Shown: positions 1 through 64,000 of the stretch, piece after piece
Layout of the letters: each line of letters starts with the position of its first letter
How positions within the stretch are numbered: the first letter of the stretch is position 1
Source of the DNA: Streptomyces sp.
GTDB lineage: Bacteria; Actinomycetota; Actinomycetes; Streptomycetales; Streptomycetaceae
DNA length: 64,000 bases
Direction of reading: 5' to 3'
Assembly (NCBI RefSeq): GCF_031181705.1
Contig: NZ_JAPSKN010000001.1
Location: forward strand, 1-64,000
Translations under genes and position numbers: made by a program
The notes under the pieces: generated by a model
What the model was told of the DNA's origin: nothing
The model's input: only the letters and a program-made list of their open reading frames with translations
The model's database searches: none

Positions 1-90
1 TGTGGGCTCCGGCGCGGCGCCAAAGCTGCCGGGCGCGGTGGGTCGGGCGACTCCGGCCCGGTGCCGAAGCAGCCGGGTGCGGGCCCCGCC

Positions 91-1041
91 TCAGCCGGTG
101 GCCAGTCCGGCCGCCTCCTCCGCGCACCCCCACGCCACCGTGACGCCCGCGCCGCCGTGGCCGTAGTTGTGCACCAGGAGCCGGCCGTCCGGCAGGGCGT
201 CGCGCTCCAGGCGGACCGCCGGGCGGGTGGGACGCAGCCCCACCCGGTGCTCCAGTACCCTCGCCCCGGCGACCTCCGGCCGCAGCGCCGCGCAGCGTGC
301 GACGATCGCCTCGGCCGTCGCCGGGTCCGGCTCCAGGGACCACACGTCCTCCTCCGCCGTACCGCCGAGGACGAGCCCGCCCGGCTGCGGGAACAGGTAC
401 GCGTACTCCCCGGTCGCGTCAGTGGCGACCAACCACGTGTCGATGCCGGGGTTGTCCACCACGACCAACTGGCCGCGCACCGGCCGCACGGACGGATCCG
501 GCACCAGCTCCCGCGCCGCGAGCCCGGTGCAGTTGACCACGACCGGCGCGTCGGCCTCCGCGAACGAGGACACCGTACGCGCCTCGACCATCCCGCCCGC
601 CGCGACGAACCGCTCGCGCAGCCACGCCAGGTGCACCGGCATGTCGATGAGCGGCAGCCGCGCGCGCACGCCCGGCCCCGCGTACTCCCCGGCCGTGGTG
701 GCCCGCAGCCCCGGCACCCGCTGAGCCAGCCACCCGGTCACCTCGTCGAGCCGGGTCTCGCCCAGTACCCCTTCGACCATGCGTACGCCGGCCGTCCCGG
801 CCCGTCCGGCCAGTTCCTCGTACACCTCCAGCGACCGCAGGGCCCACGCCCGCGCCAGCCCGGCCGGCTCGATCCGGTAGGGCCACCACAGCGCACCGGC
901 AACGGCGGAGGTGGTCGCCTCGGCGGGGTCCCGCGTCCACAGCCGCACCCGCCGCCCGCGCTCGGCGAGAACCACCGCGGTCGTCAGCCCGACGACCCCG
1001 CCTCCGACCACCACGATCTCGTCACTCGGTTCGTCTGCCAT
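91..1041 (-). CDS. FAD-dependent D-amino-acid oxidase-like oxidoreductase
   Basis: A 316-residue flavoprotein of the DAO family. Residues about 9-22 form the FAD/ADP-binding beta-alpha-beta motif (VVVGGGVVGLTTA), and the C-terminus carries the family signature GHGGAGVTVAWGCA, which contacts the flavin. The family oxidises D-amino acids, or related amines, to imino acids with release of H2O2. Length fits D-amino acid oxidases (about 320-350). The ATG start lies just before the divergent gene beginning at 1107, so the two share a 65-base promoter region. The family assignment is firm, but the substrate (D-amino acid, glycine, sarcosine) cannot be read from sequence. Confidence 0.85.
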   Translation of the reverse strand: MADEPSDEIVVVGGGVVGLTTAVVLAERGRRVRLWTRDPAEATTSAVAGALWWPYRIEPAGLARAWALRSLEVYEELAGRAGTAGVRMVEGVLGETRLDEVTGWLAQRVPGLRATTAGEYAGPGVRARLPLIDMPVHLAWLRERFVAAGGMVEARTVSSFAEADAPVVVNCTGLAARELVPDPSVRPVRGQLVVVDNPGIDTWLVATDATGEYAYLFPQPGGLVLGGTAEEDVWSLEPDPATAEAIVARCAALRPEVAGARVLEHRVGLRPTRPAVRLERDALPDGRLLVHNYGHGGAGVTVAWGCAEEAAGLATG

Positions 1042-1106
1042 GGCCGGACCGTAGCGAATAAGTCATGCCGTGCTCACATCACACCCTGTGTGGGGATACT
1101 CACACC

Positions 1107-2150
1107 ATGTGCGCCGAGTACGCCCAGTACACGACCTTCGGCCTGGCCCCCGCGATGCGGGCCGGCGGAGTCCTCACGGACGGTGGTTACCAGGTCCACC
1201 GGGACTTCCTCGACTTCATCGTCGACGGACGCCCCCTGCTGTTCCAGCTCTCCGACCTCGACGCGGTCTCCCCGCTCGCCTCCGACGTCCCGCCCGCGAT
1301 CTTCACCGCCCAGGTCCGCAGCCTGCTCCTGGAGAGCCCGGCCCCGCTGCCCGGGGACCGGTACGTCGTCTACGGCTGCCCCGAGTGCGAGGACCTGGCC
1401 TGCGGCGCCGTGACCGCCGTGATCCGCCCCGACGGCGAGGACGTCGTCTGGCGGGACTTCGCCTGGCAGACCGACGAACACGCCGACCTCGAACGCAACG
1501 GCTACCACGGCATCGGCCCGTTCCGCTTCCGCGGCGGCGAGTACCGCACGGCCCTGACCGCCCTGCTCGACGGCTCCGCCCCGGACCCCCGCCGCCGCGT
1601 CCTGCTGATCGGCGCCCGCGTCGCCGTCCTGGCCAGGCTCGCCGCCGCGTTACGCACCATCGGGGTCGGCGCCGACATCGCCCACGACGCCCACGGCGTG
1701 CCCCCCGACGAACTGCGCGGCTACGCCGCCGTCGTCTTCGGCCCGGACACCGCCGAGCGGGAACGCGCCGCCGTCCGCCGCGCCTTCGAACACGCCCGGG
1801 TCCCGGTCGCCCACGTCGACGGCCTCGCCCCGATCGTCCCGCTCCTCGTCGCCCAGACCGAACACGCCCTGGACCGCAGCCCCGCCGGACAGCGCCGCCT
1901 CACCGCCCTGACCGCCGACGGCGGCGGCGCGGACGTCGAGGTCACCTCCGCCTGCCGGCTCACCCTCACCGCGTTCCGCGTCGACCGGCTCTCCCGCACC
2001 CACACCCACGAACTGTTCGACGGCGTCCTGCCACCGGGCCGCCACCGCCTCCCGCTGGACGCCAAGGCGGTGAAGGGGCAGTCCTTCCTCGTCGCGCGCA
2101 CCACGGGCAGCGTCCTGGTGACGGCGGTGACCCACCCGGCGGCCCCTTAG
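1107..2150 (+). CDS. Conserved protein of unknown function with a TTA codon
   Basis: A 347-residue protein I do not recognise. It appears to have an N-terminal alpha/beta region with a CPEC motif (near residue 93), a central Rossmann-like stretch beginning RRRVLLIGARVAVLARLA, and a beta-rich C-terminus. No signal peptide or membrane segment is visible. The ATG at 1107 starts the conserved-looking MCAEYAQYTTFGL; an in-frame start 42 bases upstream is possible but would add a poor N-terminus. Codon 182 (1650-1652) is TTA, so translation should depend on the bldA leucyl-tRNA if the host is Streptomyces. It ends 13 bases before the ABC-F gene, so the two may be co-transcribed. Confidence 0.75.
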   Translation: MCAEYAQYTTFGLAPAMRAGGVLTDGGYQVHRDFLDFIVDGRPLLFQLSDLDAVSPLASDVPPAIFTAQVRSLLLESPAPLPGDRYVVYGCPECEDLACGAVTAVIRPDGEDVVWRDFAWQTDEHADLERNGYHGIGPFRFRGGEYRTALTALLDGSAPDPRRRVLLIGARVAVLARLAAALRTIGVGADIAHDAHGVPPDELRGYAAVVFGPDTAERERAAVRRAFEHARVPVAHVDGLAPIVPLLVAQTEHALDRSPAGQRRLTALTADGGGADVEVTSACRLTLTAFRVDRLSRTHTHELFDGVLPPGRHRLPLDAKAVKGQSFLVARTTGSVLVTAVTHPAAP

Positions 2151-2163
2151 GATCGGCCCTGAG

Positions 2164-3804
2164 ATGACTGCCACCCTCGTCGCCAAGAACCTCGCCGCCG
2201 GCCACGGCGACCGCGCCCTGTTCACCGGGCTCGACCTCGTCGTCGCGCCCGGCGACGTGATCGGCCTGGTCGGCGCCAACGGCGCGGGCAAGTCCACCCT
2301 GCTGAGGATGCTCGCCGGCCTCACCACACCCGAGCAGGGGGAACTGCGCCTGTCCCCGCCGAGCGCCACCGTCGGCCACCTGCCGCAGGAGCCCGACCGC
2401 CGGCCCGGCGAGACCGTCCGGGCGTTCCTGGCCCGCCGCACCGGCGTCGCCGAGGCGCAGCGGCTCCTGGACGAGGCGACGCAGGCCCTGGTCGACGCGG
2501 CGCCGGGCGCCGACGACGCCTACGCCACGAGCCTGGAGCGCTGGCTCGCCCTCGGCGGCGCCGACCTCGACGACCGCGCCGAGGAGGTGGCCGACTCCCT
2601 CGGTCTCGCGATCGACCTGGACCAGCCGATGACCTCCCTGTCCGGCGGCCAGGCCGCCCGCGCCTCACTCGCCTCCCTCCTGCTGTCCCGCTACGACGTC
2701 TTCCTCCTGGACGAGCCGACCAACGACCTCGACCTGGACGGCCTGGAGCGCCTCGAACGCTTCGTCTGCGGCCTGCGCGCCGGCACGGTGGTCGTCAGCC
2801 ACGACCGCGAGTTCCTCACCCGCACGGTCACCAAGGTCCTCGAACTCGACCTCGCCCAGGGGGAGATCAACCTCTACGGCGGTGGCTACGCGGCCTACCT
2901 GGAGGAACGGGACGTCGCCCGGCGGCACGCCCGCGACGAGTACGAGGAGTACGCCGACAAGAAGGCGGCCCTCCAGGACCGCGCGCAGACGCAGCGCTCC
3001 TGGATGGACAAGGGCGTGAAGAACGCGCGCCGCAAGGCGGGCAACGACAACGACAAGATCGGCCGCAAGTTCCGCAGCGAGGCCAGCGAGAAGCAGGCCG
3101 CGAAGGCCCGCCAGACCCAGCGCATGATCGAACGCCTGGACGTCGTGGAGGAACCCCGCAAGGAGTGGGAACTGCGCATGGAGATCGCGTCGGCGCCCCG
3201 CTCGGGTGCCGTCGTCGCGACCCTGCGGGACGCCGAGGTGCGCCGCGGCGGCTTCGTCCTCGGCCCGGTGTCCCTCCAGATCGACTGGGCGGACCGGGTG
3301 GCGGTGACCGGCGCGAACGGCGCCGGCAAGTCCACGCTGCTCGCCGCCCTGCTGGGCCGGATCCCGCTGGACGCCGGGCACGCCGCGCTCGGCTCGGGTG
3401 TCCTGCTCGGTGAGGTCGACCAGGCCCGCAAGCTGTTCCACGGCGAGGAGTCCCTGCTCGACGCGTTCCGCGCGGCCGTCCCGGACACCGAGCCGGCCGA
3501 GGTCCGCACCCTCCTGGCCAAGTTCGGTCTCAGGACGGACCACGTGCTGCGCCCGGCGGCCACCCTCTCCCCGGGCGAGCGCACCCGGGCCGCCCTCGCC
3601 CTGCTCCAGGGCCGGGGCGTCAACCTCCTGGTCCTCGACGAGCCCACCAACCACCTGGATCTGCCGGCCATCGAGCAACTGGAGTCGGCCCTCGACGCCT
3701 ACGAAGGCACCCTCCTGCTGGTCACACACGACCGCCGCATGCTGGACGCCGTGCACGTCACCCGCCGCCTGGAGGTGGCGGACGGCAAGGTGACCGAGCG
3801 CTAG
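2164..3804 (+). CDS. ABC-F family ATP-binding protein
   Basis: A 546-residue protein with two ABC ATPase domains and no membrane segment, the ABC-F layout. Domain 1 has Walker A GANGAGKST from residue 37, signature LSGGQ and Walker B LLDEPTNDLDL; domain 2 has Walker A from residue 383, signature LSPGE and LVLDEPTNHLDL. A charged linker of about 80 residues rich in Lys, Arg and Glu lies between them, as in ribosome-binding ABC-F proteins. Such proteins act on the ribosome as translation factors or protect it from antibiotics. No neighbour suggests a specific drug, so a resistance role is not claimed. Confidence 0.9.
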   Translation: MTATLVAKNLAAGHGDRALFTGLDLVVAPGDVIGLVGANGAGKSTLLRMLAGLTTPEQGELRLSPPSATVGHLPQEPDRRPGETVRAFLARRTGVAEAQRLLDEATQALVDAAPGADDAYATSLERWLALGGADLDDRAEEVADSLGLAIDLDQPMTSLSGGQAARASLASLLLSRYDVFLLDEPTNDLDLDGLERLERFVCGLRAGTVVVSHDREFLTRTVTKVLELDLAQGEINLYGGGYAAYLEERDVARRHARDEYEEYADKKAALQDRAQTQRSWMDKGVKNARRKAGNDNDKIGRKFRSEASEKQAAKARQTQRMIERLDVVEEPRKEWELRMEIASAPRSGAVVATLRDAEVRRGGFVLGPVSLQIDWADRVAVTGANGAGKSTLLAALLGRIPLDAGHAALGSGVLLGEVDQARKLFHGEESLLDAFRAAVPDTEPAEVRTLLAKFGLRTDHVLRPAATLSPGERTRAALALLQGRGVNLLVLDEPTNHLDLPAIEQLESALDAYEGTLLLVTHDRRMLDAVHVTRRLEVADGKVTER

Positions 3805-3843
3805 GCGCCCTCCGGGCGGACGGAGGGACTTCGCGGACACGAC

Positions 3844-4401
3844 CTAGGCGGCCGCCAAGCGCCTCGCGAGCGAGGGGTAGTCGACGACGAACCCCTCCTC
3901 GTCGAACTCCAGGTCGCTGCGGAAGTCACCGGAGGCGTACCGGACCCGCCCGGGGCGCAGATGCGTGTACGTCTGCCGCGACGGCCGCACCGCCAGGTCC
4001 GGCACGGACACCCAGGCCATCAGCAACTCCGGTTCGCCCGGCCCGCGATGGAGCCCGTGCCGCAGCACCGGCATGCTGTTGGTCAGCGGACACAGCCCGA
4101 GGTCGCAGTCGAGGGCCCCGTCGACGTCCGGCAACCGCTCGCCGTCCGCGGACCATCCGCCCCCGCCGTCGTGCCGCAGATCGAGCGTGCGGCTGCCGCC
4201 GGCGGAGTCGACCGTCACCCGCAGCCGCCGGGTGACGAACCCCTCGGCGGTGTCCAGGTCGTACGTGACCCAGTAGGGCTCGGGCTCGGTCCCGACGGCC
4301 CGCCCGCGCGCCCGCAGGACGCCGTCCCGCACCTGGACCCAGGCGGTCTCGAGCCCCCGGCTCGCGGACACCTCCCAGGTGAGGACGCGTGCAGCAGACA
4401 T
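3844..4401 (-). CDS. Putative glycolipid-binding domain protein (DUF1089 family)
   Basis: A 185-residue protein. It starts with TWEVSASRGLETAWV and has the conserved run of Trp, Asp and Arg residues (WVTYDLDT, DLRHDGGGGWSADGERLPDVDG, DCDLGLCPLTNSMPVLR) that I associate with the putative glycolipid-binding family PF06475. There is no signal peptide. It faces the ABC-F gene tail to tail and precedes nothing obvious in an operon. The biochemical role of the family is poorly defined. Confidence 0.75.
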   Translation of the reverse strand: MSAARVLTWEVSASRGLETAWVQVRDGVLRARGRAVGTEPEPYWVTYDLDTAEGFVTRRLRVTVDSAGGSRTLDLRHDGGGGWSADGERLPDVDGALDCDLGLCPLTNSMPVLRHGLHRGPGEPELLMAWVSVPDLAVRPSRQTYTHLRPGRVRYASGDFRSDLEFDEEGFVVDYPSLARRLAAA

Positions 4402-4527
4402 ACCGACAGTCTAGATCCGCCCCGCCAGGGGCGCGGGCTGCGGTCGATGTGCGGCTGCCGCCGCGTGGGCGCGACCAGCCACGACGGACCCGCGGCTCCC
4501 CACGCCACGACCACCCCGGCCGAGCCG

Positions 4528-6954
4528 TCAGCGGCGGCCGTTCTTCGGATCGGCCAGACCGGCCCGGCGCAGCGCATCGGCCATCGCGCTGTTCGCCGGC
4601 GCGGGCGCCTGACGCGACCCCCCGCCCTGGCCCCCGCGGCCCCCGCCCTGGCCCCCGCGACCGCCGCCACCGCCCTGGCGCTGCTGGGGCGGTCGCCCGC
4701 CCCGCCGACGGCCCTCGCGCTCGCCGGAGCCGCCGCCCTGGCCGCCCTGCGGGGCCGCCTCGTCGTCCAGGCGCAGCGTCAGCGAGATCCGCTTGCGCGG
4801 GATGTCGACGTCCAGGACCTTCACCTTGACGATGTCGCCGGGCTTGACCACGTCACGCGGGTCCTTGACGAACGTCCTCGACATCGCGGACACGTGGACC
4901 AGCCCGTCCTGGTGGACACCGATGTCGACGAACGCCCCGAAGGCGGCCACGTTGGTCACCACGCCCTCCAGGACCATTCCGGACGACAGGTCGGAGATCT
5001 TCTCCACGCCCTCCTTGAAGGCGGCCGTCCGGAACGCCGGACGCGGGTCGCGGCCCGGCTTCTCCAGTTCCCTGAGGATGTCGGTCACCGTCGGCAGACC
5101 GAACGACTCGTCGACGAAGTCCTCGGGCTTCAACGAGCGCAGCACGGAGGTGTTGCCGATGAGCGCGGCGACCTCCTGCCCGGCCGTCTTCACCATGCGC
5201 CGGACCACCGGGTAGGCCTCCGGGTGCACGCTCGACGCGTCCAGCGGGTCGTCGCCGCCGCGGATGCGCAGGAAGCCCGCGCACTGCTCGAAGGCCTTCG
5301 GGCCGAGCCGCGCCACCTTCTTCAGCTGGCTGCGGGACGTGAACGGCCCGTTCTGGTCGCGGTGCGCCACGATGTTCTCGGCGAGCCCGGAGGTGATGCC
5401 GGAGACCCGGGCGAGCAGCGGCGCCGAGGCCGTGTTGACGTCCACGCCCACGCCGTTCACACAGTCCTCCACCACCGCGTCCAGCGAGCGCGACAGCTTC
5501 ACCTCGGACAGGTCGTGCTGGTACTGGCCGACGCCGATCGACTTGGGGTCGATCTTCACCAGCTCCGCCAGCGGGTCCTGCAGCCGGCGGGCGATCGACA
5601 CGGCGCCGCGCAGCGAGACGTCCATGTCGGGCAGCTCCTGCGAGGCGAACGCGGACGCCGAGTACACCGACGCGCCGGCCTCGGAGACCATCACCTTCGT
5701 GAGGTTCAGCTCCGGGTGCCTGGCGATCAGTTCCCCGGCGAGCTTGTCGGTCTCGCGCGAGGCCGTGCCGTTGCCGATGGCGATCAGCTCGACCGCGTGC
5801 TCCTTCGCCAGCCGGGCCAGCTTGGCGATGGCCTCGTCCCAGCGGTTGGCCGGGACGTGCGGGTGGATGACGTCCGTGGCGACGACCTTGCCGGTGGCGT
5901 CGACCACGGCGACCTTCACACCGGTACGGAAGCCGGGGTCCAGGCCGAGCGTCGCGCGCGTGCCGGCCGGGGCGGCGAGCAGCAGGTCGCGCAGGTTCGC
6001 CGCGAAGACCCGCACCGCCTCGTCCTCGGCTGCCGTGCGCAGCCGCAGCCTGAGGTCGATGCCGAGGTGGACGAGGATGCGGGTGCGCCAGGCCCAGCGG
6101 ACCGTGTCCGTCAGCCACTTGTCGGCGGGGCGGCCCCGGTCGGCGATCCCGAACCGGTGCGCGACGATCCCCTCGTACGACGACGGGCCGTCCGTCGGCT
6201 CCTCGGGCTCCAGGACGAGGTCGAGGACCTCCTCCTTCTCGCCGCGCAGCATCGCCAGCACGCGGTGCGAGGGCAGCTTTGTGAACGGCTCGGCGAAGTC
6301 GAAGTAGTCGGCGAACTTCGCGCCCGCCTCCTCCTTGCCCTCGCGCACCTTGGCGACCAGCCGCCCGCGCACCCACATGCGCTCGCGCAACTCGCCGATG
6401 AGGTCGGCGTCCTCGGCGAACCGCTCGGTGAGGATCGCCCGGGCGCCGTCGAGGGCGGCCTGCGGATCGGCCACGCCCTTGTCCGCGTCGACGAACGCCG
6501 TGGCCGCGGCGAGGGGTTCGACGGTCGGATCGCCGAGCAGCCCCTCCGCCAGCGGCTCCAGGCCCGCCTCGCGCGCGATCTGCGCCTTGGTGCGCCGCTT
6601 GGGCTTGAACGGGAGATAGATGTCCTCCAGGCGCGCCTTGGTCTGCGCGCCCCGGATCCGGGCCTCCAGCTCCCCGGTGAGCTTGCCCTGCTCGCGCACC
6701 GAGTCCAGGATCGCGGCCCGCCGCTCCTCCAGCTCCCGCAGATAGCGCAGCCGCTCCTCGATCGTGCGCAGTTGCGCGTCGTCGAGCATCTCGGTCGCTT
6801 CCTTGCGGTAGCGAGCGATGAAGGGCACCGTGGAACCGCCGTCGAGCAGTTCCACGGCGGCCCTGACCTGCCGCTCCCGTACGCCGAGCTCCTCGGCGAT
6901 CCTGCCTTCGATGGACGCTGCGCTGGTGGACCCGTTGGACCCGGGTGTCGTCAC
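4528..6954 (-). CDS. tex: Tex family RNA-binding transcriptional accessory protein
   Basis: An 808-residue protein with the full Tex layout: N-terminal helical domain ([16 protein letters not shown]), a YqgF/RNase H-like domain ([17 protein letters not shown]), helix-hairpin-helix repeats ([24 protein letters not shown]) and a C-terminal S1 domain (about residues 650-720, [20 protein letters not shown]). Tex binds nucleic acid and affects transcription and RNA stability. I chose the GTG at 6954 because the family-like sequence begins there and a GGAGAAGG stretch precedes it; an upstream in-frame ATG at 7014 is possible. A Gly/Arg/Gln-rich tail (about residues 735-785) follows the S1 domain before a short conserved-looking end. 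Confidence 0.93.
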
Positions 6955-7054
6955 GATCCCGTACCGCCTTCTCCGCTGAGGTTGCGCGGCAATTGTGGCA
7001 GGTGACACCGACACCCGGGGATCAGGGCGGCACGCGGCGGCCCGTCGGCAGCGG

Positions 7055-7186
7055 TCAGGCCCTGCGGCTGCGGGTGGAGGACGAGGCCCCGCCGAAGAGC
7101 CGGGCCAGAGCCCGGAAGGGCAGCGTCACGACGGTGGCGACGGCCCCGCCGATCTGGCGCAGCACGTCTGCGATAGCACGGAACAC
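7055..7186 (-). CDS. LPFR-motif small protein
   Basis: A 43-residue protein starting at a GTG preceded by a good ribosome site (GGAGAAAGGGGA). It contains one hydrophobic amphipathic stretch ([18 protein letters not shown]) followed by the sequence [12 protein letters not shown] and a basic Ser/Arg tail, the hallmark of the actinobacterial LPFR-motif small proteins. The function is unknown; the shape suggests a peptide that lies on or in the membrane. A longer in-frame reading from 7264 exists, but its extra N-terminus is Arg/Gly-rich noise and would skip the ribosome site. Confidence 0.7.
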
Positions 7187-7339
7187 GAAATTCCCCTTTC
7201 TCCACTCCCGGCCGCGACGGCCGGTGCGGAGCGGGTACCGCGCAGACGCCTCACCATGCGTCACGGCCGGACACGCGTGCCCGGAAGGGTCCGGGGCGTG
7301 GGCGGAGCGGCCCCGACGAACGCCCCGCCCAAGAAGCCG

Positions 7340-8209
7340 TCAGCCCTTGCCGATCAGGTCCGCCGGGAACGCCCCCGCCATGACCGCGGCCCGCGCGAAC
7401 GCTCCGCCCAGCTCGGTCAGCCGGGCCACGCCCTCGGGGCCCAGGTGCTCGTACGGGGCCCGGTCGAGGCGGTCCGTCTCCTGCTCGATCTCGCCGCGCA
7501 AGGCCGCGCCCCGCTCGGTGAGCTCGCCGCTCCCGTCCAGCAGCCCGCGCTCGCGCAGCCGGTCCGACGCCGCGTCCCAGTCCTCCCGGCTCCAGCCCCG
7601 GGTGGCGAACACCCACTTCGGCGTCATGCCCTTGCCCGTGGCGGTATGGGTCACCAGGGCTTCGAGTCCGTCCAGGCCCGCGGACATCAGGGCGGCCAGG
7701 TGCCCGTCGCCCCGGTGCTCGCGCAGCAGGGTCGCCGCGTGCCAGTACCTCAGGTGCGGTTCCTCGGGGACGGGCAGGTCGGCGTGGGCGGCGTACAGCG
7801 GCCGTGCCTCGCGCGCACAGGCCTCGGCGGCCCGCAGGGCGAGCCGGGCGGCCTCCGCCATTCCCGCCGACGCCGGCGCCTCCTCCCCGAGCAGCCTGCG
7901 CAGGGTCGCGTCCACGGCACGCACGCGTGCGGCCAGCACCTGCCCGGGCGTGGCGGTCTTCCACACCGCGGGCACGTGCCGGGCCACCAGCTCGTACCTG
8001 TAGTTGTAGAAGGCCGCGGCCACCGGCCCGGCGCCGACCGGACCGAAGGCGGCGGACCGCACGGCGAAGTTCACGGCCCGGGGGTCGGTGATCCCGACGG
8101 CACCCAGTTCCCGGCCGAGGTCCGGCGAGAAGTAGTGCGTCGCGTGCAGGGAGTTGAGCACGTTGTGGCAGCGTCGGCCGGCACGCGGCTCCAGGGCGGC
8201 AGTCGTCAT
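7340..8209 (-). CDS. SCO6745-family protein (SalK-like)
   Basis: A 289-residue soluble protein. Features such as LNSLHATHYFSPD near the N-terminus, AAFYNYRYELV, and a winged-helix-like C-terminal part (SREDWDAASDRLRERGLLDGSG, LTERGAALR) match what I remember of the SCO6745/SalK-like family, which is widespread in actinomycetes and has no settled function. The ATG at 8209 follows a perfect inverted repeat (8221-8236) that would overlap the core promoter, so expression is probably repressor-controlled. Confidence 0.75.
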   Translation of the reverse strand: MTTAALEPRAGRRCHNVLNSLHATHYFSPDLGRELGAVGITDPRAVNFAVRSAAFGPVGAGPVAAAFYNYRYELVARHVPAVWKTATPGQVLAARVRAVDATLRRLLGEEAPASAGMAEAARLALRAAEACAREARPLYAAHADLPVPEEPHLRYWHAATLLREHRGDGHLAALMSAGLDGLEALVTHTATGKGMTPKWVFATRGWSREDWDAASDRLRERGLLDGSGELTERGAALRGEIEQETDRLDRAPYEHLGPEGVARLTELGGAFARAAVMAGAFPADLIGKG

Positions 8210-8220
8210 GCCGCGCAGGT

Positions 8221-8236
8221 TACCAACCGCTTGGTA
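8221..8236. promoter_or_regulatory. TetR-type palindromic operator
   Basis: TACCAACCGCTTGGTA is a perfect inverted repeat: arms TACCAA and TTGGTA around CCGC. It lies 11 bases upstream of the start at 8209 and about 90 bases before the divergent gene at 8324. Size and symmetry are typical of TetR-family operators. No TetR gene is adjacent, so the cognate regulator is unknown. Confidence 0.5.
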
Positions 8237-8323
8237 TGACCTCCACGGGCGTGCGCGGCAGGGCAGGAAAGGTGGGGTACTCGTCATTGCGGCCGTGCGC
8301 CGTGCCCGCGCACCATCGACGGC

Positions 8324-9283
8324 ATGGCCCAGCGCACGGTTCTCGCCGTCCTCTACGACGGCGTGCAGAGTCTCGACGTGTCCGGCCCCGTGGAGGTCTT
8401 CGCGGGCGCGGAACTGCTCGCCCCGGGGACGTACCGGATCCGCACGGCCTCCCTGGACGGCGCGCCCGTACGGACCACCAGCGGCCTGACGCTCGTACCC
8501 GACGCGTCCCTGGACGCCGCGCCGGACCCGGACATCCTCCTCGTCCCCGGCGGCACCGGCGGTCTGCGGCCCGATGCGCGACTGGTCGGCTGGGTGCGCG
8601 AGCACGGGCCGCGCGCCGGGCGGCTGGTCTCCGTGTGCACCGGCGCGAGCGTGCTCGCCGCGGCCGGGCTGCTGGACGGCCGGCGCGCCACGACCCACTG
8701 GGCCTACTGCGCCCGGCTCGCCCGCGACCATCCGGCCGTCGACGTCGACCCCGACCCGGTCTACGTCCGCGACGGGCACATCGCCACCTCGGCCGGTGTC
8801 ACCGCCGGCATCGACCTCGCCCTCGCGCTGGTCGAGGAGGACCTGGGCCGGGACGTGGCCCTCACCATCGCCCGGCACCTCGTGGTGTTCCTGCGCCGGC
8901 CCGGCAACCAGGCCCAGTTCAGCGCCCAGCTCGCGGCCCAGACCGCCCGGCGCGAGCCCCTGCGCGAGGTCCAGCGCCACATCGCCGAGTGCCCGGACGC
9001 CGACCTCTCCGTCGAGTCCCTCGCCGCCCGGGCCCGCCTCTCGCCCCGCCACTTCGCCCGCGCCTTCCGCGCGGAGACCGGCGTGACACCCGGCCGCTAC
9101 GTGGACCGCGTCCGCCTCGAACACGCCCGCCGCCTCCTGGAGGACACGGCCGACGGCGTCGAGGAGATCTCCCGCACCAGCGGCTACGGCACACCCGAGG
9201 CCATGCGCCGCGCCTTCGTCAAGGCCCTGGGCACGCCCCCGGCGGAGTACCGCCGCCGCTTCCGCCCCGCGCCGGCCCCCTGA
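8324..9283 (+). CDS. GlxA-family transcriptional regulator (DJ-1/PfpI plus AraC)
   Basis: A 319-residue two-domain regulator. The N-terminal 190 residues are a DJ-1/PfpI domain with the nucleophile-elbow sequence SVCTGASVLAAAGLLDG; the C-terminal 100 residues are an AraC HTH pair (SVESLAARARLSPRHFARAF and EEISRTSGYGTPEAMRRAF). GlxA-type proteins are thought to sense small metabolites through the first domain. The next gene, 28 bases on, encodes a free-standing DJ-1/PfpI protein with a matching fold, so the pair is probably one transcript. Confidence 0.88.
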   Translation: MAQRTVLAVLYDGVQSLDVSGPVEVFAGAELLAPGTYRIRTASLDGAPVRTTSGLTLVPDASLDAAPDPDILLVPGGTGGLRPDARLVGWVREHGPRAGRLVSVCTGASVLAAAGLLDGRRATTHWAYCARLARDHPAVDVDPDPVYVRDGHIATSAGVTAGIDLALALVEEDLGRDVALTIARHLVVFLRRPGNQAQFSAQLAAQTARREPLREVQRHIAECPDADLSVESLAARARLSPRHFARAFRAETGVTPGRYVDRVRLEHARRLLEDTADGVEEISRTSGYGTPEAMRRAFVKALGTPPAEYRRRFRPAPAP

Positions 9284-9310
9284 CCACCGCACCCGACCGG
9301 AAGGGATCCC

Positions 9311-9946
9311 ATGCAGATCGCCATCGTCCTCTACGACCGCTTCACCGCACTCGACGCCGTCGGCCCCTACGAGACCCTCGGGCGGCTCCCGGGCGCGCAG
9401 ACCGTCTTCGTCGCCGAGGAGCCCGGTCCCGTGCGCAACGACTCGGGCAGCCTCGCCCTCACCGCCGACCGGGCCCTGGCCGACGTGCCGAACCCCGACA
9501 TCATCGTCGTCCCCGGCGGCCCCGGCCCGCTGCCGCAGGCGGCCGACGGCCCCCTGCTCACCTGGCTGCGCGCCGCCGACGCCACCAGCACCTGGACGAC
9601 GTCCGTGTGCACCGGCTCCCTGCTGCTCGCGGCGGCCGGGCTCCTGCGCGGCCGCCGCGCCACCTCCCACTGGCTGGCCCTGGAGGAACTCGCCCGCCAC
9701 GGCGCGGAGCCGACGGGGGAGCGGGTCGTCACCGACGGCAAGTACGTCACCGCCGCCGGCGTCTCCGCCGGCATCGACATGGGGCTGACCCTGCTCGGCC
9801 GGATCGCCGGCGACGACCACGCGCGCATCGTCCAGCTGGCCACCGAGTACGACCCCCGGCCGCCCTACGACGCCGGATCACCGGAGAAGGCCCCCGCCCA
9901 CCTGGTCGACCTGGTGCGGACCCACGCCGGGCTCATCCTGACGTAG
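9311..9946 (+). CDS. DJ-1/PfpI family protein
   Basis: A 211-residue single-domain DJ-1/PfpI protein with the conserved cysteine in SVCTGSLLLAAAGLL and the partner segment ATSHWLALEELARHGAEP. It is close in pattern to the N-terminal half of the preceding GlxA regulator. Members act as isonitrile hydratases, glyoxalases or proteases; activity here is not assignable. The 3' end overlaps the convergent enoyl-CoA hydratase gene by 14 bases. A ribosome site (GGAAGGGAT) precedes the ATG. Confidence 0.85.
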   Translation: MQIAIVLYDRFTALDAVGPYETLGRLPGAQTVFVAEEPGPVRNDSGSLALTADRALADVPNPDIIVVPGGPGPLPQAADGPLLTWLRAADATSTWTTSVCTGSLLLAAAGLLRGRRATSHWLALEELARHGAEPTGERVVTDGKYVTAAGVSAGIDMGLTLLGRIAGDDHARIVQLATEYDPRPPYDAGSPEKAPAHLVDLVRTHAGLILT

Positions 9947-10688
9947 GCGCGCTCCAGCCGAACCGGGGCTGCCTGCGCTCGAGGAACGCGGCGACCCCCT
10001 CCGCGGTGTCACCGCTCGCGCGTGCCTGCCCGGCCCAGTGCGCGTCCCGGTCCGTGCGGCCGTCCGCGAACTCCTTGGCCGCCGCCTGCGTCAGCTGGGA
10101 GCGGGACGCCAGGACCCGGGCGAACTCGGCCACCCGCTTGCCGAGTTCGCCCGCGGGCAGCACCTCGTCGACGAGGCCGGTGCGCAGCGCCCGCTCCGCG
10201 TCGATCAACTCCGCCGAGAACAACAGGTACTTGGCGGTGGCCGGCCCCACCAGGGACACCAGCCGCCGGGTGGCGGACGAGGGGTACACGATGCCGAGCT
10301 TCGCGGGCGTCACCCCGAACAGCGCGCCCTCCTCGGCGAACCGCAGGTCGCAGGCCGCCGCCAGTTGCGCACCGCCGCCCACGCAGTGCCCCCGGATCGC
10401 CGCGAGCGCCGGCTTGGGGAACGCCGCGAGCGCCTCCTCGGCCCGCACGGCCAGCTCCTGCGCCTCCTGGGGCGAGCCCCGCAGCGTGGAGATGTCGGCC
10501 CCGGCGCAGAACGTCCCGCCCTCCCCGGTGAGCACCAGCACCCGCACGGCCGGGTCGCCCGCGAGCTTCCCGAGCAGCGGCGGCAGGGCGCGCCACATCG
10601 CGGCCGTCATGGCGTTGCGCTTCTCCGGGTGGCTGATGACGACCGTCGCGACCGACTCGGCCACGCTGTGCTGCAGCTGCGGATCCAT
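9933..10688 (-). CDS. Enoyl-CoA hydratase/isomerase family protein
   Basis: A 251-residue crotonase-fold protein. The two oxyanion-hole regions are visible (GEGGTFCAGADIS and GHCVGGGAQLAAACDLRFA), followed by FGVTPAKLGIVYPS. The residues that decide between hydratase and isomerase are not clear enough for a substrate call. I chose the ATG at 10688, since an upstream in-frame start would add a Val/Pro-rich leader. Acts on acyl-CoA thioesters in the cytoplasm, probably in fatty-acid or branched-acid breakdown. Confidence 0.85.
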   Translation of the reverse strand: MDPQLQHSVAESVATVVISHPEKRNAMTAAMWRALPPLLGKLAGDPAVRVLVLTGEGGTFCAGADISTLRGSPQEAQELAVRAEEALAAFPKPALAAIRGHCVGGGAQLAAACDLRFAEEGALFGVTPAKLGIVYPSSATRRLVSLVGPATAKYLLFSAELIDAERALRTGLVDEVLPAGELGKRVAEFARVLASRSQLTQAAAKEFADGRTDRDAHWAGQARASGDTAEGVAAFLERRQPRFGWSAPTSG

Positions 10689-10773
10689 GCGCCGGATGCT
10701 ATCCGGAGGCCAAACCCGTACAACCCGAATAGTTCGCCGAGACGGCACAACGGGGACAGGACCAGTCCCACAA

Positions 10774-10800
10774 CTGACCGTGTCATACGCCAACGGTCAG
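10774..10800. promoter_or_regulatory. Inverted repeat in the promoter region of the ATPase-type regulator
   Basis: Arms CTGACCGT (10774-10781) and ACGGTCAG (10793-10800) are perfect complements separated by 11 bases. The site lies in the 218-base gap between divergent genes, about 106 bases upstream of the start at 10907. It could be an operator; no matching regulator is known. Confidence 0.3.
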
Positions 10801-10906
10801 AAGTGCTCGATACTTGCTGACTTCTGTTCAGCCCCGGGGTCCGGAGCGCATCGTTGCCAACACTCGACACGTGGCGACAATCGAGCGCGAGGGTGGCGAC
10901 CGGACG

Positions 10907-11428
10907 ATGGACGACGAAGGGCGCGGGTTCGGCCCACGCCCAGAGGGCGGCGCGGCACCCAGGGGCGCCGCGCCCCTGGGTGCCGCGCCGGCTGATCCGC
11001 TGCCGTACGAGGGGATCTGGCGGTTCACCGCACCGGCCGTCGACGCCTCGGTCCCGCAGGCGCGGCACGCCGTACGGGACCTGCTGCGCCGTCAGGGGGT
11101 GCCGGTCGCGGACGACCTGGCCCAGGGGCTGCTGCTGATCGTCTCGGAACTGGTGACGAACGCCGTGAAACACGCCGCCGTGCTGTCGCCGACGATCGCG
11201 GTCGAACTGGCCGTCGGCGCCGAGTGGCTCCGGGTGTCCGTGGAGGACAACCACCCCTACCGGCCGACGGCCCTGGAGACCGACCACGGCCGGACCGGGG
11301 GCCGCGGCCTGCTCCTCGTCCGCGAGATCACCCGCGAGGCGGGCGGTCTGTGCGAGGTCGAGCACACCGCGAGCGGCGGCAAGGTGATCTGGGCCGCCCT
11401 GCCGCTCCGGCCCGCCCGCTTCTCCTAG
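10907..11428 (+). CDS. ATP-binding anti-sigma-factor-like (HATPase_c) protein
   Basis: A 173-residue protein with a single HATPase_c fold of the kind found in Streptomyces anti-sigma/RsbW-like regulators: N-box LLIVSELVTNAVKHAAV, G1-like VSVEDNHPYRP, G2 GGRGLLLVREI. No kinase acceptor domain. Such proteins usually bind and inhibit a sigma factor or an anti-anti-sigma protein. The start is uncertain: ATG 10907 is used here; GTG 10871 and TTG 10814 are also in frame. The first 28 codons contain an extraordinary perfect hairpin (10948-10990) encoding GAAPRGAAPLGAAP. Confidence 0.8.
   Translation: MDDEGRGFGPRPEGGAAPRGAAPLGAAPADPLPYEGIWRFTAPAVDASVPQARHAVRDLLRRQGVPVADDLAQGLLLIVSELVTNAVKHAAVLSPTIAVELAVGAEWLRVSVEDNHPYRPTALETDHGRTGGRGLLLVREITREAGGLCEVEHTASGGKVIWAALPLRPARFS
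10948..10990. repeat. Perfect 20-bp inverted repeat with 3-base loop inside a coding region
   Basis: Bases 10948-10967 and 10971-10990 are exact reverse complements around a CCG loop. The hairpin starts 41 bases after the ATG at 10907, and both strands read open through it, giving an Ala/Gly/Pro repeat in the protein. It resembles a strong terminator or a mobile palindrome but lies within the gene, before the ATPase domain. Confidence 0.9.
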
Positions 11429-11444
11429 GCCTGCCGGCGGGTCC

Positions 11445-12038
11445 TCACCAGCCGGCCGAGGTGCCCGTCAGCTCCCTGATCGCCGGCCGGGCGGCGTCCA
11501 GGACGGTCATGAACCAGGCCGAGAAGGTGTCCTTGGCGTGCCGCTCCGCGAGCTCCGGCGGCGTCACGAACGCCGTCGACGCCACCTCCGCCGGATCGGG
11601 CCGCAGCACGGCCTGCACCATGCCGACGAAGAGGTGGTTGTACTCCTGCTCCACCAGTCCCGACTCCGGGTCCGGGTGGTTGTAGCGGACCGTGCCCGCC
11701 TCGGCCAGCAGGGAGGGGGAGGCGCCGAGCTCCTCGAAGGTGCGCCGCGCCGCCGCCGCGAAGGGCGCCTCACCCGGGTAGGGGTGGCCGCAGCAGGTGT
11801 TGGACCACACCCCGGGGGAGTGGTACTTGCCCAGCGCGCGCCGCTGGAGCAGCAGCCGGCCGTACTCGTCGAAGAGGAACACGGAGAACGCGCGGTGCAA
11901 CTGCCCGGGCGGCTGGTGTGCGGCGAGCTTCTCCGCGGTGCCGACCGTCACGCCGTCCTCGTCGACCAGTTCCAGCAAAATCGCGTCTGCGGTGCCGTTC
12001 GACGGGCTGTGCGTCGCGGTGGCAGGTGTGATCGGCAT
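11445..12038 (-). CDS. idi: Isopentenyl-diphosphate delta-isomerase, type I
   Basis: A 197-residue Nudix-fold IPP isomerase interconverting isopentenyl and dimethylallyl diphosphate. The catalytic Cys is in NTCCGHPYPGE and the catalytic Glu in LVEQEYNHLFVG; the substrate-binding HRAFSVFLFDEYGRLLLQRR is intact. I chose the second of two close ATGs because GAAGGA lies five bases before it and would overlap the first. The gene supplies the prenyl synthase of the hopanoid operon 14 kb away. It ends 16 bases from the convergent ATPase gene. Confidence 0.95.
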   Translation of the reverse strand: MPITPATATHSPSNGTADAILLELVDEDGVTVGTAEKLAAHQPPGQLHRAFSVFLFDEYGRLLLQRRALGKYHSPGVWSNTCCGHPYPGEAPFAAAARRTFEELGASPSLLAEAGTVRYNHPDPESGLVEQEYNHLFVGMVQAVLRPDPAEVASTAFVTPPELAERHAKDTFSAWFMTVLDAARPAIRELTGTSAGW

Positions 12039-12303
12039 ACCCATCCTTCACATCGGTCTTCGCGCCCCAAGTCTGCCGTACGAATCCGGCACTCCCGGCA
12101 CTTCGCTGTCCCCGCATGTCCCGCACGGCGGGTGGCGTCGCCGGGACGCCGGAAGGAGGGACCCCGCAGGGGATCGTGCCCGGGCCGATGGGCCGAAAAT
12201 CGTCTCCGCCGAGGCGGTGAGAGCCTCCGGCGCGGGCGCGCGCCGGACGGTCGTGCACCCCGGCGCACACCAGACGTCACGCGCCCCACGGGCCTCCCCT
12301 GCC

Positions 12304-13242
12304 TCAGTGACAGAGATGCGCCTCGTGCTCCGCGTGCCCGCCCGGCTCCAGCTGGAAGGTGCAGTGCTCCACGTCGAAGTGGTCACCGAGGCAGTTCTGC
12401 AGCTCGTGCAGCATCTTCTCGTGGCCTGTCGCACTCAGCGCCTCCGAGCTGACGACCACGTGGGCCGACAGCACCGGCATGCCCGAGGTGATGGTCCAGG
12501 CGTGCAGGTCGTGGACGTCCTCCACCCCGTCCGTGGCGAGGATGTGCGCCCGCACCTGCGCCATGTCGACGCCCTTGGGGGCCGCCTCCAGCAGCACGTC
12601 GAGGGTCTCGCGCAGCAGCTTCAGGGTCCGGGGCACGATCATCAGCGCGATCACGAGCGAGGCGATCGGGTCGGCCGCCTGCCAGCCCGTGAGCATGATC
12701 ACCACAGCGGAGACGATCACCGTGACCGACCCCAGCGCGTCCGCCGCGACCTCGAGGAACGCGCCGCGCACGTTCAGGCTCTCCTTCTGGCCCCGCATCA
12801 GCAGCGCCAGCGACACCAGGTTCGCGACCAGGCCGATCGCACCGAACAGCAGCGCCAGCCGGCCCTCGGTCTGCGCCGGGGTGAGGAAGCGCTGCACCGA
12901 CTCGTACACGACGTACCCGCCGGCCCCCAGCAGCAGCAGGCAGTTGGCCAGGGCGGCGAGGATCTCGGCCCGCGCGTAGCCGAAGGTGGCCCGGTCGCTC
13001 GGCGGGCGGTTCGCGAAGTGGATCGCGGCCAGCGCCATGGCCAGGCCCAGCGCGTCCGTCGCCATGTGCGCCGAGTCCGCGACCAGCGCCAGCGAGTCGG
13101 CGAGGACGCCACCGACGATCTGGACCGCCACGATGCCGAGCGTGATCGCCAGCGCGACCCGCAGCCGGCCGCGGTACGCCGAGGTCGCCGTGGCGCCGCC
13201 CGGCCCGCCGTGCGCGTGCCCGTGATCGTGCCCAGCCCCCAT
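12304..13242 (-). CDS. Cation diffusion facilitator (CDF/CzcD-type) transporter
   Basis: A 312-residue inner-membrane metal-proton antiporter with six predicted membrane segments. The N-terminus is His-rich (GAGHDHGHAHGG). Transport-site acidic and His residues are seen in VADSAHMATDALGLAMA and ADALGSVTVIVSAVV, and the cytoplasmic C-terminal domain has DVHDLHAWTITSGMPVLSAHV. These fit zinc or similar divalent cation export. The gene reads away from galE; its ATG lies about 100 bases from the galE terminator. Confidence 0.9.
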   Translation of the reverse strand: MGAGHDHGHAHGGPGGATATSAYRGRLRVALAITLGIVAVQIVGGVLADSLALVADSAHMATDALGLAMALAAIHFANRPPSDRATFGYARAEILAALANCLLLLGAGGYVVYESVQRFLTPAQTEGRLALLFGAIGLVANLVSLALLMRGQKESLNVRGAFLEVAADALGSVTVIVSAVVIMLTGWQAADPIASLVIALMIVPRTLKLLRETLDVLLEAAPKGVDMAQVRAHILATDGVEDVHDLHAWTITSGMPVLSAHVVVSSEALSATGHEKMLHELQNCLGDHFDVEHCTFQLEPGGHAEHEAHLCH

Positions 13243-13342
13243 GAAAAGCCACCCTTCCGCGTCCGCCTCATCCTGCTCGGGGACCCCAGTGAACTACGGG
13301 GAGGGGGTATGCGCAACGCGGCACTGAACACCGTTGTCATGT

Positions 13343-13377
13343 GCCCTGACCTGCGAAAACGATACGCAGGTCAGGGC
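13343..13377 (-). terminator. Terminator hairpin downstream of galE
   Basis: Arms 13343-13355 and 13365-13377 (GCCCTGACCTGCG and its complement) form a perfect 13-bp stem with a nine-base loop, starting five bases beyond the galE stop. There is no U-run, as usual in Streptomyces. Confidence 0.75.
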
Positions 13378-13381
13378 GCCC

Positions 13382-14371
13382 TCAGCGACTCTCGGCGGGT
13401 CGGGAGCCGTGGTGCAGCAGCCAGCCGCGCCAGGCCGACTCGGCCATCTCGCGCACCCCGCGCCGGGCGGTCCAGTCGAGTTCCGCGGCCGCCCGCGCCG
13501 CGGACGCGACCGCCCGCGGCGCGTCCCCGGGGCGCCGGCCCTCGACGACCGGGGGCCGCCGGTCGCCCGTGACCTCACCGATGACCGTGATCAGCTCGCG
13601 CACCGAGACGCCCTCCCCGCGGCCGATGTTGACCGTCAGATCGCCCGGGACGCCGTCCCCGGCGAGCCGCCGGGCCGCCGCGAGGTGCGCCTCGGCCAGG
13701 TCGGCGACGTGGATGTAGTCGCGCACACAGGTGCCGTCCGGGGTCGGGTAGTCGTCGCCGAAGATCCGGGGCGCCTCGTCGCGGGTCAGCCGGTCGAACA
13801 CCATCGGCACGATGTTGAACACCCCCGTGTCCGCCAGCTCGGGCGCGGCCGCCCCCGCCACGTTGAAATAGCGCAGGCACACGGTGGAGATCCCGTGCGC
13901 CCGGCCCGCCGCCCGCACCAGCCACTCCCCGGCCAGCTTGGTCTCGCCGTACGGGTTCACCGGCGCGCAGGGCGTGTCCTCCGTGATGAGGTCCACACCC
14001 GGGTCGCCGTACACCGCCGCCGACGACGAGAACACGAAGCGCCGGATGCCCGCCTGGGCCACCGCGTCCAGCAGGGTCGCGAGGCCGCCCACGTTCTCCC
14101 GGTAGTACCGCGTCGGCTGCGCCACGGACTCGGCGACCTGCTTGCGCGCCGCGAGGTGCACCACCCCCGTCACGCCGTGCTCCGCGAACACTTGCTTCAG
14201 CAGCGCCCCGTCGAGCGAGGAGCCCCGCACCAGCGGAACGCCGGACGGCAGCCGCGCGGGCACCCCGGCCGAGAGGTCGTCCAGGGCGAGGACGCGCTCC
14301 CCGGCCTCCGTCATGGCCCTGGCCACATGGGCCCCGATGTAGCCGGCCCCGCCGGTGATCAGCCAAGTCAT
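13382..14371 (-). CDS. galE: UDP-glucose 4-epimerase
   Basis: A 329-residue extended short-chain dehydrogenase. It begins with the NAD-binding TGGAGYIGAHVARA and has the catalytic SSSAAVYG serine region and YGETK (YxxxK). Converts UDP-galactose and UDP-glucose. Length and start agree with the family; longer in-frame readings upstream lack sense. It is divergent from the CDP-alcohol phosphotransferase operon, 276 bases apart, and may supply sugar nucleotide to that operon's glycosyltransferase. Confidence 0.93.
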   Translation of the reverse strand: MTWLITGGAGYIGAHVARAMTEAGERVLALDDLSAGVPARLPSGVPLVRGSSLDGALLKQVFAEHGVTGVVHLAARKQVAESVAQPTRYYRENVGGLATLLDAVAQAGIRRFVFSSSAAVYGDPGVDLITEDTPCAPVNPYGETKLAGEWLVRAAGRAHGISTVCLRYFNVAGAAAPELADTGVFNIVPMVFDRLTRDEAPRIFGDDYPTPDGTCVRDYIHVADLAEAHLAAARRLAGDGVPGDLTVNIGRGEGVSVRELITVIGEVTGDRRPPVVEGRRPGDAPRAVASAARAAAELDWTARRGVREMAESAWRGWLLHHGSRPAESR

Positions 14372-14647
14372 GGTCGCCCACCCTATGCCGCCGTCACCGC
14401 GCCCGGCGCAATGTCCCCGATGTCCGGTACGGGAAGCGCGGTTTGTGGGGCGGCCCCCGGATCCACGATGATGATCGCGGCAAGGGCTCGGGCGAACTGC
14501 GTCGATCCATCCGCCGAACGGGTGGTGAACACGCCCTTCCCGGCATCCGATAGCCTCTGCCGACAGCCGCCCGGCAGTCACCGGCACGGGCGCCCCCATC
14601 GTGCACACCACCGGCGCGGACGCGTCGGTACCAGGGAGTGAATTCGG

Positions 14648-16462
14648 TTGCCGACCGCCATCCTCACCGGTCAGCCGGTCCCCGGATCGTCGATCGAGGG
14701 CGACCTGCGGTCCCTCGGGTTCGACGTCCGGGTCGCGGCCGACGCCGCCGAGGCCGAGACACTGCTCGCCGAGGTGCCGGGCGACGAGCGGGTCGCCCTG
14801 GTCGACGCCCGCTTCGTGGGGCACGTGCACGCACTGCGCCTCGGCCTCACCGACCCCCGCTTCCCGCTCGCCGCGATCCCCGGCGCCGTGACCGCCCGCC
14901 CGGCCGGCCGCCAGGCCCTCACCCGGGCCATGGCCCGCGAGAACTCCTCAGGCGGCGGCACCACCCTGGTCGACAGCCTCGCCGACCGCGTCCTCACCGC
15001 CCTGGACGCCGACGGAACCGCCGTGCACCGCCCCGAGCTGGGCACCCTGGTCGCCGCCGTCCCCGTCGACCCGCAGGCCCGCAACGAGGCCCGGCAGGCG
15101 GTCGCGGACGTCGACGACGAGGCCGTACGCCTGAAGTCGGCCGTGAAGGCCCGCGACGGCTTCTTCACCACCTTCTGCGTCAGCCCGTACTCCCGTTACC
15201 TCGCCCGCTGGTGCGCCCGCCGGGGCCTGACCCCGAACCAGGTCACCACCGCCTCGCTGCTGACCGCCCTCATAGCGGCGGCCTGCGCGGCCACCGGCAC
15301 CCGCGGCGGCTTCGTCGCGGCCGGTGTCCTGCTGATCGCCTCCTTCGTGCTCGACTGCACCGACGGCCAGCTCGCCCGCTACTCCCTGCAGTACTCCACG
15401 CTCGGCGCCTGGCTGGACGCCACCTTCGACCGGGCCAAGGAGTACGCCTACTACGCCGGCCTCGCCCTCGGTGCCGCGCGCGGCGGCGACGACGTCTGGG
15501 CCCTGGCCCTCGGCGCCATGGTCCTGCAGACCTGCCGGCACGTCGTGGACTTCTCCTTCAACGAGGCCAACCACGACGCCACCGCCAACACCAGCCCCAC
15601 CGCCGCCCTGTCCGACAAGCTCGACAGCGTCGGCTGGACGGTCTGGGTGCGCCGCATGATCGTCCTGCCCATCGGCGAACGCTGGGCGATGATCGCGGTG
15701 CTCACGGCCCTCACCACCCCCCGCGTCACCTTCTACGCCCTGCTCGCCGGCTGCGCGTTCGCGGCGACGTACACGACGGCGGGCCGGGTACTGCGCTCCC
15801 TCACCCGCCGGGCGCAGCGCACCGACCGGGCGGCACGCGCCCTGGCCGACCTCGCGGACAGCGGCCCGCTCGCCCAGGGCATCGCCGAGGCGCTGCGCAG
15901 GCCCGCGCGCTCGCTGCCGGGCTTCACCGCACCCGCCGTCGCCCTCCTCGGCGGCCTCGCCGTCGTCCTCACGTCCGCGGTGACCGGCTTCGGCGGGCCC
16001 TGGCCGGTCGTCGCCGCACTCGCCTACGCCCTGGCCTCGGGCCTCGCCGTCGCCCGCCCCCTCAAGGGCGCCCTCGACTGGCTCGTGCCCCCGTTCCTGC
16101 GCGCCGCCGAGTACGGCACCGTCCTGGTGCTGGCGGCCCGGGCGGACGTGAACGGAGCCCTTCCTGCGGCTTTCGGGCTGGTGGCCGCGGTCGCCTACCA
16201 TCACTACGACACGGTGTACCGCATCCGCGGCGACGCCGGAGCGCCCCCCGCCTGGCTGGTGCGTTCCATCGGGGGGCACGAGGGACGGACGCTGCTCGTC
16301 ACCGTCCTCGCCGCGCTGCTCGCCGCCCCGCAGTTCACGGTCGCGCTCATGGTCCTCGCCGTGGCCGTGGCCCTGGTGGTGCTCGTCGAGAGCATCCGCT
16401 TCTGGGTCGCCGCCCACAAGGGCGGCGCACCCGCCGTACACGATGAAGGAGAACCCGCATGA
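14648..16462 (+). CDS. CDP-alcohol phosphatidyltransferase with N-terminal DUF5941-like region
   Basis: A 604-residue membrane enzyme starting at TTG with a GGGAG ribosome site. The first about 180 residues are soluble; then comes the CDP-alcohol phosphotransferase core with a complete signature D236-x2-D239-G-x2-A-R244-x8-G253-x3-D257-x3-D261. Several further membrane segments follow to the C-terminus. The family moves a phosphoalcohol from a CDP-alcohol onto a second alcohol, or diacylglycerol phosphate onto an alcohol. It is first in a tight operon (4-base overlap with the nucleotidyltransferase). Substrate unknown; neighbours suggest CDP-glycerol or CDP-inositol chemistry. Confidence 0.85.
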   Translation: MPTAILTGQPVPGSSIEGDLRSLGFDVRVAADAAEAETLLAEVPGDERVALVDARFVGHVHALRLGLTDPRFPLAAIPGAVTARPAGRQALTRAMARENSSGGGTTLVDSLADRVLTALDADGTAVHRPELGTLVAAVPVDPQARNEARQAVADVDDEAVRLKSAVKARDGFFTTFCVSPYSRYLARWCARRGLTPNQVTTASLLTALIAAACAATGTRGGFVAAGVLLIASFVLDCTDGQLARYSLQYSTLGAWLDATFDRAKEYAYYAGLALGAARGGDDVWALALGAMVLQTCRHVVDFSFNEANHDATANTSPTAALSDKLDSVGWTVWVRRMIVLPIGERWAMIAVLTALTTPRVTFYALLAGCAFAATYTTAGRVLRSLTRRAQRTDRAARALADLADSGPLAQGIAEALRRPARSLPGFTAPAVALLGGLAVVLTSAVTGFGGPWPVVAALAYALASGLAVARPLKGALDWLVPPFLRAAEYGTVLVLAARADVNGALPAAFGLVAAVAYHHYDTVYRIRGDAGAPPAWLVRSIGGHEGRTLLVTVLAALLAAPQFTVALMVLAVAVALVVLVESIRFWVAAHKGGAPAVHDEGEPA

Positions 16463-17211
16463 TCGGCCTCGTGCTGGCGGCCGGCGCCGGACGGCGTCTG
16501 CGCCCCTACACCGACAGCCTTCCCAAGGCGCTGGTGCCGGTGGGGCCCGCGGGCATAGAGGGCGAACCAACGGTTCTCGACCTGACCCTCGCCAACTTCG
16601 CCGAGGTCGGCCTCACGGAAGCGGCGATCATCGTCGGCTACCGCAAGGAGGCCGTCTACGCGCGCCGGGAGGCGCTGGAGCGGAAGTACGGCCTCAAGCT
16701 CACCCTCATCGACAACGACAAGGCCGAGGAGTGGAACAACGCCTACTCCCTGTGGTGCGGGCGTGACGCCCTCAAGGACGGCGTGATCCTCGCCAACGGC
16801 GACACCGTCCACCCGGTCTCCGTCGAGAAGACGCTGCTCGCCGCCCGCGGCGAGGGCAGGAAGATCATCCTCGCGCTCGACACGGTCAAGCAGCTCGCCG
16901 ACGAGGAGATGAAGGTCGTCGTCGACCCGGCCAAGGGCATGACGAAGATCACCAAGCTGATGGACCCCGCCGAGGCCACCGGCGAGTACATCGGCGTCAC
17001 CCTCATCGAGGGCGACGCGGCCCCGGAGCTCGCCGACGCGCTCAAGGCCGTCTGGGAGACCGACCCGCAGCAGTTCTACGAGCACGGCTACCAGGAGCTG
17101 GTCAACCGCGGCTTCCGCATCGACGTGGCACCCATCGGCGACGTCAGCTGGGTCGAGATCGACAACCACGACGATCTCGCCCGTGGACGGGAGATCGCAT
17201 GCCAGTACTGA
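16459..17211 (+). CDS. Nucleotidyltransferase (CTP:phosphoalcohol cytidylyltransferase-like)
   Basis: A 250-residue GT-A-like NTP transferase. The nucleotide-binding signature is GLVLAAGAGRRLRPYTDSLPKALVP, shown here as LAAGAGRRLRPYT and LPKALVP; a metal-binding NGDT lies near residue 114. The pattern resembles phosphocholine/inositol-phosphate cytidylyltransferases more than sugar nucleotide synthases. It overlaps the gene before it by 4 bases (ATGA) and the dehydrogenase after it by 13, so translation is coupled. The likely job is to activate the phosphoalcohol made by the next enzyme. Confidence 0.85.
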   Translation: MIGLVLAAGAGRRLRPYTDSLPKALVPVGPAGIEGEPTVLDLTLANFAEVGLTEAAIIVGYRKEAVYARREALERKYGLKLTLIDNDKAEEWNNAYSLWCGRDALKDGVILANGDTVHPVSVEKTLLAARGEGRKIILALDTVKQLADEEMKVVVDPAKGMTKITKLMDPAEATGEYIGVTLIEGDAAPELADALKAVWETDPQQFYEHGYQELVNRGFRIDVAPIGDVSWVEIDNHDDLARGREIACQY

Positions 17212-18260
17212 CGCGGCTGATCCCCTCGCCGCTCGTCGTGGACATCCGCCCCGGTGCCCTCGACGACCTGGCGTGCGTCCTCGCCGACGAGCGCATCTCG
17301 CACTCCGGCCGTCTCGCCGTCGCCGTCAGTGGCGGCTCGGGCGCGAAGCTGCGCGAGCGCATCTCGCCCGGCATGCCCGGCGCCACCTGGTACGAGGTCG
17401 GCGGCGGCACCCTCGACGACGCGGTCCGGCTGGCCAGTGACATAAAGGCCGGCCACTACGACGCGGTCGTCGGCCTCGGCGGCGGCAAGATCATCGACTG
17501 CGCGAAGTTCGCCGCGGCACGCGTCGGGCTGCCCCTGGTCGCCGTGCCGACCAACCTCGCGCACGACGGCCTGTGCTCGCCGGTCGCCACCCTCGACAAC
17601 GACGCGGGCCGCGGCTCCTACGGCGTGCCGAACCCGATCGCGGTCGTCATCGACCTCGACGTCATCCGCGAGGCCCCGGTCCGCTTCGTCCGGGCCGGCA
17701 TCGGCGACGCCGTCTCCAACATCTCGGCGATCGCCGACTGGGAGCTGGCGGGCCGCGTCAAGGGCGAACGGATCGACGGACTCGCCGCGGCCATGGCCCG
17801 CCAGGCCGGCGAGGCCGTGCTGCGGCACCCGGGCGGCATCGGGGACAACGACTTCCTCCAGGTGCTCGCCGAGGCGCTCGTCCTCAGCGGCATCGCCATG
17901 TCGGTGTCGGGTGACTCGCGGCCGTCCTCCGGGGCGTGCCACGAGATCAACCACGCCTTCGACCTGCTCTACCCGAAGCGGGCCGCCGCCCACGGCGAGC
18001 AGTGCGGTCTCGGCGCGGCCTTCGCGATGTGGCTGCGCGGGGCGCACGAGCAGTCGGCGTACATGGCCGAGGTGCTGCGCCGCCACGGTCTGCCCGTGCT
18101 GCCGGACGAGATCGGCTTCACCACGGACGAGTTCGTCAGGGTCGTCGAGTTCGCCCCCGAGACCCGCCCCGGCCGCTACACCATCCTCGAACACCTCGAC
18201 CTGAACACCGAACAGATCAAGGACACCTACACCGACTATGTCAAGGCCATCGGTAGCTGA
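17199..18260 (+). CDS. sn-glycerol-1-phosphate dehydrogenase-like iron-containing dehydrogenase
   Basis: A 353-residue group III metal-dependent dehydrogenase. NAD(P)-binding GLGGGKIIDCAKFAA, then PTNLAHDGLCSPVA (D123), SRPSSGACHEINHAFD (H248) and AAAHGEQCGLG (H265): these are the metal ligands and motifs of glycerol-1-phosphate dehydrogenase (EgsA/AraM), not of ordinary iron alcohol dehydrogenases. The family reduces dihydroxyacetone phosphate to sn-glycerol 1-phosphate, the archaeal lipid stereoisomer. Overlaps its neighbours on both sides (13 and 23 bases). A related sugar-phosphate substrate is the main alternative. Confidence 0.8.
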   Translation: MPVLTRLIPSPLVVDIRPGALDDLACVLADERISHSGRLAVAVSGGSGAKLRERISPGMPGATWYEVGGGTLDDAVRLASDIKAGHYDAVVGLGGGKIIDCAKFAAARVGLPLVAVPTNLAHDGLCSPVATLDNDAGRGSYGVPNPIAVVIDLDVIREAPVRFVRAGIGDAVSNISAIADWELAGRVKGERIDGLAAAMARQAGEAVLRHPGGIGDNDFLQVLAEALVLSGIAMSVSGDSRPSSGACHEINHAFDLLYPKRAAAHGEQCGLGAAFAMWLRGAHEQSAYMAEVLRRHGLPVLPDEIGFTTDEFVRVVEFAPETRPGRYTILEHLDLNTEQIKDTYTDYVKAIGS

Positions 18261-19017
18261 ACTACGCCCCGTCGTTCACCCCGCAGGGGTGAAGGACCGG
18301 CGCAGCGGTGAGCACTGGATGGGACGCCTCTACATGCGCGAGGTGTCCCTGCGGGTCGACCGCTACCTGGTCAACACCAGGGTCACGCCCAACCAGCTCA
18401 CGTACCTGATGACCGTCTTCGGTGTGCTCGCGGCCCCGGCACTGCTCGTGCCGGGGATCCCGGGCGCCGTGCTCGGCGTCGTGTGCGTCCAGATGTACCT
18501 GCTGCTGGACTGCGTCGACGGCGAGATCGCCCGCTGGAAGAAGCAGTACTCGCTCAACGGCGTCTACCTGGACCGCGTCGGCGCCTACCTCACCGACGCC
18601 GCCGTGCTCACCGGCTTCGGCCTGCGCGCCGCCGATCTGTGGGGCAGCGGCCGCATCGACTGGCTGTGGGCCTTCCTCGGCACCCTGGCCGCCCTCGGCG
18701 CCATCCTCATCAAGGCCGAGACCGACCTCGTGGGCGTCGCCCGGCACCAGGCCGGCAAGCCGCCGGTCAAGGAGGCCGCCGCCGAGATGCGCTCCTCCGG
18801 CATGGCGCTGGCCCGCAAGGCCGCCGCCTTCCTGAAGTTCCACCGCCTCATCCTCGGCATCGAGGCGTCCCTGCTGATCCTTGTCCTGGCGATCGTCGAC
18901 CACACCCGCGGCGACCTGTTCTTCTCCCGGCTCGGCGTGGCGGTGCTGGCCGGCATCGCCCTGGTGCAGACGCTGCTGCACCTCGTCTCCATCCTCGCTT
19001 CGAGCAGGCTGAAGTGA
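18238..19017 (+). CDS. Second CDP-alcohol phosphatidyltransferase family protein
   Basis: A 259-residue membrane protein with about five to six hydrophobic segments. The CDP-alcohol phosphotransferase signature is present from D91 (DCVDGEIARW, then NGVYLDRVGA), but the last aspartate, the proposed catalytic base, is replaced by Ala116. The gene overlaps the end of the dehydrogenase gene by 23 bases and the glycosyltransferase start by 4 (GTGA). It may have a changed mechanism, use another residue as base, or act with the first phosphotransferase. Confidence 0.8.
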   Translation: MSRPSVAELRPVVHPAGVKDRRSGEHWMGRLYMREVSLRVDRYLVNTRVTPNQLTYLMTVFGVLAAPALLVPGIPGAVLGVVCVQMYLLLDCVDGEIARWKKQYSLNGVYLDRVGAYLTDAAVLTGFGLRAADLWGSGRIDWLWAFLGTLAALGAILIKAETDLVGVARHQAGKPPVKEAAAEMRSSGMALARKAAAFLKFHRLILGIEASLLILVLAIVDHTRGDLFFSRLGVAVLAGIALVQTLLHLVSILASSRLK

Positions 19018-19895
19018 GCGGCATGAAGGTCGGCGCCGTCATCATCACCATGGGCAACCGCCCCGACGAGCTGCGCGCCCTGCTCGACTCGGTCGCCAAG
19101 CAGGACGGCGACCCGGTCGAGGTGGTCGTGGTCGGCAACGGCTCGCCCGTACCGGACGTCCCCGAGGGCGTGCGCACGATCGAGCTGCCCGAGAACCTCG
19201 GCATCCCCGGCGGCCGCAACGTCGGCATCGAGGCCTTCGGCCCGGCCGGCCGGGACGTCGACATCCTGCTCTTCCTCGACGACGACGGGCTCCTCGCGAG
19301 CCACGACACCGCCGAACTGTGCCGCAAGGCGTTCGAGGCCGACCCCAAGCTCGGCATCATCAGCTTCCGCATAGCCGACCCGGACACCGGTGTCACCCAG
19401 CGCCGCCACGTCCCCCGGCTGCGCGCCGCCGACCCGATGCGCTCCTCCCGGGTCACCACTTTCCTGGGCGGCGCCAACGCCGTCCGCACCCGCGTCTTCG
19501 CCGACGTCGGCGGCCTGCCCGACGCGTTCTTCTACGCCCACGAGGAGACCGACCTCGCCTGGCGGGCCCTCGACGCCGGCTGGATGATCGACTACCGGTC
19601 CGACATGGTGCTCTACCACCCGACGACCGCCCCCTCGCGGCACGCGGTCTACCACCGGATGGTCGCCCGCAACCGGGTCTGGCTGGCCCGCCGCAACCTC
19701 CCCGCCCTCCTCGTCCCGGTCTACCTCGGCGTGTGGCTGCTGCTCACCCTCCTGCGCCGCCCCTCCCGCCGTGCGCTGCGGGCCTGGTTCGGCGGATTCC
19801 GCGAGGGCTGGGCCACCCCCTGCGGGCCCCGCCGGCCCATGAAGTGGCGTACGGTGTGGCGGCTGACCCGACTGGGCCGGCCGCCCGTCATCTGA
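19014..19895 (+). CDS. Family 2 glycosyltransferase
   Basis: A 293-residue GT2 enzyme. Nucleotide-sugar binding begins at VGAVIITMGNRPDELRALL; the metal-binding acidic triad is LLFLDDDGLL; the acceptor/base region reads HEETDLAWRALDAGW. A hydrophobic segment near residue 235 (LLVPVYLGVWLLLTLL) probably attaches it to the membrane. The GTG start overlaps the preceding stop (GTGA); an ATG nine bases later is an alternative. It probably glycosylates the lipid-linked product of the phosphotransferases before export. Confidence 0.88.
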   Translation: MSGMKVGAVIITMGNRPDELRALLDSVAKQDGDPVEVVVVGNGSPVPDVPEGVRTIELPENLGIPGGRNVGIEAFGPAGRDVDILLFLDDDGLLASHDTAELCRKAFEADPKLGIISFRIADPDTGVTQRRHVPRLRAADPMRSSRVTTFLGGANAVRTRVFADVGGLPDAFFYAHEETDLAWRALDAGWMIDYRSDMVLYHPTTAPSRHAVYHRMVARNRVWLARRNLPALLVPVYLGVWLLLTLLRRPSRRALRAWFGGFREGWATPCGPRRPMKWRTVWRLTRLGRPPVI

Positions 19896-20006
19896 CAAGC
19901 TCGTGTCCGCGAGCGTCCGGGAGCATCCGGGAGGGGCCGTACCCCGGCCCCCGGCTCATGCCAGGCCCGCACAGGCCGCGCATCTCGAAGACGAAAGTTT
20001 CCACTA

Positions 20007-20936
20007 GTGAGTGAGACAACGCACGACGCCACGGTCGCGGTGAGCGCGCCCGCGGCGCCCGACGAGGGCCTCACGGCGAGGGAGCTCGCCGCCAAGTACG
20101 GGCTGAGCGTGAGCGGCGCCCGGCCGTCCCTCATCGAGTACGTCCGTCAGCTCTGGGGACGGCGGCACTTCATCCTCGCCTTCTCCCAGGCGAAGCTGAC
20201 CGCGCAGTACAGCCAGGCCAAGCTCGGCCAGCTGTGGCAGGTGGCCACGCCGCTGCTCAACGCGGCCGTGTACTTCTTCATCTTCGGCCTGCTGCTGGAG
20301 GCCGACCGGGGCATGTCCCGCGAGGTGTACATCCCGTTCCTGGTCACGGGCGTGTTCGTGTTCACCTTCACGCAGAGCTCGGTGATGGCGGGCGTGCGCG
20401 CGATCTCCGGCAACCTCGGCCTGGTCCGCGCCCTGCACTTCCCGCGCGCCTCGCTGCCGATCTCGTTCGCGCTGCAGCAGCTGCAGCAGCTGCTGTTCTC
20501 GATGATCGTGCTGTTCGCCGTGGCGATCGGGTTCGGCCACTACCCGGACCTGTCCTGGGCGCTGATCGTGCCGGTGCTCGTCCTGCAGTTCTGCTTCAAC
20601 ACCGGCCTCGCGCTGATCATGGCCCGGGCGGGCGCCAAGACCCCCGACCTCGCGCAGCTGATGCCGTTCGTGATGCGGACGTGGATGTACGCGTCCGGCG
20701 TGATGTTCTCCATCCCGATCTTCCTCGAGGACAAGCCGGCCTGGATCGCCAACGTCCTGCAGTGGAACCCGGCCGCGATCTACATGGACCTGATGCGCTT
20801 CGCGCTCATCGACGACTACGGCTCGCAGTACCTGCCCGACCACGTCTGGGCGGTAGCGGGCGGCTGGGCCGTGCTGTTCGCCCTCGGCGGCTTCGTGTAC
20901 TTCTGGAAGGCGGAGGAGAGGTACGGCCGTGGCTGA
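20007..20936 (+). CDS. ABC-2 type exporter permease (TagG/Wzm-like)
   Basis: A 309-residue permease with about six membrane segments, of the polysaccharide/teichoic-acid export type. Conserved opening of the fold: SLIEYVRQLWGRRHFILAFSQAKLTAQYSQAKLGQLWQ region, then VYFFIFGLLL and PFLVTGVFVFTF. The first about 40 residues are cytoplasmic. The GTG start gives MSETTHDATV. It overlaps the ATPase gene by 8 bases. With it, it should move a lipid-linked glycan or glycolipid across the membrane. Confidence 0.88.
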   Translation: MSETTHDATVAVSAPAAPDEGLTARELAAKYGLSVSGARPSLIEYVRQLWGRRHFILAFSQAKLTAQYSQAKLGQLWQVATPLLNAAVYFFIFGLLLEADRGMSREVYIPFLVTGVFVFTFTQSSVMAGVRAISGNLGLVRALHFPRASLPISFALQQLQQLLFSMIVLFAVAIGFGHYPDLSWALIVPVLVLQFCFNTGLALIMARAGAKTPDLAQLMPFVMRTWMYASGVMFSIPIFLEDKPAWIANVLQWNPAAIYMDLMRFALIDDYGSQYLPDHVWAVAGGWAVLFALGGFVYFWKAEERYGRG

Positions 20937-21717
20937 GCAGAAGCAGGACGCGAAGATCCCCACCGTCATCGCGGACGATCTGCACATCGTCTACCGCGTC
21001 AACGGCGCCAAGACCGGCAAGGGCAGCGCCACCGCCGCCCTCAGCCGCATCCTCAGGCGCGGCTCCGACGACACCGCGCGCGGGGTGCGCACGGTGCACG
21101 CCGTGCGCGGGGTCTCCTTCGTCGCCTACCGGGGCGAGGCCATCGGCCTGATCGGCTCCAACGGCTCCGGCAAGTCCACCCTGCTGCGCGCCATCGCGGG
21201 CCTGCTGCCCGCCGAGCGGGGCAAGGTCTACACCGACGGCCAGCCCTCGCTGCTCGGTGTCAACGCGGCCCTGATGAACGACCTCACCGGCGAACGCAAC
21301 GTCATATTGGGCGGGCTGGCCATGGGCATGTCCCGCGAGGAGATCAAGGAGCGCTACCAGGACATCGTCGACTTCTCCGGCATCAACGAGAAGGGCGACT
21401 TCATCACCCTGCCCATGCGCACCTACTCCTCCGGCATGGCGGCCCGGCTCCGGTTCTCCATCGCCGCGGCCAAGGACCACGACGTCCTGATGATCGACGA
21501 GGCGCTGGCCACCGGCGACCGCAAGTTCCAGAAGCGCTCCGAGGACCGCATCCGGGAGCTGCGCAAGGAAGCCGGCACGGTGTTCCTGGTCAGCCACAAC
21601 AACAAGTCCATCCGCGACACCTGCAACCGCGTCCTGTGGCTGGAGCGCGGCGAACTGCGCATGGACGGCCCGACCGACGAGGTGCTCAAGGAGTACGAGA
21701 AGTTCACCAACAAGTAG
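20929..21717 (+). CDS. ABC exporter ATP-binding protein (TagH/Wzt-like)
   Basis: A 262-residue ATPase partner of the preceding permease. Walker A GSNGSGKSTLLRAI, signature YSSGMAARLRFS and Walker B VLMIDEALATGD are all intact. There is no extra C-terminal carbohydrate-binding domain as in O-antigen Wzt, so substrate choice is probably made by the permease. GTG start with AGGAGAGG upstream. A terminator hairpin follows, closing the operon. Confidence 0.9.
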   Translation: MAEQKQDAKIPTVIADDLHIVYRVNGAKTGKGSATAALSRILRRGSDDTARGVRTVHAVRGVSFVAYRGEAIGLIGSNGSGKSTLLRAIAGLLPAERGKVYTDGQPSLLGVNAALMNDLTGERNVILGGLAMGMSREEIKERYQDIVDFSGINEKGDFITLPMRTYSSGMAARLRFSIAAAKDHDVLMIDEALATGDRKFQKRSEDRIRELRKEAGTVFLVSHNNKSIRDTCNRVLWLERGELRMDGPTDEVLKEYEKFTNK

Positions 21718-21730
21718 CCCGGCTCGGCCA

Positions 21731-21762
21731 GGGCCCCGGCGGAACTTGTTCCGGCGGGGCCC
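21731..21762 (+). terminator. Terminator hairpin after the ABC exporter operon
   Basis: Arms 21731-21744 and 21749-21762 form a 14-bp stem with one mismatch and a CTTG loop, 14 bases after the stop codon. It separates the exporter operon from the hopanoid operon. Confidence 0.7.
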
Positions 21763-21862
21763 CGCGTCTGCAAAGGAAACGTCAACTCCGGCCCTTTGCA
21801 GGAAGCTTGGGGCCAATCGGTGTGTTCTCGTGATGTGCAGGACACCCAGGCGATCCGCGATG

Positions 21863-21874
21863 CGTTGTACAACG
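21863..21874. promoter_or_regulatory. 12-bp palindrome in the hopanoid operon promoter region
   Basis: CGTTGTACAACG is a perfect 12-bp palindrome about 150 bases upstream of the first open frame of the hopanoid operon. The surrounding 21763-22015 holds no gene. It is a candidate operator; short palindromes also occur by chance. Confidence 0.35.
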
Positions 21875-22015
21875 TAAGCTGTACCGGTCCCGAAAGACGG
21901 CAATCAGGGCGATAATGCGCGACACCGCTCGTCGGGTCGCCTCGCGGACGGCCGGGCGGCGTGTCCGAAATAGTGCGTATTGGGTCGGCAGTGTAGAACG
22001 GGAGATGTGACGGCG

Positions 22016-22081
22016 ATGGCTACGGAAACTCCCCAGCTCCACGCAGCACGTGCCGTCCCCGCGCCGGGCAGCCGGCGGTGA
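22016..22081 (+). CDS. Possible leader peptide translationally coupled to hpnC
   Basis: A 21-codon frame, ATG to TGA, encoding MATETPQLHAARAVPAPGSRR. Its TGA overlaps the GTG of hpnC (GTGA). A GGAG lies 11 bases before its ATG, whereas hpnC itself has no convincing ribosome site and no alternative upstream start before an in-frame stop at 21994. Ribosomes finishing this frame could therefore re-initiate on hpnC. The peptide resembles nothing I know. Confidence 0.4.
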   Translation: MATETPQLHAARAVPAPGSRR

Positions 22082-22980
22082 CGGGAACCGGCACGGCGCG
22101 CGCCCTCGACCCGGAGCGCGGCACCCTCGACAAGGCCGCAGGCGAGAACTTCCCGGTGGCCCCCTTCTTCCTGCCCCGGGCCTGGCGCACCGACCTCATG
22201 GCCGTCTACGGCTTCGCCCGCCTCGTCGACGACATCGGCGACGGCGATCTCGCCCCCGGCGGCGCCGACGCCCGGCTGCTCGGGGTCTCCCCGCAGGAGG
22301 CCGGGGACCGGCTGGTCCTGCTCGACGCGTTCGAGGCCGACCTGCGCCGGGTCTTCGACGGCACGCCCCGTCACCCGCTGCTGCGCCGCCTGCAGCCGAC
22401 CGTCCGCCGCCGCCGCCTGACCCCCGAGCCGTTCCTCGGCCTGATCGCCGCCAACCGCCAGGACCAGGTGGTCGGCCGCTACGAGACCTACGACGACCTG
22501 CTCGCCTACTGCGAGCTGTCGGCCAACCCCGTGGGGCGTCTCGTTCTCGCCGTCACCGGCACCTCCACGCCCGAGCGGATCCGCCGCTCCGACATGATCT
22601 GCACCGCCCTGCAGATCGTCGAGCACCTCCAGGACGTGGCCGAGGACCTCGGCCGGGACCGGGTGTACCTGCCCGCCGCCGACCTGAAGCGTTTCCACGT
22701 CGAGGAGGCGGATCTCGCCGCGGACACCGCCGGGGCCCCGGTCCGCGCGCTGATCGCGTACGAGGCGCAACGGGCCCGGGATCTGCTGAACGAGGGCGCC
22801 CCCCTGGTGGGTAGCGTCCACGGCAGGCTGAAGCTGCTGCTCGCCGGGTTCGTGGCGGGAGGGAGGGCGGCTCTGCACGCGATCGCCGCCGCCGACTACG
22901 ACGTACTTCCCGGCCCGCCCAAGCCCGGCAAGGTCCGCTTGCTGCGTGAGGTGGGCGTGATCCTGCGAGGAGAGGGGTGA
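22078..22980 (+). CDS. hpnC: Squalene synthase HpnC (hydroxysqualene-forming)
   Basis: A 300-residue trans-isoprenyl diphosphate synthase fold with two Asp-rich motifs, RLVDDIGDGD and QDVAEDLGRDRVYLP. In the bacterial three-enzyme route HpnD makes presqualene diphosphate from two farnesyl diphosphates, HpnC turns it into hydroxysqualene, and HpnE reduces this to squalene. Start is the GTG at 22078, forced by an upstream stop. The 3' end overlaps hpnD by 4 bases. Confidence 0.92.
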   Translation: MTGTGTARALDPERGTLDKAAGENFPVAPFFLPRAWRTDLMAVYGFARLVDDIGDGDLAPGGADARLLGVSPQEAGDRLVLLDAFEADLRRVFDGTPRHPLLRRLQPTVRRRRLTPEPFLGLIAANRQDQVVGRYETYDDLLAYCELSANPVGRLVLAVTGTSTPERIRRSDMICTALQIVEHLQDVAEDLGRDRVYLPAADLKRFHVEEADLAADTAGAPVRALIAYEAQRARDLLNEGAPLVGSVHGRLKLLLAGFVAGGRAALHAIAAADYDVLPGPPKPGKVRLLREVGVILRGEG

Positions 22981-23927
22981 TCCGGACCGTGGAGTCGGAA
23001 CCGCACGCGTCCCCGCCGGTACTCGCCGCCTACAGCTACTGCGAGGTCGTCACCGGGCGGCAGGCCCGTAACTTCGCCTACGGCATCCGGCTGCTGCCGA
23101 CGGCCCAGCGCCGGGCGATGTCGGCGCTGTACGCGTTCTCGCGGCGGGTCGACGACATCGGTGACGGCGCGCTCGCCGACGACGTCAAGGTCGCCCGGCT
23201 GGAGGAGACCCGGGCGCTGCTCACCCGGATCCGCGAGGGCGGCGTCGACGAGGACGACACCGACCCGGTCGCGGTCGCCCTCACCCACGCGGCCGGGCGG
23301 TTCCCGATCCCGCTGGGCGGCCTGGACGAACTCATCGACGGCGTGCTCATGGACGTCCGCGGCGAGACCTACGAGACCTGGGACGACCTGAAGGTGTACT
23401 GCCGCTGCGTGGCGGGCGCCATCGGGCGGCTCTCGCTCGGCGTGTTCGGCACCGAACCAGGGGCGCGCGGCGTCGAGCGCGCGCCCGAGTATGCCGACAC
23501 GCTCGGTCTCGCGCTCCAGCTCACCAACATCCTCCGGGACGTTCGCGAGGACGCCGTGGGGGGCCGTACCTATCTGCCCGCCGACGATCTCGCGAAGTTC
23601 GGCTGCTCGGCCGGCTTCAGCGGGCCGAAGCCACCCGAGGGCTCCGACTTCGCGGGCCTGGTGCACTTCGAAGTGCGACGGGCCCGCGCTCTTTTCGCCG
23701 AGGGCTACCGGCTGCTGCCCATGCTCGACCGACGCAGCGGCGCCTGCGTCGCCGCCATGGCCGGCATCTACCGCCGCCTGCTCGACCGCATCGAGCGCGA
23801 CCCCGAGGCCGTGCTGCGCGGCCGGGTCTCGCTGCCCGGCCGGGAGAAGGCGTACGTCGCCGTGCGCGGGCTGTCCGGCCTGGACGCCCGGCACGTGACC
23901 CGACAGGCCGTCAGGAGGCGCGCATGA
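22977..23927 (+). CDS. hpnD: Presqualene diphosphate synthase HpnD
   Basis: A 316-residue partner of HpnC. Asp-rich motifs SRRVDDIGDGAL and LRDVREDAVGGRTYLPADDL are intact, with LQLTNILRD between them as in phytoene/squalene synthases. Condenses two farnesyl diphosphates. GTG start in a GTGA overlap with hpnC, preceded by GGAGAGG. Its stop overlaps the next small gene (ATGA). Confidence 0.92.
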   Translation: MIRTVESEPHASPPVLAAYSYCEVVTGRQARNFAYGIRLLPTAQRRAMSALYAFSRRVDDIGDGALADDVKVARLEETRALLTRIREGGVDEDDTDPVAVALTHAAGRFPIPLGGLDELIDGVLMDVRGETYETWDDLKVYCRCVAGAIGRLSLGVFGTEPGARGVERAPEYADTLGLALQLTNILRDVREDAVGGRTYLPADDLAKFGCSAGFSGPKPPEGSDFAGLVHFEVRRARALFAEGYRLLPMLDRRSGACVAAMAGIYRRLLDRIERDPEAVLRGRVSLPGREKAYVAVRGLSGLDARHVTRQAVRRRA

Positions 23928-24052
23928 CCGGCGGCACCGCCCTCGGCGGAAAGCGGCGGGCAACCCTCCGGCCGGGGCCCGCGTCCCTGACACAGACGGC
24001 CGGCCGCGCACGGTCCGGGCAGCACGGCCGCCGCACAGGGGAGGGCACGTGA
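23924..24052 (+). CDS. Small DUF6380-type protein between hpnD and hpnE
   Basis: A 42-residue frame fitted exactly into the gap: its ATG overlaps the hpnD stop (ATGA) and its TGA overlaps the hpnE ATG (TGATG). The sequence is basic, with GGKRRATLRP, PASLTQTAGRA and a final GRRTGEGT, matching what I remember of the short DUF6380 family found at this place in Streptomyces hopanoid operons. No membrane segment. Function unknown; it may only couple hpnD and hpnE translation. Confidence 0.6.
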   Translation: MTGGTALGGKRRATLRPGPASLTQTAGRARSGQHGRRTGEGT

Positions 24053-25458
24053 TGAGCACACGGTCCCACGGACCGGTCGCGGACGGCCGGCACACCGTCG
24101 TGGTGGGCGGCGGGCTCGCCGGCGTCACCACCGCGCTCGCGCTCGCCGACGCCGGAGTGCGCGTCACCCTGCTGGAGGGCCGGCCCCGGCTCGGCGGCCT
24201 GGCCTTCTCCTTCCAGCGCGGCGACCTCACCGTCGACAACGGCCAGCACGTGTACCTGCGCTGCTGCACCGCCTACCGCTGGTTCCTCGACCGCATCGAG
24301 GGCGCGGCGCTGGCCCCGCTGCAGGACCGGCTCGACGTCCCCGTCGTGGACCTCGCGCGGCCCGAAGGGCGGCGGCTCGGCAGGCTGCGGCGCGACGCGC
24401 TGCCCGTGCCCCTGCACCTGGGCCGCAGCCTCGCCACCTACCCGCACCTGTCGCTGGCCGAGCGTGCCCGGGTGGGCCGGGCGGCGCTCGCGCTGAAAGG
24501 GCTCGACCTCGCCGACCCGGCGCTCGACACGCAGGACTTCGGCAGCTGGCTCGCGGCGCACGGCCAGTCGCCGCGCGCCGTCGAGGCACTGTGGGACCTG
24601 GTCGGCGTCGCCACGCTCAACGCGGTCGCGTCGGAGGCCTCCCTGGGGCTCGCCGCGATGGTGTTCAAGACCGGTCTGCTGTCCGACCCGGGCGCGGCCG
24701 ACATCGGCTGGGCGCGCGTCCCGCTGGGCGACCTGCACGACCGGCTGGCCCGCAAGGCCCTGGACTCCGCGGGCGTGCGCACCGAGGTCCGTACCCGCGT
24801 CAGCTCCGTCTCCCGGAACGTGGACGGCGGGTGGAGCGTCCAGGTTCCCGGCGAGACGCTCGGCGCCGACGCCGTCGTGCTCGCCGTACCGCAGCGCGAG
24901 GCGCACGACCTGCTTCCCCAGGGCGCCCTCGACGCGCCCGAGCGGCTCCTGGAGATCGGCACCGCGCCGATCCTCAACGTCCATGTGGTGTACGACCGCA
25001 AGGTCCTCGCCCGGCCCTTCCTCACCGCCCTCGGCACGCCGGTCCAGTGGGTGTTCGACCGGACCGAGGCGTCCGGACTGCGCTCCGGGCAGTACCTGGC
25101 CCTGTCCCAGTCGGCGGCCCAGGACGAGATCGACGCGCCCGTCGCCGTCCTGCGCGAGCGGTACCTGCCCGAGCTGGAGCGGCTGCTGCCGCTGACCCGG
25201 GGCGCCGGGGTGAAGGACTTCTTCGTCACCCGGGAGCGCACCGCGACGTTCGCTCCCACCCCCGGCGTCGGACGCCTCAGGCCCGGCGCCCGCACCAAGG
25301 CAACCGGCCTGTGCCTGGCCGGAGCGTGGACCGCCACCGGGTGGCCCGCGACCATGGAGAGTGCGGTCCGCAGTGGTGTGAGCGCGGCGGACGCCGTGCT
25401 GGGCGCCCTGGGCCGGCCCCGCCCCCGTCACCTCTTCGACTTCGAGGAGGCGGCGTGA
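24052..25458 (+). CDS. hpnE: Hydroxysqualene dehydroxylase HpnE
   Basis: A 468-residue FAD amine-oxidase-fold enzyme. The dinucleotide motif VVVGGGLAGVTTALALADAG is followed by LLEGRPRLGG, and the C-terminal flavin contact is GLCLAGAWTATGWPATMESAVRSG. It removes the hydroxyl of hydroxysqualene using a reduced flavin to give squalene. I chose ATG 24052 rather than GTG 24049 for the better spacing to GGGGAGGG. The 3' end is close to or overlaps the next reading frame. Confidence 0.92.
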   Translation: MSTRSHGPVADGRHTVVVGGGLAGVTTALALADAGVRVTLLEGRPRLGGLAFSFQRGDLTVDNGQHVYLRCCTAYRWFLDRIEGAALAPLQDRLDVPVVDLARPEGRRLGRLRRDALPVPLHLGRSLATYPHLSLAERARVGRAALALKGLDLADPALDTQDFGSWLAAHGQSPRAVEALWDLVGVATLNAVASEASLGLAAMVFKTGLLSDPGAADIGWARVPLGDLHDRLARKALDSAGVRTEVRTRVSSVSRNVDGGWSVQVPGETLGADAVVLAVPQREAHDLLPQGALDAPERLLEIGTAPILNVHVVYDRKVLARPFLTALGTPVQWVFDRTEASGLRSGQYLALSQSAAQDEIDAPVAVLRERYLPELERLLPLTRGAGVKDFFVTRERTATFAPTPGVGRLRPGARTKATGLCLAGAWTATGWPATMESAVRSGVSAADAVLGALGRPRPRHLFDFEEAA

Positions 25459-25526
25459 TGCCGGCCCAGGCCGGCGCGGCGGGCGGCGGCCCCCGCACCC
25501 CCGGTACCGCAACAAGAGGAGAGACT

Positions 25527-26594
25527 GTGCCCACTGTGCCCCCGGCCTCGAGGACTGCCGAGGCGGTGGACGTGACCGCGCTGCTGGAGCGCGGCCGGAC
25601 CCTGGCCACTCCGGTGCTGCGGGCGGCCGTCGACCGTCTGGCACCCCCCATGGACACGGTCGCCGCCTACCACTTCGGCTGGATCGACGCCCAGGGCAGG
25701 CCCGCCGAGGGCGACGGTGGCAAGGCCGTGCGCCCCGCCCTCGCGGTGCTGTCCGCCGAGGTCATGTCAGCCGCTCCCGAGACCGGCGTCCCCGGCGCCG
25801 TCGCCGTGGAACTCGTCCACAACTTCTCCCTCCTCCACGACGACCTCATGGACGGCGACGAACAGCGCCGCCACCGCGACACGGTGTGGAAGGTGCACGG
25901 CCCCGCCCAGGCCATCCTGGTCGGCGACGCCCTGTTCGCCCTCGCGGGCGAGGTGCTCCTCGAACTCGGCACCGTCGACGCCGGCCGCGCCACCCGCCGC
26001 CTGACCACCGCCACCCGCGCCCTGATCGACGGCCAGGCCCAGGACATCTCCTACGAGCACCGCGACCGCGTCAGCGTCGAGGAGTGCCTGGAGATGGAGG
26101 GCAACAAGACCGGCGCCCTGCTCGCCTGCGCCAGCTCCATCGGCGCCGTCCTCGGCGGCGCCGACGACCGCACCGCCGACACGCTGGAGAAGTACGGCTA
26201 CCACCTGGGCCTCGCCTTCCAGGCCGTCGACGACCTGCTCGGCATCTGGGGCGACCCGGTCTCCACCGGCAAGCAGACCTGGAGCGACCTGCGCCAGCGC
26301 AAGAAGTCCCTGCCGGTCGTCGCCGCGCTCGCGGCCGGCGGCCCCGCCTCGGAGCGGCTCGGCGAGATCCTCGCCGCCGACGCCAAGGCCAGCGACTTCG
26401 AGAACTTCTCCGAGGAGGAGTTCGCGGCCCGCGCCGCCCTCATCGAGGAGGCCGGCGGCCGCGAGTGGACCGCCGACGAGGCACGCCGTCAGCACACCAT
26501 CGCCCTCGAGGCCCTCGACGCCGTGGACATGCCCGACCGGGTGCGGGCACAGTTCACGGCGCTCGCGGACTTCGTCGTCGTACGGAAGAGATGA
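25527..26594 (+). CDS. Polyprenyl (probably farnesyl) diphosphate synthase
   Basis: A 355-residue head-to-tail prenyl synthase. First Asp-rich motif LLHDDLMDGD, second FQAVDDLLGIWGD, and the KPVR-like GKAVRPALAVL region. It makes the farnesyl diphosphate consumed by HpnC/HpnD from the products of IPP isomerase, IspG and Dxs. The GTG at 25527 has AGGAG five bases upstream; an ATG at 25458 directly after hpnE is an alternative adding 23 residues. Bulky residues before the first motif would decide chain length and were not analysed. Confidence 0.92.
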   Translation: MPTVPPASRTAEAVDVTALLERGRTLATPVLRAAVDRLAPPMDTVAAYHFGWIDAQGRPAEGDGGKAVRPALAVLSAEVMSAAPETGVPGAVAVELVHNFSLLHDDLMDGDEQRRHRDTVWKVHGPAQAILVGDALFALAGEVLLELGTVDAGRATRRLTTATRALIDGQAQDISYEHRDRVSVEECLEMEGNKTGALLACASSIGAVLGGADDRTADTLEKYGYHLGLAFQAVDDLLGIWGDPVSTGKQTWSDLRQRKKSLPVVAALAAGGPASERLGEILAADAKASDFENFSEEEFAARAALIEEAGGREWTADEARRQHTIALEALDAVDMPDRVRAQFTALADFVVVRKR

Positions 26595-26627
26595 TCACTA
26601 TCGGCCGAATAACCCTCGCGTAGTCGC

Positions 26628-26663
26628 CGGCCGGTGCCGCGAGCCAGCACGGAGCACCGGCCG
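26628..26663. other. Hairpin in the gap before shc
   Basis: The 122-base gap 26595-26716 is the largest inside the hopanoid operon. It contains a 10-bp perfect stem, 26628-26637 with 26654-26663, and a 16-base loop. It could be a weak attenuator or processing site; a separate shc promoter in this gap is possible. No gene is seen. Confidence 0.35.
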
Positions 26664-26716
26664 ACGGCGGACCCACAGCAGCTGCACACCTTGCACCACT
26701 GCACGAAGGGGAAGCC

Positions 26717-28711
26717 ATGACAGCGACGACCGACGGAAGCACCGGGGCCCTGCCACCCCGCGCCGCCGCGGCCAGCGACACCGACACGCACACCCCCGGG
26801 GCGGCCGGGGTGCCCGAAGCCGCCGCCCGCGCCGCCCGGCGGGCCACCGACTTCCTGCTCTCCCGCCAGGACGCCCAGGGCTGGTGGAAGGGCGACCTCG
26901 AGACCAACGTCACGATGGACGCCGAGGATCTGCTGCTCCGTCAGTTCCTCGGTATCCGCGACGAGAGGACCACGCAGGCCGCCGCGCTCTTCATCCGCGG
27001 CGAGCAGCGCGAGGACGGCACCTGGGCCACCTTCCACGGCGGCCCCGGCGAACTCTCCACCACCATCGAGGCCTACGTCGCCCTCCGCCTGGCCGGGGAC
27101 GCGCCGGACGCCCCGCACATGGCCAAGGCCTCCGCCTGGATCCGCGCGCGGGGCGGCATCGCCGCCGCCCGGGTCTTCACCCGCATCTGGCTGGCCCTGT
27201 TCGGCTGGTGGAAGTGGGAGGACCTGCCCGAACTCCCGCCGGAGCTCATCTTCTTGCCCACGTGGGTGCCGCTCAACATCTACGACTTCGGCTGCTGGGC
27301 CCGCCAGACCATCGTCCCGCTGACGGTCGTCTCCGCGAAGCGCCCGGTCCGGCCCGCGCCCTTCCCGCTCGACGAGCTGCACACCGACCCGCGGCACCCG
27401 AACCCGGCCAAACCCCTGGCGCCTGCGCTCAGTTGGGACGGCGCCTTCCAGCGGATGGACAGGGGCCTGCACGCCCTGCGGAAGGTCGCTCCGCGCAGAC
27501 TCCGCGCGGCCGCCATGAGAGGCGCCGCCCGCTGGATCATCGAACGGCAGGAGAACGACGGCTGCTGGGGCGGCATCCAGCCCCCGGCCGTGTACTCGAT
27601 CATCGCCCTGCACCTGCTCGGCTACGACCTCCAGCACCCGGTGATGCGCGAAGGGCTCGCGTCCCTGGACCGGTTCGCCGTGTGGCGCGAGGACGGGGCC
27701 CGGATGATCGAGGCCTGCCAGTCGCCGGTGTGGGACACCTGCCTCGCCGCGATCGCGCTGGTCGACGCCGGACTGCCCGCCGACCACCCGCAGTTGGTGA
27801 AGGCGGCCGACTGGATGCTGGGCGAGGAGATCGTCCGGCCCGGCGACTGGTCGGTACGGCGGCCCCAACTGCCGCCCGGCGGTTGGGCGTTCGAGTTCCA
27901 CAACGACAACTACCCCGACATCGACGACACCGCTGAGGTGATCCTCGCGCTGCGCCGGATCGCCCACCACGACCCGGAGCGGGTCGAGGGGGCCATCGGC
28001 CGGGGCCTGCGCTGGACGCTCGGGATGCAGTCGAGGAACGGGGCGTGGGCCGCCTTCGACGCCGACAACACCAGCCCCTTCCCCAACCGGCTGCCGTTCT
28101 GCGACTTCGGCGAGGTCATCGACCCGCCCTCCGCCGACGTCACCGCGCACGTCGTCGAGATGCTCGCAGCCGAGGGCCTCGCCCACGACCCGCGCACCCG
28201 GCGCGGCATCGAATGGCTGCTGGCCGAACAGGAACCGGACGGTTCCTGGTTCGGGCGCTGGGGCGTCAACTACGTCTACGGCACCGGGTCGGTCGTCCCC
28301 GCCCTGGTCGCCGCCGGCATCCCCGCCGCGCACCCGGCGATCCGGCGGGCGGTGGCCTGGCTGGAGTCGGTGCAGAACGACGACGGCGGCTGGGGCGAAG
28401 ACCTGCGCTCCTACCAGGACGTCGCGCGGTGGAGCGGCAGGGGCGCCTCGACCGCCTCCCAGACGGCCTGGGCGCTGATGGCGCTGCTCGCGGCGGGCGA
28501 GCGGAACTCCAAGGCCGTCGAACGCGGCGTCGCGTGGCTCGCCGCCACCCAGCGGGAGGACGGCTCCTGGGACGAGCCCTACTTCACCGGCACCGGCTTC
28601 CCCTGGGACTTCTCGATCAACTACCACCTCTACCGCCAGGTCTTCCCGCTGACGGCGCTCGGCCGGTACCTCCACGGGGAACCCCTCGCCGGCCGGGTCA
28701 AGGGGGACTGA
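26717..28711 (+). CDS. shc: Squalene-hopene cyclase
   Basis: A 664-residue cyclase that folds squalene into hopene/hopanol at the membrane surface. The catalytic DxDD motif is DIDDT, D401-D404. Multiple QW repeats are visible, for example QDAQGWWKGD, QENDGCWGG, QSRNGAWAAFD, QEPDGSWFGRWG, QNDDGGWGED and QREDGSWDE. Length is normal (about 630-680). Residues 1-35 are a Thr/Ala-rich extension. ATG start with GAAGGGGAAG. The TGATG overlap with hpnG shows coupling. Confidence 0.96.
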   Translation: MTATTDGSTGALPPRAAAASDTDTHTPGAAGVPEAAARAARRATDFLLSRQDAQGWWKGDLETNVTMDAEDLLLRQFLGIRDERTTQAAALFIRGEQREDGTWATFHGGPGELSTTIEAYVALRLAGDAPDAPHMAKASAWIRARGGIAAARVFTRIWLALFGWWKWEDLPELPPELIFLPTWVPLNIYDFGCWARQTIVPLTVVSAKRPVRPAPFPLDELHTDPRHPNPAKPLAPALSWDGAFQRMDRGLHALRKVAPRRLRAAAMRGAARWIIERQENDGCWGGIQPPAVYSIIALHLLGYDLQHPVMREGLASLDRFAVWREDGARMIEACQSPVWDTCLAAIALVDAGLPADHPQLVKAADWMLGEEIVRPGDWSVRRPQLPPGGWAFEFHNDNYPDIDDTAEVILALRRIAHHDPERVEGAIGRGLRWTLGMQSRNGAWAAFDADNTSPFPNRLPFCDFGEVIDPPSADVTAHVVEMLAAEGLAHDPRTRRGIEWLLAEQEPDGSWFGRWGVNYVYGTGSVVPALVAAGIPAAHPAIRRAVAWLESVQNDDGGWGEDLRSYQDVARWSGRGASTASQTAWALMALLAAGERNSKAVERGVAWLAATQREDGSWDEPYFTGTGFPWDFSINYHLYRQVFPLTALGRYLHGEPLAGRVKGD

Positions 28712-29352
28712 TGGGCGCACAGCCCGGCCCGGCCCCGCTGCTGATCGCCTGCGCGCTCGGCATCGAGCAGTTCGCCCTGCGCGCGGGCGGGCGGGGCGGC
28801 GCCGGCGGTCCGGTCACCGTGCTGCGGACCGGTATGGGACCGGCGGCGGCCGAGCGGGCCGTCGCCCGGGTGCTGGCCGGCCCGGCCCTGCGGGACGCCG
28901 CCGTGCTGGCCACCGGCTTCTGCGCGGGCCTGGCGCCCGGCATGCACCCCGGTGACCTGGTGGTCGCCGAGGAGACCCGCGACCCACGCTCCACGACCCC
29001 CTGCGTCGGGACGGAGCTGCTGGTCGAGGAGCTGGGCCGGGCGGTGCCCGGGCGGACCGTGCACACCGGGCCGCTGACCGGATCCGACCACGTCGTGCGC
29101 GGCCACGAGCGGTCCGCCCTGCTCGCGACCGGCGCGATCGCCGTCGACATGGAGTCGGCGGCCACGCTCCTGAGCGCCGTGCGCGCGGGCGAGCGCCCGG
29201 TTGCGGCCGTCCGGGTGGTCGTGGACGCTCCTGAACATGAACTCGTCCGGATCGGCACGGTGCGCGGTGGAATATCAGCTTTCCGTGTTCTTCGCTCGGT
29301 CCTTCCCGCTTTCTTCGAATGGCACCGTTCCTTGCTGCTCCCCAGGAGGTGA
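28711..29352 (+). CDS. hpnG: HpnG-type adenosylhopane nucleosidase/phosphorylase
   Basis: A 213-residue nucleoside-phosphorylase fold protein. TGMGPAAAERAV is the phosphate-loop-like segment and AVDMESAATLLS the ribose-binding ME motif. HpnG removes adenine from adenosylhopane to yield ribosylhopane or its phosphate. Start ATG overlaps the shc stop. Its own stop lies in the AGGAGGTGA ribosome site of hpnH. Confidence 0.85.
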   Translation: MGAQPGPAPLLIACALGIEQFALRAGGRGGAGGPVTVLRTGMGPAAAERAVARVLAGPALRDAAVLATGFCAGLAPGMHPGDLVVAEETRDPRSTTPCVGTELLVEELGRAVPGRTVHTGPLTGSDHVVRGHERSALLATGAIAVDMESAATLLSAVRAGERPVAAVRVVVDAPEHELVRIGTVRGGISAFRVLRSVLPAFFEWHRSLLLPRR

Positions 29353-29357
29353 GCCAG

Positions 29358-30380
29358 ATGGCCATGCCGCTCCGACAGTCCATCAAGGTCGCTACGTACT
29401 TGGCTGAACAGAAGCTCCGGCGGCGGGACAAGTTCCCCCTGATCGTCGAGTTGGAGCCGCTGTTCGCCTGCAACCTCAAGTGCGAGGGCTGCGGCAAGAT
29501 CCAGCATCCGGCCGGGGTGCTCAAACAGCGGATGCCGGTCGCCCAGGCGGTGGGGGCGGTCATGGAGTCCGGCGCCCCCATGGTGTCCATCGCCGGCGGC
29601 GAGCCGCTGATGCACCCGCAGATCGACGAGATCGTGCGTCAGCTCGTGGCCAAGCGCAAATACGTCTTCCTCTGCACCAACGCCATGCTGCTGCGCAAGA
29701 AGATGGACAAGTTCACGCCGTCGCCCTACTTCGCCTTCGCGGTGCACATCGACGGACTGCGCGAGCGGCACGACGAGTCCGTGGCCAAGGAGGGCGTGTT
29801 CGACGAGGCGGTGGAGGCGATCAAGGAGGCCAAGCGGCGCGGCTTCCGGGTCACCACCAACTCCACCTTCTTCAACACCGACACCCCGCAGACCATCGTC
29901 GAGGTGCTGAACTTCCTCAACGACGACCTCCAGGTCGACGAGATGATGATCTCTCCCGCCTACGCCTACGAGAAGGCCCCCGACCAGGAGCACTTCCTCG
30001 GCGTGGAGCAGACCCGGGAGCTGTTCAAGAAGGCGTTCGCGGGCGGCAACCGGCGACGCTGGCGGCTCAACCACTCCCCGCTCTTCCTGGACTTCCTGGA
30101 GGGCAAGGTCGACTTCCCGTGCACGGCGTGGGCGATCCCGAACTACTCCCTCTTCGGCTGGCAGCGCCCCTGCTACCTGATGAGCGACGGGTACGTGCCG
30201 ACCTACCGGGAGCTGGTCGAGGAGACCGACTGGGACAAGTACGGCCGCGGCAAGGACCCGCGCTGCGCCAACTGCATGGCGCACTGCGGCTACGAGCCCA
30301 CCGCCGTCCTGGCCACCATGGGGTCGCTGAAGGAGTCCCTGCGCGCCATGCGCGAGACGGTTTCCGGGAACCGGGAGTGA
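29358..30380 (+). CDS. hpnH: Radical SAM adenosylhopene transferase HpnH
   Basis: A 340-residue radical SAM enzyme with the cluster motif CNLKCEGC (C38, C42, C45) and a SPASM-like Cys set near the C-terminus ([12 protein letters not shown]). It attaches the 5'-deoxyadenosyl group to diploptene, the first step of side-chain building. ATG start with an ideal AGGAGGTGA at seven bases. Five bases after hpnG. Confidence 0.93.
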
Positions 30381-30384
30381 GGAC

Positions 30385-31542
30385 ATGACGGCCATCGCGC
30401 TGGGCGTCCCCGAGGTGCCCCTCCGGCCGGTCGCCCGGCGGCGCGCGTCGCGGCGGATCCAGGTCGGTACGGTGCCGGTCGGGGGCGGGGCCCCGGTGTC
30501 GGTGCAGTCGATGACGACGACCCGCACCTCGGACGTCGGCGCCACGTTGCAGCAGATCGCCGAGCTCACCGCGTCCGGCTGCCAGATCGTCCGGGTCGCC
30601 TGCCCCACGCAGGACGACGCGGACGCGCTGGCGACCATCGCCCGCAAGTCGCAGATCCCGGTGATCGCCGACATCCACTTCCAGCCGAAGTACGTGTTCG
30701 CAGCCATCGAGGCGGGCTGCGCCGCCGTCCGCGTCAACCCGGGCAACATCAAGCAGTTCGACGACCGGGTCGGGGAGATCGCCCGGGCGGCCAGGGACCA
30801 CGGCACCCCGATCAGGATCGGCGTCAACGCCGGATCGCTGGACCGCAGGCTGCTGCAGAAGTACGGCAGGGCCACCCCGGAGGCGCTCGTGGAGAGCGCG
30901 TTGTGGGAGGCCTCGCTGTTCGAGGAACACGACTTCCGCGACCTCAAGATCTCCGTCAAGCACAACGACCCGGTCGTGATGATCGAGGCCTACCGGCAGC
31001 TCGCCGAGCAGTGCGACTACCCGCTGCACCTCGGCGTGACCGAGGCCGGACCGGCGTTCCAGGGCACGGTCAAGTCGGCGGTGGCGTTCGGGGCGCTGCT
31101 GTCGCGGGGCATCGGCGACACGATCCGGGTGTCGCTGAGCGCGCCGCCGGTCGAGGAGGTCAAGGCCGGCATCCAGATCCTGCAGTCGCTGGGGCTCAGG
31201 GAACGCCGGCTGGAGATCGTCTCCTGCCCCTCCTGCGGACGCGCCCAGGTCGACGTGTACAAGCTGGCCGAGGAGGTCACGGCCGGGTTGGAGGGCATGG
31301 AGGTGCCGCTGCGCGTCGCCGTCATGGGGTGCGTGGTCAACGGGCCCGGCGAGGCGCGGGAGGCCGATCTGGGGGTGGCCTCCGGCAACGGCAAGGGGCA
31401 GATCTTCGTGAAGGGCGAGGTCGTCACGACCGTCCCCGAGTCGAGGATCGTCGAGACGCTGATCGACGAGGCGATGAAGCTCGCCGAGCAGATGGAGCAG
31501 GACGGCGTGGGGCCGGGGGAGCCGGCCGTCACCGTGAGCTGA
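30385..31542 (+). CDS. ispG: 4-hydroxy-3-methylbut-2-enyl-diphosphate synthase
   Basis: A 385-residue [4Fe-4S] enzyme of the MEP pathway. N-terminal TIM barrel ([24 protein letters not shown]) and C-terminal cluster domain with [11 protein letters not shown] and [11 protein letters not shown]. Converts ME-cPP to HMBPP. Four bases after hpnH. A copy inside a hopanoid operon suggests local boosting of isoprenoid supply, beside a likely second copy elsewhere. Confidence 0.95.
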
Positions 31543-31570
31543 GCAGCACGGAACCGAAGGGGGCCCGAGC

Positions 31571-33466
31571 GTGACGATTCTGGAGAGCATCCGGGGACCA
31601 CGCGACCTGAAGGCGCTGTCCGAGGCCGAACTGGGGGAACTGTCCGACGAGATCAGGGAGTTCCTGGTGCACGCGGTCGCCAGAACCGGCGGCCATCTGG
31701 GACCCAATCTGGGCGTGGTGGAACTGACCGTCGCCCTGCACCGGGTCTTCGAGTCGCCGGCCGACCGCATCCTGTGGGACACCGGCCACCAGAGCTACGT
31801 GCACAAGCTGCTGACCGGGCGCCAGGACTTCTCCAAGCTGCGCGGCAAGGGCGGCCTGTCCGGCTACCCCTCGCGTGAGGAGTCCGAGCACGACGTCATC
31901 GAGAACAGCCACGCCTCCACGGCGCTCGGCTGGGCCGACGGCCTCGCCAAGGCCCGCCAGGTGCAGGGGGAGAAGGGGCACGTCGTCGCGGTCGTCGGCG
32001 ACGGCGCCCTCACCGGCGGCATGGCCTGGGAGGCCCTGAACAACATCGCGGCCGCAAGGAACCGTCCGCTGATCATCGTCGTCAACGACAACGAGCGCTC
32101 CTACGCGCCGACCATCGGCGGTCTCGCCGACCACCTCGCGACGCTGCGCACCACCGACGGCTACGAACGGGTCCTCGCCTGGGGCAGGGACGTGCTCCAG
32201 GCCACCCCGCTGGTCGGCACCACCCTCTACGAGGCCCTGCACGGCGCCAAGAAGGGCTTCAAGGACGCGTTCGCCCCCCAGGGCCTCTTCGAGGACCTGG
32301 GACTGAAATACGTCGGCCCGATCGACGGACACGACATCGGGGCCGTGGAGTCCGCGCTGCGCCGCGCCAAGCGCTTCCACGGGCCGGTCCTCGTGCACTG
32401 CCTCACGGAGAAGGGCCGCGGCTACGAACCCGCCCTCGCGCACGAGGAGGACCACTTCCACACCGTCGGCGTGATGGACCCGCTGACCTGCGCGCCCCTC
32501 TCGCCCGCCGGCGGCCCGTCCTGGACGTCCGTGTTCGGCGACGAGATGGTCCGGATCGGTGAGGAGCGCGCGGACGTCGTGGCGATAACCGCCGCCATGC
32601 TGCACCCGGTGGGTCTCGGCCGGTTCGCCGAGCGGTTCCCGGACCGGGTGTGGGACGTCGGGATCGCCGAGCAGCACGCGGCCGTCTCCGCGGCAGGGCT
32701 GGCGACGGGCGGCCTGCACCCGGTCGTCGCCGTCTACGCCACCTTCCTCAACCGCGCCTTCGACCAGCTCCTGATGGACGTGGCCCTGCACCGCTGCGGG
32801 GTGACCTTCGTCCTGGACCGGGCCGGGGTCACCGGCGTGGACGGGGCCTCCCACAACGGCATGTGGGACCTGTCCGTCCTCCAGGTCGTCCCGGGCCTGC
32901 GCATCGCCGCGCCGCGCGACGCGGAGCAGCTGCGGGCCCAGTTGCGCGAGGCGGTCGCCGTCGACGACGCGCCGACCCTGGTGCGCTTCCCCAAGGAGTC
33001 GGTGGGCCCGGACGTCCCCGCCGTCGACCGCGTGGGCGGACTGGACGTGCTGCACCGTGCGCCCGGGCCGCGGGTGCTGCTGGTGGCCGTGGGCGTGATG
33101 GCGTCCGTCTGCCTCCAGGCCGCCGAACTGCTGGAAGCCCGCGGCATCGGCTGCACCGTCGTCGACCCGCGCTGGGTCAAGCCCGTCGACCCGGCACTGC
33201 CCGCACTCGCCGCCGAGCACCGCATGGTCGCCGTCGTCGAGGACAACAGCCGGGCGGCCGGGGTCGGCTCGGCCGTGGCACTGGCCCTCGGGGACGCAGA
33301 AGTGGACGTGCCCGTACGGCGGTTCGGCATCCCGGAGCAGTTCCTCGCGCACGCCAAGCGCGCCGAGGTGCTCGCCGACATCGGCCTGACGCCCGTCGAG
33401 ATCGCCGGACGGATCAGCGCGAGCCTCACCGTGAAGAAAGAGCTGTCCAAGGAGCCACAGGAATGA
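31571..33466 (+). CDS. dxs: 1-deoxy-D-xylulose-5-phosphate synthase
   Basis: A 631-residue TPP enzyme that makes DXP from pyruvate and glyceraldehyde 3-phosphate, the entry step of the MEP pathway. TPP-binding motif [16 protein letters not shown], active-site region [16 protein letters not shown], and transketolase pyrimidine domain with [20 protein letters not shown] start after GAAGGGGG. Overlaps the next gene by 4 bases. Full length, no missing part. Confidence 0.95.
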
Positions 33467-34878
33467 CAACCGCCGAATCCGCGTCGGAGTCGTCGCGGGC
33501 CGCAGAGTTCGACCTCGGCAGGCTGCTGGCCGAGCGCGGGGCCGAGCGCTACGAGCTGCACAGCCGGTACCTCAACCACCAGCTGCCGCGCATGCTGCAC
33601 ACCATCGGCTTCGACAAGGTCTACGAGCGCGCCGAGGGCGCCTACTTCTACGACGCGGACGGCAACGACTACCTGGACATGCTCGCCGGGTTCGGGGTGA
33701 TGGGGCTCGGCCGCCACCACCCCGTGATCCGCAAGGCGCTGCACGACGTGCTGGACGCCTCTCTCGCCGACCTCACCCGGTTCGACTGCCAGCCGCTGCC
33801 CGGACTGCTCGCGGAGAAGCTGCTGGCGCACAGCCCGCACCTGGACCGGGTGTTCTTCGGCAACAGCGGCACCGAGGCCGTCGAGGGTGCCCTGAAGTTC
33901 GCCCGGTTCGCCACCGGCCGTCCCAGAATCCTGTACTGCGCGCACGCCTTCCACGGCCTGACCACCGGCTCCCTCTCCGTCAACGGCGAGTCCGCCTTCC
34001 GCGACGGCTTCGCCCCGCTGCTGCCCGACACGGCCGTGCCGCTCGGCGACCTCGACGCGCTGGAGCGGGAGCTGCGGAAGGGCGACGTCGCCGCCCTGAT
34101 CGTCGAGCCCATCCAGGGCAAGGGCGTGCTGCAGGCCCCGCCCGGTTACCTGCTCGCCGCCCAGGAGCTGCTGCACCGGCACAAGGCGCTGCTCATCGCC
34201 GACGAGGTGCAGACGGGCCTCGGCCGGACCGGCGACTTCTACGGCTACCAGCACGAGGACGGGGTGGAACCCGACCTGGTGTGCGTGGCCAAGGCGCTGT
34301 CCGGCGGCTACGTGCCGGTCGGCGCCACGCTCGGCAAGGACTGGATCTTCAGGAAGGTCTACTCGTCCATGGACCGGGTGCTGGTCCACTCGGCGAGCTT
34401 CGGCTCGAACGCGCAGGCCATGGCGGCGGGCCTCGCCGTGCTGTCGGTGATGGAGAACGAGCAGATCGTCGCAGGCGTCCGGGCCACCGGGGAGCGGCTG
34501 AGGACCCGGCTCGCGGCGCTGACGGACCGGTACGAGATGCTCGCCGACGTCCGCGGCCGGGGCCTGATGATCGGCATCGAGTTCGGCCGGCCGAAGTCGC
34601 TGAAGCTGCGCAGCCGGTGGACCATGCTCCAGGCCGCGCGCAAGGGACTGTTCGCGCAGATGGTGGTGGTGCCGCTGCTGCAGCGGCACCGGATCCTCAC
34701 CCAGGTCTCCGGTGACCACATGGAGGTGATCAAGCTGATCCCGCCGCTGATCATCGGGGAGCGGGAGGTGGACCGGTTCGTCGACGCGTTCACGGCCGTG
34801 ATGGACGACGCTCACGACGGCGGACTGGTGTGGGATTTCGGCAAGACGCTCGTCAAGCAGGCGGTCGCCAACCGGTGA
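33463..34878 (+). CDS. hpnO: Class III aminotransferase, HpnO-type (aminobacteriohopanetriol synthesis)
   Basis: A 471-residue PLP aminotransferase of the ornithine/acetylornithine group. Phosphate-binding [30 protein letters not shown], and the Schiff-base lysine K277 in [13 protein letters not shown]. By position it should convert the ribosylhopane aldehyde to aminobacteriohopanetriol. ATGA overlap with dxs. The function rests on context plus family rather than on specific residues. Confidence 0.85.
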
Positions 34879-34890
34879 GACGACTCCTCT

Positions 34891-34925
34891 TTGCCTCAGA
34901 GGCAAAAAATTTGCCGCTGAGGCAA
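34891..34925. promoter_or_regulatory. Paired operators upstream of the XRE-cupin regulator
   Basis: Two copies of a 15-bp palindromic box: TTGCCTCAGAGGCAA at 34891-34905 (perfect seven-base arms) and TTGCCGCTGAGGCAA at 34911-34925. They start exactly 20 bp apart, about two helical turns, so two dimers could bind the same face. They lie 21-55 bases before the ATG of the regulator at 34946, which is the likely binder. Confidence 0.7.
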
Positions 34926-34945
34926 GACTTCGGCTGAATGGAGCC

Positions 34946-35587
34946 ATGAGCTCCTCCGAGACCGAGCGGCCCCCCGGGGCCGACTCGCCGGCCGACCCGG
35001 CCGGTGCGCTGCCCGCGGTCGCGCCGCAGCTGCGGGCCCTGCGGCGCCAGGCCTCCCTGACCCTGGAGGCCGCGGCCCGCGCCGCCGGACTGTCGCCCGC
35101 CCACCTCTCCCGTCTGGAGACCGGGCAGCGCCAGCCCTCGCTGCCGATGCTGCTCACGCTCGCCCGCGTCTACGGTACGACCGTCTCCGAGCTGCTCGGT
35201 GAGACCGTCGCCGGCCGGGACGCCGTCGTGCGCGCGGCCGACATGGAACCCACCGCTGCGGGCGGCTGGACGTACTGGCAGGCCGGCGCCTCCGGTCGCG
35301 GGATGCAGGCCCTGCGGGTCCACGTCCCGTACGGCTCCCAGGGCGACATCGTGCGCGTCCACCCCGGCGAGGAGTGGCTGCACGTCCTGCGGGGCCGGCT
35401 TCGGCTGCGCCTGGGGGACACCACGCACCGGCTGGCGGCCGGCGACAGCGCCCACTTCGACTCGCTCACCCCGCACCGCATCGCCGCCGAGGACCACGAC
35501 GGCGTCGACCTGCTGTTCGTCCACACCCTGCTGCAGAGCCCCACGGCCGCCCTGTGCCTGGGGCCGGCCCCCGGAGACGCGTCATGA
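34946..35587 (+). CDS. XRE-family regulator with C-terminal cupin domain
   Basis: A 213-residue regulator. HTH about residues 25-80 (LRALRRQASLTLEAAARAAGLSPAHLSR region; seen as LEAAARAAGLSPAHLSRLE), cupin about residues 125-190 (VHPGEEWLHVLRGRLRLRLGD, HFDSLTPHRI). The cupin probably senses a small molecule. Two palindromic boxes just upstream point to self-regulation. Overlaps the downstream small membrane gene (ATGA). It follows the hopanoid operon directly but need not control it. Confidence 0.9.
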   Translation: MSSSETERPPGADSPADPAGALPAVAPQLRALRRQASLTLEAAARAAGLSPAHLSRLETGQRQPSLPMLLTLARVYGTTVSELLGETVAGRDAVVRAADMEPTAAGGWTYWQAGASGRGMQALRVHVPYGSQGDIVRVHPGEEWLHVLRGRLRLRLGDTTHRLAAGDSAHFDSLTPHRIAAEDHDGVDLLFVHTLLQSPTAALCLGPAPGDAS

Positions 35588-35703
35588 GCGACATGGAGGA
35601 GAAGTTCCCCCGCGCCCTGTGGGTCCGGCTGCTCGTCTACCTCATCCTGGGGCACGTCTTCGCCGCGTTCGTCTACCTGCTGTTCGAAGTGGGCGCCAAG
35701 TAG
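35584..35703 (+). CDS. Small membrane protein (DUF6126-like)
   Basis: A 39-residue protein with one membrane segment (LLVYLILGHVFAAFVYLLF) preceded by a charged start, MSDMEEKFPRALWVR. I recall this as the DUF6126 pattern, always found beside an XRE-cupin regulator. Start in an ATGA overlap. It may be the effector or a membrane partner of the regulator. Function unknown. Confidence 0.7.
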   Translation: MSDMEEKFPRALWVRLLVYLILGHVFAAFVYLLFEVGAK

Positions 35704-35718
35704 CCGCCGGGCGGTGCC

Positions 35719-36516
35719 TCAGTCGAGGAGCCGCTCGCGCAGCCGCTCCCGGCTCTGCGGGGAGAGCTTCAGGCCCTTCTCCAGGTAGGGGTCGACGCCG
35801 CCCCAGGTCTCCTCGATGGTGTCGAAGGCGGCCGTCAGGTACTCGGCGCGCGCGTCGAACAGCGGGCTGAGCAGCTCCATGACCTCGGGGGAGTAGGCCG
35901 AGGCGTGCGAGCTGCTGCGGTGCACCTTGTAGCGGCGGTGCTTGGCGTTCGACTTCAGGTAGTCCTCGACGATGGCGTCCCGCTCGACGCCCAGGGCCAG
36001 CAGCGTCACCGCGATGGACAGGCCCGCGCGGTCCTTGCCCGCCGCGCAGTGCATCAGCGCGGGGACGCTGTCCTCGGCGAGCGCGTGCAGCACCCGGGAG
36101 TGCTCCGCGGTGCGGTCCTTGATGATCATGCGGTAGGACGCGATCATCCGGTCCGCGCCCTTGCCGTCCGCGAGGATCGCGCGCAGCTGGTCCAGGTCGC
36201 CGTCGCGGACCATCTTCCAGAACTCGGCGCCGTCGGCCGGGTCGCTCAGCGGCAGGTTCACATTGCGCACGCCCGGCAGCTCGATGTCCGGGCCTTCGAG
36301 CTTCTGGTCCGCGGCGTTGCGGAAGTCGAAGACCGTGTGCAGACCCAGCGTGGCCAGGAAGGCGGCGTCCTCCCCGGTCGCGTGCGCCAGGTGGCCGCTG
36401 CGGAACAGCACGCCCTGCCGCACCCGCCGTCCGTCCACGGTCGGCAGTCCGCCCACGTCGCGGAAGTTGCGCACTCCGGCCAGCTCGGGCTCGGTCGACG
36501 GGACCTGCTGTGTCAC
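35719..36516 (-). CDS. Tyrosine-protein phosphatase family protein
   Basis: A 265-residue PTP of the MptpB-like type. Catalytic loop HCAAGKDRAG (CxxGKDR, tyrosine/phosphoinositide phosphatase signature), N-terminal NFRDVGGLPTVDGRRVR, and VFDFRNAADQK. Secreted relatives act as virulence phosphatases; no signal peptide is seen here. GTG start with GGGGAGGAG upstream. Divergent from the alpha-galactosidase with a 180-base gap. Confidence 0.88.
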   Translation of the reverse strand: MTQQVPSTEPELAGVRNFRDVGGLPTVDGRRVRQGVLFRSGHLAHATGEDAAFLATLGLHTVFDFRNAADQKLEGPDIELPGVRNVNLPLSDPADGAEFWKMVRDGDLDQLRAILADGKGADRMIASYRMIIKDRTAEHSRVLHALAEDSVPALMHCAAGKDRAGLSIAVTLLALGVERDAIVEDYLKSNAKHRRYKVHRSSSHASAYSPEVMELLSPLFDARAEYLTAAFDTIEETWGGVDPYLEKGLKLSPQSRERLRERLLD

Positions 36517-36696
36517 CTGGGCTCCTCCCCATCGGCGTCGCCGACGCGGGCTCGTCGGCGGGCACCACTCGACCATACGACATGCCTGGCAGGGGCAATG
36601 AGTCGTCCACAGGCGTTGCCCGGAGCGCCCGCCGCCCTCGATGATGTTGCTGCTTGATCGCACCTGGTCGCGCGTGTGGGAATCCGTGGGGGCTCG

Positions 36697-38772
36697 ATGC
36701 TGGACATCTCCGAGGACGGGCGTACCTGGGTTCTCTCCGGGCCGGCCAGCAGCTACGCCCTCCATGTCACCGACCGGCATGAACTGCTGCACCTGCACTG
36801 GGGCCCCCGGATCGCCCTCGCCGACGCCGAGGCCCTCGCCGCGCGCCCGCTGCCGGAGTACTGGCCCTTCGAGTCCCCGCTCGACGGCCGCGAGGAGTAC
36901 CCGGCCGAGGGCGGCCCCCGGTTCGTCCGCCCCGCCCTGTCCGTGCGCACCGCCGGGCGGCGCGGCACCGAGTGGGTCCACGAGGGACACGACACCGAGG
37001 ACGGCGAGCTGCGCCTGCGCTTCCGTGACGACGGCCTGACCATCACCCTGCACTACCGGATGCGCCCCTGCTCGGACGTCGTCGAGCGCTGGGTGACCCT
37101 GGACAACCGGGGGCCGCAGGCCGAGGTGCTGCGCGCCGACTCCGCCACCTGGACCCTGCCCGACCGCGGCACCTGGCGGCTGTCCCAGCTGCACGGCCGC
37201 TGGGGCGCCGAATCCCGGCTGGTGCGCTCCGAACTGACCTACGGGGAGAAGGTGATCGGCAGCAGGCGCGGCCACACCGGCCACCAGCACCTGCCCTGGG
37301 TAGCCCTCGACACCGGCGCGACCGAGGAGCACGGCGAGGTCTACGGCTGCGCACTGGGCTGGTCCGGCTCCTGGCGGATCTCCGTGGCGCAGCTCCCCGA
37401 CGCGCGCGTGCAGATCACCGGCGGCGCCGGCCACGACGAGTCGGGCCTGCTGGCGCTGGGCACGGGCGAGTCGTACACGACCCCCGTCTTCGCCGGGCTG
37501 TGGAGCGACGGCGGCTTCGGCGGGGCGAGCCGCGCCTGGCACGCCTACCAGCGGGCGTACGTGATCCCGGACGCCGGGCAGGACCGGCCGGTGCTGTTCA
37601 ACTCCTGGGAGGCCACCGGGTTCGACATCTCCGAGGAGCAGCAGCGGGCACTCGCCGAGCGGGCCGCCGCCCTGGGGGTCGAGCTGTTCGTCGTCGACGA
37701 CGGCTGGTTCGGGACGCGCACCAGCGACCGGGCCGGGCTCGGCGACTGGACGCCCAACCCCGACCGCTTCCCCGGCGGCCTGAAGCCGCTCGCCGACCAT
37801 GTGCACGGCCTCGGTATGCGGTTCGGCATCTGGGTCGAGCCCGAGATGGTGAACCCGGACAGCGACCTGTACCGCGCCCACCCGGACTGGGTGCAGTACC
37901 AACCAGGACGAAACCGGACGGAGTTCCGCAATCAGCTGGTGCTGAACCTGGCCCGGGAGGACGTCCAGGAGTACCTGTGGGAGCGGCTCGACGGGCTCCT
38001 CTCCAGCGCCCCGATCGACTACGTCAAGTGGGACTTCAACCGCTGCTTCACCGACGCCGGCTGGCCCGGTGACCCCTACCCGCAGCGGCTCTGGGTCGAC
38101 CACGTCCGCGCCCTGTACGCCCTGCTGGACCGGTTGCGGGCCGCTCACCCGGGCGTGGCCTTCGAGTCCTGCTCGGGCGGCGGCGGCCGGATCGACCTCG
38201 GCGTGCTGAGCCGTACGGACCAGGTGTGGACCTCCGACAACACCGACCCGCTCGACCGGCTCGCCATCCAGCACGGCTTCAGCCAGATCCATCCCGCGCG
38301 CGTGATGGCCGCCTGGGTCACCGACAGCCCGAACGCCATGCTCAACCACCGGGCCAGTTCCCTGCGGTTCCGGTTCGTCAGCGCCATGGCCGGGGTGCTC
38401 GGGGTCGGCGGCGACCTCACGAAGTGGGCGGAGGAGGAGCTCGCCGAGGCGCGGGAGTGGGTCGGGCGCTACAAGGAGATCCGCCCCGTGGTGCAGCGCG
38501 GTGACCTCTACCGGCTGCGGCCCCCGGAGGGCGGACTGAGCGCCGTGCAGTACGTCCTCGGCGACGAGACCGTCGTCCTCGCCTGGCTCCAGGCGCAGCG
38601 CTACGGCGAGCCCGTTCCGGCGCTCCGGCTGCGCGGTGTCGATCCGACGGCAACGTACGAATGTCTCGAAACGGGCGAACTGCACCGAGGGGCCGTCCTG
38701 CTGCACCACGGGCTGCGGGTCGGCCTGTGCGGAGACCTGGACGCCGCCGTGGTCCGCCTTAAGCGGAAGTAG
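36697..38772 (+). CDS. Alpha-galactosidase, GH36
   Basis: A 691-residue cytoplasmic glycosidase. N-terminal beta-supersandwich, then a TIM barrel with LFNSWEATGFDI, VDDGWFGTR, the nucleophile D446 in VKWDFNR, and acid/base D514 in WTSDNTDPLDR. Hydrolyses terminal alpha-1,6-galactosides such as melibiose and raffinose. ATG 36697 chosen for the GGGGG before it; a GTG at 36676 is possible. No signal peptide, and no transporter next to it. Confidence 0.93.
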   Translation: MLDISEDGRTWVLSGPASSYALHVTDRHELLHLHWGPRIALADAEALAARPLPEYWPFESPLDGREEYPAEGGPRFVRPALSVRTAGRRGTEWVHEGHDTEDGELRLRFRDDGLTITLHYRMRPCSDVVERWVTLDNRGPQAEVLRADSATWTLPDRGTWRLSQLHGRWGAESRLVRSELTYGEKVIGSRRGHTGHQHLPWVALDTGATEEHGEVYGCALGWSGSWRISVAQLPDARVQITGGAGHDESGLLALGTGESYTTPVFAGLWSDGGFGGASRAWHAYQRAYVIPDAGQDRPVLFNSWEATGFDISEEQQRALAERAAALGVELFVVDDGWFGTRTSDRAGLGDWTPNPDRFPGGLKPLADHVHGLGMRFGIWVEPEMVNPDSDLYRAHPDWVQYQPGRNRTEFRNQLVLNLAREDVQEYLWERLDGLLSSAPIDYVKWDFNRCFTDAGWPGDPYPQRLWVDHVRALYALLDRLRAAHPGVAFESCSGGGGRIDLGVLSRTDQVWTSDNTDPLDRLAIQHGFSQIHPARVMAAWVTDSPNAMLNHRASSLRFRFVSAMAGVLGVGGDLTKWAEEELAEAREWVGRYKEIRPVVQRGDLYRLRPPEGGLSAVQYVLGDETVVLAWLQAQRYGEPVPALRLRGVDPTATYECLETGELHRGAVLLHHGLRVGLCGDLDAAVVRLKRK

Positions 38773-39057
38773 CCCTTCTTGTCCGAATAAGGCGCTTCAG
38801 TCGCTTCGTCATAACGTGCCCCGGTCGTAAAGGAGATGGGGCCGGGGCGCGTGACCATCGTCATATCCGTGACGATGCGTTGTCGCCATGTGCACGTAAT
38901 AAGGGCGTTGTTCAGGGCGATTGAGGAAATCCGGAGATCCGCAATCCACGCTCGGTGACGGGAAATGTGCCGACGCGTCGAGGAAAACGCCTTCACAGGC
39001 AACCGCAAGCTTGTCCCGTCGCGTCCTGGTCGCTTACGTTCCACACCAATCCGGACG
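38773..39057. other. Non-coding region upstream of the riboswitch
   Basis: 285 bases without a plausible gene. It holds an inverted repeat with eight-base arms CATCGTCA and TGACGATG at 38856-38877 around six bases, and must contain the promoter for the riboswitch transcript. I cannot point to a certain -10/-35 pair. Confidence 0.5.
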
Positions 39058-39232
39058 GACGCCTAATCCTGCCGCCGCCCGGAGCCCGCACACACTGACC
39101 CGACGTACGGCAGGAGCGGGGGACCCACAGGTAAGACGCCTGTTCCGGTTCCCGGAACGGGCTTGGGGTTAAGCCGCGCCTTGGCGCGGCCGGGCATCTC
39201 CAGCCCGCACCCGACAGCTCACCTCGCAGGCG
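39058..39232 (+). promoter_or_regulatory. c-di-AMP riboswitch (ydaO-yuaA type)
   Basis: The conserved blocks of the ydaO-type aptamer are in order: CCTAATCCTGCCGCCGCCCG near 39062, GGGGGACCCA at 39118-39127, CTTGGGGTTAAGCCG at 39162-39176, GGGCATCTC at 39192, and CCCGACAGCTCACCTCGCAG ending near 39230. It ends 18 bases before the ATG of a LysM/M23 peptidase, a typical target in Streptomyces, where c-di-AMP binding lowers expression. Confidence 0.92.
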
Positions 39233-39249
39233 ACGGAGAGGAATTCGTC

Positions 39250-40203
39250 ATGCCCGCCAAGGGTAAGCATCGCCGCCCCAAGACCCAGCGTTTCAGCCGC
39301 TCCATCGCCGTCGCCGGAACGGGTGGAGCCGCTCTCGCCCTTCCCCTCATGGGGGCCGTCGGCGCCCACGCCGCCACCCCGCAGTCGGCTCCGGAAAAGG
39401 CCGTCCAGGCCGCCCCGGCCGCCGGGAAGAAGGCCGCGGAAAAGGCCACCGGCGCGCGCACCTACACGGTGAGGGCCGGCGACTATCTCGCGAAGATCGC
39501 CGACGACCAGAACGTCAGTGGCGGCTGGAAGAAGCTCTACTCCGACAACCGGGACGCCGTCGGCGACGACCCGTCGCTGATCCACCCGGGCCTGAAGCTC
39601 ACCCTCGGCAAGAAGGCCGCCGCGAGCGCCCCCGAGGCGTCCGCGCCGTCCGCGCCGAAGGCCTCGGCCGAGAAGGCGGAGAAGGAGTCCGCGGAGAAGT
39701 CCGCGAAGAAGTCCTCGTCCGCCGGATCGTCCGCCGGGACGGAGACCGCGGCGAAGCCGGCCGCCGCCAAGCCGGCCGCCCAGAGCAACGCCGGCGGTTA
39801 CAGCTCGCCGGTGGACGGCGCCACCGTCGGCACCCCGTACCGCATGTCCGGCAGCATGTGGTCCAGCGGCTACCACACCGGCGTCGACTTCGTCGTCCCG
39901 ACCGGCACCTCCCTCAAGGCCGTCGGCGCGGGCACGGTCGTCTCCGCCGGGTGGGGCGGCGCGTACGGCAACCAGGTCGTCATCAAGCTGAACGACGGCC
40001 ACTACGCCCAGTACGCCCACCTGTCCCAGCTGTCCGTCTCGGCCGGCCAGACCGTGACGGCCGGGCAGCAGGTCGGCCTGTCCGGCGCCACCGGCAACGT
40101 CACCGGACCGCACCTGCACTTCGAGATCCGCACCGCCCCGGGCTACGGCTCGGACGTGGACCCGGTCGCCTTCCTGCGCTCCCACGGCGTCTCCGTCGGC
40201 TGA
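39250..40203 (+). CDS. Secreted LysM and M23 cell-wall peptidase
   Basis: A 317-residue exported endopeptidase. Signal peptide about residues 1-42 (basic start, hydrophobic IAVAGTGGAALALPLMGAVGA, AHA-A cleavage). One LysM from Y72 (YTVRAGDYLAKIADDQNV). A Lys/Ala/Ser/Glu linker. M23 domain with zinc ligands H209 and D213 in HTGVDF and H288-x-H290 in HLHF. Cuts peptidoglycan cross-bridges. Controlled by the c-di-AMP riboswitch just upstream; a strong terminator follows 47 bases after the stop. Confidence 0.94.
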   Translation: MPAKGKHRRPKTQRFSRSIAVAGTGGAALALPLMGAVGAHAATPQSAPEKAVQAAPAAGKKAAEKATGARTYTVRAGDYLAKIADDQNVSGGWKKLYSDNRDAVGDDPSLIHPGLKLTLGKKAAASAPEASAPSAPKASAEKAEKESAEKSAKKSSSAGSSAGTETAAKPAAAKPAAQSNAGGYSSPVDGATVGTPYRMSGSMWSSGYHTGVDFVVPTGTSLKAVGAGTVVSAGWGGAYGNQVVIKLNDGHYAQYAHLSQLSVSAGQTVTAGQQVGLSGATGNVTGPHLHFEIRTAPGYGSDVDPVAFLRSHGVSVG

Positions 40204-40249
40204 CCGATCGCGCCACCAGCTGCCCGGCATGGCTGATACGCCTGGCACG

Positions 40250-40292
40250 CACCGAAGGCCGGACCCCGGGGAACGGGGTCCGGCCTTCGGTG
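40250..40292 (+). terminator. Strong terminator after the M23 peptidase gene
   Basis: Arms 40250-40268 and 40274-40292 form a perfect 19-bp stem with a five-base loop (GGGAA). Confidence 0.9.
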
Positions 40293-40589
40293 TGCGCGTT
40301 CCTCGAACGCCACCGACGTCCGCTCCCCGGGCGACCTCGTGGAACAACGGGCGGCTCGTCTTCCACCACGTCGGCCCGCAGCCGTGCACCGGTGGTCACT
40401 CCGCCTTCCGTACCGCCCGGAGCCACTTCCGGATCGGTGGCTTCCGGGTCTGGCGGCCCACCCTCCAACACCCCTGACGCGTCGGCTATTCCGGAATTGG
40501 TGAACACTTTGGGAGTGGCTTATCTCACCGCCCGTCAACCCTTTCCTACGGTCGCGTAGGTCACATTCGAGGGTGAATCATGAGCGGCT
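40293..40589. promoter_or_regulatory. Promoter region of the SGNH hydrolase with a small inverted repeat
   Basis: No gene is seen. CCTACGGTCGCGTAGG at 40545-40560 is an inverted repeat (CCTACG, loop GTCG, CGTAGG), 29 bases before the GTG at 40590. Such CCTACG/CGTAGG palindromes are common TetR-type operators near lipid-metabolism genes in actinomycetes (from memory). A TAGGTCAC stretch overlapping its right arm could be the -10. Confidence 0.4.
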
Positions 40590-41408
40590 GTGGCAGACGA
40601 TTCGAAGAGTGACAGCAGAGCAGTGATCGGGTCGTACGTGGCGGTGGGGGACAGCTTCACCGAGGGCGTCGGTGATCCCGGCCCCGACGGGGCGTTCGTC
40701 GGCTGGGCCGACCGGTTCGCCGTCCTGCTCGCCGACCTCCGGCCCGAGGGCGACTTCCAGTACACCAACCTCGCCGTGCGCGGAAAACTCCTCGACCAGA
40801 TCGTGGCGGACCAGGTTCCGCGGGCCATCGAGATGGCCCCGGACCTCGTCTCGTTCTGTGCCGGCGGCAACGACATCATCCGGCCCGGCACCGACCCGGA
40901 CGAGGTGGCCGAGCGCTTCGAGCGGGCGCTGGCGCGGCTCACCGCGGTGGCCGGGACGGTGATGGTGACGACCGGGTTCGACACGCGTGGCGTGCCCGTG
41001 CTCAAGCATCTGCGGGGCAAGATCGCCACGTACAACGGGCATGTCCGGGCCATCGCCGACCGGTACGGCTGCCCGGTGCTCGACCTGTGGTCCCTGCGCA
41101 GTCTGCAGGACCGCAGGGCCTGGGACGCCGACCGGCTGCACCTGTCGCCCGAGGGGCACACGCGCGTGGCGCTGCGCGCGGGGCAGGTGCTGGGGCTGGA
41201 CGTGCCGGCCGATCCCGAGCAGCCGTGGCCGCCGCTGCCGCCGCGCGGGACGCTGGAGGTGCGGCGGGACGATGTGCACTGGGCGCGGGAGTTCCTGGTG
41301 CCGTGGATCGGGCGGCGGTTGCGGGGGGAGTCCTCCGGAGACCATGTGACGGCCAAGGGCGCGTTGTCGCCGGCGGACATCCGGATGCGGATCGCCGCTG
41401 TGGCGTGA
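40590..41408 (+). CDS. SGNH/GDSL-family hydrolase
   Basis: A 272-residue esterase/lipase-like hydrolase. Block I GDSFTEGVGD with the nucleophile serine near residue 22, GGND oxyanion block (CAGGNDII), and the catalytic Asp-x-x-His in DADRLHLSPEGH. No signal peptide. Cytoplasmic ester hydrolysis; substrate unknown. GTG start. Confidence 0.9.
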   Translation: MADDSKSDSRAVIGSYVAVGDSFTEGVGDPGPDGAFVGWADRFAVLLADLRPEGDFQYTNLAVRGKLLDQIVADQVPRAIEMAPDLVSFCAGGNDIIRPGTDPDEVAERFERALARLTAVAGTVMVTTGFDTRGVPVLKHLRGKIATYNGHVRAIADRYGCPVLDLWSLRSLQDRRAWDADRLHLSPEGHTRVALRAGQVLGLDVPADPEQPWPPLPPRGTLEVRRDDVHWAREFLVPWIGRRLRGESSGDHVTAKGALSPADIRMRIAAVA

Positions 41409-41419
41409 GGGCGTGTGGG

Positions 41420-41632
41420 GGTGCGCGTCTTCGCCTGACCGTGGGTGGTGGGGCGGGGCCGCGCCGGGGGTGTCCGTCCTCGGAACGGCGCGATCGACTT
41501 GCGTGCCGACCCACTGTCCGTTGACGTGCCCACCGCTGCGGGCGGACACCCCCAGGCACGGCCCCTCGCGTCGTCCGGCGGGTGCGGGTGGTCCTTCGCG
41601 TGGCTGCGGGCTCGGGTGCCGCCTGGGCGGTC
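41420..41632. repeat. Structured intergenic element between convergent genes
   Basis: A 224-base gap between tail-to-tail genes. GGGGGTGTCCG (41466-41476) pairs perfectly with CGGACACCCCC (41543-41553) across 66 bases, with smaller internal stems such as CCGT/ACGG near 41475-41490. I believe closely similar segments recur between Streptomyces genes, but this is from memory. It may act as a two-way terminator. Confidence 0.45.
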
Positions 41633-42262
41633 CTAGGCCGGGTTGCTCATCGGCGGGGTCAAAGGGGCCGGCTCCAGGCCCAGTTCGCGTGCCAGGGCGT
41701 CCTCCGTCCACTGCTGGGCCCAGGCTCGGGGGATCGCGCCGGGGTAGGACGTCAGCCGGACGGCCAGGCCGTCGAGGAACGCGGTGAGGCGCAGGGCCGT
41801 GGCCTGCGGGTCCGGGCAGTGGAACTCGCCCGCCGCCACGCCCTCCGCGATGACCTCCGCGAGCGCGGCCCTCCACTGGCGGTCGAGGTCCTGCGTGACC
41901 TCCCGCAGCGCCGGCTCGCGCAGGGACGCCGCCCAGCCCTCGATCCACAGGCGCCAGCCCTTGGCCTGGCCGGTCGGGGCGTACCAGCGGACGGCCGACC
42001 GCAGCCGTCGCAGCGCCGACGTGCGGCGGCCCAGCAGCTTGCGCAGGTGCGCGAGGTCGGCCTCGGCCGCGTGCCGGAACGCCGCCGCGACCAACCGCTC
42101 CTTGGACGCGAAGTGGTAGAGCACCAGCGCGTTGCTCACGCCGAGCGCCGCGGCCACGTCGGCGATCCGGACCGCGGCCACGCCCCGGGCCTCGATCTGC
42201 TCCACGGCGGCGCGCAGCAGTTCCCCGCGCCGTTCCGCCACGCTCAACCGGACTCTCGTCAC
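41633..42262 (-). CDS. TetR-family transcriptional regulator
   Basis: A 209-residue regulator. The HTH is about residues 10-55: RGELLRAAVEQIEARG, VRIADVAAALGVSNALVLYHF. The YHF and KERLVAAAF ending of the motif is typical. The remainder is the variable ligand domain. GTG start. Fifty bases downstream on the other side lies the Glu/Leu/Phe/Val dehydrogenase in the same direction, so the TetR gene may be the second gene of that unit. Target unknown. Confidence 0.9.
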   Translation of the reverse strand: MTRVRLSVAERRGELLRAAVEQIEARGVAAVRIADVAAALGVSNALVLYHFASKERLVAAAFRHAAEADLAHLRKLLGRRTSALRRLRSAVRWYAPTGQAKGWRLWIEGWAASLREPALREVTQDLDRQWRAALAEVIAEGVAAGEFHCPDPQATALRLTAFLDGLAVRLTSYPGAIPRAWAQQWTEDALARELGLEPAPLTPPMSNPA

Positions 42263-42315
42263 GCCGTCACCCTACCCACGCGCTCGGTCTCGCCGACGTG
42301 CGGATCCGGTCTGCC

Positions 42316-43497
42316 TCAGCGGTAGCAGCCGTACCGCCGCGCGATCACCGGCAGCCGGTCCGCGGCGAGCGCGTGGGCCGCCGCGCGCGGTGTCGTCCCG
42401 TCGGCCCGCGCGCGGGTGAGCATCCGCTCGACCAGGGCCCGCATGGAGCGGCGCGTGTGGGCGAACGCCTCCTCGGCGTCGGCGCCGATGTCCCCGAACA
42501 GCGTCCACCACCACCAGGCGTTTGTCCCGGAGTTGACCACCACGTCCGGCAGCACGGTCACCCCGCGCCCGGCCAGCAGCAGCTCCGCCTCCGGCCGTAC
42601 CGGCATGTTGGCCGCCTCGACGATCCAGCGGGCCGTGATGTGCCGCTGGTTCTCGGCGTCGACGGCGTACGACACCGCCGCCGGCACCAGCACCTCGGCG
42701 TCGGCCGACAGCCAGGCGTCACCGGGCAGCTCCAGGTCGCCTGGCCGCAGCGCGGAGCGGTCCACCGTGCCGTGGGCGTCCCGCGCGGCGAGCAGGGCCT
42801 CGACGTCGAGTCCGGCCGGGTTGGCGATCGTGCCCTTGAGATCGGCGACCGCCACGATCCCGAGCCCCGCCCGTGACAGGAAGCGTGCGGTGGCACCGCC
42901 CATGGTGCCCAGCCCCTGGAGGGCGACCCGGGTCCCCGCGTGCGGCACACCGGCCCGGTCCAGCGCCGTGAGGGCCGCCTCGGCGACGCCGCAGCCGCCC
43001 GCCAGTTCGTCGAGCCCGATGCCGTCCACCTCGACGGCGAACGCGTCCGCCAGCCGTCGGCGTGCCCCGGCCTCGTCGTCCAGCAGCGGATACACGGCCT
43101 GGACGGAGGAGACCAGCCCCGCCTCGGCCACGGCCCGGTCCACCGTGTCCTGGGAGAGCCCGAGGTCCTCGCCCGTCGTCCACACGCTCTCGACGTACGG
43201 CCGCATCGCGCGCAGGTAGCGCACCAGCAGGGGGTACGCCCCGGAGTCGCGCGGGTCGCAGTCGATGCCGCCCTTGGCACCGCCGAGCGGGACGTAGCGG
43301 CTCGCCGGGTCGTAGTGCAGGGCCTCCTTCATGGTCATGCCGCGGGCCAGACCGGTGACCTCGTCCAGCGTGCAGCCGGGGCGCATCCGCAGTCCGCCGC
43401 TGGCGACGCCGCGCACCAGCCGGTCGACGACCAGGAAGCCCTGCCGGCCGGTGACGTGGTCGGTCCAGGTGAGGGACAGCAGGGGGCCGGCCGCCAT
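42316..43497 (-). CDS. Glu/Leu/Phe/Val dehydrogenase family protein
   Basis: A 393-residue amino-acid dehydrogenase. N-terminal catalytic domain with GLRMRPGCTLDEVTGLARGMTMK shown as RMRPGCTLDEV and the active-site lysine in PLGGAKGGIDCDP; C-terminal Rossmann domain with LQGLGTMGGATARFL. Reversible oxidative deamination of an amino acid, NAD(P) dependent. The GGAKGGI motif resembles glutamate dehydrogenases, but the length is short and the substrate is not clear. ATG with GAAGGAG six bases upstream. Confidence 0.88.
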   Translation of the reverse strand: MAAGPLLSLTWTDHVTGRQGFLVVDRLVRGVASGGLRMRPGCTLDEVTGLARGMTMKEALHYDPASRYVPLGGAKGGIDCDPRDSGAYPLLVRYLRAMRPYVESVWTTGEDLGLSQDTVDRAVAEAGLVSSVQAVYPLLDDEAGARRRLADAFAVEVDGIGLDELAGGCGVAEAALTALDRAGVPHAGTRVALQGLGTMGGATARFLSRAGLGIVAVADLKGTIANPAGLDVEALLAARDAHGTVDRSALRPGDLELPGDAWLSADAEVLVPAAVSYAVDAENQRHITARWIVEAANMPVRPEAELLLAGRGVTVLPDVVVNSGTNAWWWWTLFGDIGADAEEAFAHTRRSMRALVERMLTRARADGTTPRAAAHALAADRLPVIARRYGCYR

Positions 43498-43623
43498 GAG
43501 GATCTCCTTCGCAGGGTAACTGAATCGCCGGTCAGTATCGCGCCGGGAGGGACCCCTGCGCCCCGCTGGTGCCGGAGGGGCCGACCATAATGGAAAGCCT
43601 GACCGACTCCACCTGGAGGTACC

Positions 43624-44892
43624 GTGGCCGGTTTCCGTACCCTGAGCGCCGGGCTCCGCACCCTGCGGCCCGAAGCGTTCGGCGCGGACCCGCGCGGTGA
43701 GCGCATGGCGCGCATCCGCAGATCGCCCCACTTCAAGGACGGGGTCTTCCAGAACCCCGGCGGCCCCGCGCGGACCCGGCCCTCGGGCTCGACCCTGGAC
43801 TTCGCGAAGGTCTTCTTCGACAAGGACACCCGGCCCCGCCGCGTCCCGCAGGGCCCGGTGCCGGTGCACACCACCACCCTCGCCGACATCTCGCGGCCCC
43901 CTGCCACCGGCCTGCGGCTGACCTGGATGGGGCACTCCAGCGTGCTCGCGGAGATCGACGGCCGGCGCGTGCTGTTCGACCCGGTGTGGGGCGAACGCTG
44001 CTCCCCGTTCCCCTTCGCCGGCCCCAAGCGCCTGCACCCGGTGCCCCTGCCGCTGGCCGCACTCGGCCCGGTCGACGTCGTCGTCATCTCGCACGACCAC
44101 TACGACCACCTGGACCTGCCCAGCATCAAGGCCCTGGCCGGCACGGACACGCTGTTCGCCGTGCCGCTCGGCGTCGGGGCGCACCTGGAGCACTGGGGCG
44201 TCCCCGCCGACCGGCTGCGCGAACTGGACTGGCACGAGACGACCAAGGTCGCCGGCCTCACCCTCACCGCCACCCCGGCCCGGCACTTCTGCGGCCGCGG
44301 CCTGCGCAACACCCAGCACACCCTGTGGGCCTCCTGGGTGGTCGCCGGCGGCGACCACCGGGTCTACCACAGCGGGGACACCGGCTACTTCGGGGGCTTC
44401 AAGGAGATCGGCGCGGAGCACGGGCCGTTCGACGCCACGATGATCCAGATCGGCGCCTACTCCGACTTCTGGCCCGACATCCACATGACCCCGGAAGAGG
44501 GCATGCGCGCCCACCTCGACCTCCAGGGCGGACCGGAAGGGGGCCCGATGCTGCCGATCCACTGGGCCACCTTCAACCTGGCCACGCACCCCTGGGCGGA
44601 ACCGGGCGAGGGGACCCGCTCGGCCGCCGCCGCGGTGGGCGCCCGGATCGCCCTGCCCCGCCCGGGCGAGCCCTTCGAGCCCACGGCCGGGACCATCCCG
44701 TCCGAGCCGTGGTGGCGTGGGGTGGCGCGCACATCGGCGGGTGGCACCGCCCGGGCCGGGCAGGCCGTCACCGACGCCGCGATCAGGACCGCGTCCGACG
44801 CGGCAGCCATGGCCCAGGCCGATACGGTAAGTGACGACCGGGGGAGTGCGGACAAGGGCACCGAAGGCTCCGAAGCGCTTCCGGCGGGCTGA
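43624..44892 (+). CDS. MBL-fold metallo-hydrolase (NAPE-PLD/RomA-like)
   Basis: A 422-residue metallo-beta-lactamase fold hydrolase. Metal-binding HDHYDHLD, then LTWMGHSSVLAEIDG, a YHSGDTGYFGGF aspartate region and LPIHWATFNLATH. These match N-acyl-phosphatidylethanolamine phospholipase D-like and UlaG/RomA proteins. GTG start with GGAGG. The C-terminal 60 residues are Ala/Thr-rich. A 20-bp stem terminator follows. Confidence 0.88.
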   Translation: MAGFRTLSAGLRTLRPEAFGADPRGERMARIRRSPHFKDGVFQNPGGPARTRPSGSTLDFAKVFFDKDTRPRRVPQGPVPVHTTTLADISRPPATGLRLTWMGHSSVLAEIDGRRVLFDPVWGERCSPFPFAGPKRLHPVPLPLAALGPVDVVVISHDHYDHLDLPSIKALAGTDTLFAVPLGVGAHLEHWGVPADRLRELDWHETTKVAGLTLTATPARHFCGRGLRNTQHTLWASWVVAGGDHRVYHSGDTGYFGGFKEIGAEHGPFDATMIQIGAYSDFWPDIHMTPEEGMRAHLDLQGGPEGGPMLPIHWATFNLATHPWAEPGEGTRSAAAAVGARIALPRPGEPFEPTAGTIPSEPWWRGVARTSAGGTARAGQAVTDAAIRTASDAAAMAQADTVSDDRGSADKGTEGSEALPAG

Positions 44893-44911
44893 TCCGGGAC
44901 GCGCGCGAGGC

Positions 44912-44956
44912 GACGGCGAGGGCCGGGGAGCGAGATGCTCCCCGGCCCTCGCCGTC
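44912..44956 (+). terminator. Strong terminator after the MBL-fold gene
   Basis: Arms 44912-44931 and 44937-44956 are a perfect 20-bp stem with a five-base loop (GAGAT). Confidence 0.92.
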
Positions 44957-45316
44957 TGTGTGTGACCACTGCTGACCAGGTCTGATCGAACACTTACCGT
45001 TCACGGCGGGTTCAGTGGCGGGGTTATCGGTCTGTCGTACGAGACCTCATACCAGAGCGGGACGCTCACCGTATGAGTTTGTCAACTGCCCACCGCACAT
45101 GATGCGCTGGCGACTACTGTCAGTGGCCGTCGGAAGCAGGGCGGATCAGGGAGCGGGGGCCGGCACGTGCAGGCGCAAGGCGGACGAGGGAGCCGACGCG
45201 AGGGCGATCCCCGCTGCCCGCGCGCCACCGACGCCGGCCCGGGCACCGCCCCGGCCCCCGGCGGTCGGAGGCCGGCCGAACCGGTCCGGGAAGCCGCCGG
45301 GAGGTCGCCGGGAGAG

Positions 45317-45412
45317 TCCGGGCGGACGACGCGAGCGGAATCCGGGCGGACGACGCCTAAGGAACCCGGGCGGACGGCGCGCAGGAATTCCGGGCGGACG
45401 GACCGGGGCGCG
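45317..45412 (+). repeat. Four tandem 24-bp repeats upstream of or inside the cvnA 5' region
   Basis: Four units of 24 bp begin at 45317, 45341, 45365 and 45389; each opens with (T/C)CCGGGCGGACGG or ACGAC variants. In the cvnA frame they read as eight-residue repeats of the type ESGRTTRA. They lie in the 44957-45493 gap, which otherwise has no gene: either a 5' leader or an Arg-rich N-terminal extension if cvnA starts at the GTG at 45167. Confidence 0.75.
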
Positions 45413-45493
45413 CGGAAGCGGCCGCGGGAGCCCGGGCGCGCCCCCGCGAGCTCCCCCGGCACCCAGGCCCGACGGACCAGTACGAGGACACCG

Positions 45494-47767
45494 ATGTCTC
45501 ACCTCCGCGCCCCGGCCGCACGAGCGGACCGCCGTGAGGGCGCGCGGCACGGGCGGCCCGCCGCCCGCACCGCCCCCGCGCTGCCCGAGACCCACATACG
45601 GTTCCAGCTGCTGCGTCTCGCCGTCCTGCCGCCGGTCGCCGTCGCGCTGAGCGGCTGTGCCGCCGTCCTCTTCACGGTCCGGTCCACCGGAGCGCGGCCG
45701 GGACCGACCCTGTGGGCCGTACTCGGCGGAGCCGTCTTCGTGACCCTGGTGGGCATCGCCGTCGCCGCGGTGGCCGCGGGCCGCGCCGCCCGCTCCGTGC
45801 ACGACCGCATCGGCGCGCTGCGCCGCGCCACCGCACGCCGCGAGGCCGATCTGCGCACCCTGGTCGAGACGCTGCGCCGGGGCGACGGGCCCCCGCAGCA
45901 CACCCCGCACAGCCGGCGCGCCGGCACCGACGAGGACGCCGACGACTTCGACCTCCTCGCGGGCGACCTGGCCCGGGCGCACGACGGTGCCGTCACCGCC
46001 GTCGTCCAGGCCTCGCAGCTCTCCAGCCAGGCGGGCAGCGAACAGAAGCTCGAGGTGTTCGTCAACCTCGCGCGGCGCCTGCAGTCGCTGGTGCACCGCG
46101 AGATCTCCATCCTCGACGAGCTGGAGAACGAGATGGAGGACCCCGATCTGCTCAAGGGGCTCTTCCACGTCGACCACCTCGCCACGCGCATCCGCCGCCA
46201 CGCCGAGAACCTCGCCGTGCTGGGGGGAGCCGTCTCCCGCCGCCAGTGGAGCAACCCGGTCTCCATGACCGAGGTGCTGCGCTCGGCCATCGCCGAGGTC
46301 GAGCAGTACTCGCGGGTCAAACTCGTCCCGCCGATCGACGGAACCCTGCGCGGTCACGCCGTCGCCGACGTCATCCACCTGCTGGCCGAACTCGTCGAGA
46401 ACGCCACGGTGTTCTCCGCCCCGCACACCCAGGTGCTGCTCCGCGCCAACCTCGTCACCTCCGGGCTCGCGGTCGAGGTCGAGGACCGTGGGCTCGGCAT
46501 GCCACTGGAGGAGCAGACGCGGATGAACGCGCTGCTCGCCGACCCCGACCAGGTGAACGTCGCACGGCTCCTCGCGGACGGCCGCATCGGCCTGTACGTG
46601 GTCTCGCAGCTGGCCCGGCGGCACGGCATCACCGTCCGCCTGCAGAGCAACATCTACGGCGGGGTGCAGGCGGTGCTCGTGGTGCCGCAGGCGCTGCTGG
46701 GGGCGGAGGCCGGGGCGTCTCCGGCCGGGGGCACGGGGCGGGACGGGCGGGACGGGCGGGCATCGGCCGGTGCCCGTTTGGGAGGCGGAGCGGGGGAGGG
46801 CTCCCGGACCGGGGGCGCGGGCGCGTCCGGCGCGCAGGCCGCGGGCGCGGGCGTGGTGTTGCCCGGGTTGCCGTCCGCCCCCTCGTCGGCCTCCGGGTTC
46901 GCTCCGGAGAGCGGTGCCGGGTCCGGCACCGGGGCCGCGTCCGACGGGCGGCCCCCGGCCCCGAGCGGAATCCCCGCGGCACCGCGCGGCAGGCATCACG
47001 CGCCCGAACCGGGCCCGGAGGGGGGCCGGGACACCGGCCGGCCCGCGCCGCTGCCCGTGCGCGGCGCCCACCGTGAGCGGCCCACCCCGGCCGAGGCCCG
47101 GCCCGGCATCAGCGACGACGACCGGCGCGTCCTCGCGGAGAACGTGACCGCGATGCCCACCCCTCGCAACGGCGCCGTGCGCGGCACCATGGGCAAGCCC
47201 CAACTGCCCCGCCGCCGCGCGCAGGAGCACATCGCGCCCCAGTTGCGCGACGGCCCGGTGCCGCGCCAGGACTCCGAAGTCCTCGTCGGCCACGACCCCG
47301 GTCTGATGGCGGCCTTCCAGCGCGGCATCAGCCTCGCCGAGGCCCAGCAGCACATGGAGGCCGCATCCAGGGAGACGGCACCCATGGAGCGAGACCACAT
47401 GGGGCCGAGCCATATGGAGCCTGGTCGTATGGAGCCGGGCCACGGGGAGCCCGGGCATCCGGAGTCGACGGGCACGGCGACCGCACCCGCGGAGCCCTCG
47501 CATACGGTGTCGTCCGCACCCATGGATTCCACGCACATGGACTCCGCGCACACGGCGCCTCCGCACACGGCGTCCCCCCACGTGCAGCCGACCCACGTGG
47601 ACCCGGCGCACGCAGAGGCCGCCCCCAGGGACCCGATCCCTCTGCGGCCGTCCCCCCGGGGCTCGTACCCGACCGGGCCGACGTCCTCGACCACCCCGGC
47701 CGACCGGGACGTGTCCCGCCCCGACCACACCACCACCCGGCACGACGGGAGCGCACCCGCCGGATGA
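45494..47767 (+). CDS. cvnA: Conservon sensor-like ATPase CvnA
   Basis: A 757-residue membrane protein. Two membrane segments about residues 40-62 and 74-97, a coiled segment, a dimerisation/H-box-like helix (FHVDHLATRIRRHAENLAVLGG), then HATPase_c with N-box LLAELVENATVFS (about 296), G1 VEDRGLGMP and G2 ADGRIGLYVVSQLARR. CvnA is the sensor-like part of the eukaryotic-GPCR-like conservon complex. Residues about 625-715 are an unusual His/Met/Pro-rich tail with 11 His. ATG 45494 has GAGG six bases upstream; GTG 45167 would add 109 Arg-rich residues. Confidence 0.88.
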   Translation: MSHLRAPAARADRREGARHGRPAARTAPALPETHIRFQLLRLAVLPPVAVALSGCAAVLFTVRSTGARPGPTLWAVLGGAVFVTLVGIAVAAVAAGRAARSVHDRIGALRRATARREADLRTLVETLRRGDGPPQHTPHSRRAGTDEDADDFDLLAGDLARAHDGAVTAVVQASQLSSQAGSEQKLEVFVNLARRLQSLVHREISILDELENEMEDPDLLKGLFHVDHLATRIRRHAENLAVLGGAVSRRQWSNPVSMTEVLRSAIAEVEQYSRVKLVPPIDGTLRGHAVADVIHLLAELVENATVFSAPHTQVLLRANLVTSGLAVEVEDRGLGMPLEEQTRMNALLADPDQVNVARLLADGRIGLYVVSQLARRHGITVRLQSNIYGGVQAVLVVPQALLGAEAGASPAGGTGRDGRDGRASAGARLGGGAGEGSRTGGAGASGAQAAGAGVVLPGLPSAPSSASGFAPESGAGSGTGAASDGRPPAPSGIPAAPRGRHHAPEPGPEGGRDTGRPAPLPVRGAHRERPTPAEARPGISDDDRRVLAENVTAMPTPRNGAVRGTMGKPQLPRRRAQEHIAPQLRDGPVPRQDSEVLVGHDPGLMAAFQRGISLAEAQQHMEAASRETAPMERDHMGPSHMEPGRMEPGHGEPGHPESTGTATAPAEPSHTVSSAPMDSTHMDSAHTAPPHTASPHVQPTHVDPAHAEAAPRDPIPLRPSPRGSYPTGPTSSTTPADRDVSRPDHTTTRHDGSAPAG

Positions 47768-47835
47768 CCACCCCCGTTTCCACCCCCACCCCCAGCGCTC
47801 CCGCAGACCTTCGTACCCCAAGGAGTCGATCCACC

Positions 47836-48270
47836 ATGGCGAGCGATGCGCCGACCGCCCACGTATCCGATCTCGACTGGCTGATGAGCGGCCTCGTGCA
47901 GCGCGTACCGCACACGAGTGCCGCGGTGCTGCTGTCCTGCGACGGGCTCGTGAAATCCGTGCACGGCCTGGACCCGGACAGCGCCGACCACATGGCCGCT
48001 CTGGCCTCCGGCCTGTACTCCCTCGGCCGCAGCGCCGGAGTCCGCTTCGGCGACGGCGGCGACGTGCGGCAGGTCGTCGTCGAGCTCGCCTCGACCCTGC
48101 TGTTCGTCACGACCGCCGGTTCCGGCACCTGCCTGGCCGTGCTCGCCGGCCGCGAGGCCGACGCGGCCGTGCTCGGCTACGAGATGGCGATGCTGGTCAA
48201 GAGCGTCCGGCCGTACCTGGTGACCGCTCCCCGCCAGCAGTCCGTCGAATCATCGGCGATGAGGGCTTGA
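47836..48270 (+). CDS. cvnB: Conservon roadblock/LC7 protein CvnB
   Basis: A 144-residue roadblock/LC7 protein of the MglB type: DLDWLMSGLVQRVPHTSAAVLLSCDGL, then QVVVELASTLLFVTTAGSGTCLAVLA. In conservons it acts on the CvnD GTPase. I chose ATG 47836 (AGGAG ten bases before) over ATG 47764, which overlaps the cvnA stop but would add a Pro/Thr-rich start. Confidence 0.9.
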   Translation: MASDAPTAHVSDLDWLMSGLVQRVPHTSAAVLLSCDGLVKSVHGLDPDSADHMAALASGLYSLGRSAGVRFGDGGDVRQVVVELASTLLFVTTAGSGTCLAVLAGREADAAVLGYEMAMLVKSVRPYLVTAPRQQSVESSAMRA

Positions 48271-48272
48271 AC

Positions 48273-48644
48273 GTGACGGCGGCCGGCGACGGGCCCTGGC
48301 TCGACGACGCGGCCGGGCGGCTGGTGCGGCCGTTCACGGTCAGCAACGGCCGCACCCGTCCCACCGTCGCGCTCGACCTCATGTCGCAGGTGATGGCCAC
48401 CGGGGCGACCCCCCTCGGCTATCTCGGCCCCGAACACGCGCAGGCGCTCGAACGGTGCCGCGTGCCCGTCGCGGTCGCCGAGGTCGCCGCCCATCTCAAA
48501 CTGCCGGTGGCCGTCACCAAGGTGCTGCTGGCGGACCTCGTCGACTGCGGGGCGTTGACGACCAAGCCCCCCGCGTTCCACCACAACCCGACGGACCGGG
48601 CTCTTCTGGAGGCAGTGCTCGATGGACTACGACGACAGCTCTGA
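48273..48644 (+). CDS. cvnC: Conservon DUF742 protein CvnC
   Basis: A 123-residue DUF742 protein: RLVRPFTVSNGRTRPTV at the start, then a winged-helix-like middle (VAVAEVAAHLKLPVAVTKVLLADLVDCGAL). GTG start two bases after cvnB, with GAGGG upstream; a TTG six bases earlier is less likely. The 3' end overlaps cvnD by 23 bases. Function within the conservon complex is not defined. Confidence 0.9.
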   Translation: MTAAGDGPWLDDAAGRLVRPFTVSNGRTRPTVALDLMSQVMATGATPLGYLGPEHAQALERCRVPVAVAEVAAHLKLPVAVTKVLLADLVDCGALTTKPPAFHHNPTDRALLEAVLDGLRRQL

Positions 48645-49251
48645 CCACGCCGACCGCGCCGACCGCGGCGCCGACCCCTTCCCGACCGCGCTGAAGATCC
48701 TGGTGGCGGGCGGGTTCGGGGTGGGCAAGACGACCTTCGTCGGCGCGGTCAGCGAGATCGCACCGCTCAGCACGGAGGAGCTGCTCACCACCGTCAGCGC
48801 CGCGACCGACAACCTCGACGGCATCGAGAACAAGGTCGAGACGACCGTGGCCATGGACTTCGGCCGCATCACGCTCGACGCGGAACACGTGCTGTACCTG
48901 TTCGGGACCCCCGGCCAGGAACGGTTCTGGTTCATGTGGGACGAGCTGTGCGAGGGCGCGCTCGGGGCGGTCATCCTCGCCGACACGCGCCGCCTGCAGG
49001 AGTGTTTCGCGGCCGTGGACTTCTTCGAGCAGCGCGGCCTCGAATTCATCGTCGCCGTCAACGAGTTCGACGGCGCCCATCGCTACGACCCCGAGGAGGT
49101 GCGCGGTGCCCTCGACCTGTCCGACGACGTCCCCGTGGTGTGCTGTGACGCGCGGATCTCCAGCTCCGGGGTCCAGACCCTGCTGACCCTGGTGCGCCAC
49201 CTGATCGCCCACACGCCGGCCACCCCGACGGGGTACGGCGCCCACATGTGA
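48622..49251 (+). CDS. cvnD: Conservon GTPase CvnD
   Basis: A 209-residue Ras/MglA-like GTPase. P-loop GGFGVGKTTF, switch/effector region with TTVAMDFGRI, G3-like LFGTPGQERFWFMWDEL, and VAVNEFDGA in the place of NKxD. Works with CvnB as its partner. The gene overlaps cvnC by 23 bases and ends 61 bases before a GAF gene. Confidence 0.92.
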   Translation: MDYDDSSDHADRADRGADPFPTALKILVAGGFGVGKTTFVGAVSEIAPLSTEELLTTVSAATDNLDGIENKVETTVAMDFGRITLDAEHVLYLFGTPGQERFWFMWDELCEGALGAVILADTRRLQECFAAVDFFEQRGLEFIVAVNEFDGAHRYDPEEVRGALDLSDDVPVVCCDARISSSGVQTLLTLVRHLIAHTPATPTGYGAHM

Positions 49252-49312
49252 CATCCCAACACCCGTCAGGGAGAACCTGTATGACACATGCCCACACTCC
49301 GGGAGCACGCCC

Positions 49313-49885
49313 ATGAGCTACGACCCGCCGCGCCCGGCCGGTCGTCTGCTGCTCACACCCGAGGACAAGGAGGCCCCGGCCCGCGCTCGCCGACTGCGCG
49401 GGATGGGCCTGGGGGAGCGCCCCGAACCCGCCCTGGACGCCTTCGCCCAGCGTCTCGCCCAGCTCACCGGGGCGCCGTACGCCATGGTCAACTTCCCCGG
49501 CGAGCACGGTCAGTTCTACGCCGGCCTGTGCGTGCCGGCCGTGGCGCCGGTGGTGCGCAGCGACGGCACCGGTGCGTGCCTCGGCCGTGCCCTGCCCCGC
49601 GACCACGGCTTCTGCCCCCATGTGGTGGCGCGCCGCAAGGCCCTGGTCCTGGAGGACGTCGCCGACTACCCCCGGTTCGCGGGCAACCCGGTGGTCGACG
49701 AGTTCGGCATCCGCTCCTACCTCGGGGCACCGCTCATCGACGGCACGGGCCTGGTGCTCGGCACGGTGAGCGTCGCCGACGTCGCGCCGCGGCCGTGGGG
49801 GAAGACGGGCCTGACGGTCATCAAGGAACACGCCGCCGAGCTGGTCGTGCACCTGGAGAGCGGGGGCGGCCTGCTGCCCTGGTGA
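49313..49885 (+). CDS. GAF-domain protein, fifth gene of the conservon region
   Basis: A 190-residue protein with one GAF domain about residues 40-185: DAFAQRLAQLTGAPYAMVNF, GFCPHVVARRKALVLEDVAD, FGIRSYLGAPLIDGTGLVLGTVSV. No HTH, kinase or membrane segment. GAF domains bind small molecules or haem; the Cys-Pro-His motif is worth noting. Same direction as cvnABCD at 61 bases, so probably a dedicated conservon sensor, in the position where other conservons carry a P450. Confidence 0.85.
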   Translation: MSYDPPRPAGRLLLTPEDKEAPARARRLRGMGLGERPEPALDAFAQRLAQLTGAPYAMVNFPGEHGQFYAGLCVPAVAPVVRSDGTGACLGRALPRDHGFCPHVVARRKALVLEDVADYPRFAGNPVVDEFGIRSYLGAPLIDGTGLVLGTVSVADVAPRPWGKTGLTVIKEHAAELVVHLESGGGLLPW

Positions 49886-50083
49886 GTCGCACCCGGCCCG
49901 GAACACCGCGGCTCCGGCCGCTCCCGCCGTGGGCGTGAAGGAAAGCTGAGGCGGCGCTTAAGAAAACCTCGATGGACCGGTGCGCCGTCGTACGGCAGAT
50001 TGCTGTGCGATTCCACTCCTCTCCCGGCCCAGGGGCTCCTTCGGCATGCCCGGAGCCGGGACTCACCCCCAGGAGCCGTAGCG

Positions 50084-51112
50084 GTGAAGGCGCTGGTCAA
50101 GCAGAAGGCGGAGCCCGGCCTGTGGCTCGCGGACGTCCCCGAGCCGGTGATCGGTCCCGGTGACGTCCTGATCAAGGTGCTGCGCACCGGCATCTGCGGA
50201 ACGGACCTGCACATCAGGGCCTGGGACGGCTGGGCCCGGCAGGCGATCAGCACCCCGCTCGTGGTCGGGCACGAGTTCGTCGGCGAGGTCGTCGAGACCG
50301 GGCGCGACGTCACCGACGTCTCCGTCGGCGACCGGGTCAGCGGCGAGGGACACCTGGTGTGCGGCAAGTGCCGCAACTGCCAGGCGGGCCGCCGGCACCT
50401 GTGCCGGGCCACCGTCGGGCTGGGCGTGGGCCGCGACGGCGCGTTCGCGGAGTACGTGGCGCTGCCCGCCGGCAACGTCTGGGTGCACCGGGTGCCCGTC
50501 GACCTCGACGTCGCCGCGATCTTCGACCCGTTCGGCAACGCCGTGCACACCGCGCTGTCCTTCCCGCTCGTCGGCGAGGACGTCCTGATCACCGGCGCCG
50601 GCCCCATCGGCCTGATGGCCGCGGCCGTGGCCAGGCACGCCGGTGCCCGCAATGTCGTGATCACCGACGTCAGCGAGGAGCGGCTGGAGCTGGCCCGCAA
50701 GATCGGCGTCAGCCTGGCGCTCAACGTCGCCGAGGCCGGTATCGCCGACGGGCAGCGCACGCTCGGACTGCGCGAGGGCTTCGACATCGGCCTGGAGATG
50801 TCCGGCCGCCCCGAGGCGATGCGCGACATGATCGCCAACATGACGCACGGCGGCCGCATCGCCATGCTCGGCCTGCCCGCCCAGGAGTTCCCCGTCGACT
50901 GGGCGCGGATCGTCACCTCGATGATCACCATCAAGGGCATCTACGGCCGTGAGATGTTCGAGACCTGGTACGCCATGTCGGTCCTGCTGGAGGGCGGCCT
51001 CGACCTCGCCCCGGTGATCACCGGCCGCTACGGCCACCGCGACTTCGAGGCGGCGTTCGAGGACGCGGCGAGCGGCCGCGGCGGCAAGGTCATCCTCGAC
51101 TGGACCGCGTAG
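50084..51112 (+). CDS. tdh: L-threonine 3-dehydrogenase
   Basis: A 342-residue zinc alcohol-dehydrogenase-fold enzyme, the standard length. Catalytic zinc region GICGTDLHI and GHEFVGEV, structural zinc Cys set [18 protein letters not shown]-binding [13 protein letters not shown]. Oxidises L-threonine to 2-amino-3-ketobutyrate. GTG start with AGGAG eight bases before. The next gene, kbl, completes the pathway. The 198-base gap upstream holds no gene that I can see. Confidence 0.94.
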
Positions 51113-51169
51113 CACGCCACGCGAGCGCGAAACCCCCTTCCCCGCGAGCACCTTCAGGAGAGCTTCCCC

Positions 51170-52363
51170 ATGTTCGACTCCGTGCGCGACGACCTGCGCG
51201 CCACCCTCGACGAGATCCGCGCCGCCGGACTGCACAAGCCCGAGCGCGTCATCGGCACCCCCCAGTCCGCCACCGTGAACGTCACCGCGGGCGGCCGCCC
51301 CGGCGAGGTCCTCAACTTCTGCGCCAACAACTACCTCGGCCTCGCCGACCACCCCGAGGTGATCACCGCCGCCCACCAGGCCCTGGACCGCTGGGGCTAC
51401 GGCATGGCCTCCGTGCGCTTCATCTGCGGCACCCAGGAGGTGCACAAGGAACTGGAGGCACGCCTGTCGGCGTTCCTCGGCCAGGAGGACACGATCCTTT
51501 ACTCCTCCTGTTTCGACGCCAACGGCGGCGTCTTCGAGACGCTGCTCGGCCCCGAGGACGCGGTGATCTCGGACGCCCTGAACCACGCCTCCATCATCGA
51601 CGGCATCCGCCTCAGCAAGGCGCAGCGCTTCCGCTACGCCAACCGCGACATGGCCGACCTGGAGGCCCGGCTCAAGGCCGCCGGAGACGCCCGGCGCAAG
51701 CTGATCGTCACCGACGGCGTCTTCTCCATGGACGGCTATGTGGCCCCGCTGCGCGAGATCTGCGACCTCGCCGACCGCCACGACGCGATGGTCATGGTCG
51801 ACGACTCGCACGCCGTCGGCTTCGTGGGCCCCGGCGGCCGCGGCACACCCGAGCTGCACGGCGTCATGGACCGCGTCGACATCGTCACCGGCACCCTCGG
51901 CAAGGCCCTCGGCGGCGCCTCCGGCGGCTACGTCGCCGCCCGCGCCGAGATCGTCGCCCTGCTGCGCCAGCGCTCCCGGCCGTACCTGTTCTCGAACACG
52001 CTGGCCCCGGTGATCGCGGCGGCCTCCCTGAAGGTCCTCGACCTGCTGGAGTCGGCGGACGACCTGCGCGTCCGGCTCGCCGAGAACACGGCCCTGTTCC
52101 GCGGCCGGATGACCGAGGAGGGCTTCGACGTCCTCCCCGGCGACCACGCCATCGCCCCGGTCATGATCGGCGACGCGGCGAAGGCCGGCCGCATGGCCGA
52201 ACTGCTGCTGGAGCGCGGTGTGTACGTGATCGGGTTCTCCTACCCGGTCGTGCCGCAGGGCCAGGCCCGCATCCGCGTCCAGCTGTCCGCCGCGCACTCC
52301 ACGGACGACGTGCACCGCGCCGTGGACGCCTTCGTGGCGGCCCGGGCGGAGCTGGACGGCTGA
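51170..52363 (+). CDS. kbl: 2-amino-3-ketobutyrate CoA ligase (glycine C-acetyltransferase)
   Basis: A 397-residue PLP alpha-oxoamine synthase. The PLP lysine is K245 in [32 protein letters not shown] is the cofactor aspartate-histidine region. Cleaves 2-amino-3-ketobutyrate with CoA to glycine and acetyl-CoA. 57 bases after tdh with a GGAG ribosome site (TTCAGGAGAG). Length and start fit the family exactly. Confidence 0.94.
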
Positions 52364-52394
52364 AAACCGCCGGTGACCTGAGAGAATCGGTCGC

Positions 52395-53297
52395 ATGATC
52401 GAGGCGCGGCGGCTCCACATCCTCCGTGCGGTGGCCGACCACCGCACGGTGACGGCGGCTGCCGCCGCGCTGTACCTCACCCCGTCGGCCGTCTCCCAGC
52501 AACTCGCCGCGCTGGAGCAGGAGACCGGTCACCGGCTCGTCGAGCGCGGCGCCAAGGGCGTACGCCTGACCCCGGCCGGGGAGATCCTGCTCAATCACAC
52601 CAACGCGGTCCTCGCCCAGCTGGAGCGGGCCGAGGCGGAGCTCGCCGCGTACAGCTCGGGCGCCGCCGGCACGGTCACGGTGGCCTCCTTCGCCACCGGC
52701 ATCGCCCTGGTCGTGGCGCCCGCGGTGGCCCGGCTCGCCGAGTCGGCACCCGGCATCCGCATCCGCGTCCAGGACGCCGAGGGCGACGCCAGCCTGCCGA
52801 TGGTCCTGGACCGGCAGGTCGACGTCGCCGTCGCCGTCGAGTACCGGGGCGCCCCGCCCGCCGACGACCCGCGGCTGACCCACGTACCGCTGTACGCCGA
52901 GCCCTTCGACGCGGTCGTGCCCGTCACCCACCGGCTGGCCGACGCGGCCGAGGTGCCCCTCGCCGAACTGGCCAAGGACCCCTGGATCGGCCCGTACCCC
53001 GGCAACCCCTGCCATGACGTGGTGGTCCTGGCCTGCGAGAGCGCCGGATTCCAGCCGCGCATGGAGCACTCCTCGGACGACTTCCGCGCGGTCGTGGCGC
53101 TGGCCTCGGCCGACGCCGGCGTGGCGCTGGTGCCGCGCTCGGCGCTGCGCGGCATGGATCTCGCCGGTGTGGTCGTCCGCCCGGTCGACGGGACGGCGCC
53201 CACCCGCCGGGTCTTCGCCGCCGTGCGCCGGGGAGCCGAGGAGCATCCTCTGATCCGCCCGGTGCTGGACGCGCTCGACGCCGCGGCCCGGGTGTGA
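52395..53297 (+). CDS. LysR-family transcriptional regulator
   Basis: A 300-residue LysR regulator. HTH residues 1-60 (RRLHILRAVADHRTVTAAAAALYLTPSAVSQQLAALEQE region; seen as VTAAAAALYLTPSAVSQQLAAL), then a two-lobe periplasmic-binding-type ligand domain starting at GTVTVASFATGIALVVAP. 31 bases after kbl in the same direction. It may control tdh-kbl, but LysR genes are usually divergent from their targets, so this is only a suggestion. Confidence 0.9.
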   Translation: MIEARRLHILRAVADHRTVTAAAAALYLTPSAVSQQLAALEQETGHRLVERGAKGVRLTPAGEILLNHTNAVLAQLERAEAELAAYSSGAAGTVTVASFATGIALVVAPAVARLAESAPGIRIRVQDAEGDASLPMVLDRQVDVAVAVEYRGAPPADDPRLTHVPLYAEPFDAVVPVTHRLADAAEVPLAELAKDPWIGPYPGNPCHDVVVLACESAGFQPRMEHSSDDFRAVVALASADAGVALVPRSALRGMDLAGVVVRPVDGTAPTRRVFAAVRRGAEEHPLIRPVLDALDAAARV

Positions 53298-53322
53298 GGA
53301 CTCCGTAACCGGGCCGTCTCGC

Positions 53323-53343
53323 ATTCGGGATAGTTTCCCGGAT
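53323..53343. promoter_or_regulatory. Imperfect palindrome abutting the XRE-cupin start codon
   Basis: ATTCGGGA (53323-53330) and TCCCGGAT (53336-53343) are complementary with one mismatch, around TAGTT. The site touches the ATG at 53344, so binding would block start of transcription or translation. Probably the self-operator of the regulator. Confidence 0.45.
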
Positions 53344-53913
53344 ATGAGAAGCGATGCGGACGCCGTCGATGCCCGGCTGGGTACCCGACTGGCCGAGCTG
53401 CGGGCCGAACACGGCTGGTCCCTGGGCGAGTTGGCCGAGCGCAGCGGCGTGAGCAGATCCACCCTGTCCCGGGCCGAACGCGCGGAGACCAGTCCCACGG
53501 CCTCCGTGCTGAACCGCCTGTGCGCGGTCTACGGCCGCACCATGTCCCAGCTGCTCAGCGAGGTCGAGGCCGCGCCGGCTCCCGTCGTGCGCGCCGACGC
53601 CCAGCACGTGTGGCAGGACCGGTCCTCCGGCTTCGTCCGCCGGTCGGTCTCCCCGCCGCACCCCGCCCTGCGCGGCGAACTCGTCGAGGGACGCCTGGAC
53701 GCCGGCGCCGACATCGCCTACGACCGCCCGCCCGTGGCCGGCCTGGAGCAGCACATCTGGGTGCTGGAGGGGGCCCTGGAGGTGACCGCGCAGGACGCCG
53801 GGCACCACCTCGGCAGCGGCGACTGCCTGCGCATGCGGGTGTGGGGGCCGACGCGCTTCCGGTGCGCCGGTCCCGGGGGTGTCCGGTACCTGCTGGCGGT
53901 GGTGCGGCCGTGA
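53344..53913 (+). CDS. XRE-family regulator with cupin domain
   Basis: A 189-residue regulator. HTH residues about 15-65 (LAELRAEHGWSLGELAERSGVSRSTLSRAER region; motif LGELAERSGVSRSTLS), and a C-terminal cupin (EQHIWVLEGALEVTAQDAG, LGSGDCLRMR). The GTGA overlap with the GNAT gene makes the pair a unit. Likely regulates itself and the acetyltransferase. Confidence 0.9.
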   Translation: MRSDADAVDARLGTRLAELRAEHGWSLGELAERSGVSRSTLSRAERAETSPTASVLNRLCAVYGRTMSQLLSEVEAAPAPVVRADAQHVWQDRSSGFVRRSVSPPHPALRGELVEGRLDAGADIAYDRPPVAGLEQHIWVLEGALEVTAQDAGHHLGSGDCLRMRVWGPTRFRCAGPGGVRYLLAVVRP

Positions 53914-54437
53914 TCCGCCTGGACGCGACGCGACTGCGCGGCCACGCCGGGGCGTTGGCCGACCTGCTGACCGGCACCGTGCACGCGGGAGCCTCGGTCG
54001 GCTTCCTCGCCCCGCTCGGCCGTGCCGAGGCCCTCGCCTGGTGGGAGGAGCGGGCCGCCGACGTGGCCGCCGGCCGGCTCGCCGTGTGGGCCGTGCCCGA
54101 CGGCGACCGGGTGCTGGGCACCGTGAGCCTCGCGTTCCCGGCCAAGGCCAACAGCCGTCACCGCGCCGAGCTCGTCAAGCTCATGGTGCACCCGGACGCC
54201 CGCGGGCGCGGTCTCGGCCGCCGGCTCCTGGCCACCGCGGAGGACGCCGCCGCGGCGGCCGGCATCACCCTGCTGCACCTCGACACCGAGACGGACAGCC
54301 CCGCCGAGCGGCTGTACCGGTCAGCCGGCTGGACACCCGTCGGCGCGATCCCCGACTACGCGGCGCGCCCCGACGGGGTGCTGCGCCCGACGACCCTCTA
54401 CTACAAGCGCCTGCCGGCGACCGCTCCCACCAGGTGA
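53910..54437 (+). CDS. GNAT-family N-acetyltransferase
   Basis: A 175-residue acetyltransferase. Acetyl-CoA-binding motif VHPDARGRGLGRRLLATAEDAA (Q/RxxGxG/A form ARGRGLGRRLL) and the C-terminal LDTETDSPAERLYRSAGW. Substrate unknown. GTG start overlapping the stop of the XRE-cupin gene. Probably moves acetyl groups onto a small amine or drug; the paired regulator suggests inducible expression. Confidence 0.88.
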   Translation: MIRLDATRLRGHAGALADLLTGTVHAGASVGFLAPLGRAEALAWWEERAADVAAGRLAVWAVPDGDRVLGTVSLAFPAKANSRHRAELVKLMVHPDARGRGLGRRLLATAEDAAAAAGITLLHLDTETDSPAERLYRSAGWTPVGAIPDYAARPDGVLRPTTLYYKRLPATAPTR

Positions 54438-54467
54438 ATGTCAGTGCCGGGCGCTACGGTTCCTGCC

Positions 54468-54824
54468 ATGCCGGACGCCGAAGACGTACGCCGTATCGCC
54501 CTGTCCCTGCCGGACACGACGGAGAAGATCGCCTGGAGCATGCCCACGTTCCGGGTCGCGGGGAAGATGTTCGCCACGCTGCCGGAGGACGAGACCTCCC
54601 TGGCCGTGCGCTGCCCCAAGGAGGAGCGGGACGAGCTGGTGCTCGCCGAGCCGGGCAAGTTCTGGATCGCCGACCACGAGGCGCAGTTCGCCTGGGTCCG
54701 CGCCCGGCTCGACGCGCTGGAGGACGAGGCCGAGCTGCGGGACATCCTGGCCGACTCCTGGCGCCAGGCGGCCCCGGTCCGGCTGCTGGAGGCCCATCCC
54801 CGGCTCGGACTCCCGGCACACTGA
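54468..54824 (+). CDS. MmcQ/YjbR family DNA-binding-like protein
   Basis: A 118-residue YjbR-fold protein: EDVRRIALSLPDTTEKIAWSMPTFRVAGKMFAT at the start (shown in part as LPDTTEKIAWSMPTFRV) and FWIADHEAQFAWVRARLDALED. Double-wing fold proteins of unknown role. I chose ATG 54468; an ATG at 54438 directly after the GNAT stop is possible. Ends 13 bases from the convergent transketolase subunit. Confidence 0.8.
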   Translation: MPDAEDVRRIALSLPDTTEKIAWSMPTFRVAGKMFATLPEDETSLAVRCPKEERDELVLAEPGKFWIADHEAQFAWVRARLDALEDEAELRDILADSWRQAAPVRLLEAHPRLGLPAH

Positions 54825-54837
54825 CGCCCCCGGGGTC

Positions 54838-55749
54838 TCACGCGGGCGTCGCCGCCCCGAGGAAGCCCCCGATCCGCTTCCGCAGCGAGCGGGCGTCGAG
54901 ACCGTGCGCGGCGACGTGCTCCTCCACCTGCCCGTAGCGGCGCAGTTCCCGACGGCCCACGCCCAGTCCCAGGATCCGGTGCCCCACCTCCGCCAGGGCG
55001 TCGTTCGCCGCGGCCGTCGACGTGCCCGCCAGATAGGGCTCGACCAGGACGACGTCCGTCCCGGCCGCCTCGGTGGCCCGGCGCAGGGCGGCCCCGTCGA
55101 AGGGACGGACGGTGGTCGCGTAGAGGACGGTGACGTCCAGGCCCTCGGTGGCGGCGAGCGTGGCGTCGAGCATCGGCCCGACGGCGACGACGACGCCGGA
55201 GCGCCCCTCGCGGACGGTCCTGAACCGCTGCCCGTCGACGGACAGCCCCTGCCGGTTGGACTGCACGGAGAGCCGGACGTACACCTTGTCGTCGCCCGCG
55301 GCGACCGCGTGCCGCAGCAGTGTCTCGGCCTCGTCCGGGTGGCCCGGGACGTGGACGGTCCAGCCGTCCAGGGTGTCGAGCAGTGCCACGTCGCCGGGCG
55401 CCATGTGGGTGTAGCCGCCCGCCGGCCAGTCGAAGGAGGCGGCCGCGCTCACCAGCACCGCGCCCGCGTCCTGGTGCCCGAGGTCCAGCTTGACCTGCTC
55501 GAAGGGCCGCTCGACCAGGAAGCTGGCGAAGGTGTGCACGACGGGCCGCAGCCCGGTCAGCGCCAGTCCCGCCGCCGCCCCGACCAGGAGCTGCTCGCGG
55601 ATGCCGACGTTGACGACCCGGTCGGGGTGCCGGCGGGCCGCCTCGGCGAAGCCGTCCGCGCCGATCTCGGCGAGGACCACCGCGACCCGGGGATCCTCGT
55701 CGAGCAGCCGGGAGACGACGGGGGCGAAACGGTCACGCATGGTGTCCAT
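54838..55749 (-). CDS. Split transketolase, C-terminal (pyrimidine-binding) subunit
   Basis: A 303-residue protein matching the second half of transketolase/DXS-type enzymes: VVNVGIREQLLVGAAAGLALTG carries the catalytic Glu that activates TPP, and the C-terminal domain follows (VVVAVGPMLDATLAA, VLVEPYLAGTSTAAA). With the gene upstream (32-base gap) it makes a heterodimeric transketolase-like enzyme. The true substrate may differ from the pentose phosphates. Confidence 0.88.
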   Translation of the reverse strand: MDTMRDRFAPVVSRLLDEDPRVAVVLAEIGADGFAEAARRHPDRVVNVGIREQLLVGAAAGLALTGLRPVVHTFASFLVERPFEQVKLDLGHQDAGAVLVSAAASFDWPAGGYTHMAPGDVALLDTLDGWTVHVPGHPDEAETLLRHAVAAGDDKVYVRLSVQSNRQGLSVDGQRFRTVREGRSGVVVAVGPMLDATLAATEGLDVTVLYATTVRPFDGAALRRATEAAGTDVVLVEPYLAGTSTAAANDALAEVGHRILGLGVGRRELRRYGQVEEHVAAHGLDARSLRKRIGGFLGAATPA

Positions 55750-55781
55750 GGGGTAAGGGTTCCTTTCCGGTCGGTCGCAGA

Positions 55782-56480
55782 TCAGGCGTGCTTCGGCTCG
55801 ACCCGGGCCACCACCACGTGCGGGCGGCCCGGGTGCGGCGCGGTGAAGGCGGCGTACAGCGCCTCGTGGTCACGGCCGTCGACGGTCAGCGCGGACCAGC
55901 CGGCCGCCTCGAAACGGGCGGCGATCCCGCCCGGCCGCGCGTGGCTCGCGGAGGAGTTGTCGACGACGACGGTGTGCAGCCGCTCCAGTCCGACGGGTCC
56001 CGCGAAGGCGATCGCCTCGTGGTTGCTGCCCTCGTCCAGCTCGGCGTCCCCGATCAGCGTCCACACCCGCGGCTCGTGCAGCCCCTGGGCGCGCAACCCC
56101 AGCGCCGTGCCGACGGCGAGGGGCAGCCCGTGCCCGAGCGAACCGCTGCCGATCTCGGCCCCGGGGACGAGCGTGCGGTCGGGGTGGTGGCCGAGCGGGG
56201 AGTCGTAGGAGCCGAAGCCGGGCAGCCACTCCACCGGCACGAAGCCCTTGGCGGCCAGGACGGCGTAGTACGCCATCGGCCCGTGCCCCTTCGACAGCAG
56301 GAACCGGTCCCGCTCCGGGTCGCTCATCCGCTCCGGGCCGACCCGGAGCACACGGTCGTAGAGCACCCAGAGCACGTCCAGCGTGGACGTCGCGGCCGGG
56401 CCGTGTTTCTCGTCGCCGGTCATCAGGCCCATGAGTTCCGGCAGGTCGGCGTAGGTGTACGTGCGTGTCGTGGTGGTCAT
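55782..56480 (-). CDS. Split transketolase, N-terminal (TPP-binding) subunit
   Basis: A 232-residue first half. TPP motif GDAELDEGSNHEAIAFAG (GDG-like start GDAELDEG) and the His-containing LSKGHGPMAYYAVLA. I chose ATG 56480: a MerR-type promoter ends only seven bases upstream, so the transcript would start at or near this ATG and be leaderless, excluding the GTG at 56486. Operon with the C-terminal subunit. Confidence 0.88.
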   Translation of the reverse strand: MTTTTRTYTYADLPELMGLMTGDEKHGPAATSTLDVLWVLYDRVLRVGPERMSDPERDRFLLSKGHGPMAYYAVLAAKGFVPVEWLPGFGSYDSPLGHHPDRTLVPGAEIGSGSLGHGLPLAVGTALGLRAQGLHEPRVWTLIGDAELDEGSNHEAIAFAGPVGLERLHTVVVDNSSASHARPGGIAARFEAAGWSALTVDGRDHEALYAAFTAPHPGRPHVVVARVEPKHA

Positions 56481-56487
56481 GGACACG

Positions 56488-56518
56488 AGCGTGCAACCTC
56501 AACCATTCTTGAGGTCAA
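56488..56518 (-). promoter_or_regulatory. MerR/SoxR-type promoter with palindromic operator
   Basis: On the minus strand: -35 TTGACC (56518-56513), 19-base spacer holding ACCTCAA-N6-TTGAGGT (arms 56515-56509 and 56502-56496), then CACGCT (56493-56488) as a -10. The over-long 19-base spacer with a CCTCAA/TTGAGG palindrome is the hallmark of promoters activated by MerR-family proteins such as SoxR. No MerR gene is nearby. Confidence 0.65.
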
Positions 56519-56615
56519 GCGGTGGGCCCGGGAAACCGATGCGCGATCACCGGTACGAGTGCGGTATTGTTTCCCTGCGCGTTCGGCCGGGGGAAACCCC
56601 AGGTCAGGCGGGCAA

Positions 56616-56689
<74 letters not shown>

Positions 56690-56701
56690 CAGTACGGATA
56701 C

Positions 56702-56739
56702 GACCAGCGGGTCTGCCGATATCGGCAGACCCGCTGGTC
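56702..56739 (+). terminator. Terminator after tRNA-Pro
   Basis: Bases 56702-56720 and 56721-56739 are exact reverse complements, a 38-bp perfect palindrome, effectively a hairpin with a four-base loop, 12 bases after the tRNA. Confidence 0.92.
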
Positions 56740-56820
56740 TGTCTCCCGGATGGCCGCGCGCCGGCCGGGGTCGGGAGCCCGCGCGCCGGCCGACGCCCGG
56801 GCCCTCCCGTCCGGCGCCCG

Positions 56821-57357
56821 TCAGATCACACAGCCCGCGTGCGCCAGCGCCTGCTTCAGCAGCACCCCGTGCCCGCCCGGCATCTCACTCTGCACCGCGG
56901 CCGAGACGGCCTCCTGCGGGCTGAACCACACCAGGTCGAGCGCGTCCTGGCGGGGCCGGCAGTCGCCCGTCACCGGCACGATGTAGGCGAGGGACACCGC
57001 GTGCTGGCGGGGGTCGTGGTACGGCGTGACGCCCTGCGTCGGGAAGTACTCCGCGACCGTGAACGGCTGGAGCGAGGCCGGGACCCGGGGCAGCGCGACC
57101 GGGCCGAGGTCCTTCTCCAGGTGGCGCAGCAGGGCGTCCCGGACGCGCTCGTGGTGCAGTACGCGGCCGGATACCAGCGTCCGGCTGACCGTGCCGTCGG
57201 GCCCGATGCGCAGCAGCAGGCCGACACTGGTGACTTCGCCGCTGTCGTCGACGCGGACCGGGACGGCCTCGACGTACAGGATCGGCATGCGGGCGCGCGT
57301 CGACTCCAGTTCGTCGGAGGACAGCCAGCCGGGCGTGGTTTCGGTCATGTCAGACAT
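56821..57357 (-). CDS. NUDIX hydrolase (DUF4916-like)
   Basis: A 178-residue protein of NUDIX fold that I associate with the DUF4916 group: PGWLSSDELESTRARMPILYVEAVPV at the start (in part LPGW-like PGWLSSDELE), VGLLLRIGPDGTVSRTLVSGRVLHHE, and VSLAYIVPVTGD. A clear GX5EX7REUXEE box is not visible, so hydrolase activity is uncertain. Convergent with the tRNA terminator. Confidence 0.7.
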   Translation of the reverse strand: MSDMTETTPGWLSSDELESTRARMPILYVEAVPVRVDDSGEVTSVGLLLRIGPDGTVSRTLVSGRVLHHERVRDALLRHLEKDLGPVALPRVPASLQPFTVAEYFPTQGVTPYHDPRQHAVSLAYIVPVTGDCRPRQDALDLVWFSPQEAVSAAVQSEMPGGHGVLLKQALAHAGCVI

Positions 57358-57460
57358 CGCTTGATCATACTTTCAGCCGTTCGGACTTCCTGGGCAGCCG
57401 TTCCAGAAGAACTGTGACCGGCCACACGCCCGTTCAACCGTCCCCGCGCGAGCGGACCCG

Positions 57461-58273
57461 TCAGGGCTTCACGGCCACCGCTCCGTACTGGGGCACCAGG
57501 ACCGCCGCGCCGGGCGCGGCGCGCCACTGGCCGCACGACACCATGCCGGGTTCGAGCAGTTCGAGACCGTCGAAGAACTCCGCGATGTCCGCGCCGCTGC
57601 GGGCGGTGATCGGGGGAGTGGCGTTCTCGTTCCAGAACTTCATCGCGGGGATCTGGCCCGCGCCGCCCAGCGCGTCGTCGAAGGTCGGGTGGGTGAGGAC
57701 CAGGTAGCTGCCGGAGGGGACCGCGGCCATCACGCGGTGCGCGATGTCCCGGGCCTTGGCGGTGTCCAGGACGAAGTTGAGGATGCCCAGCATCATCACG
57801 GCGACCGGCTCGGTGAAGTCCAGGGTGCCCGCGGCCCGTTCCAGGATGGCGTCCGGGTCGTGCACGTCGGCGTCGATGTAGGCGGTGACGCCGTCCTGGG
57901 TGCCGGTCAGCAGCGTGCGGGCGTGCACCAGGACGATCGGGTCGTTGTCGACGTAGACGATGCGCGAGTCGGGCGCGATCCGCTGGGCGATCTCATGGGT
58001 GTTGTCCGCCGTCGGCAGACCCGTGCCGATGTCGAGGAACTGCCGCACTCCGCGCTCGCCGGCCAGGAACGACACGGCACGGCCCAGGAAGTCCCGGTCC
58101 GCCCGGGCGATGTCCCGGATGATCGGGAACATACCGGCGACGTGCTCGCCGACCTGCTGGTCGACCTCGTAGTTGTCCTTGCCGCCGATCCAGTAGTTCC
58201 ACACGCGCGCGTTGTGCGCCACACCGGTGTTCAGCCTCGCCGAGCCGCTCGGCGGGGTGTGGCTCTCACTCAC
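57461..58273 (-). CDS. SAM-dependent methyltransferase (DUF574 family)
   Basis: A 270-residue Rossmann methyltransferase with SAM motif I FLDIGTGLPTADNTH, acidic VYVDNDPIVLVHA, and the family-specific RVWNYWIGGKDNYEVDQQ near the N-terminus. The DUF574/PF04672 family is large in Streptomyces and of mostly unknown substrate. GTG 58273 chosen: AGAGGAAGAG precedes it. A long upstream in-frame extension is Arg-rich and unlikely. Confidence 0.88.
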   Translation of the reverse strand: MSESHTPPSGSARLNTGVAHNARVWNYWIGGKDNYEVDQQVGEHVAGMFPIIRDIARADRDFLGRAVSFLAGERGVRQFLDIGTGLPTADNTHEIAQRIAPDSRIVYVDNDPIVLVHARTLLTGTQDGVTAYIDADVHDPDAILERAAGTLDFTEPVAVMMLGILNFVLDTAKARDIAHRVMAAVPSGSYLVLTHPTFDDALGGAGQIPAMKFWNENATPPITARSGADIAEFFDGLELLEPGMVSCGQWRAAPGAAVLVPQYGAVAVKP

Positions 58274-58379
58274 GTCTCTTCCTCTCCTCGCCCGTACGGC
58301 CGCGACCGGCCGCCGCCGCCATTGTGCCGCTCCGTTGATCACGTTGTCCCGGGAATCGGCGGGCCGGGGCAACCGTGGA

Positions 58380-58407
58380 GCGGCCGGGGGGAGGAGGAGC
58401 CGGCCGC
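58380..58407 (-). terminator. Probable terminator after the lipoprotein gene
   Basis: Arms GCGGCCGG (58380-58387) and CCGGCCGC (58400-58407) form a perfect 8-bp stem with a 12-base loop, one base beyond the stop codon. Confidence 0.5.
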
Positions 58408-58408
58408 C

Positions 58409-59233
58409 CTACTCGACCTCGCTGGGGTCCGGCGCGGGCGTCCTGCCGGCCAGCACGTCCTTCAGACGCTGGGTGCCGAGCTTCGCCGCCTGCTCGACGG
58501 AGTCGTTCTCGCCGCCGTCGATGCCGCCCGCCGTGACGGTGATCGCGTCGTCGCCGACGCGTACGGCGGCGACGTCCAGGGTGAGCGTGGCGTCCGTGCC
58601 GCCCGCCGAGCCCTTCACGGACACGCGCACGCCCTCGCGGGCGTCGCCCATGGCGGGCAGCGAGGTGTCGACCACCTGGACCGTGCGCCGCTCGCCCCCG
58701 TCGGTCACGGTGAACTGGTCGCACTTCTGCGGCAGGGTCGCCATCCACCTCAGGGAGTCCTGCGGGTCGGTCCGGTCGTAGGAGGCCACCTGGTACAGCA
58801 GGCGCGAGTCGCCCTCTGCGAAGCCGCGCAGGACGGACGCGCCCGAGGGCCTGCCCAGCAGGTCGTCGTCGAAGAGGGAGTCGAGCAGCCGCTGACAGTC
58901 GGCGGCCTGGGCCTTGGCGGAGAGGAAGTCGGAGACGTCGACCCTGCCGATGAGCAGGCTGTCGTGCCAGTTCTGGGCCTCGGTGTCCTTGACCTGGGTC
59001 CAGGCGTCCTCGATGTCCGCCTCGGTGATCAGCGCGGCCCGCGCGGCGTCGGTGGAGAGGGTCGCGCCGGGTGAGGGGGTCTGCTTCTTCCCGGCGGCCT
59101 GCGAGGCCGTGACACCCGAGACGCGCGCGCCGTCCGTGCCGCCGTCGTCCGAACAGGCGGTGGTGGCCAGCAGTGTGCCCGCCGCGAGGGCACAGGGGAG
59201 GACGCGGACGAGGCGGGACGGACGACGGGTCAT
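58409..59233 (-). CDS. Putative lipoprotein of unknown function
   Basis: A 274-residue exported protein. The signal peptide has a basic start and LPCALAAGTLLATTAC, with the Cys followed by SDDGG, so lipid attachment is likely although the -3 residue is Thr. The mature part has a Thr/Gln/Pro linker and one globular domain (DIEDAWTQVKDTEAQNW, VRVSVKGSAGG). No family recognised. Looks like the substrate-free PknH sensor-type lipoproteins, which I do not press. Confidence 0.75.
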   Translation of the reverse strand: MTRRPSRLVRVLPCALAAGTLLATTACSDDGGTDGARVSGVTASQAAGKKQTPSPGATLSTDAARAALITEADIEDAWTQVKDTEAQNWHDSLLIGRVDVSDFLSAKAQAADCQRLLDSLFDDDLLGRPSGASVLRGFAEGDSRLLYQVASYDRTDPQDSLRWMATLPQKCDQFTVTDGGERRTVQVVDTSLPAMGDAREGVRVSVKGSAGGTDATLTLDVAAVRVGDDAITVTAGGIDGGENDSVEQAAKLGTQRLKDVLAGRTPAPDPSEVE

Positions 59234-59526
59234 CGGGGGTGCCTCCTGGGAGCGGGACGCGTGCCCCCAGCGCATCACCCGCGCCGGGGCCCCACCACCG
59301 GCACCGGACCGTTCGGGTGAGCCGCCTCCGGTCCCCGACCGGTCCGGCGCGGCACACCGCACGGGCTTGACAGCGACGGCGCACCCGGGCGCGGCCGGCT
59401 CGCCACCGTGGCGGACGTGGTGGACGCGGTCGGCTTCCTGCTGTGCGTCGGGTCGGTCGACGCCGTCGAACCGACCGTGGGCGGCCGGTGGTTGCCGGGT
59501 GCCGGGGCCGGCACGGCGTGGGCCGG
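59234..59526. other. Gap without visible gene
   Basis: 293 bases between the lipoprotein start and the end of the endonuclease gene. I see no convincing gene or hairpin; it should contain the lipoprotein promoter. Confidence 0.5.
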
Positions 59527-60174
59527 TCAGCCGGTGCGGCGCAGGGTGTCCTCGGCCACCTTCCTGTCCACCGCCGCGCGCACCAGCGCGGCGGCTAGCA
59601 CGGCCGTGCCGGTGTTCCCGGCCAGCGCCGCGAGCCGCTCCGGTTCCACCGGCAGGTTCAGCCGCTCGGCGCCCTGCAGGGCCTTGGCGTCCAGGTAGGG
59701 GACCAGCTCCGGCCAGACCTCCTGCGCCTCGCGCAGGAAGATGTCGGCACCGGCGGGCCCGATGCCGGGGAACTGCCGCAGCAGACGCCTCAGTTCGGGC
59801 GGGTCGCCGTCCGCCTCCCGGCGCAGGCGCCGCAGATCGCCGCCCCACCGCTCGTTCAGCAGTGCGGCGGCGTCGCCGAGTTGGGTGGCGGTGCGTTCGT
59901 CGTAGCGCCGGTAGCCGCCGCGGCCGAGTGCTTCCACCCGGTCCCGCCGGGGTGACCGGGCCATGCGGCGCGGATCGCGCAGCCCCGCCTCGTGCAGGGC
60001 ACGGGCGGTGGCCAGCGCGAGGGAACCGCGAATGCGGGCACTGAGCAGGTGGGACAGCACCAGCAGCCGGTACAGGGGCTGCGGCGTGTCCTTCAGCCGG
60101 ATGCCCGCCTCGTCCGCGAAGGTCCTGCCGTGCGCCTCGAGGAGCGCGTGCGCGACGCGCTCCCGGCGGTCCAC
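59527..60174 (-). CDS. Helix-hairpin-helix (HhH-GPD-like) endonuclease or glycosylase
   Basis: A 215-residue protein of the endonuclease III superfamily shape. Helix-hairpin-helix LLRQFPGIGPAGADIFLREA; N-terminal YRLLVLSHLLSARIRG resembles the substrate-binding helix of Nth/AlkA proteins. No C-terminal iron-sulfur Cys set. Function in base excision repair is likely. GTG start two bases after the stop of the DUF3140 gene, with GAAGGG upstream. Confidence 0.75.
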   Translation of the reverse strand: MDRRERVAHALLEAHGRTFADEAGIRLKDTPQPLYRLLVLSHLLSARIRGSLALATARALHEAGLRDPRRMARSPRRDRVEALGRGGYRRYDERTATQLGDAAALLNERWGGDLRRLRREADGDPPELRRLLRQFPGIGPAGADIFLREAQEVWPELVPYLDAKALQGAERLNLPVEPERLAALAGNTGTAVLAAALVRAAVDRKVAEDTLRRTG

Positions 60175-60176
60175 GC

Positions 60177-60521
60177 CTAGCCCTTCAGCGGATCGTGGCC
60201 GAGCGTCATCAGCCGGTGCCGGCGGCGGGTGTCGCCGGCCGTCGTCTCGGGCTCCGGCTCGTTCTCCAGGTCGGCCCGCTCCGTGACGGTGTCCACGACC
60301 TCGCGCATCACGCGCAGGTCGTCCCCGGTCAGGTCCGTGCGCCGCTTGCGCAGGATCGCCAGGACGTGCTGCCCGGTGGGCGTCCCCGCCCGCTTTGGAA
60401 GCGGTTCCGTCGCCTCGTCGGCGTCCCGCACCCGCAGCCAGGCCGCGAGTTCCTGGGAGGTCATGTTCACCACGCGGCGGAAGTCCTCCCACAGCGCGTC
60501 GCGTTCGAGGGCGTCGGTCAT
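60177..60521 (-). CDS. DUF3140 family protein
   Basis: A 114-residue protein: WEDFRRVVNMTSQELAAWL, GQHVLAILRKRRTDLTGDDLRVMREVVDTV and an acidic middle. This is the DUF3140 pattern (DNA-binding-like, unknown function), often beside DNA repair or stress genes. It is immediately upstream of the HhH endonuclease in the same operon. Confidence 0.8.
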   Translation of the reverse strand: MTDALERDALWEDFRRVVNMTSQELAAWLRVRDADEATEPLPKRAGTPTGQHVLAILRKRRTDLTGDDLRVMREVVDTVTERADLENEPEPETTAGDTRRRHRLMTLGHDPLKG

Positions 60522-60574
60522 CGCCTGCCCCTTTCCGTACGTACCTCGGGTGCTCTGCGCCAGATCCGCGGAGG

Positions 60575-61057
60575 TCAGCTCTCGCGGGGGAAGTTCTCGG
60601 CGTCGAACATCCAGCGCTGCTTCTCCAGCTCCGCCGTGACGGCGATCAGCAGGTCCTGGGTGACCGGGTCGGCCGTCTCGGTCGCCTCGATGCGCCCGCG
60701 CAGCCGGCCGATCGCCTCCTGCAGCGCCTCCACCATCACCTGCACGGCGTCCTCGTCGCGGACCCAGCCCTCCTTCGGGGCGGGCAGCGTGAAGGCCTTG
60801 GCGACGGTCTCCGGGCGGCCGTCCGGCGGCACGCCGAGCGCGGCGGAACGCTCAGCGACCGTGTCGGCGAAGTTCCGCGCGGCCGCGACCACCTCGTCCA
60901 GCTGCAGGTGGATGGACCGGAACCGCGGTCCGACGATGTTCCAGTGCGCCTGCTTCCCGGTGAGCGAGAGTCCGAGCAGATCGACCAGGGTGTCCTGGAG
61001 TGCCTCGCAGGCGACCTTGCGGGCGTCGTCGGGCAGGGTGCTCCTCACAGCCGTCAT
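60575..61057 (-). CDS. dps: Dps/ferritin-like DNA protection protein
   Basis: A 160-residue four-helix ferritin-like protein. Ferroxidase-centre motif KQAHWNIVGPRFRSIHLQLDEV shown as KQAHWNIVGP and HLQLDEV; C-terminal EKQRWMFDAENF. Forms dodecamers that bind DNA and store iron. ATG in an ATGA overlap with the WhiB gene, which sits directly upstream. Confidence 0.92.
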   Translation of the reverse strand: MTAVRSTLPDDARKVACEALQDTLVDLLGLSLTGKQAHWNIVGPRFRSIHLQLDEVVAAARNFADTVAERSAALGVPPDGRPETVAKAFTLPAPKEGWVRDEDAVQVMVEALQEAIGRLRGRIEATETADPVTQDLLIAVTAELEKQRWMFDAENFPRES

Positions 61058-61311
61058 AGGGCGCTTCTCCTTGTCGCGTCGTTCCTCGTGGTCCGGAGCA
61101 GTGCGTCGCGCTCCTCCTCGCAGGTGCCGCCCCACACGCCCGATGCCTGACCACTGCCGAGCGCGAAGCTCAGGCAGTCGTCGGTCACCGGGCAGCGCGC
61201 GCAGATCCGCTTGGCGGCCGTCACGTCGCGCAGGGCCGGGCCCGCGGTGGCCACGGGAAAGAACAACTCGGGGTCCTCATCCACGCAGGCGGCGCTCCGC
61301 AACCACTCCAT
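61054..61311 (-). CDS. WhiB-like iron-sulfur regulator
   Basis: An 85-residue Wbl protein with four conserved Cys (ACVDED, ICARCPVTDDC) and the GVWGG turn (SGVWGGTCEEERD). The [4Fe-4S] cluster senses redox state or NO and the protein works with the main sigma factor. The start is ATG 61311; the ribosome site is weak and a longer N-terminus is possible. The stop overlaps the dps ATG. Confidence 0.88.
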   Translation of the reverse strand: MEWLRSAACVDEDPELFFPVATAGPALRDVTAAKRICARCPVTDDCLSFALGSGQASGVWGGTCEEERDALLRTTRNDATRRSAL

Positions 61312-61493
61312 GAACGGGCGGGTGCCCAGGGCCCACGGGTGCAAACGCGCGACAGACCGGCTCAGCCGGCTCCCGGCCTGCGAGAACACCGTACGGGAGC
61401 CCTTTCGGCCACCGAATCTTCCCAGAGGGAGGTGAAGGGGCTATTATCCGAAACTAGCAGTGCTAATTAACTGGCGGTGTGAGGAGCCCTCTC
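61312..61493. promoter_or_regulatory. Divergent promoter region between whiB-dps and thiolase
   Basis: 182 bases with an AT-rich core at 61441-61470, unusual here. It contains TAGCAGTGCTA, an 11-base imperfect palindrome at 61455-61465, a possible operator for the thiolase gene. Confidence 0.35.
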
Positions 61494-62681
<1,188 letters not shown>

Positions 62682-62759
62682 GCCGCTCCGGACCGGCGGG
62701 CCCATCAGGCGAGACGCCGCTTACCGCACCGGTTCGTTGCCCATAGCATCGGTGTTCGC

Positions 62760-63533
62760 ATGAACACCATGACGCTCTGGCACATCACCGGCTGGGAGTT
62801 CGCCGCCCTGGCCTTCGCGGCCCTGCTCGTCGGCTTCTCCAAGACCGCCGTGAGCGGGGCCAACACCGTCAGCCTCGCCATCTTCGCCGCGGTGCTGCCG
62901 GCCCGGGCCTCCACCGGCGTGCTGCTGCCGGTCCTGATCGCCGGGGACCTGCTCGCGGTCGCCACCTACCGGCGGCACGCGCACTGGCCCACGCTGTGGC
63001 GGCTGTTCCCCGCGGTCGCCGCCGGCGTCGTCGTCGGCACCGTGTTCCTGATGTGGGCGGACGACGCGATCGTACGGACCTCCATCGGCGTGATCCTGCT
63101 GCTGATGGCGGCCGTGACGGTGTACCGCAGGCGTACGGCGGACGCGGAGGAGGAGCCGGAGGCGGTCACCACCCGGCCGGGCCGCCTCAAGGCCCGCTCC
63201 TACGGTGTGCTGGGCGGCTTCACCACCATGGTCGCCAATGCGGGCGGGCCCGTGATGTCGATGTACCTGCTGTCGGCCGGCTTCCGCAAGCTCGGCTTCC
63301 TCGGCACCTCGGCGTTCTTCTTCCTGATCGTCAACGTCTCCAAGCTGCCCTTCAGCGCCGGCCTCGGCCTGATCGACGGCCGCTCCCTCCTGCTCGACCT
63401 GGCGCTCGTGGCGTTCGTCGTGCCCGGCGCGCTGCTCGGCAAGTGGGCCGTCGGCAAGATCGACCAACGGCTGTTCGAGCAGCTGGTCATCGCCGCGACC
63501 GTCGTCGGTGGACTGCAGCTCCTGCTGCGCTGA
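62760..63533 (+). CDS. TauE/SafE family permease
   Basis: A 257-residue integral membrane protein with about eight hydrophobic segments in the two-repeat TauE/SafE form (FAALAFAALLVGFSKTAVSG, LGGFTTMVANAGGPVMSMYLL). The family exports sulfite, sulfoacetate or other anions. ATG start. No sulfur gene nearby, so the substrate is open. Confidence 0.88.
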   Translation: MNTMTLWHITGWEFAALAFAALLVGFSKTAVSGANTVSLAIFAAVLPARASTGVLLPVLIAGDLLAVATYRRHAHWPTLWRLFPAVAAGVVVGTVFLMWADDAIVRTSIGVILLLMAAVTVYRRRTADAEEEPEAVTTRPGRLKARSYGVLGGFTTMVANAGGPVMSMYLLSAGFRKLGFLGTSAFFFLIVNVSKLPFSAGLGLIDGRSLLLDLALVAFVVPGALLGKWAVGKIDQRLFEQLVIAATVVGGLQLLLR

Positions 63534-63541
63534 GCCCCGCG

Positions 63542-64000
63542 CTACCGCCTTCGCGCCCAGTCCCGCAGCAGCGCCGGCACGTCCGCGAACGAGTCGACCA
63601 CGTGGTCGGGCGTACCGTCGGCGGCGTCCAGCGCCTCCGGCTGGAACTTGCCGGTCCGCACGAGGACCCCGGTGATGCCGGCCCGCTGGGCCGCCAGGAC
63701 GTCGGACTCGACGTCGTCCCCGACCATCACGGCCTCGCCCGCGCCGACGCCGAGCCGGGAGAGGGCCGCCTCGAAGAACGCCCGGGCCGGTTTGCCCGTG
63801 ATCTCGGCCTCCACCCGCGCCGCCCGCTCCAGACCCGCCAGGAAGGCGCCCGAGTCCAGCCGCAGCCCCTCGGCCGTACGCCAGTACAGGTTGCGGTGCA
63901 TCGCCACCAGCCGCGCCCCGCGCTGCACCTGCCCGAAGGCCCGGTCGAGCGCCTCGTAGCCGAACTCGGGGCCGGCCCCGCCGAGCAGCACCACATCCGG
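63542..64000 (-). CDS. HAD-family phosphatase, C-terminal part (cut by window end)
   Basis: The 3' 153 codons of a HAD-superfamily (IIA, NagD/LHPP-like) phosphatase. Visible: cap region end and motif IV with MVGDDVESDVLAAQRAGITGVLV, where the Asp pair binds Mg. The N-terminal motifs lie beyond base 64000. It reads toward the TauE gene. Confidence 0.85.
   Translation of the reverse strand, partial: PDVVLLGGAGPEFGYEALDRAFGQVQRGARLVAMHRNLYWRTAEGLRLDSGAFLAGLERAARVEAEITGKPARAFFEAALSRLGVGAGEAVMVGDDVESDVLAAQRAGITGVLVRTGKFQPEALDAADGTPDHVVDSFADVPALLRDWARRR

Follow-up and report, generated by a model that had tools for sequence, protein, structure and literature searches.

We consider it reasonably probable, from sequence relationships, that the seven-gene operon at positions 14648–21717 of the Streptomyces window (the whole stretch of 64,000 nucleotides analysed) is an actinobacterial glycerol-phosphate polymer cassette, in which the products of its second and third genes, P2 and P3, would make CDP-glycerol from sn-glycerol 1-phosphate (G1P) in place of TagD. 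G1P is a mirror-image form of glycerol phosphate that is known chiefly from archaea. In the proposed pathway P3 would convert DHAP to G1P and P2 would join G1P and CTP to give CDP-glycerol with the handedness found in archaea, so that the two enzymes would stand in for GpsA plus TagD; the CDP-glycerol would pass to TagF-like polymerases encoded elsewhere in the genome. The membrane enzymes P1 and P4, perhaps using the same CDP-glycerol, would transfer glycerol phosphate to an acceptor bound to the membrane, P5 would glycosylate the polymer product and P6/P7 would export it. By the same comparisons the operon probably yields a polymer of the teichoic-acid type or a lipid-linked precursor of one. 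The broader proposition, that many actinomycetes build teichoic acids from G1P through a G1P dehydrogenase and a COG1213-type cytidylyltransferase that replace TagD, we regard as evenly balanced. The synteny of the locus is already in print; a G1P route replacing TagD was not found in the literature searched.

Organisation and conservation of the operon

The cluster comprises seven open reading frames on the same strand, all found at the coordinates and in the order reported earlier from the sequence, and tightly overlapping as described there:

P1, 14648..16462, + strand: CDP-alcohol phosphotransferase (Pfam CDP-OH_P_transf, with a C-terminal DUF5941)
P2, 16459..17211, + strand: COG1213-like cytidylyltransferase of the LicC / inositol-1-phosphate type (Pfam NTP_transferase)
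P3, 17199..18260, + strand: glycerol-1-phosphate-dehydrogenase-like protein (Pfam Fe-ADH_2)
P4, 18238..19017, + strand: second CDP-alcohol phosphotransferase (Pfam CDP-OH_P_transf)
P5, 19014..19895, + strand: GT2 glycosyltransferase (Glycos_transf_2), starting at GTG 19014 or ATG 19023
P6, 20007..20936, + strand: ABC-2 permease, TagG/Wzm-like (ABC2_membrane)
P7, 20929..21717, + strand: ABC ATPase, TagH-like (ABC_tran)

The overlaps are 4 bp (P1/P2), 13 bp (P2/P3), 23 bp (P3/P4) and 8 bp (P6/P7), with a further 4 bp between P4 and P5 if P5 starts at GTG 19014; the sole intergenic gap, of 111 bp, separates P5 from P6. Among the best 80 of 585 relatives, all of them Streptomyces with at least 87% identity, all seven genes are present in each of the 65 full-length loci, the 15 shorter loci being left out of this count, and the grouping is therefore not a matter of chance. 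The exporter and GT2 genes also accompany the cassette in several lineages beyond Streptomyces.

P3 groups with glycerol-1-phosphate dehydrogenases

As judged from sequence and model, P3 is closest to the G1P dehydrogenases (G1PDHs), B. subtilis AraM among them. Its best NCBIfam model is the NAD(P)-dependent G1P dehydrogenase, PRK00843, which it matches with 240.4 bits against an equivalog cut-off of 413, so that we describe P3 as working like a G1P dehydrogenase and do not file it as an equivalog. When a profile built from 10 orthologs was scored against solved structures, the top match was 3ce9 (223 bits), deposited as a glycerol dehydrogenase, followed by the G1PDHs 4rgq from M. jannaschii (209 bits) and 5fb3 (183 bits) and by B. 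subtilis AraM, 9h4x (127 bits); apart from 3ce9 the best glycerol dehydrogenase scored 84 bits, and the best dehydroquinate synthase 51. P3 thus stands nearer to the G1PDHs than to either the glycerol dehydrogenases, with 3ce9 the one exception, or the dehydroquinate synthases. Structure prediction, which could have placed P3 with a group III dehydrogenase of another substrate, agrees: the top 16 chains in Foldseek belong to G1PDHs and 3ce9, and the VIA Z scores are 30.8–32.6 for this group compared with at most 27.3 for other glycerol dehydrogenases. The AlphaFold models are of moderate quality (mean pLDDT 68.6 for P3 and 70.7 for P1), and we treat fold results for both proteins as supportive only.

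The motif residues D123, H248 and H265 to which the sequence-only reading had drawn attention exist as it stated, but by analogy with other group III dehydrogenases the metal ligands would rather be D170, H248 and H265, with D123 presumably at the substrate. Over 41 aligned P3 sequences D123, H248, H252 and H265 do not vary, and residue 170 is an Asp in 36 and a Glu in 5; the SRPxSG region is also kept. In the SGxEH motif, the Glu that all five compared sequences of the G1PDH group carry is Cys in 31 of the 41, Asp in 2 and Glu in 8 (Cys247 in the window), a replacement through which the substrate use of P3 could differ.

P2 as a candidate CTP:G1P cytidylyltransferase

P2 finds LicC (1jyk), 4jd0 and PntC among its PDB matches, and its GxGxR...PK signature is intact in 34 of 35 sequences, the remaining one being cut by a contig end. 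It matches PF00483/PF12804 and sugar-nucleotidyltransferase models, with no match to TIGR01518, the TagD-type (COG0615) glycerol-3-phosphate cytidylyltransferase. Of 61 relatives, the same 43 have orthologs of both P2 and P3 (each above 200 bits); one of these 43 (G020) has both P2 copies as fragments at contig ends. On these relationships we propose that P2 is a CTP:G1P cytidylyltransferase. In the available excerpt of PMC12275187, G1P is not among the substrates named for COG1213 cytidylyltransferases, and CpgD, which belongs to COG1213, failed to use glycerol-1-phosphate. The resemblance of PntC to P2 led us to consider a phosphonate-type pathway, against which the predicted EgsA-type dehydrogenase argues.

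Association with TagF-like genes and exclusion of TagD

In a class-wide sample of 355 actinobacterial genomes, P3 orthologs are found in 88 and TagD-like genes in 26, and no genome has both. Strong PF04464 (TagF-like) matches, defined by E<=1e-70, occur in 123 of these genomes: 80 have P3 only, 15 TagD-like only, none both and 28 neither, raw counts that ignore phylogeny, two families supplying 67 of the 80. Counted by genus, the 50 with strong PF04464 divide into 29 with P3, 6 with TagD-like, none with both and 15 with neither. A hand count in a phylum sample of 198 genomes (PF04464 above 200 bits) gave the same pattern, with 10 P3-like, 4 TagD-like, none with both and 1 with neither among 15 PF04464 genomes. 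The TagD-like calls lie below the NCBI cut-off in 22 of 26 cases, and weaker sub-cut-off matches to TIGR01518 in P3 genomes (the best in the genus 69.6 bits) are taken for other nucleotidyltransferases; TagD at cut-off was found in none of the 61 relatives. Tested as the candidate user of CDP-glycerol from P2 and P3, PF04464 thus co-occurs with P3 in these genomes, and P3 is absent when a TagD-like gene is present. The PF04464 family also covers enzymes for ribitol and other polyols.

In at least four families other than that of Streptomyces, P3 has a PF04464 gene no more than 10 kb away, at L051–L054, L106, L112, L113 and L114 at least (L054 being judged from the position of the PF04464 match), and second copies of P3 are as close to one in three of five Streptomyces genomes (L103, L115, L116). 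Because these loci were partly chosen for nearness, the cases give a minimum number, not a frequency. LCP wall ligases and glycosyltransferases stand near P2-P3 at single loci, and the main Streptomyces operon itself has no TagF gene. Among the relatives, strong PF04464 is lacking from four of the 37 members of the genus (G022, G023, G031, G034) and, in the class sample, from 8 of the 88 P3 genomes (G304, G329, G331, G391, G474, G516, G566, G573), so that there must be users other than TagF.

Actinobacterial wall polymers use several polyols, and P3 with P2 might make another CDP-polyol for a similar wall polymer, differing from G1P in handedness and carbon number. We think this unlikely. The Glu-to-Cys change at residue 247 and the score of P3 below the G1PDH cut-off (240.4 against 413 bits) would fit such a pathway, as would the range of polyols; set against them, the nearest solved structures are G1PDHs and 3ce9, and P3 keeps SRPxSG, D123, D/E170, H248, H252 and H265. 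The wall and lipoteichoic acids of S. hygroscopicus, moreover, are polyglycerol phosphate (excerpt of PMC3196553), while TagD is over its cut-off in 0 of 61 relatives.

PcrB/GGGPS is the prenyltransferase that would put G1P into an archaeal-type lipid. It is over its cut-off in 0 of 61 genomes, with one sub-cut-off match (G054; the window's own genome is 81% complete), and on this ground we reject an archaeal-type ether lipid and, with it, the surface lipid of archaeal-type backbone suggested earlier; the partners seen are TagF-like. Streptomyces species are said to hold G1PDH, GGGPS and DGGGPS (excerpt of PMC6431249); the GGGPS was not reproduced in our 37 genus members, and other species may differ.

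Membrane phosphotransferases and exporter

P1 has the complete motif DxxDGxxAR(x8)GxxxDxxxD, intact in 74 of 76 named Streptomyces-locus sequences among the best 80 of 585 relatives, the other two giving no motif match. Its N-terminal domain (about residues 1–158) is a degenerate cytidylyltransferase-like domain, missing the nucleotidyltransferase signature in 31 of 31 aligned rows, and the modelled fold resembles AF2299 and IPCT-DIPPS. Residues 165–597 also align with cholinephosphotransferases 8ul9 (Z 20.4, rmsd 4.6, 320 aligned), 8ero and 9uet and with CEPT1, 8gyw (Z 18.6, rmsd 4.1, 302 aligned); since P1 matches these as well as AF2299, a lipid acceptor fits equally well. P4 has lost the final Asp of the motif, with an Asp/Glu four residues downstream. 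The lost residue is Ala or His in 29 of 29 orthologs and the window (L055, a different paralog, being excluded) and Ala in 80 of 80 named Streptomyces loci among the best 80 of 585 relatives. With its incomplete motif, P4 is perhaps a partner subunit.

The best NCBIfam model for P7 is TagH, with 188.9 bits, short of the cut-off of 320. Paralogs of P6 (69% identical) and P7 (82% identical) adjoin a TagF-like gene in the same genome and lie beside a divergent TetR gene, an arrangement also seen in S. roseosporus for the TagGH exporter and TagR, its TetR regulator (excerpt of PMC10269677). The grouping of P3 with G1PDHs, the CTP-type P2 and the TagGH-like exporter make the activation of G1P as a CDP derivative, with transfer and export to follow, as put forward in the sequence-only reading, a good reading by comparison; its lipid product is not supported.

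The exported product could instead be a phosphoglycerol lipid or glycolipid, the TagF link being secondary: P1/P4 would transfer glycerol 1-phosphate from CDP-glycerol, in a Kennedy-type reaction, to a lipid alcohol such as diacylglycerol, and P5 and P6/P7 would glycosylate and export the result. If the acceptor were diacylglycerol, the product would be ordinary bacterial phosphatidylglycerol, in which the head group is of sn-1 configuration (excerpt of PMC7086022), and not a lipid with an archaeal-type backbone. The cholinephosphotransferase and CEPT1 alignments of P1, the persistence of cassette genes in genus members without strong PF04464 (L064, L077, L080) and the hopanoid genes next to every one of the 65 full Streptomyces loci (among the best 80 of 585 relatives) speak for such a lipid, but the PF04464 association, the exclusion of TagD and the TagH-like ATPase speak for a polymer, and outside the genus hopanoid genes were not seen near the cassette (within about 10 kb on either side, or less where a contig ended); we consider an exported lipid improbable. 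Hopanoid modification was likewise not adopted, because the adjacency, fixed in Streptomyces, was not seen in the further families covered. A cytoplasmic solute pathway like those to di-myo-inositol phosphate or diglycerol phosphate, with the exporter a mere neighbour, is very improbable despite the AF2299 / IPCT-DIPPS architecture of P1 and the resemblance of P2 to inositol-1-phosphate cytidylyltransferase, given the exporter and GT2 conserved in 65/65 full Streptomyces loci (best 80 of 585) and in several other lineages, and the TagF-like and LCP neighbours.

Comparison with known systems

The locus is that of a Streptomyces araM/tagG/tagH/crtB synteny group annotated as teichoic acid biosynthesis, for which the available excerpt of PMC13118837 puts forward neither a G1P route nor a replacement of TagD nor a handedness. 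Cot et al. note that actinomycetes produce lipoteichoic acid of the glycerol-phosphate type although they have no clear LtaS ortholog, and suggest that wall teichoic acid is made by a common pathway with it (excerpt of PMC3196553). If the polymer cassette proposed here is correct, a G1P-based route would supply CDP-glycerol in relatives where TagD is below cut-off in 61 of 61, bacterial G1PDH genes would have a use in genomes without PcrB, and G1P would gain a major bacterial role outside archaeal-type lipids. Cytoplasmically made actinomycete wall polymers would then mirror Bacillus wall teichoic acid, which is sn-3 (excerpt of PMC7086022), and have the same handedness as the lipoteichoic acid of Firmicutes; this would affect which hydrolases cut the polymers and perhaps also their recognition by receptors and antibodies.

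As in the TagD-TagB-TagF-TagGH pathway of B. subtilis 168, the cassette would combine cytoplasmic CDP-glycerol, PF04464 polymerases and TagGH-type ABC export, but it has G1PDH-like and COG1213-like enzymes in place of GpsA/TagD, with the opposite glycerol enantiomer predicted, and adds two CDP-alcohol phosphotransferases. P3 shares its fold, metal-site residues and SRPxSG region with the EgsA/AraM G1PDHs, whose published trees already include actinobacterial sequences (excerpts of PMC5059525 and PMC6431249), and differs in the Cys that replaces the SGxEH Glu. Unlike the Bacillus AraM-PcrB ether lipid system, it has no PcrB, and its partners are a cytidylyltransferase and glycerophosphate polymerases.

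P1, like Archaeoglobus IPCT-DIPPS and AF2299, joins a cytidylyltransferase-like domain to a CDP-alcohol phosphotransferase, but its N-terminal domain is without the nucleotidyltransferase signature, DUF5941 is added, and the apparently active P2 is separate. It resembles cholinephosphotransferase and CEPT1, whose donor is a water-soluble CDP-alcohol, over 302–320 residues, and differs from them in its extra N-terminal domain and in an identity of 10–13%. P2 shares the GxGxR...PK signature and sequence kinship with LicC, inositol-1-phosphate cytidylyltransferase and CpgD, enzymes of small phospho-alcohols, as proposed for P2. The pair may also be likened to TarJ and TarI, a reductase (dehydrogenase) and a cytidylyltransferase from adjacent genes that make CDP-ribitol for PF04464 enzymes; P2 and P3 would form a similar pair, from other protein families and, by prediction, for another polyol.

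The operon and its conservation in Streptomyces

The operon is probably an actinobacterial cassette for making a glycerol-phosphate polymer, with its CDP-glycerol probably derived from glycerol 1-phosphate (G1P). Its seven open reading frames lie where the sequence-only reading placed them, and Pfam and NCBIfam matches agree with the families it assigned. The region contains:

14648-21717, same strand: P1 and P4, CDP-alcohol phosphotransferases; P2, cytidylyltransferase-like; P3, G1P dehydrogenase (G1PDH)-like; P5, GT2; P6, ABC-2 permease; P7, ABC ATPase
13382-14407, divergent, upstream: GalE-like epimerase, with a homolog within the cassette in loci of family f3
22078-28711, after the operon: hopanoid-type genes, which we take to be two squalene/phytoene-synthase-like genes, an HpnE-like gene, a polyprenyl synthase and a squalene-hopene cyclase-like gene

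The genome is Streptomyces-like, the best 80 of 585 relatives in the P3 search all being Streptomyces, with S. olindensis (99%) at the top. P1-P7, Idi and HpnC/HpnD occur in all 65 full-length named Streptomyces loci, CDF in 59 and GalE in 48; 15 shorter loci were left out of these counts.

The dehydrogenase and the cytidylyltransferase

In a PDB sequence search the closest relatives of P3 are the M. jannaschii G1PDH entries and 3ce9 (148 bits each), compared with 71 bits for the best other glycerol dehydrogenase, 1kq3. A ten-sequence P3 profile gives 223 for 3ce9, 209 for 4rgq, 183 for 5fb3 and 127 for the AraM structure 9h4x, with other glycerol dehydrogenases at ≤84 and dehydroquinate synthases at ≤51. 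The first 16 chains found by Foldseek with the predicted model (pLDDT 68.6) are likewise G1PDHs and 3ce9. The model superimposes on 5fb3 (VIA Z 32.6, rmsd 3.2, 316 aligned), 4rgq (31.7, 3.1, 314) and 9h4x (30.9, 3.3, 326) with higher scores than on 3uhj, the top-scoring glycerol dehydrogenase apart from 3ce9 (27.3, 3.6, 320). Across 41 sequences Asp123, His248, His252 and His265 are invariant and position 170 is Asp or Glu. The Glu of the SGxEH motif is, however, Cys in 31, Asp in 2 and Glu in only 8, and P3 falls below the NCBIfam G1PDH equivalog cut-off; we therefore describe P3, from its sequence and model, as likely to work in the manner of a G1PDH, and leave it out of the equivalog class.

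P2 is related to LicC (48.9 bits), PntC and the nucleotidyltransferase 4jd0 in the PDB sequence search, and no likeness to TagD, the CDP-glycerol synthase type, was found with Pfam or NCBIfam models. One paper identifies 4jd0 as the T. maritima inositol-1-phosphate cytidylyltransferase, and reports a COG1213 enzyme that forms CDP-glycerate and does not accept G1P (PMC12275187). Of 35 P2 sequences, 34 keep the whole nucleotidyltransferase signature, and the remaining one is truncated at a contig end. Orthologs of P2 and of P3, each at >200 bits, occur in an identical set of 43 of the 61 relatives; one of the 43 is G020, where both P2 copies are contig-end fragments.

The CDP-alcohol phosphotransferases

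P1 combines a cytidylyltransferase-like domain (about residues 1-160; similar in fold to IspD and PntC, with Z of about 11-12.5) with a CDP-alcohol phosphotransferase in its predicted model (pLDDT 70.7). AF2299 (Z 20.4) and IPCT-DIPPS (Z 18.7) have a similar architecture, but the rmsd over the whole match is 14.0 and 11.8 respectively, making the domain placement unreliable. The nucleotidyltransferase signature is missing from the N-domain in 31 of 31 alignment rows; the phosphotransferase motif is intact. Residues 165-597, including DUF5941, also align with 8ul9, a cholinephosphotransferase (320 residues, Z 20.4, rmsd 4.6), and with 8gyw, a structure of CEPT1 (302 residues, Z 18.6, rmsd 4.1), so that a lipid alcohol is a possible acceptor for P1 on the evidence of the model.

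In P4 the last motif Asp is replaced by Ala or His in the window and in 29 of 29 orthologs (one paralog row, L055, excluded), and by Ala in 80 of 80 named Streptomyces loci; in every case Asp or Glu lies four residues further on. Possibly P4 is a subunit that partners P1; alternatively, it may work through a shifted base.

Neighbours of the cassette outside the genus

In family f3, which belongs to the same taxonomic order, the four loci L051-L054 have P1-P7 near a fusion of GT2 with PF04464, the TagF-like glycerophosphate polymerase family, identified by Pfam in L051, L052 and L053 and by a PF04464 match at the same place in L054; hopanoid genes are absent from the stretch around the cassette. 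L113 has all of P1-P7 and a TagF-like gene. In L112, P2-P3-P6-P7 have a GT2+PF04464 fusion on one side and, on the other, another PF04464 gene with a weak match, which starts 12 bases from the P2 match. A TagF-like gene lies about 100 bases from the P2-P3-like pair in L106 and ≤5 kb away in L114, and two LCP-type wall ligases adjoin the P2-P3-exporter block in L050. The most constant pair is P2-P3; P1, P4, P5 or the exporter are absent from some loci, in part because of contig ends. Little apart from P2-P3 is recognised in L118, L120 and L125, and in G165 a distance of about 15 kb separates P2 from P3.

Other genes were seen at some loci. In L106 the P2-P3-like pair overlaps, in its end region, a mannitol-dehydrogenase-type protein (12716-14791; also read as L059 10217-12289), and in L045 two sulfotransferase-like genes (5767-8031) separate the exporter genes from P5. 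In a distant clade (L055-L058, L061) the P3-like genes are more distant, with a P2-like neighbour in L055, L056 and L061. Several of these loci lack adjoining CDP-alcohol transferases and have nearby PF01663 (type I phosphodiesterase), PF02397 (bacterial sugar transferase) or DUF4012 genes in their stead; this is perhaps another G1P polymer system.

Co-occurrence with polymerase and TagD-like genes

In a class sample of 355 genomes P3 occurs in 88 and a TagD-like gene (E≤1e-30) in 26, never together. PF04464 gave 166 rows, 123 of them at E≤1e-70; 80 genomes have P3 and PF04464, 8 P3 only, 43 PF04464 only and 224 neither, and Fisher values on such tables ignore phylogeny.

P3 and TagD-like genes in genomes with PF04464
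Sample	P3 only	TagD-like only	Both	Neither
Class, E≤1e-70 (123)	80	15	0	28
Class, by genus (50)	29	6	0	15
Class, E≤1e-30 (133)	83	18	0	32
Phylum, >200 bits (15)	10	4	0	1

The phylum sample (198 genomes, partly overlapping the class sample) was counted by hand, with P3-like at >150 and TagD-like at >130 bits. Two families, f1 and f70, contribute 67 of the 80 genomes with both P3 and PF04464; family f79 has 13 PF04464 genomes, 11 with TagD-like, one with P3 and one with neither. Two results count against a simple reading: among the 26 genomes scored as TagD-like, TagD reaches the NCBI cut-off in only 4, and weaker TagD matches occur in 29 of the 61 relatives (maximum 69.6 bits in the genus, 109 in G053), none of which reaches that cut-off. 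Four of 37 genus members (G022, G023, G031, G034) keep P3 without strong PF04464, three of them with the whole cassette (G023, L077; G031, L080; G034, L064), which speaks against a TagF-only role.

An additional copy of P3 is present in five of 69 genus members, counted over two samples with genomes common to both taken once: G003, G020, G364, G394 and G500. The spare copies are mostly P2-P3, with P3 lacking P2 in L115. The four loci scanned (L102, L103, L116, L117; L115 left out) all have obg adjoining, and three have RNase E on the other side; L103 begins at a contig end. TagF-like genes lie ≤10 kb from the extra P3 in three of the five loci (L103, L115, L116), and tblastn found none within the 20 kb stretch in L102 and L117.

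A possible lipid product and comparison with known systems

A non-archaeal phosphoglycerol lipid is a possible, less likely alternative product. PcrB/GGGPS, the archaeal-type lipid prenyltransferase, exceeds its cut-off in none of the 61 relatives, with one weaker match in G054, and in 5 of 14 control genomes.

Synteny of araM, tagG, tagH, crtB, CDP-alcohol transferase, GT2 and nucleotidyltransferase genes has been filed under teichoic acid biosynthesis (PMC13118837), and the G1PDH tree already holds actinobacterial sequences, Streptomyces among them (PMC5059525, PMC6431249). In the open-licence literature, as far as its text was available, we found no description of a route from G1PDH/AraM and a cytidylyltransferase through CDP-glycerol to teichoic acid.

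The window's genome has a second TagGH-like pair (L105 8561-13521), 82% identical to P7 and 69% to P6, with a TagF-like gene and a divergently oriented TetR gene next to it. We infer that this is the same locus as the S. roseosporus TagGH pair, which is under the TetR regulator TagR and which one study investigated as an exporter of wall teichoic acid (PMC10269677). The lipoteichoic acid of S. hygroscopicus is reported to be a polyglycerol phosphate close to the organism's own wall teichoic acid; the same paper notes a lack of LtaS orthologs and mentions orthologs of tagB/tagF (PMC3196553).

Handedness is the main prediction of G1P-based CDP-glycerol supply. Some TagF-like polymerases and CDP-glycerol synthases are reported to take both enantiomers in vitro (PMC5974469, PMC8262930), and in B. 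subtilis wall teichoic acid is described as sn-3 and lipoteichoic acid as sn-1, the two being told apart by GlpQ (PMC7086022).
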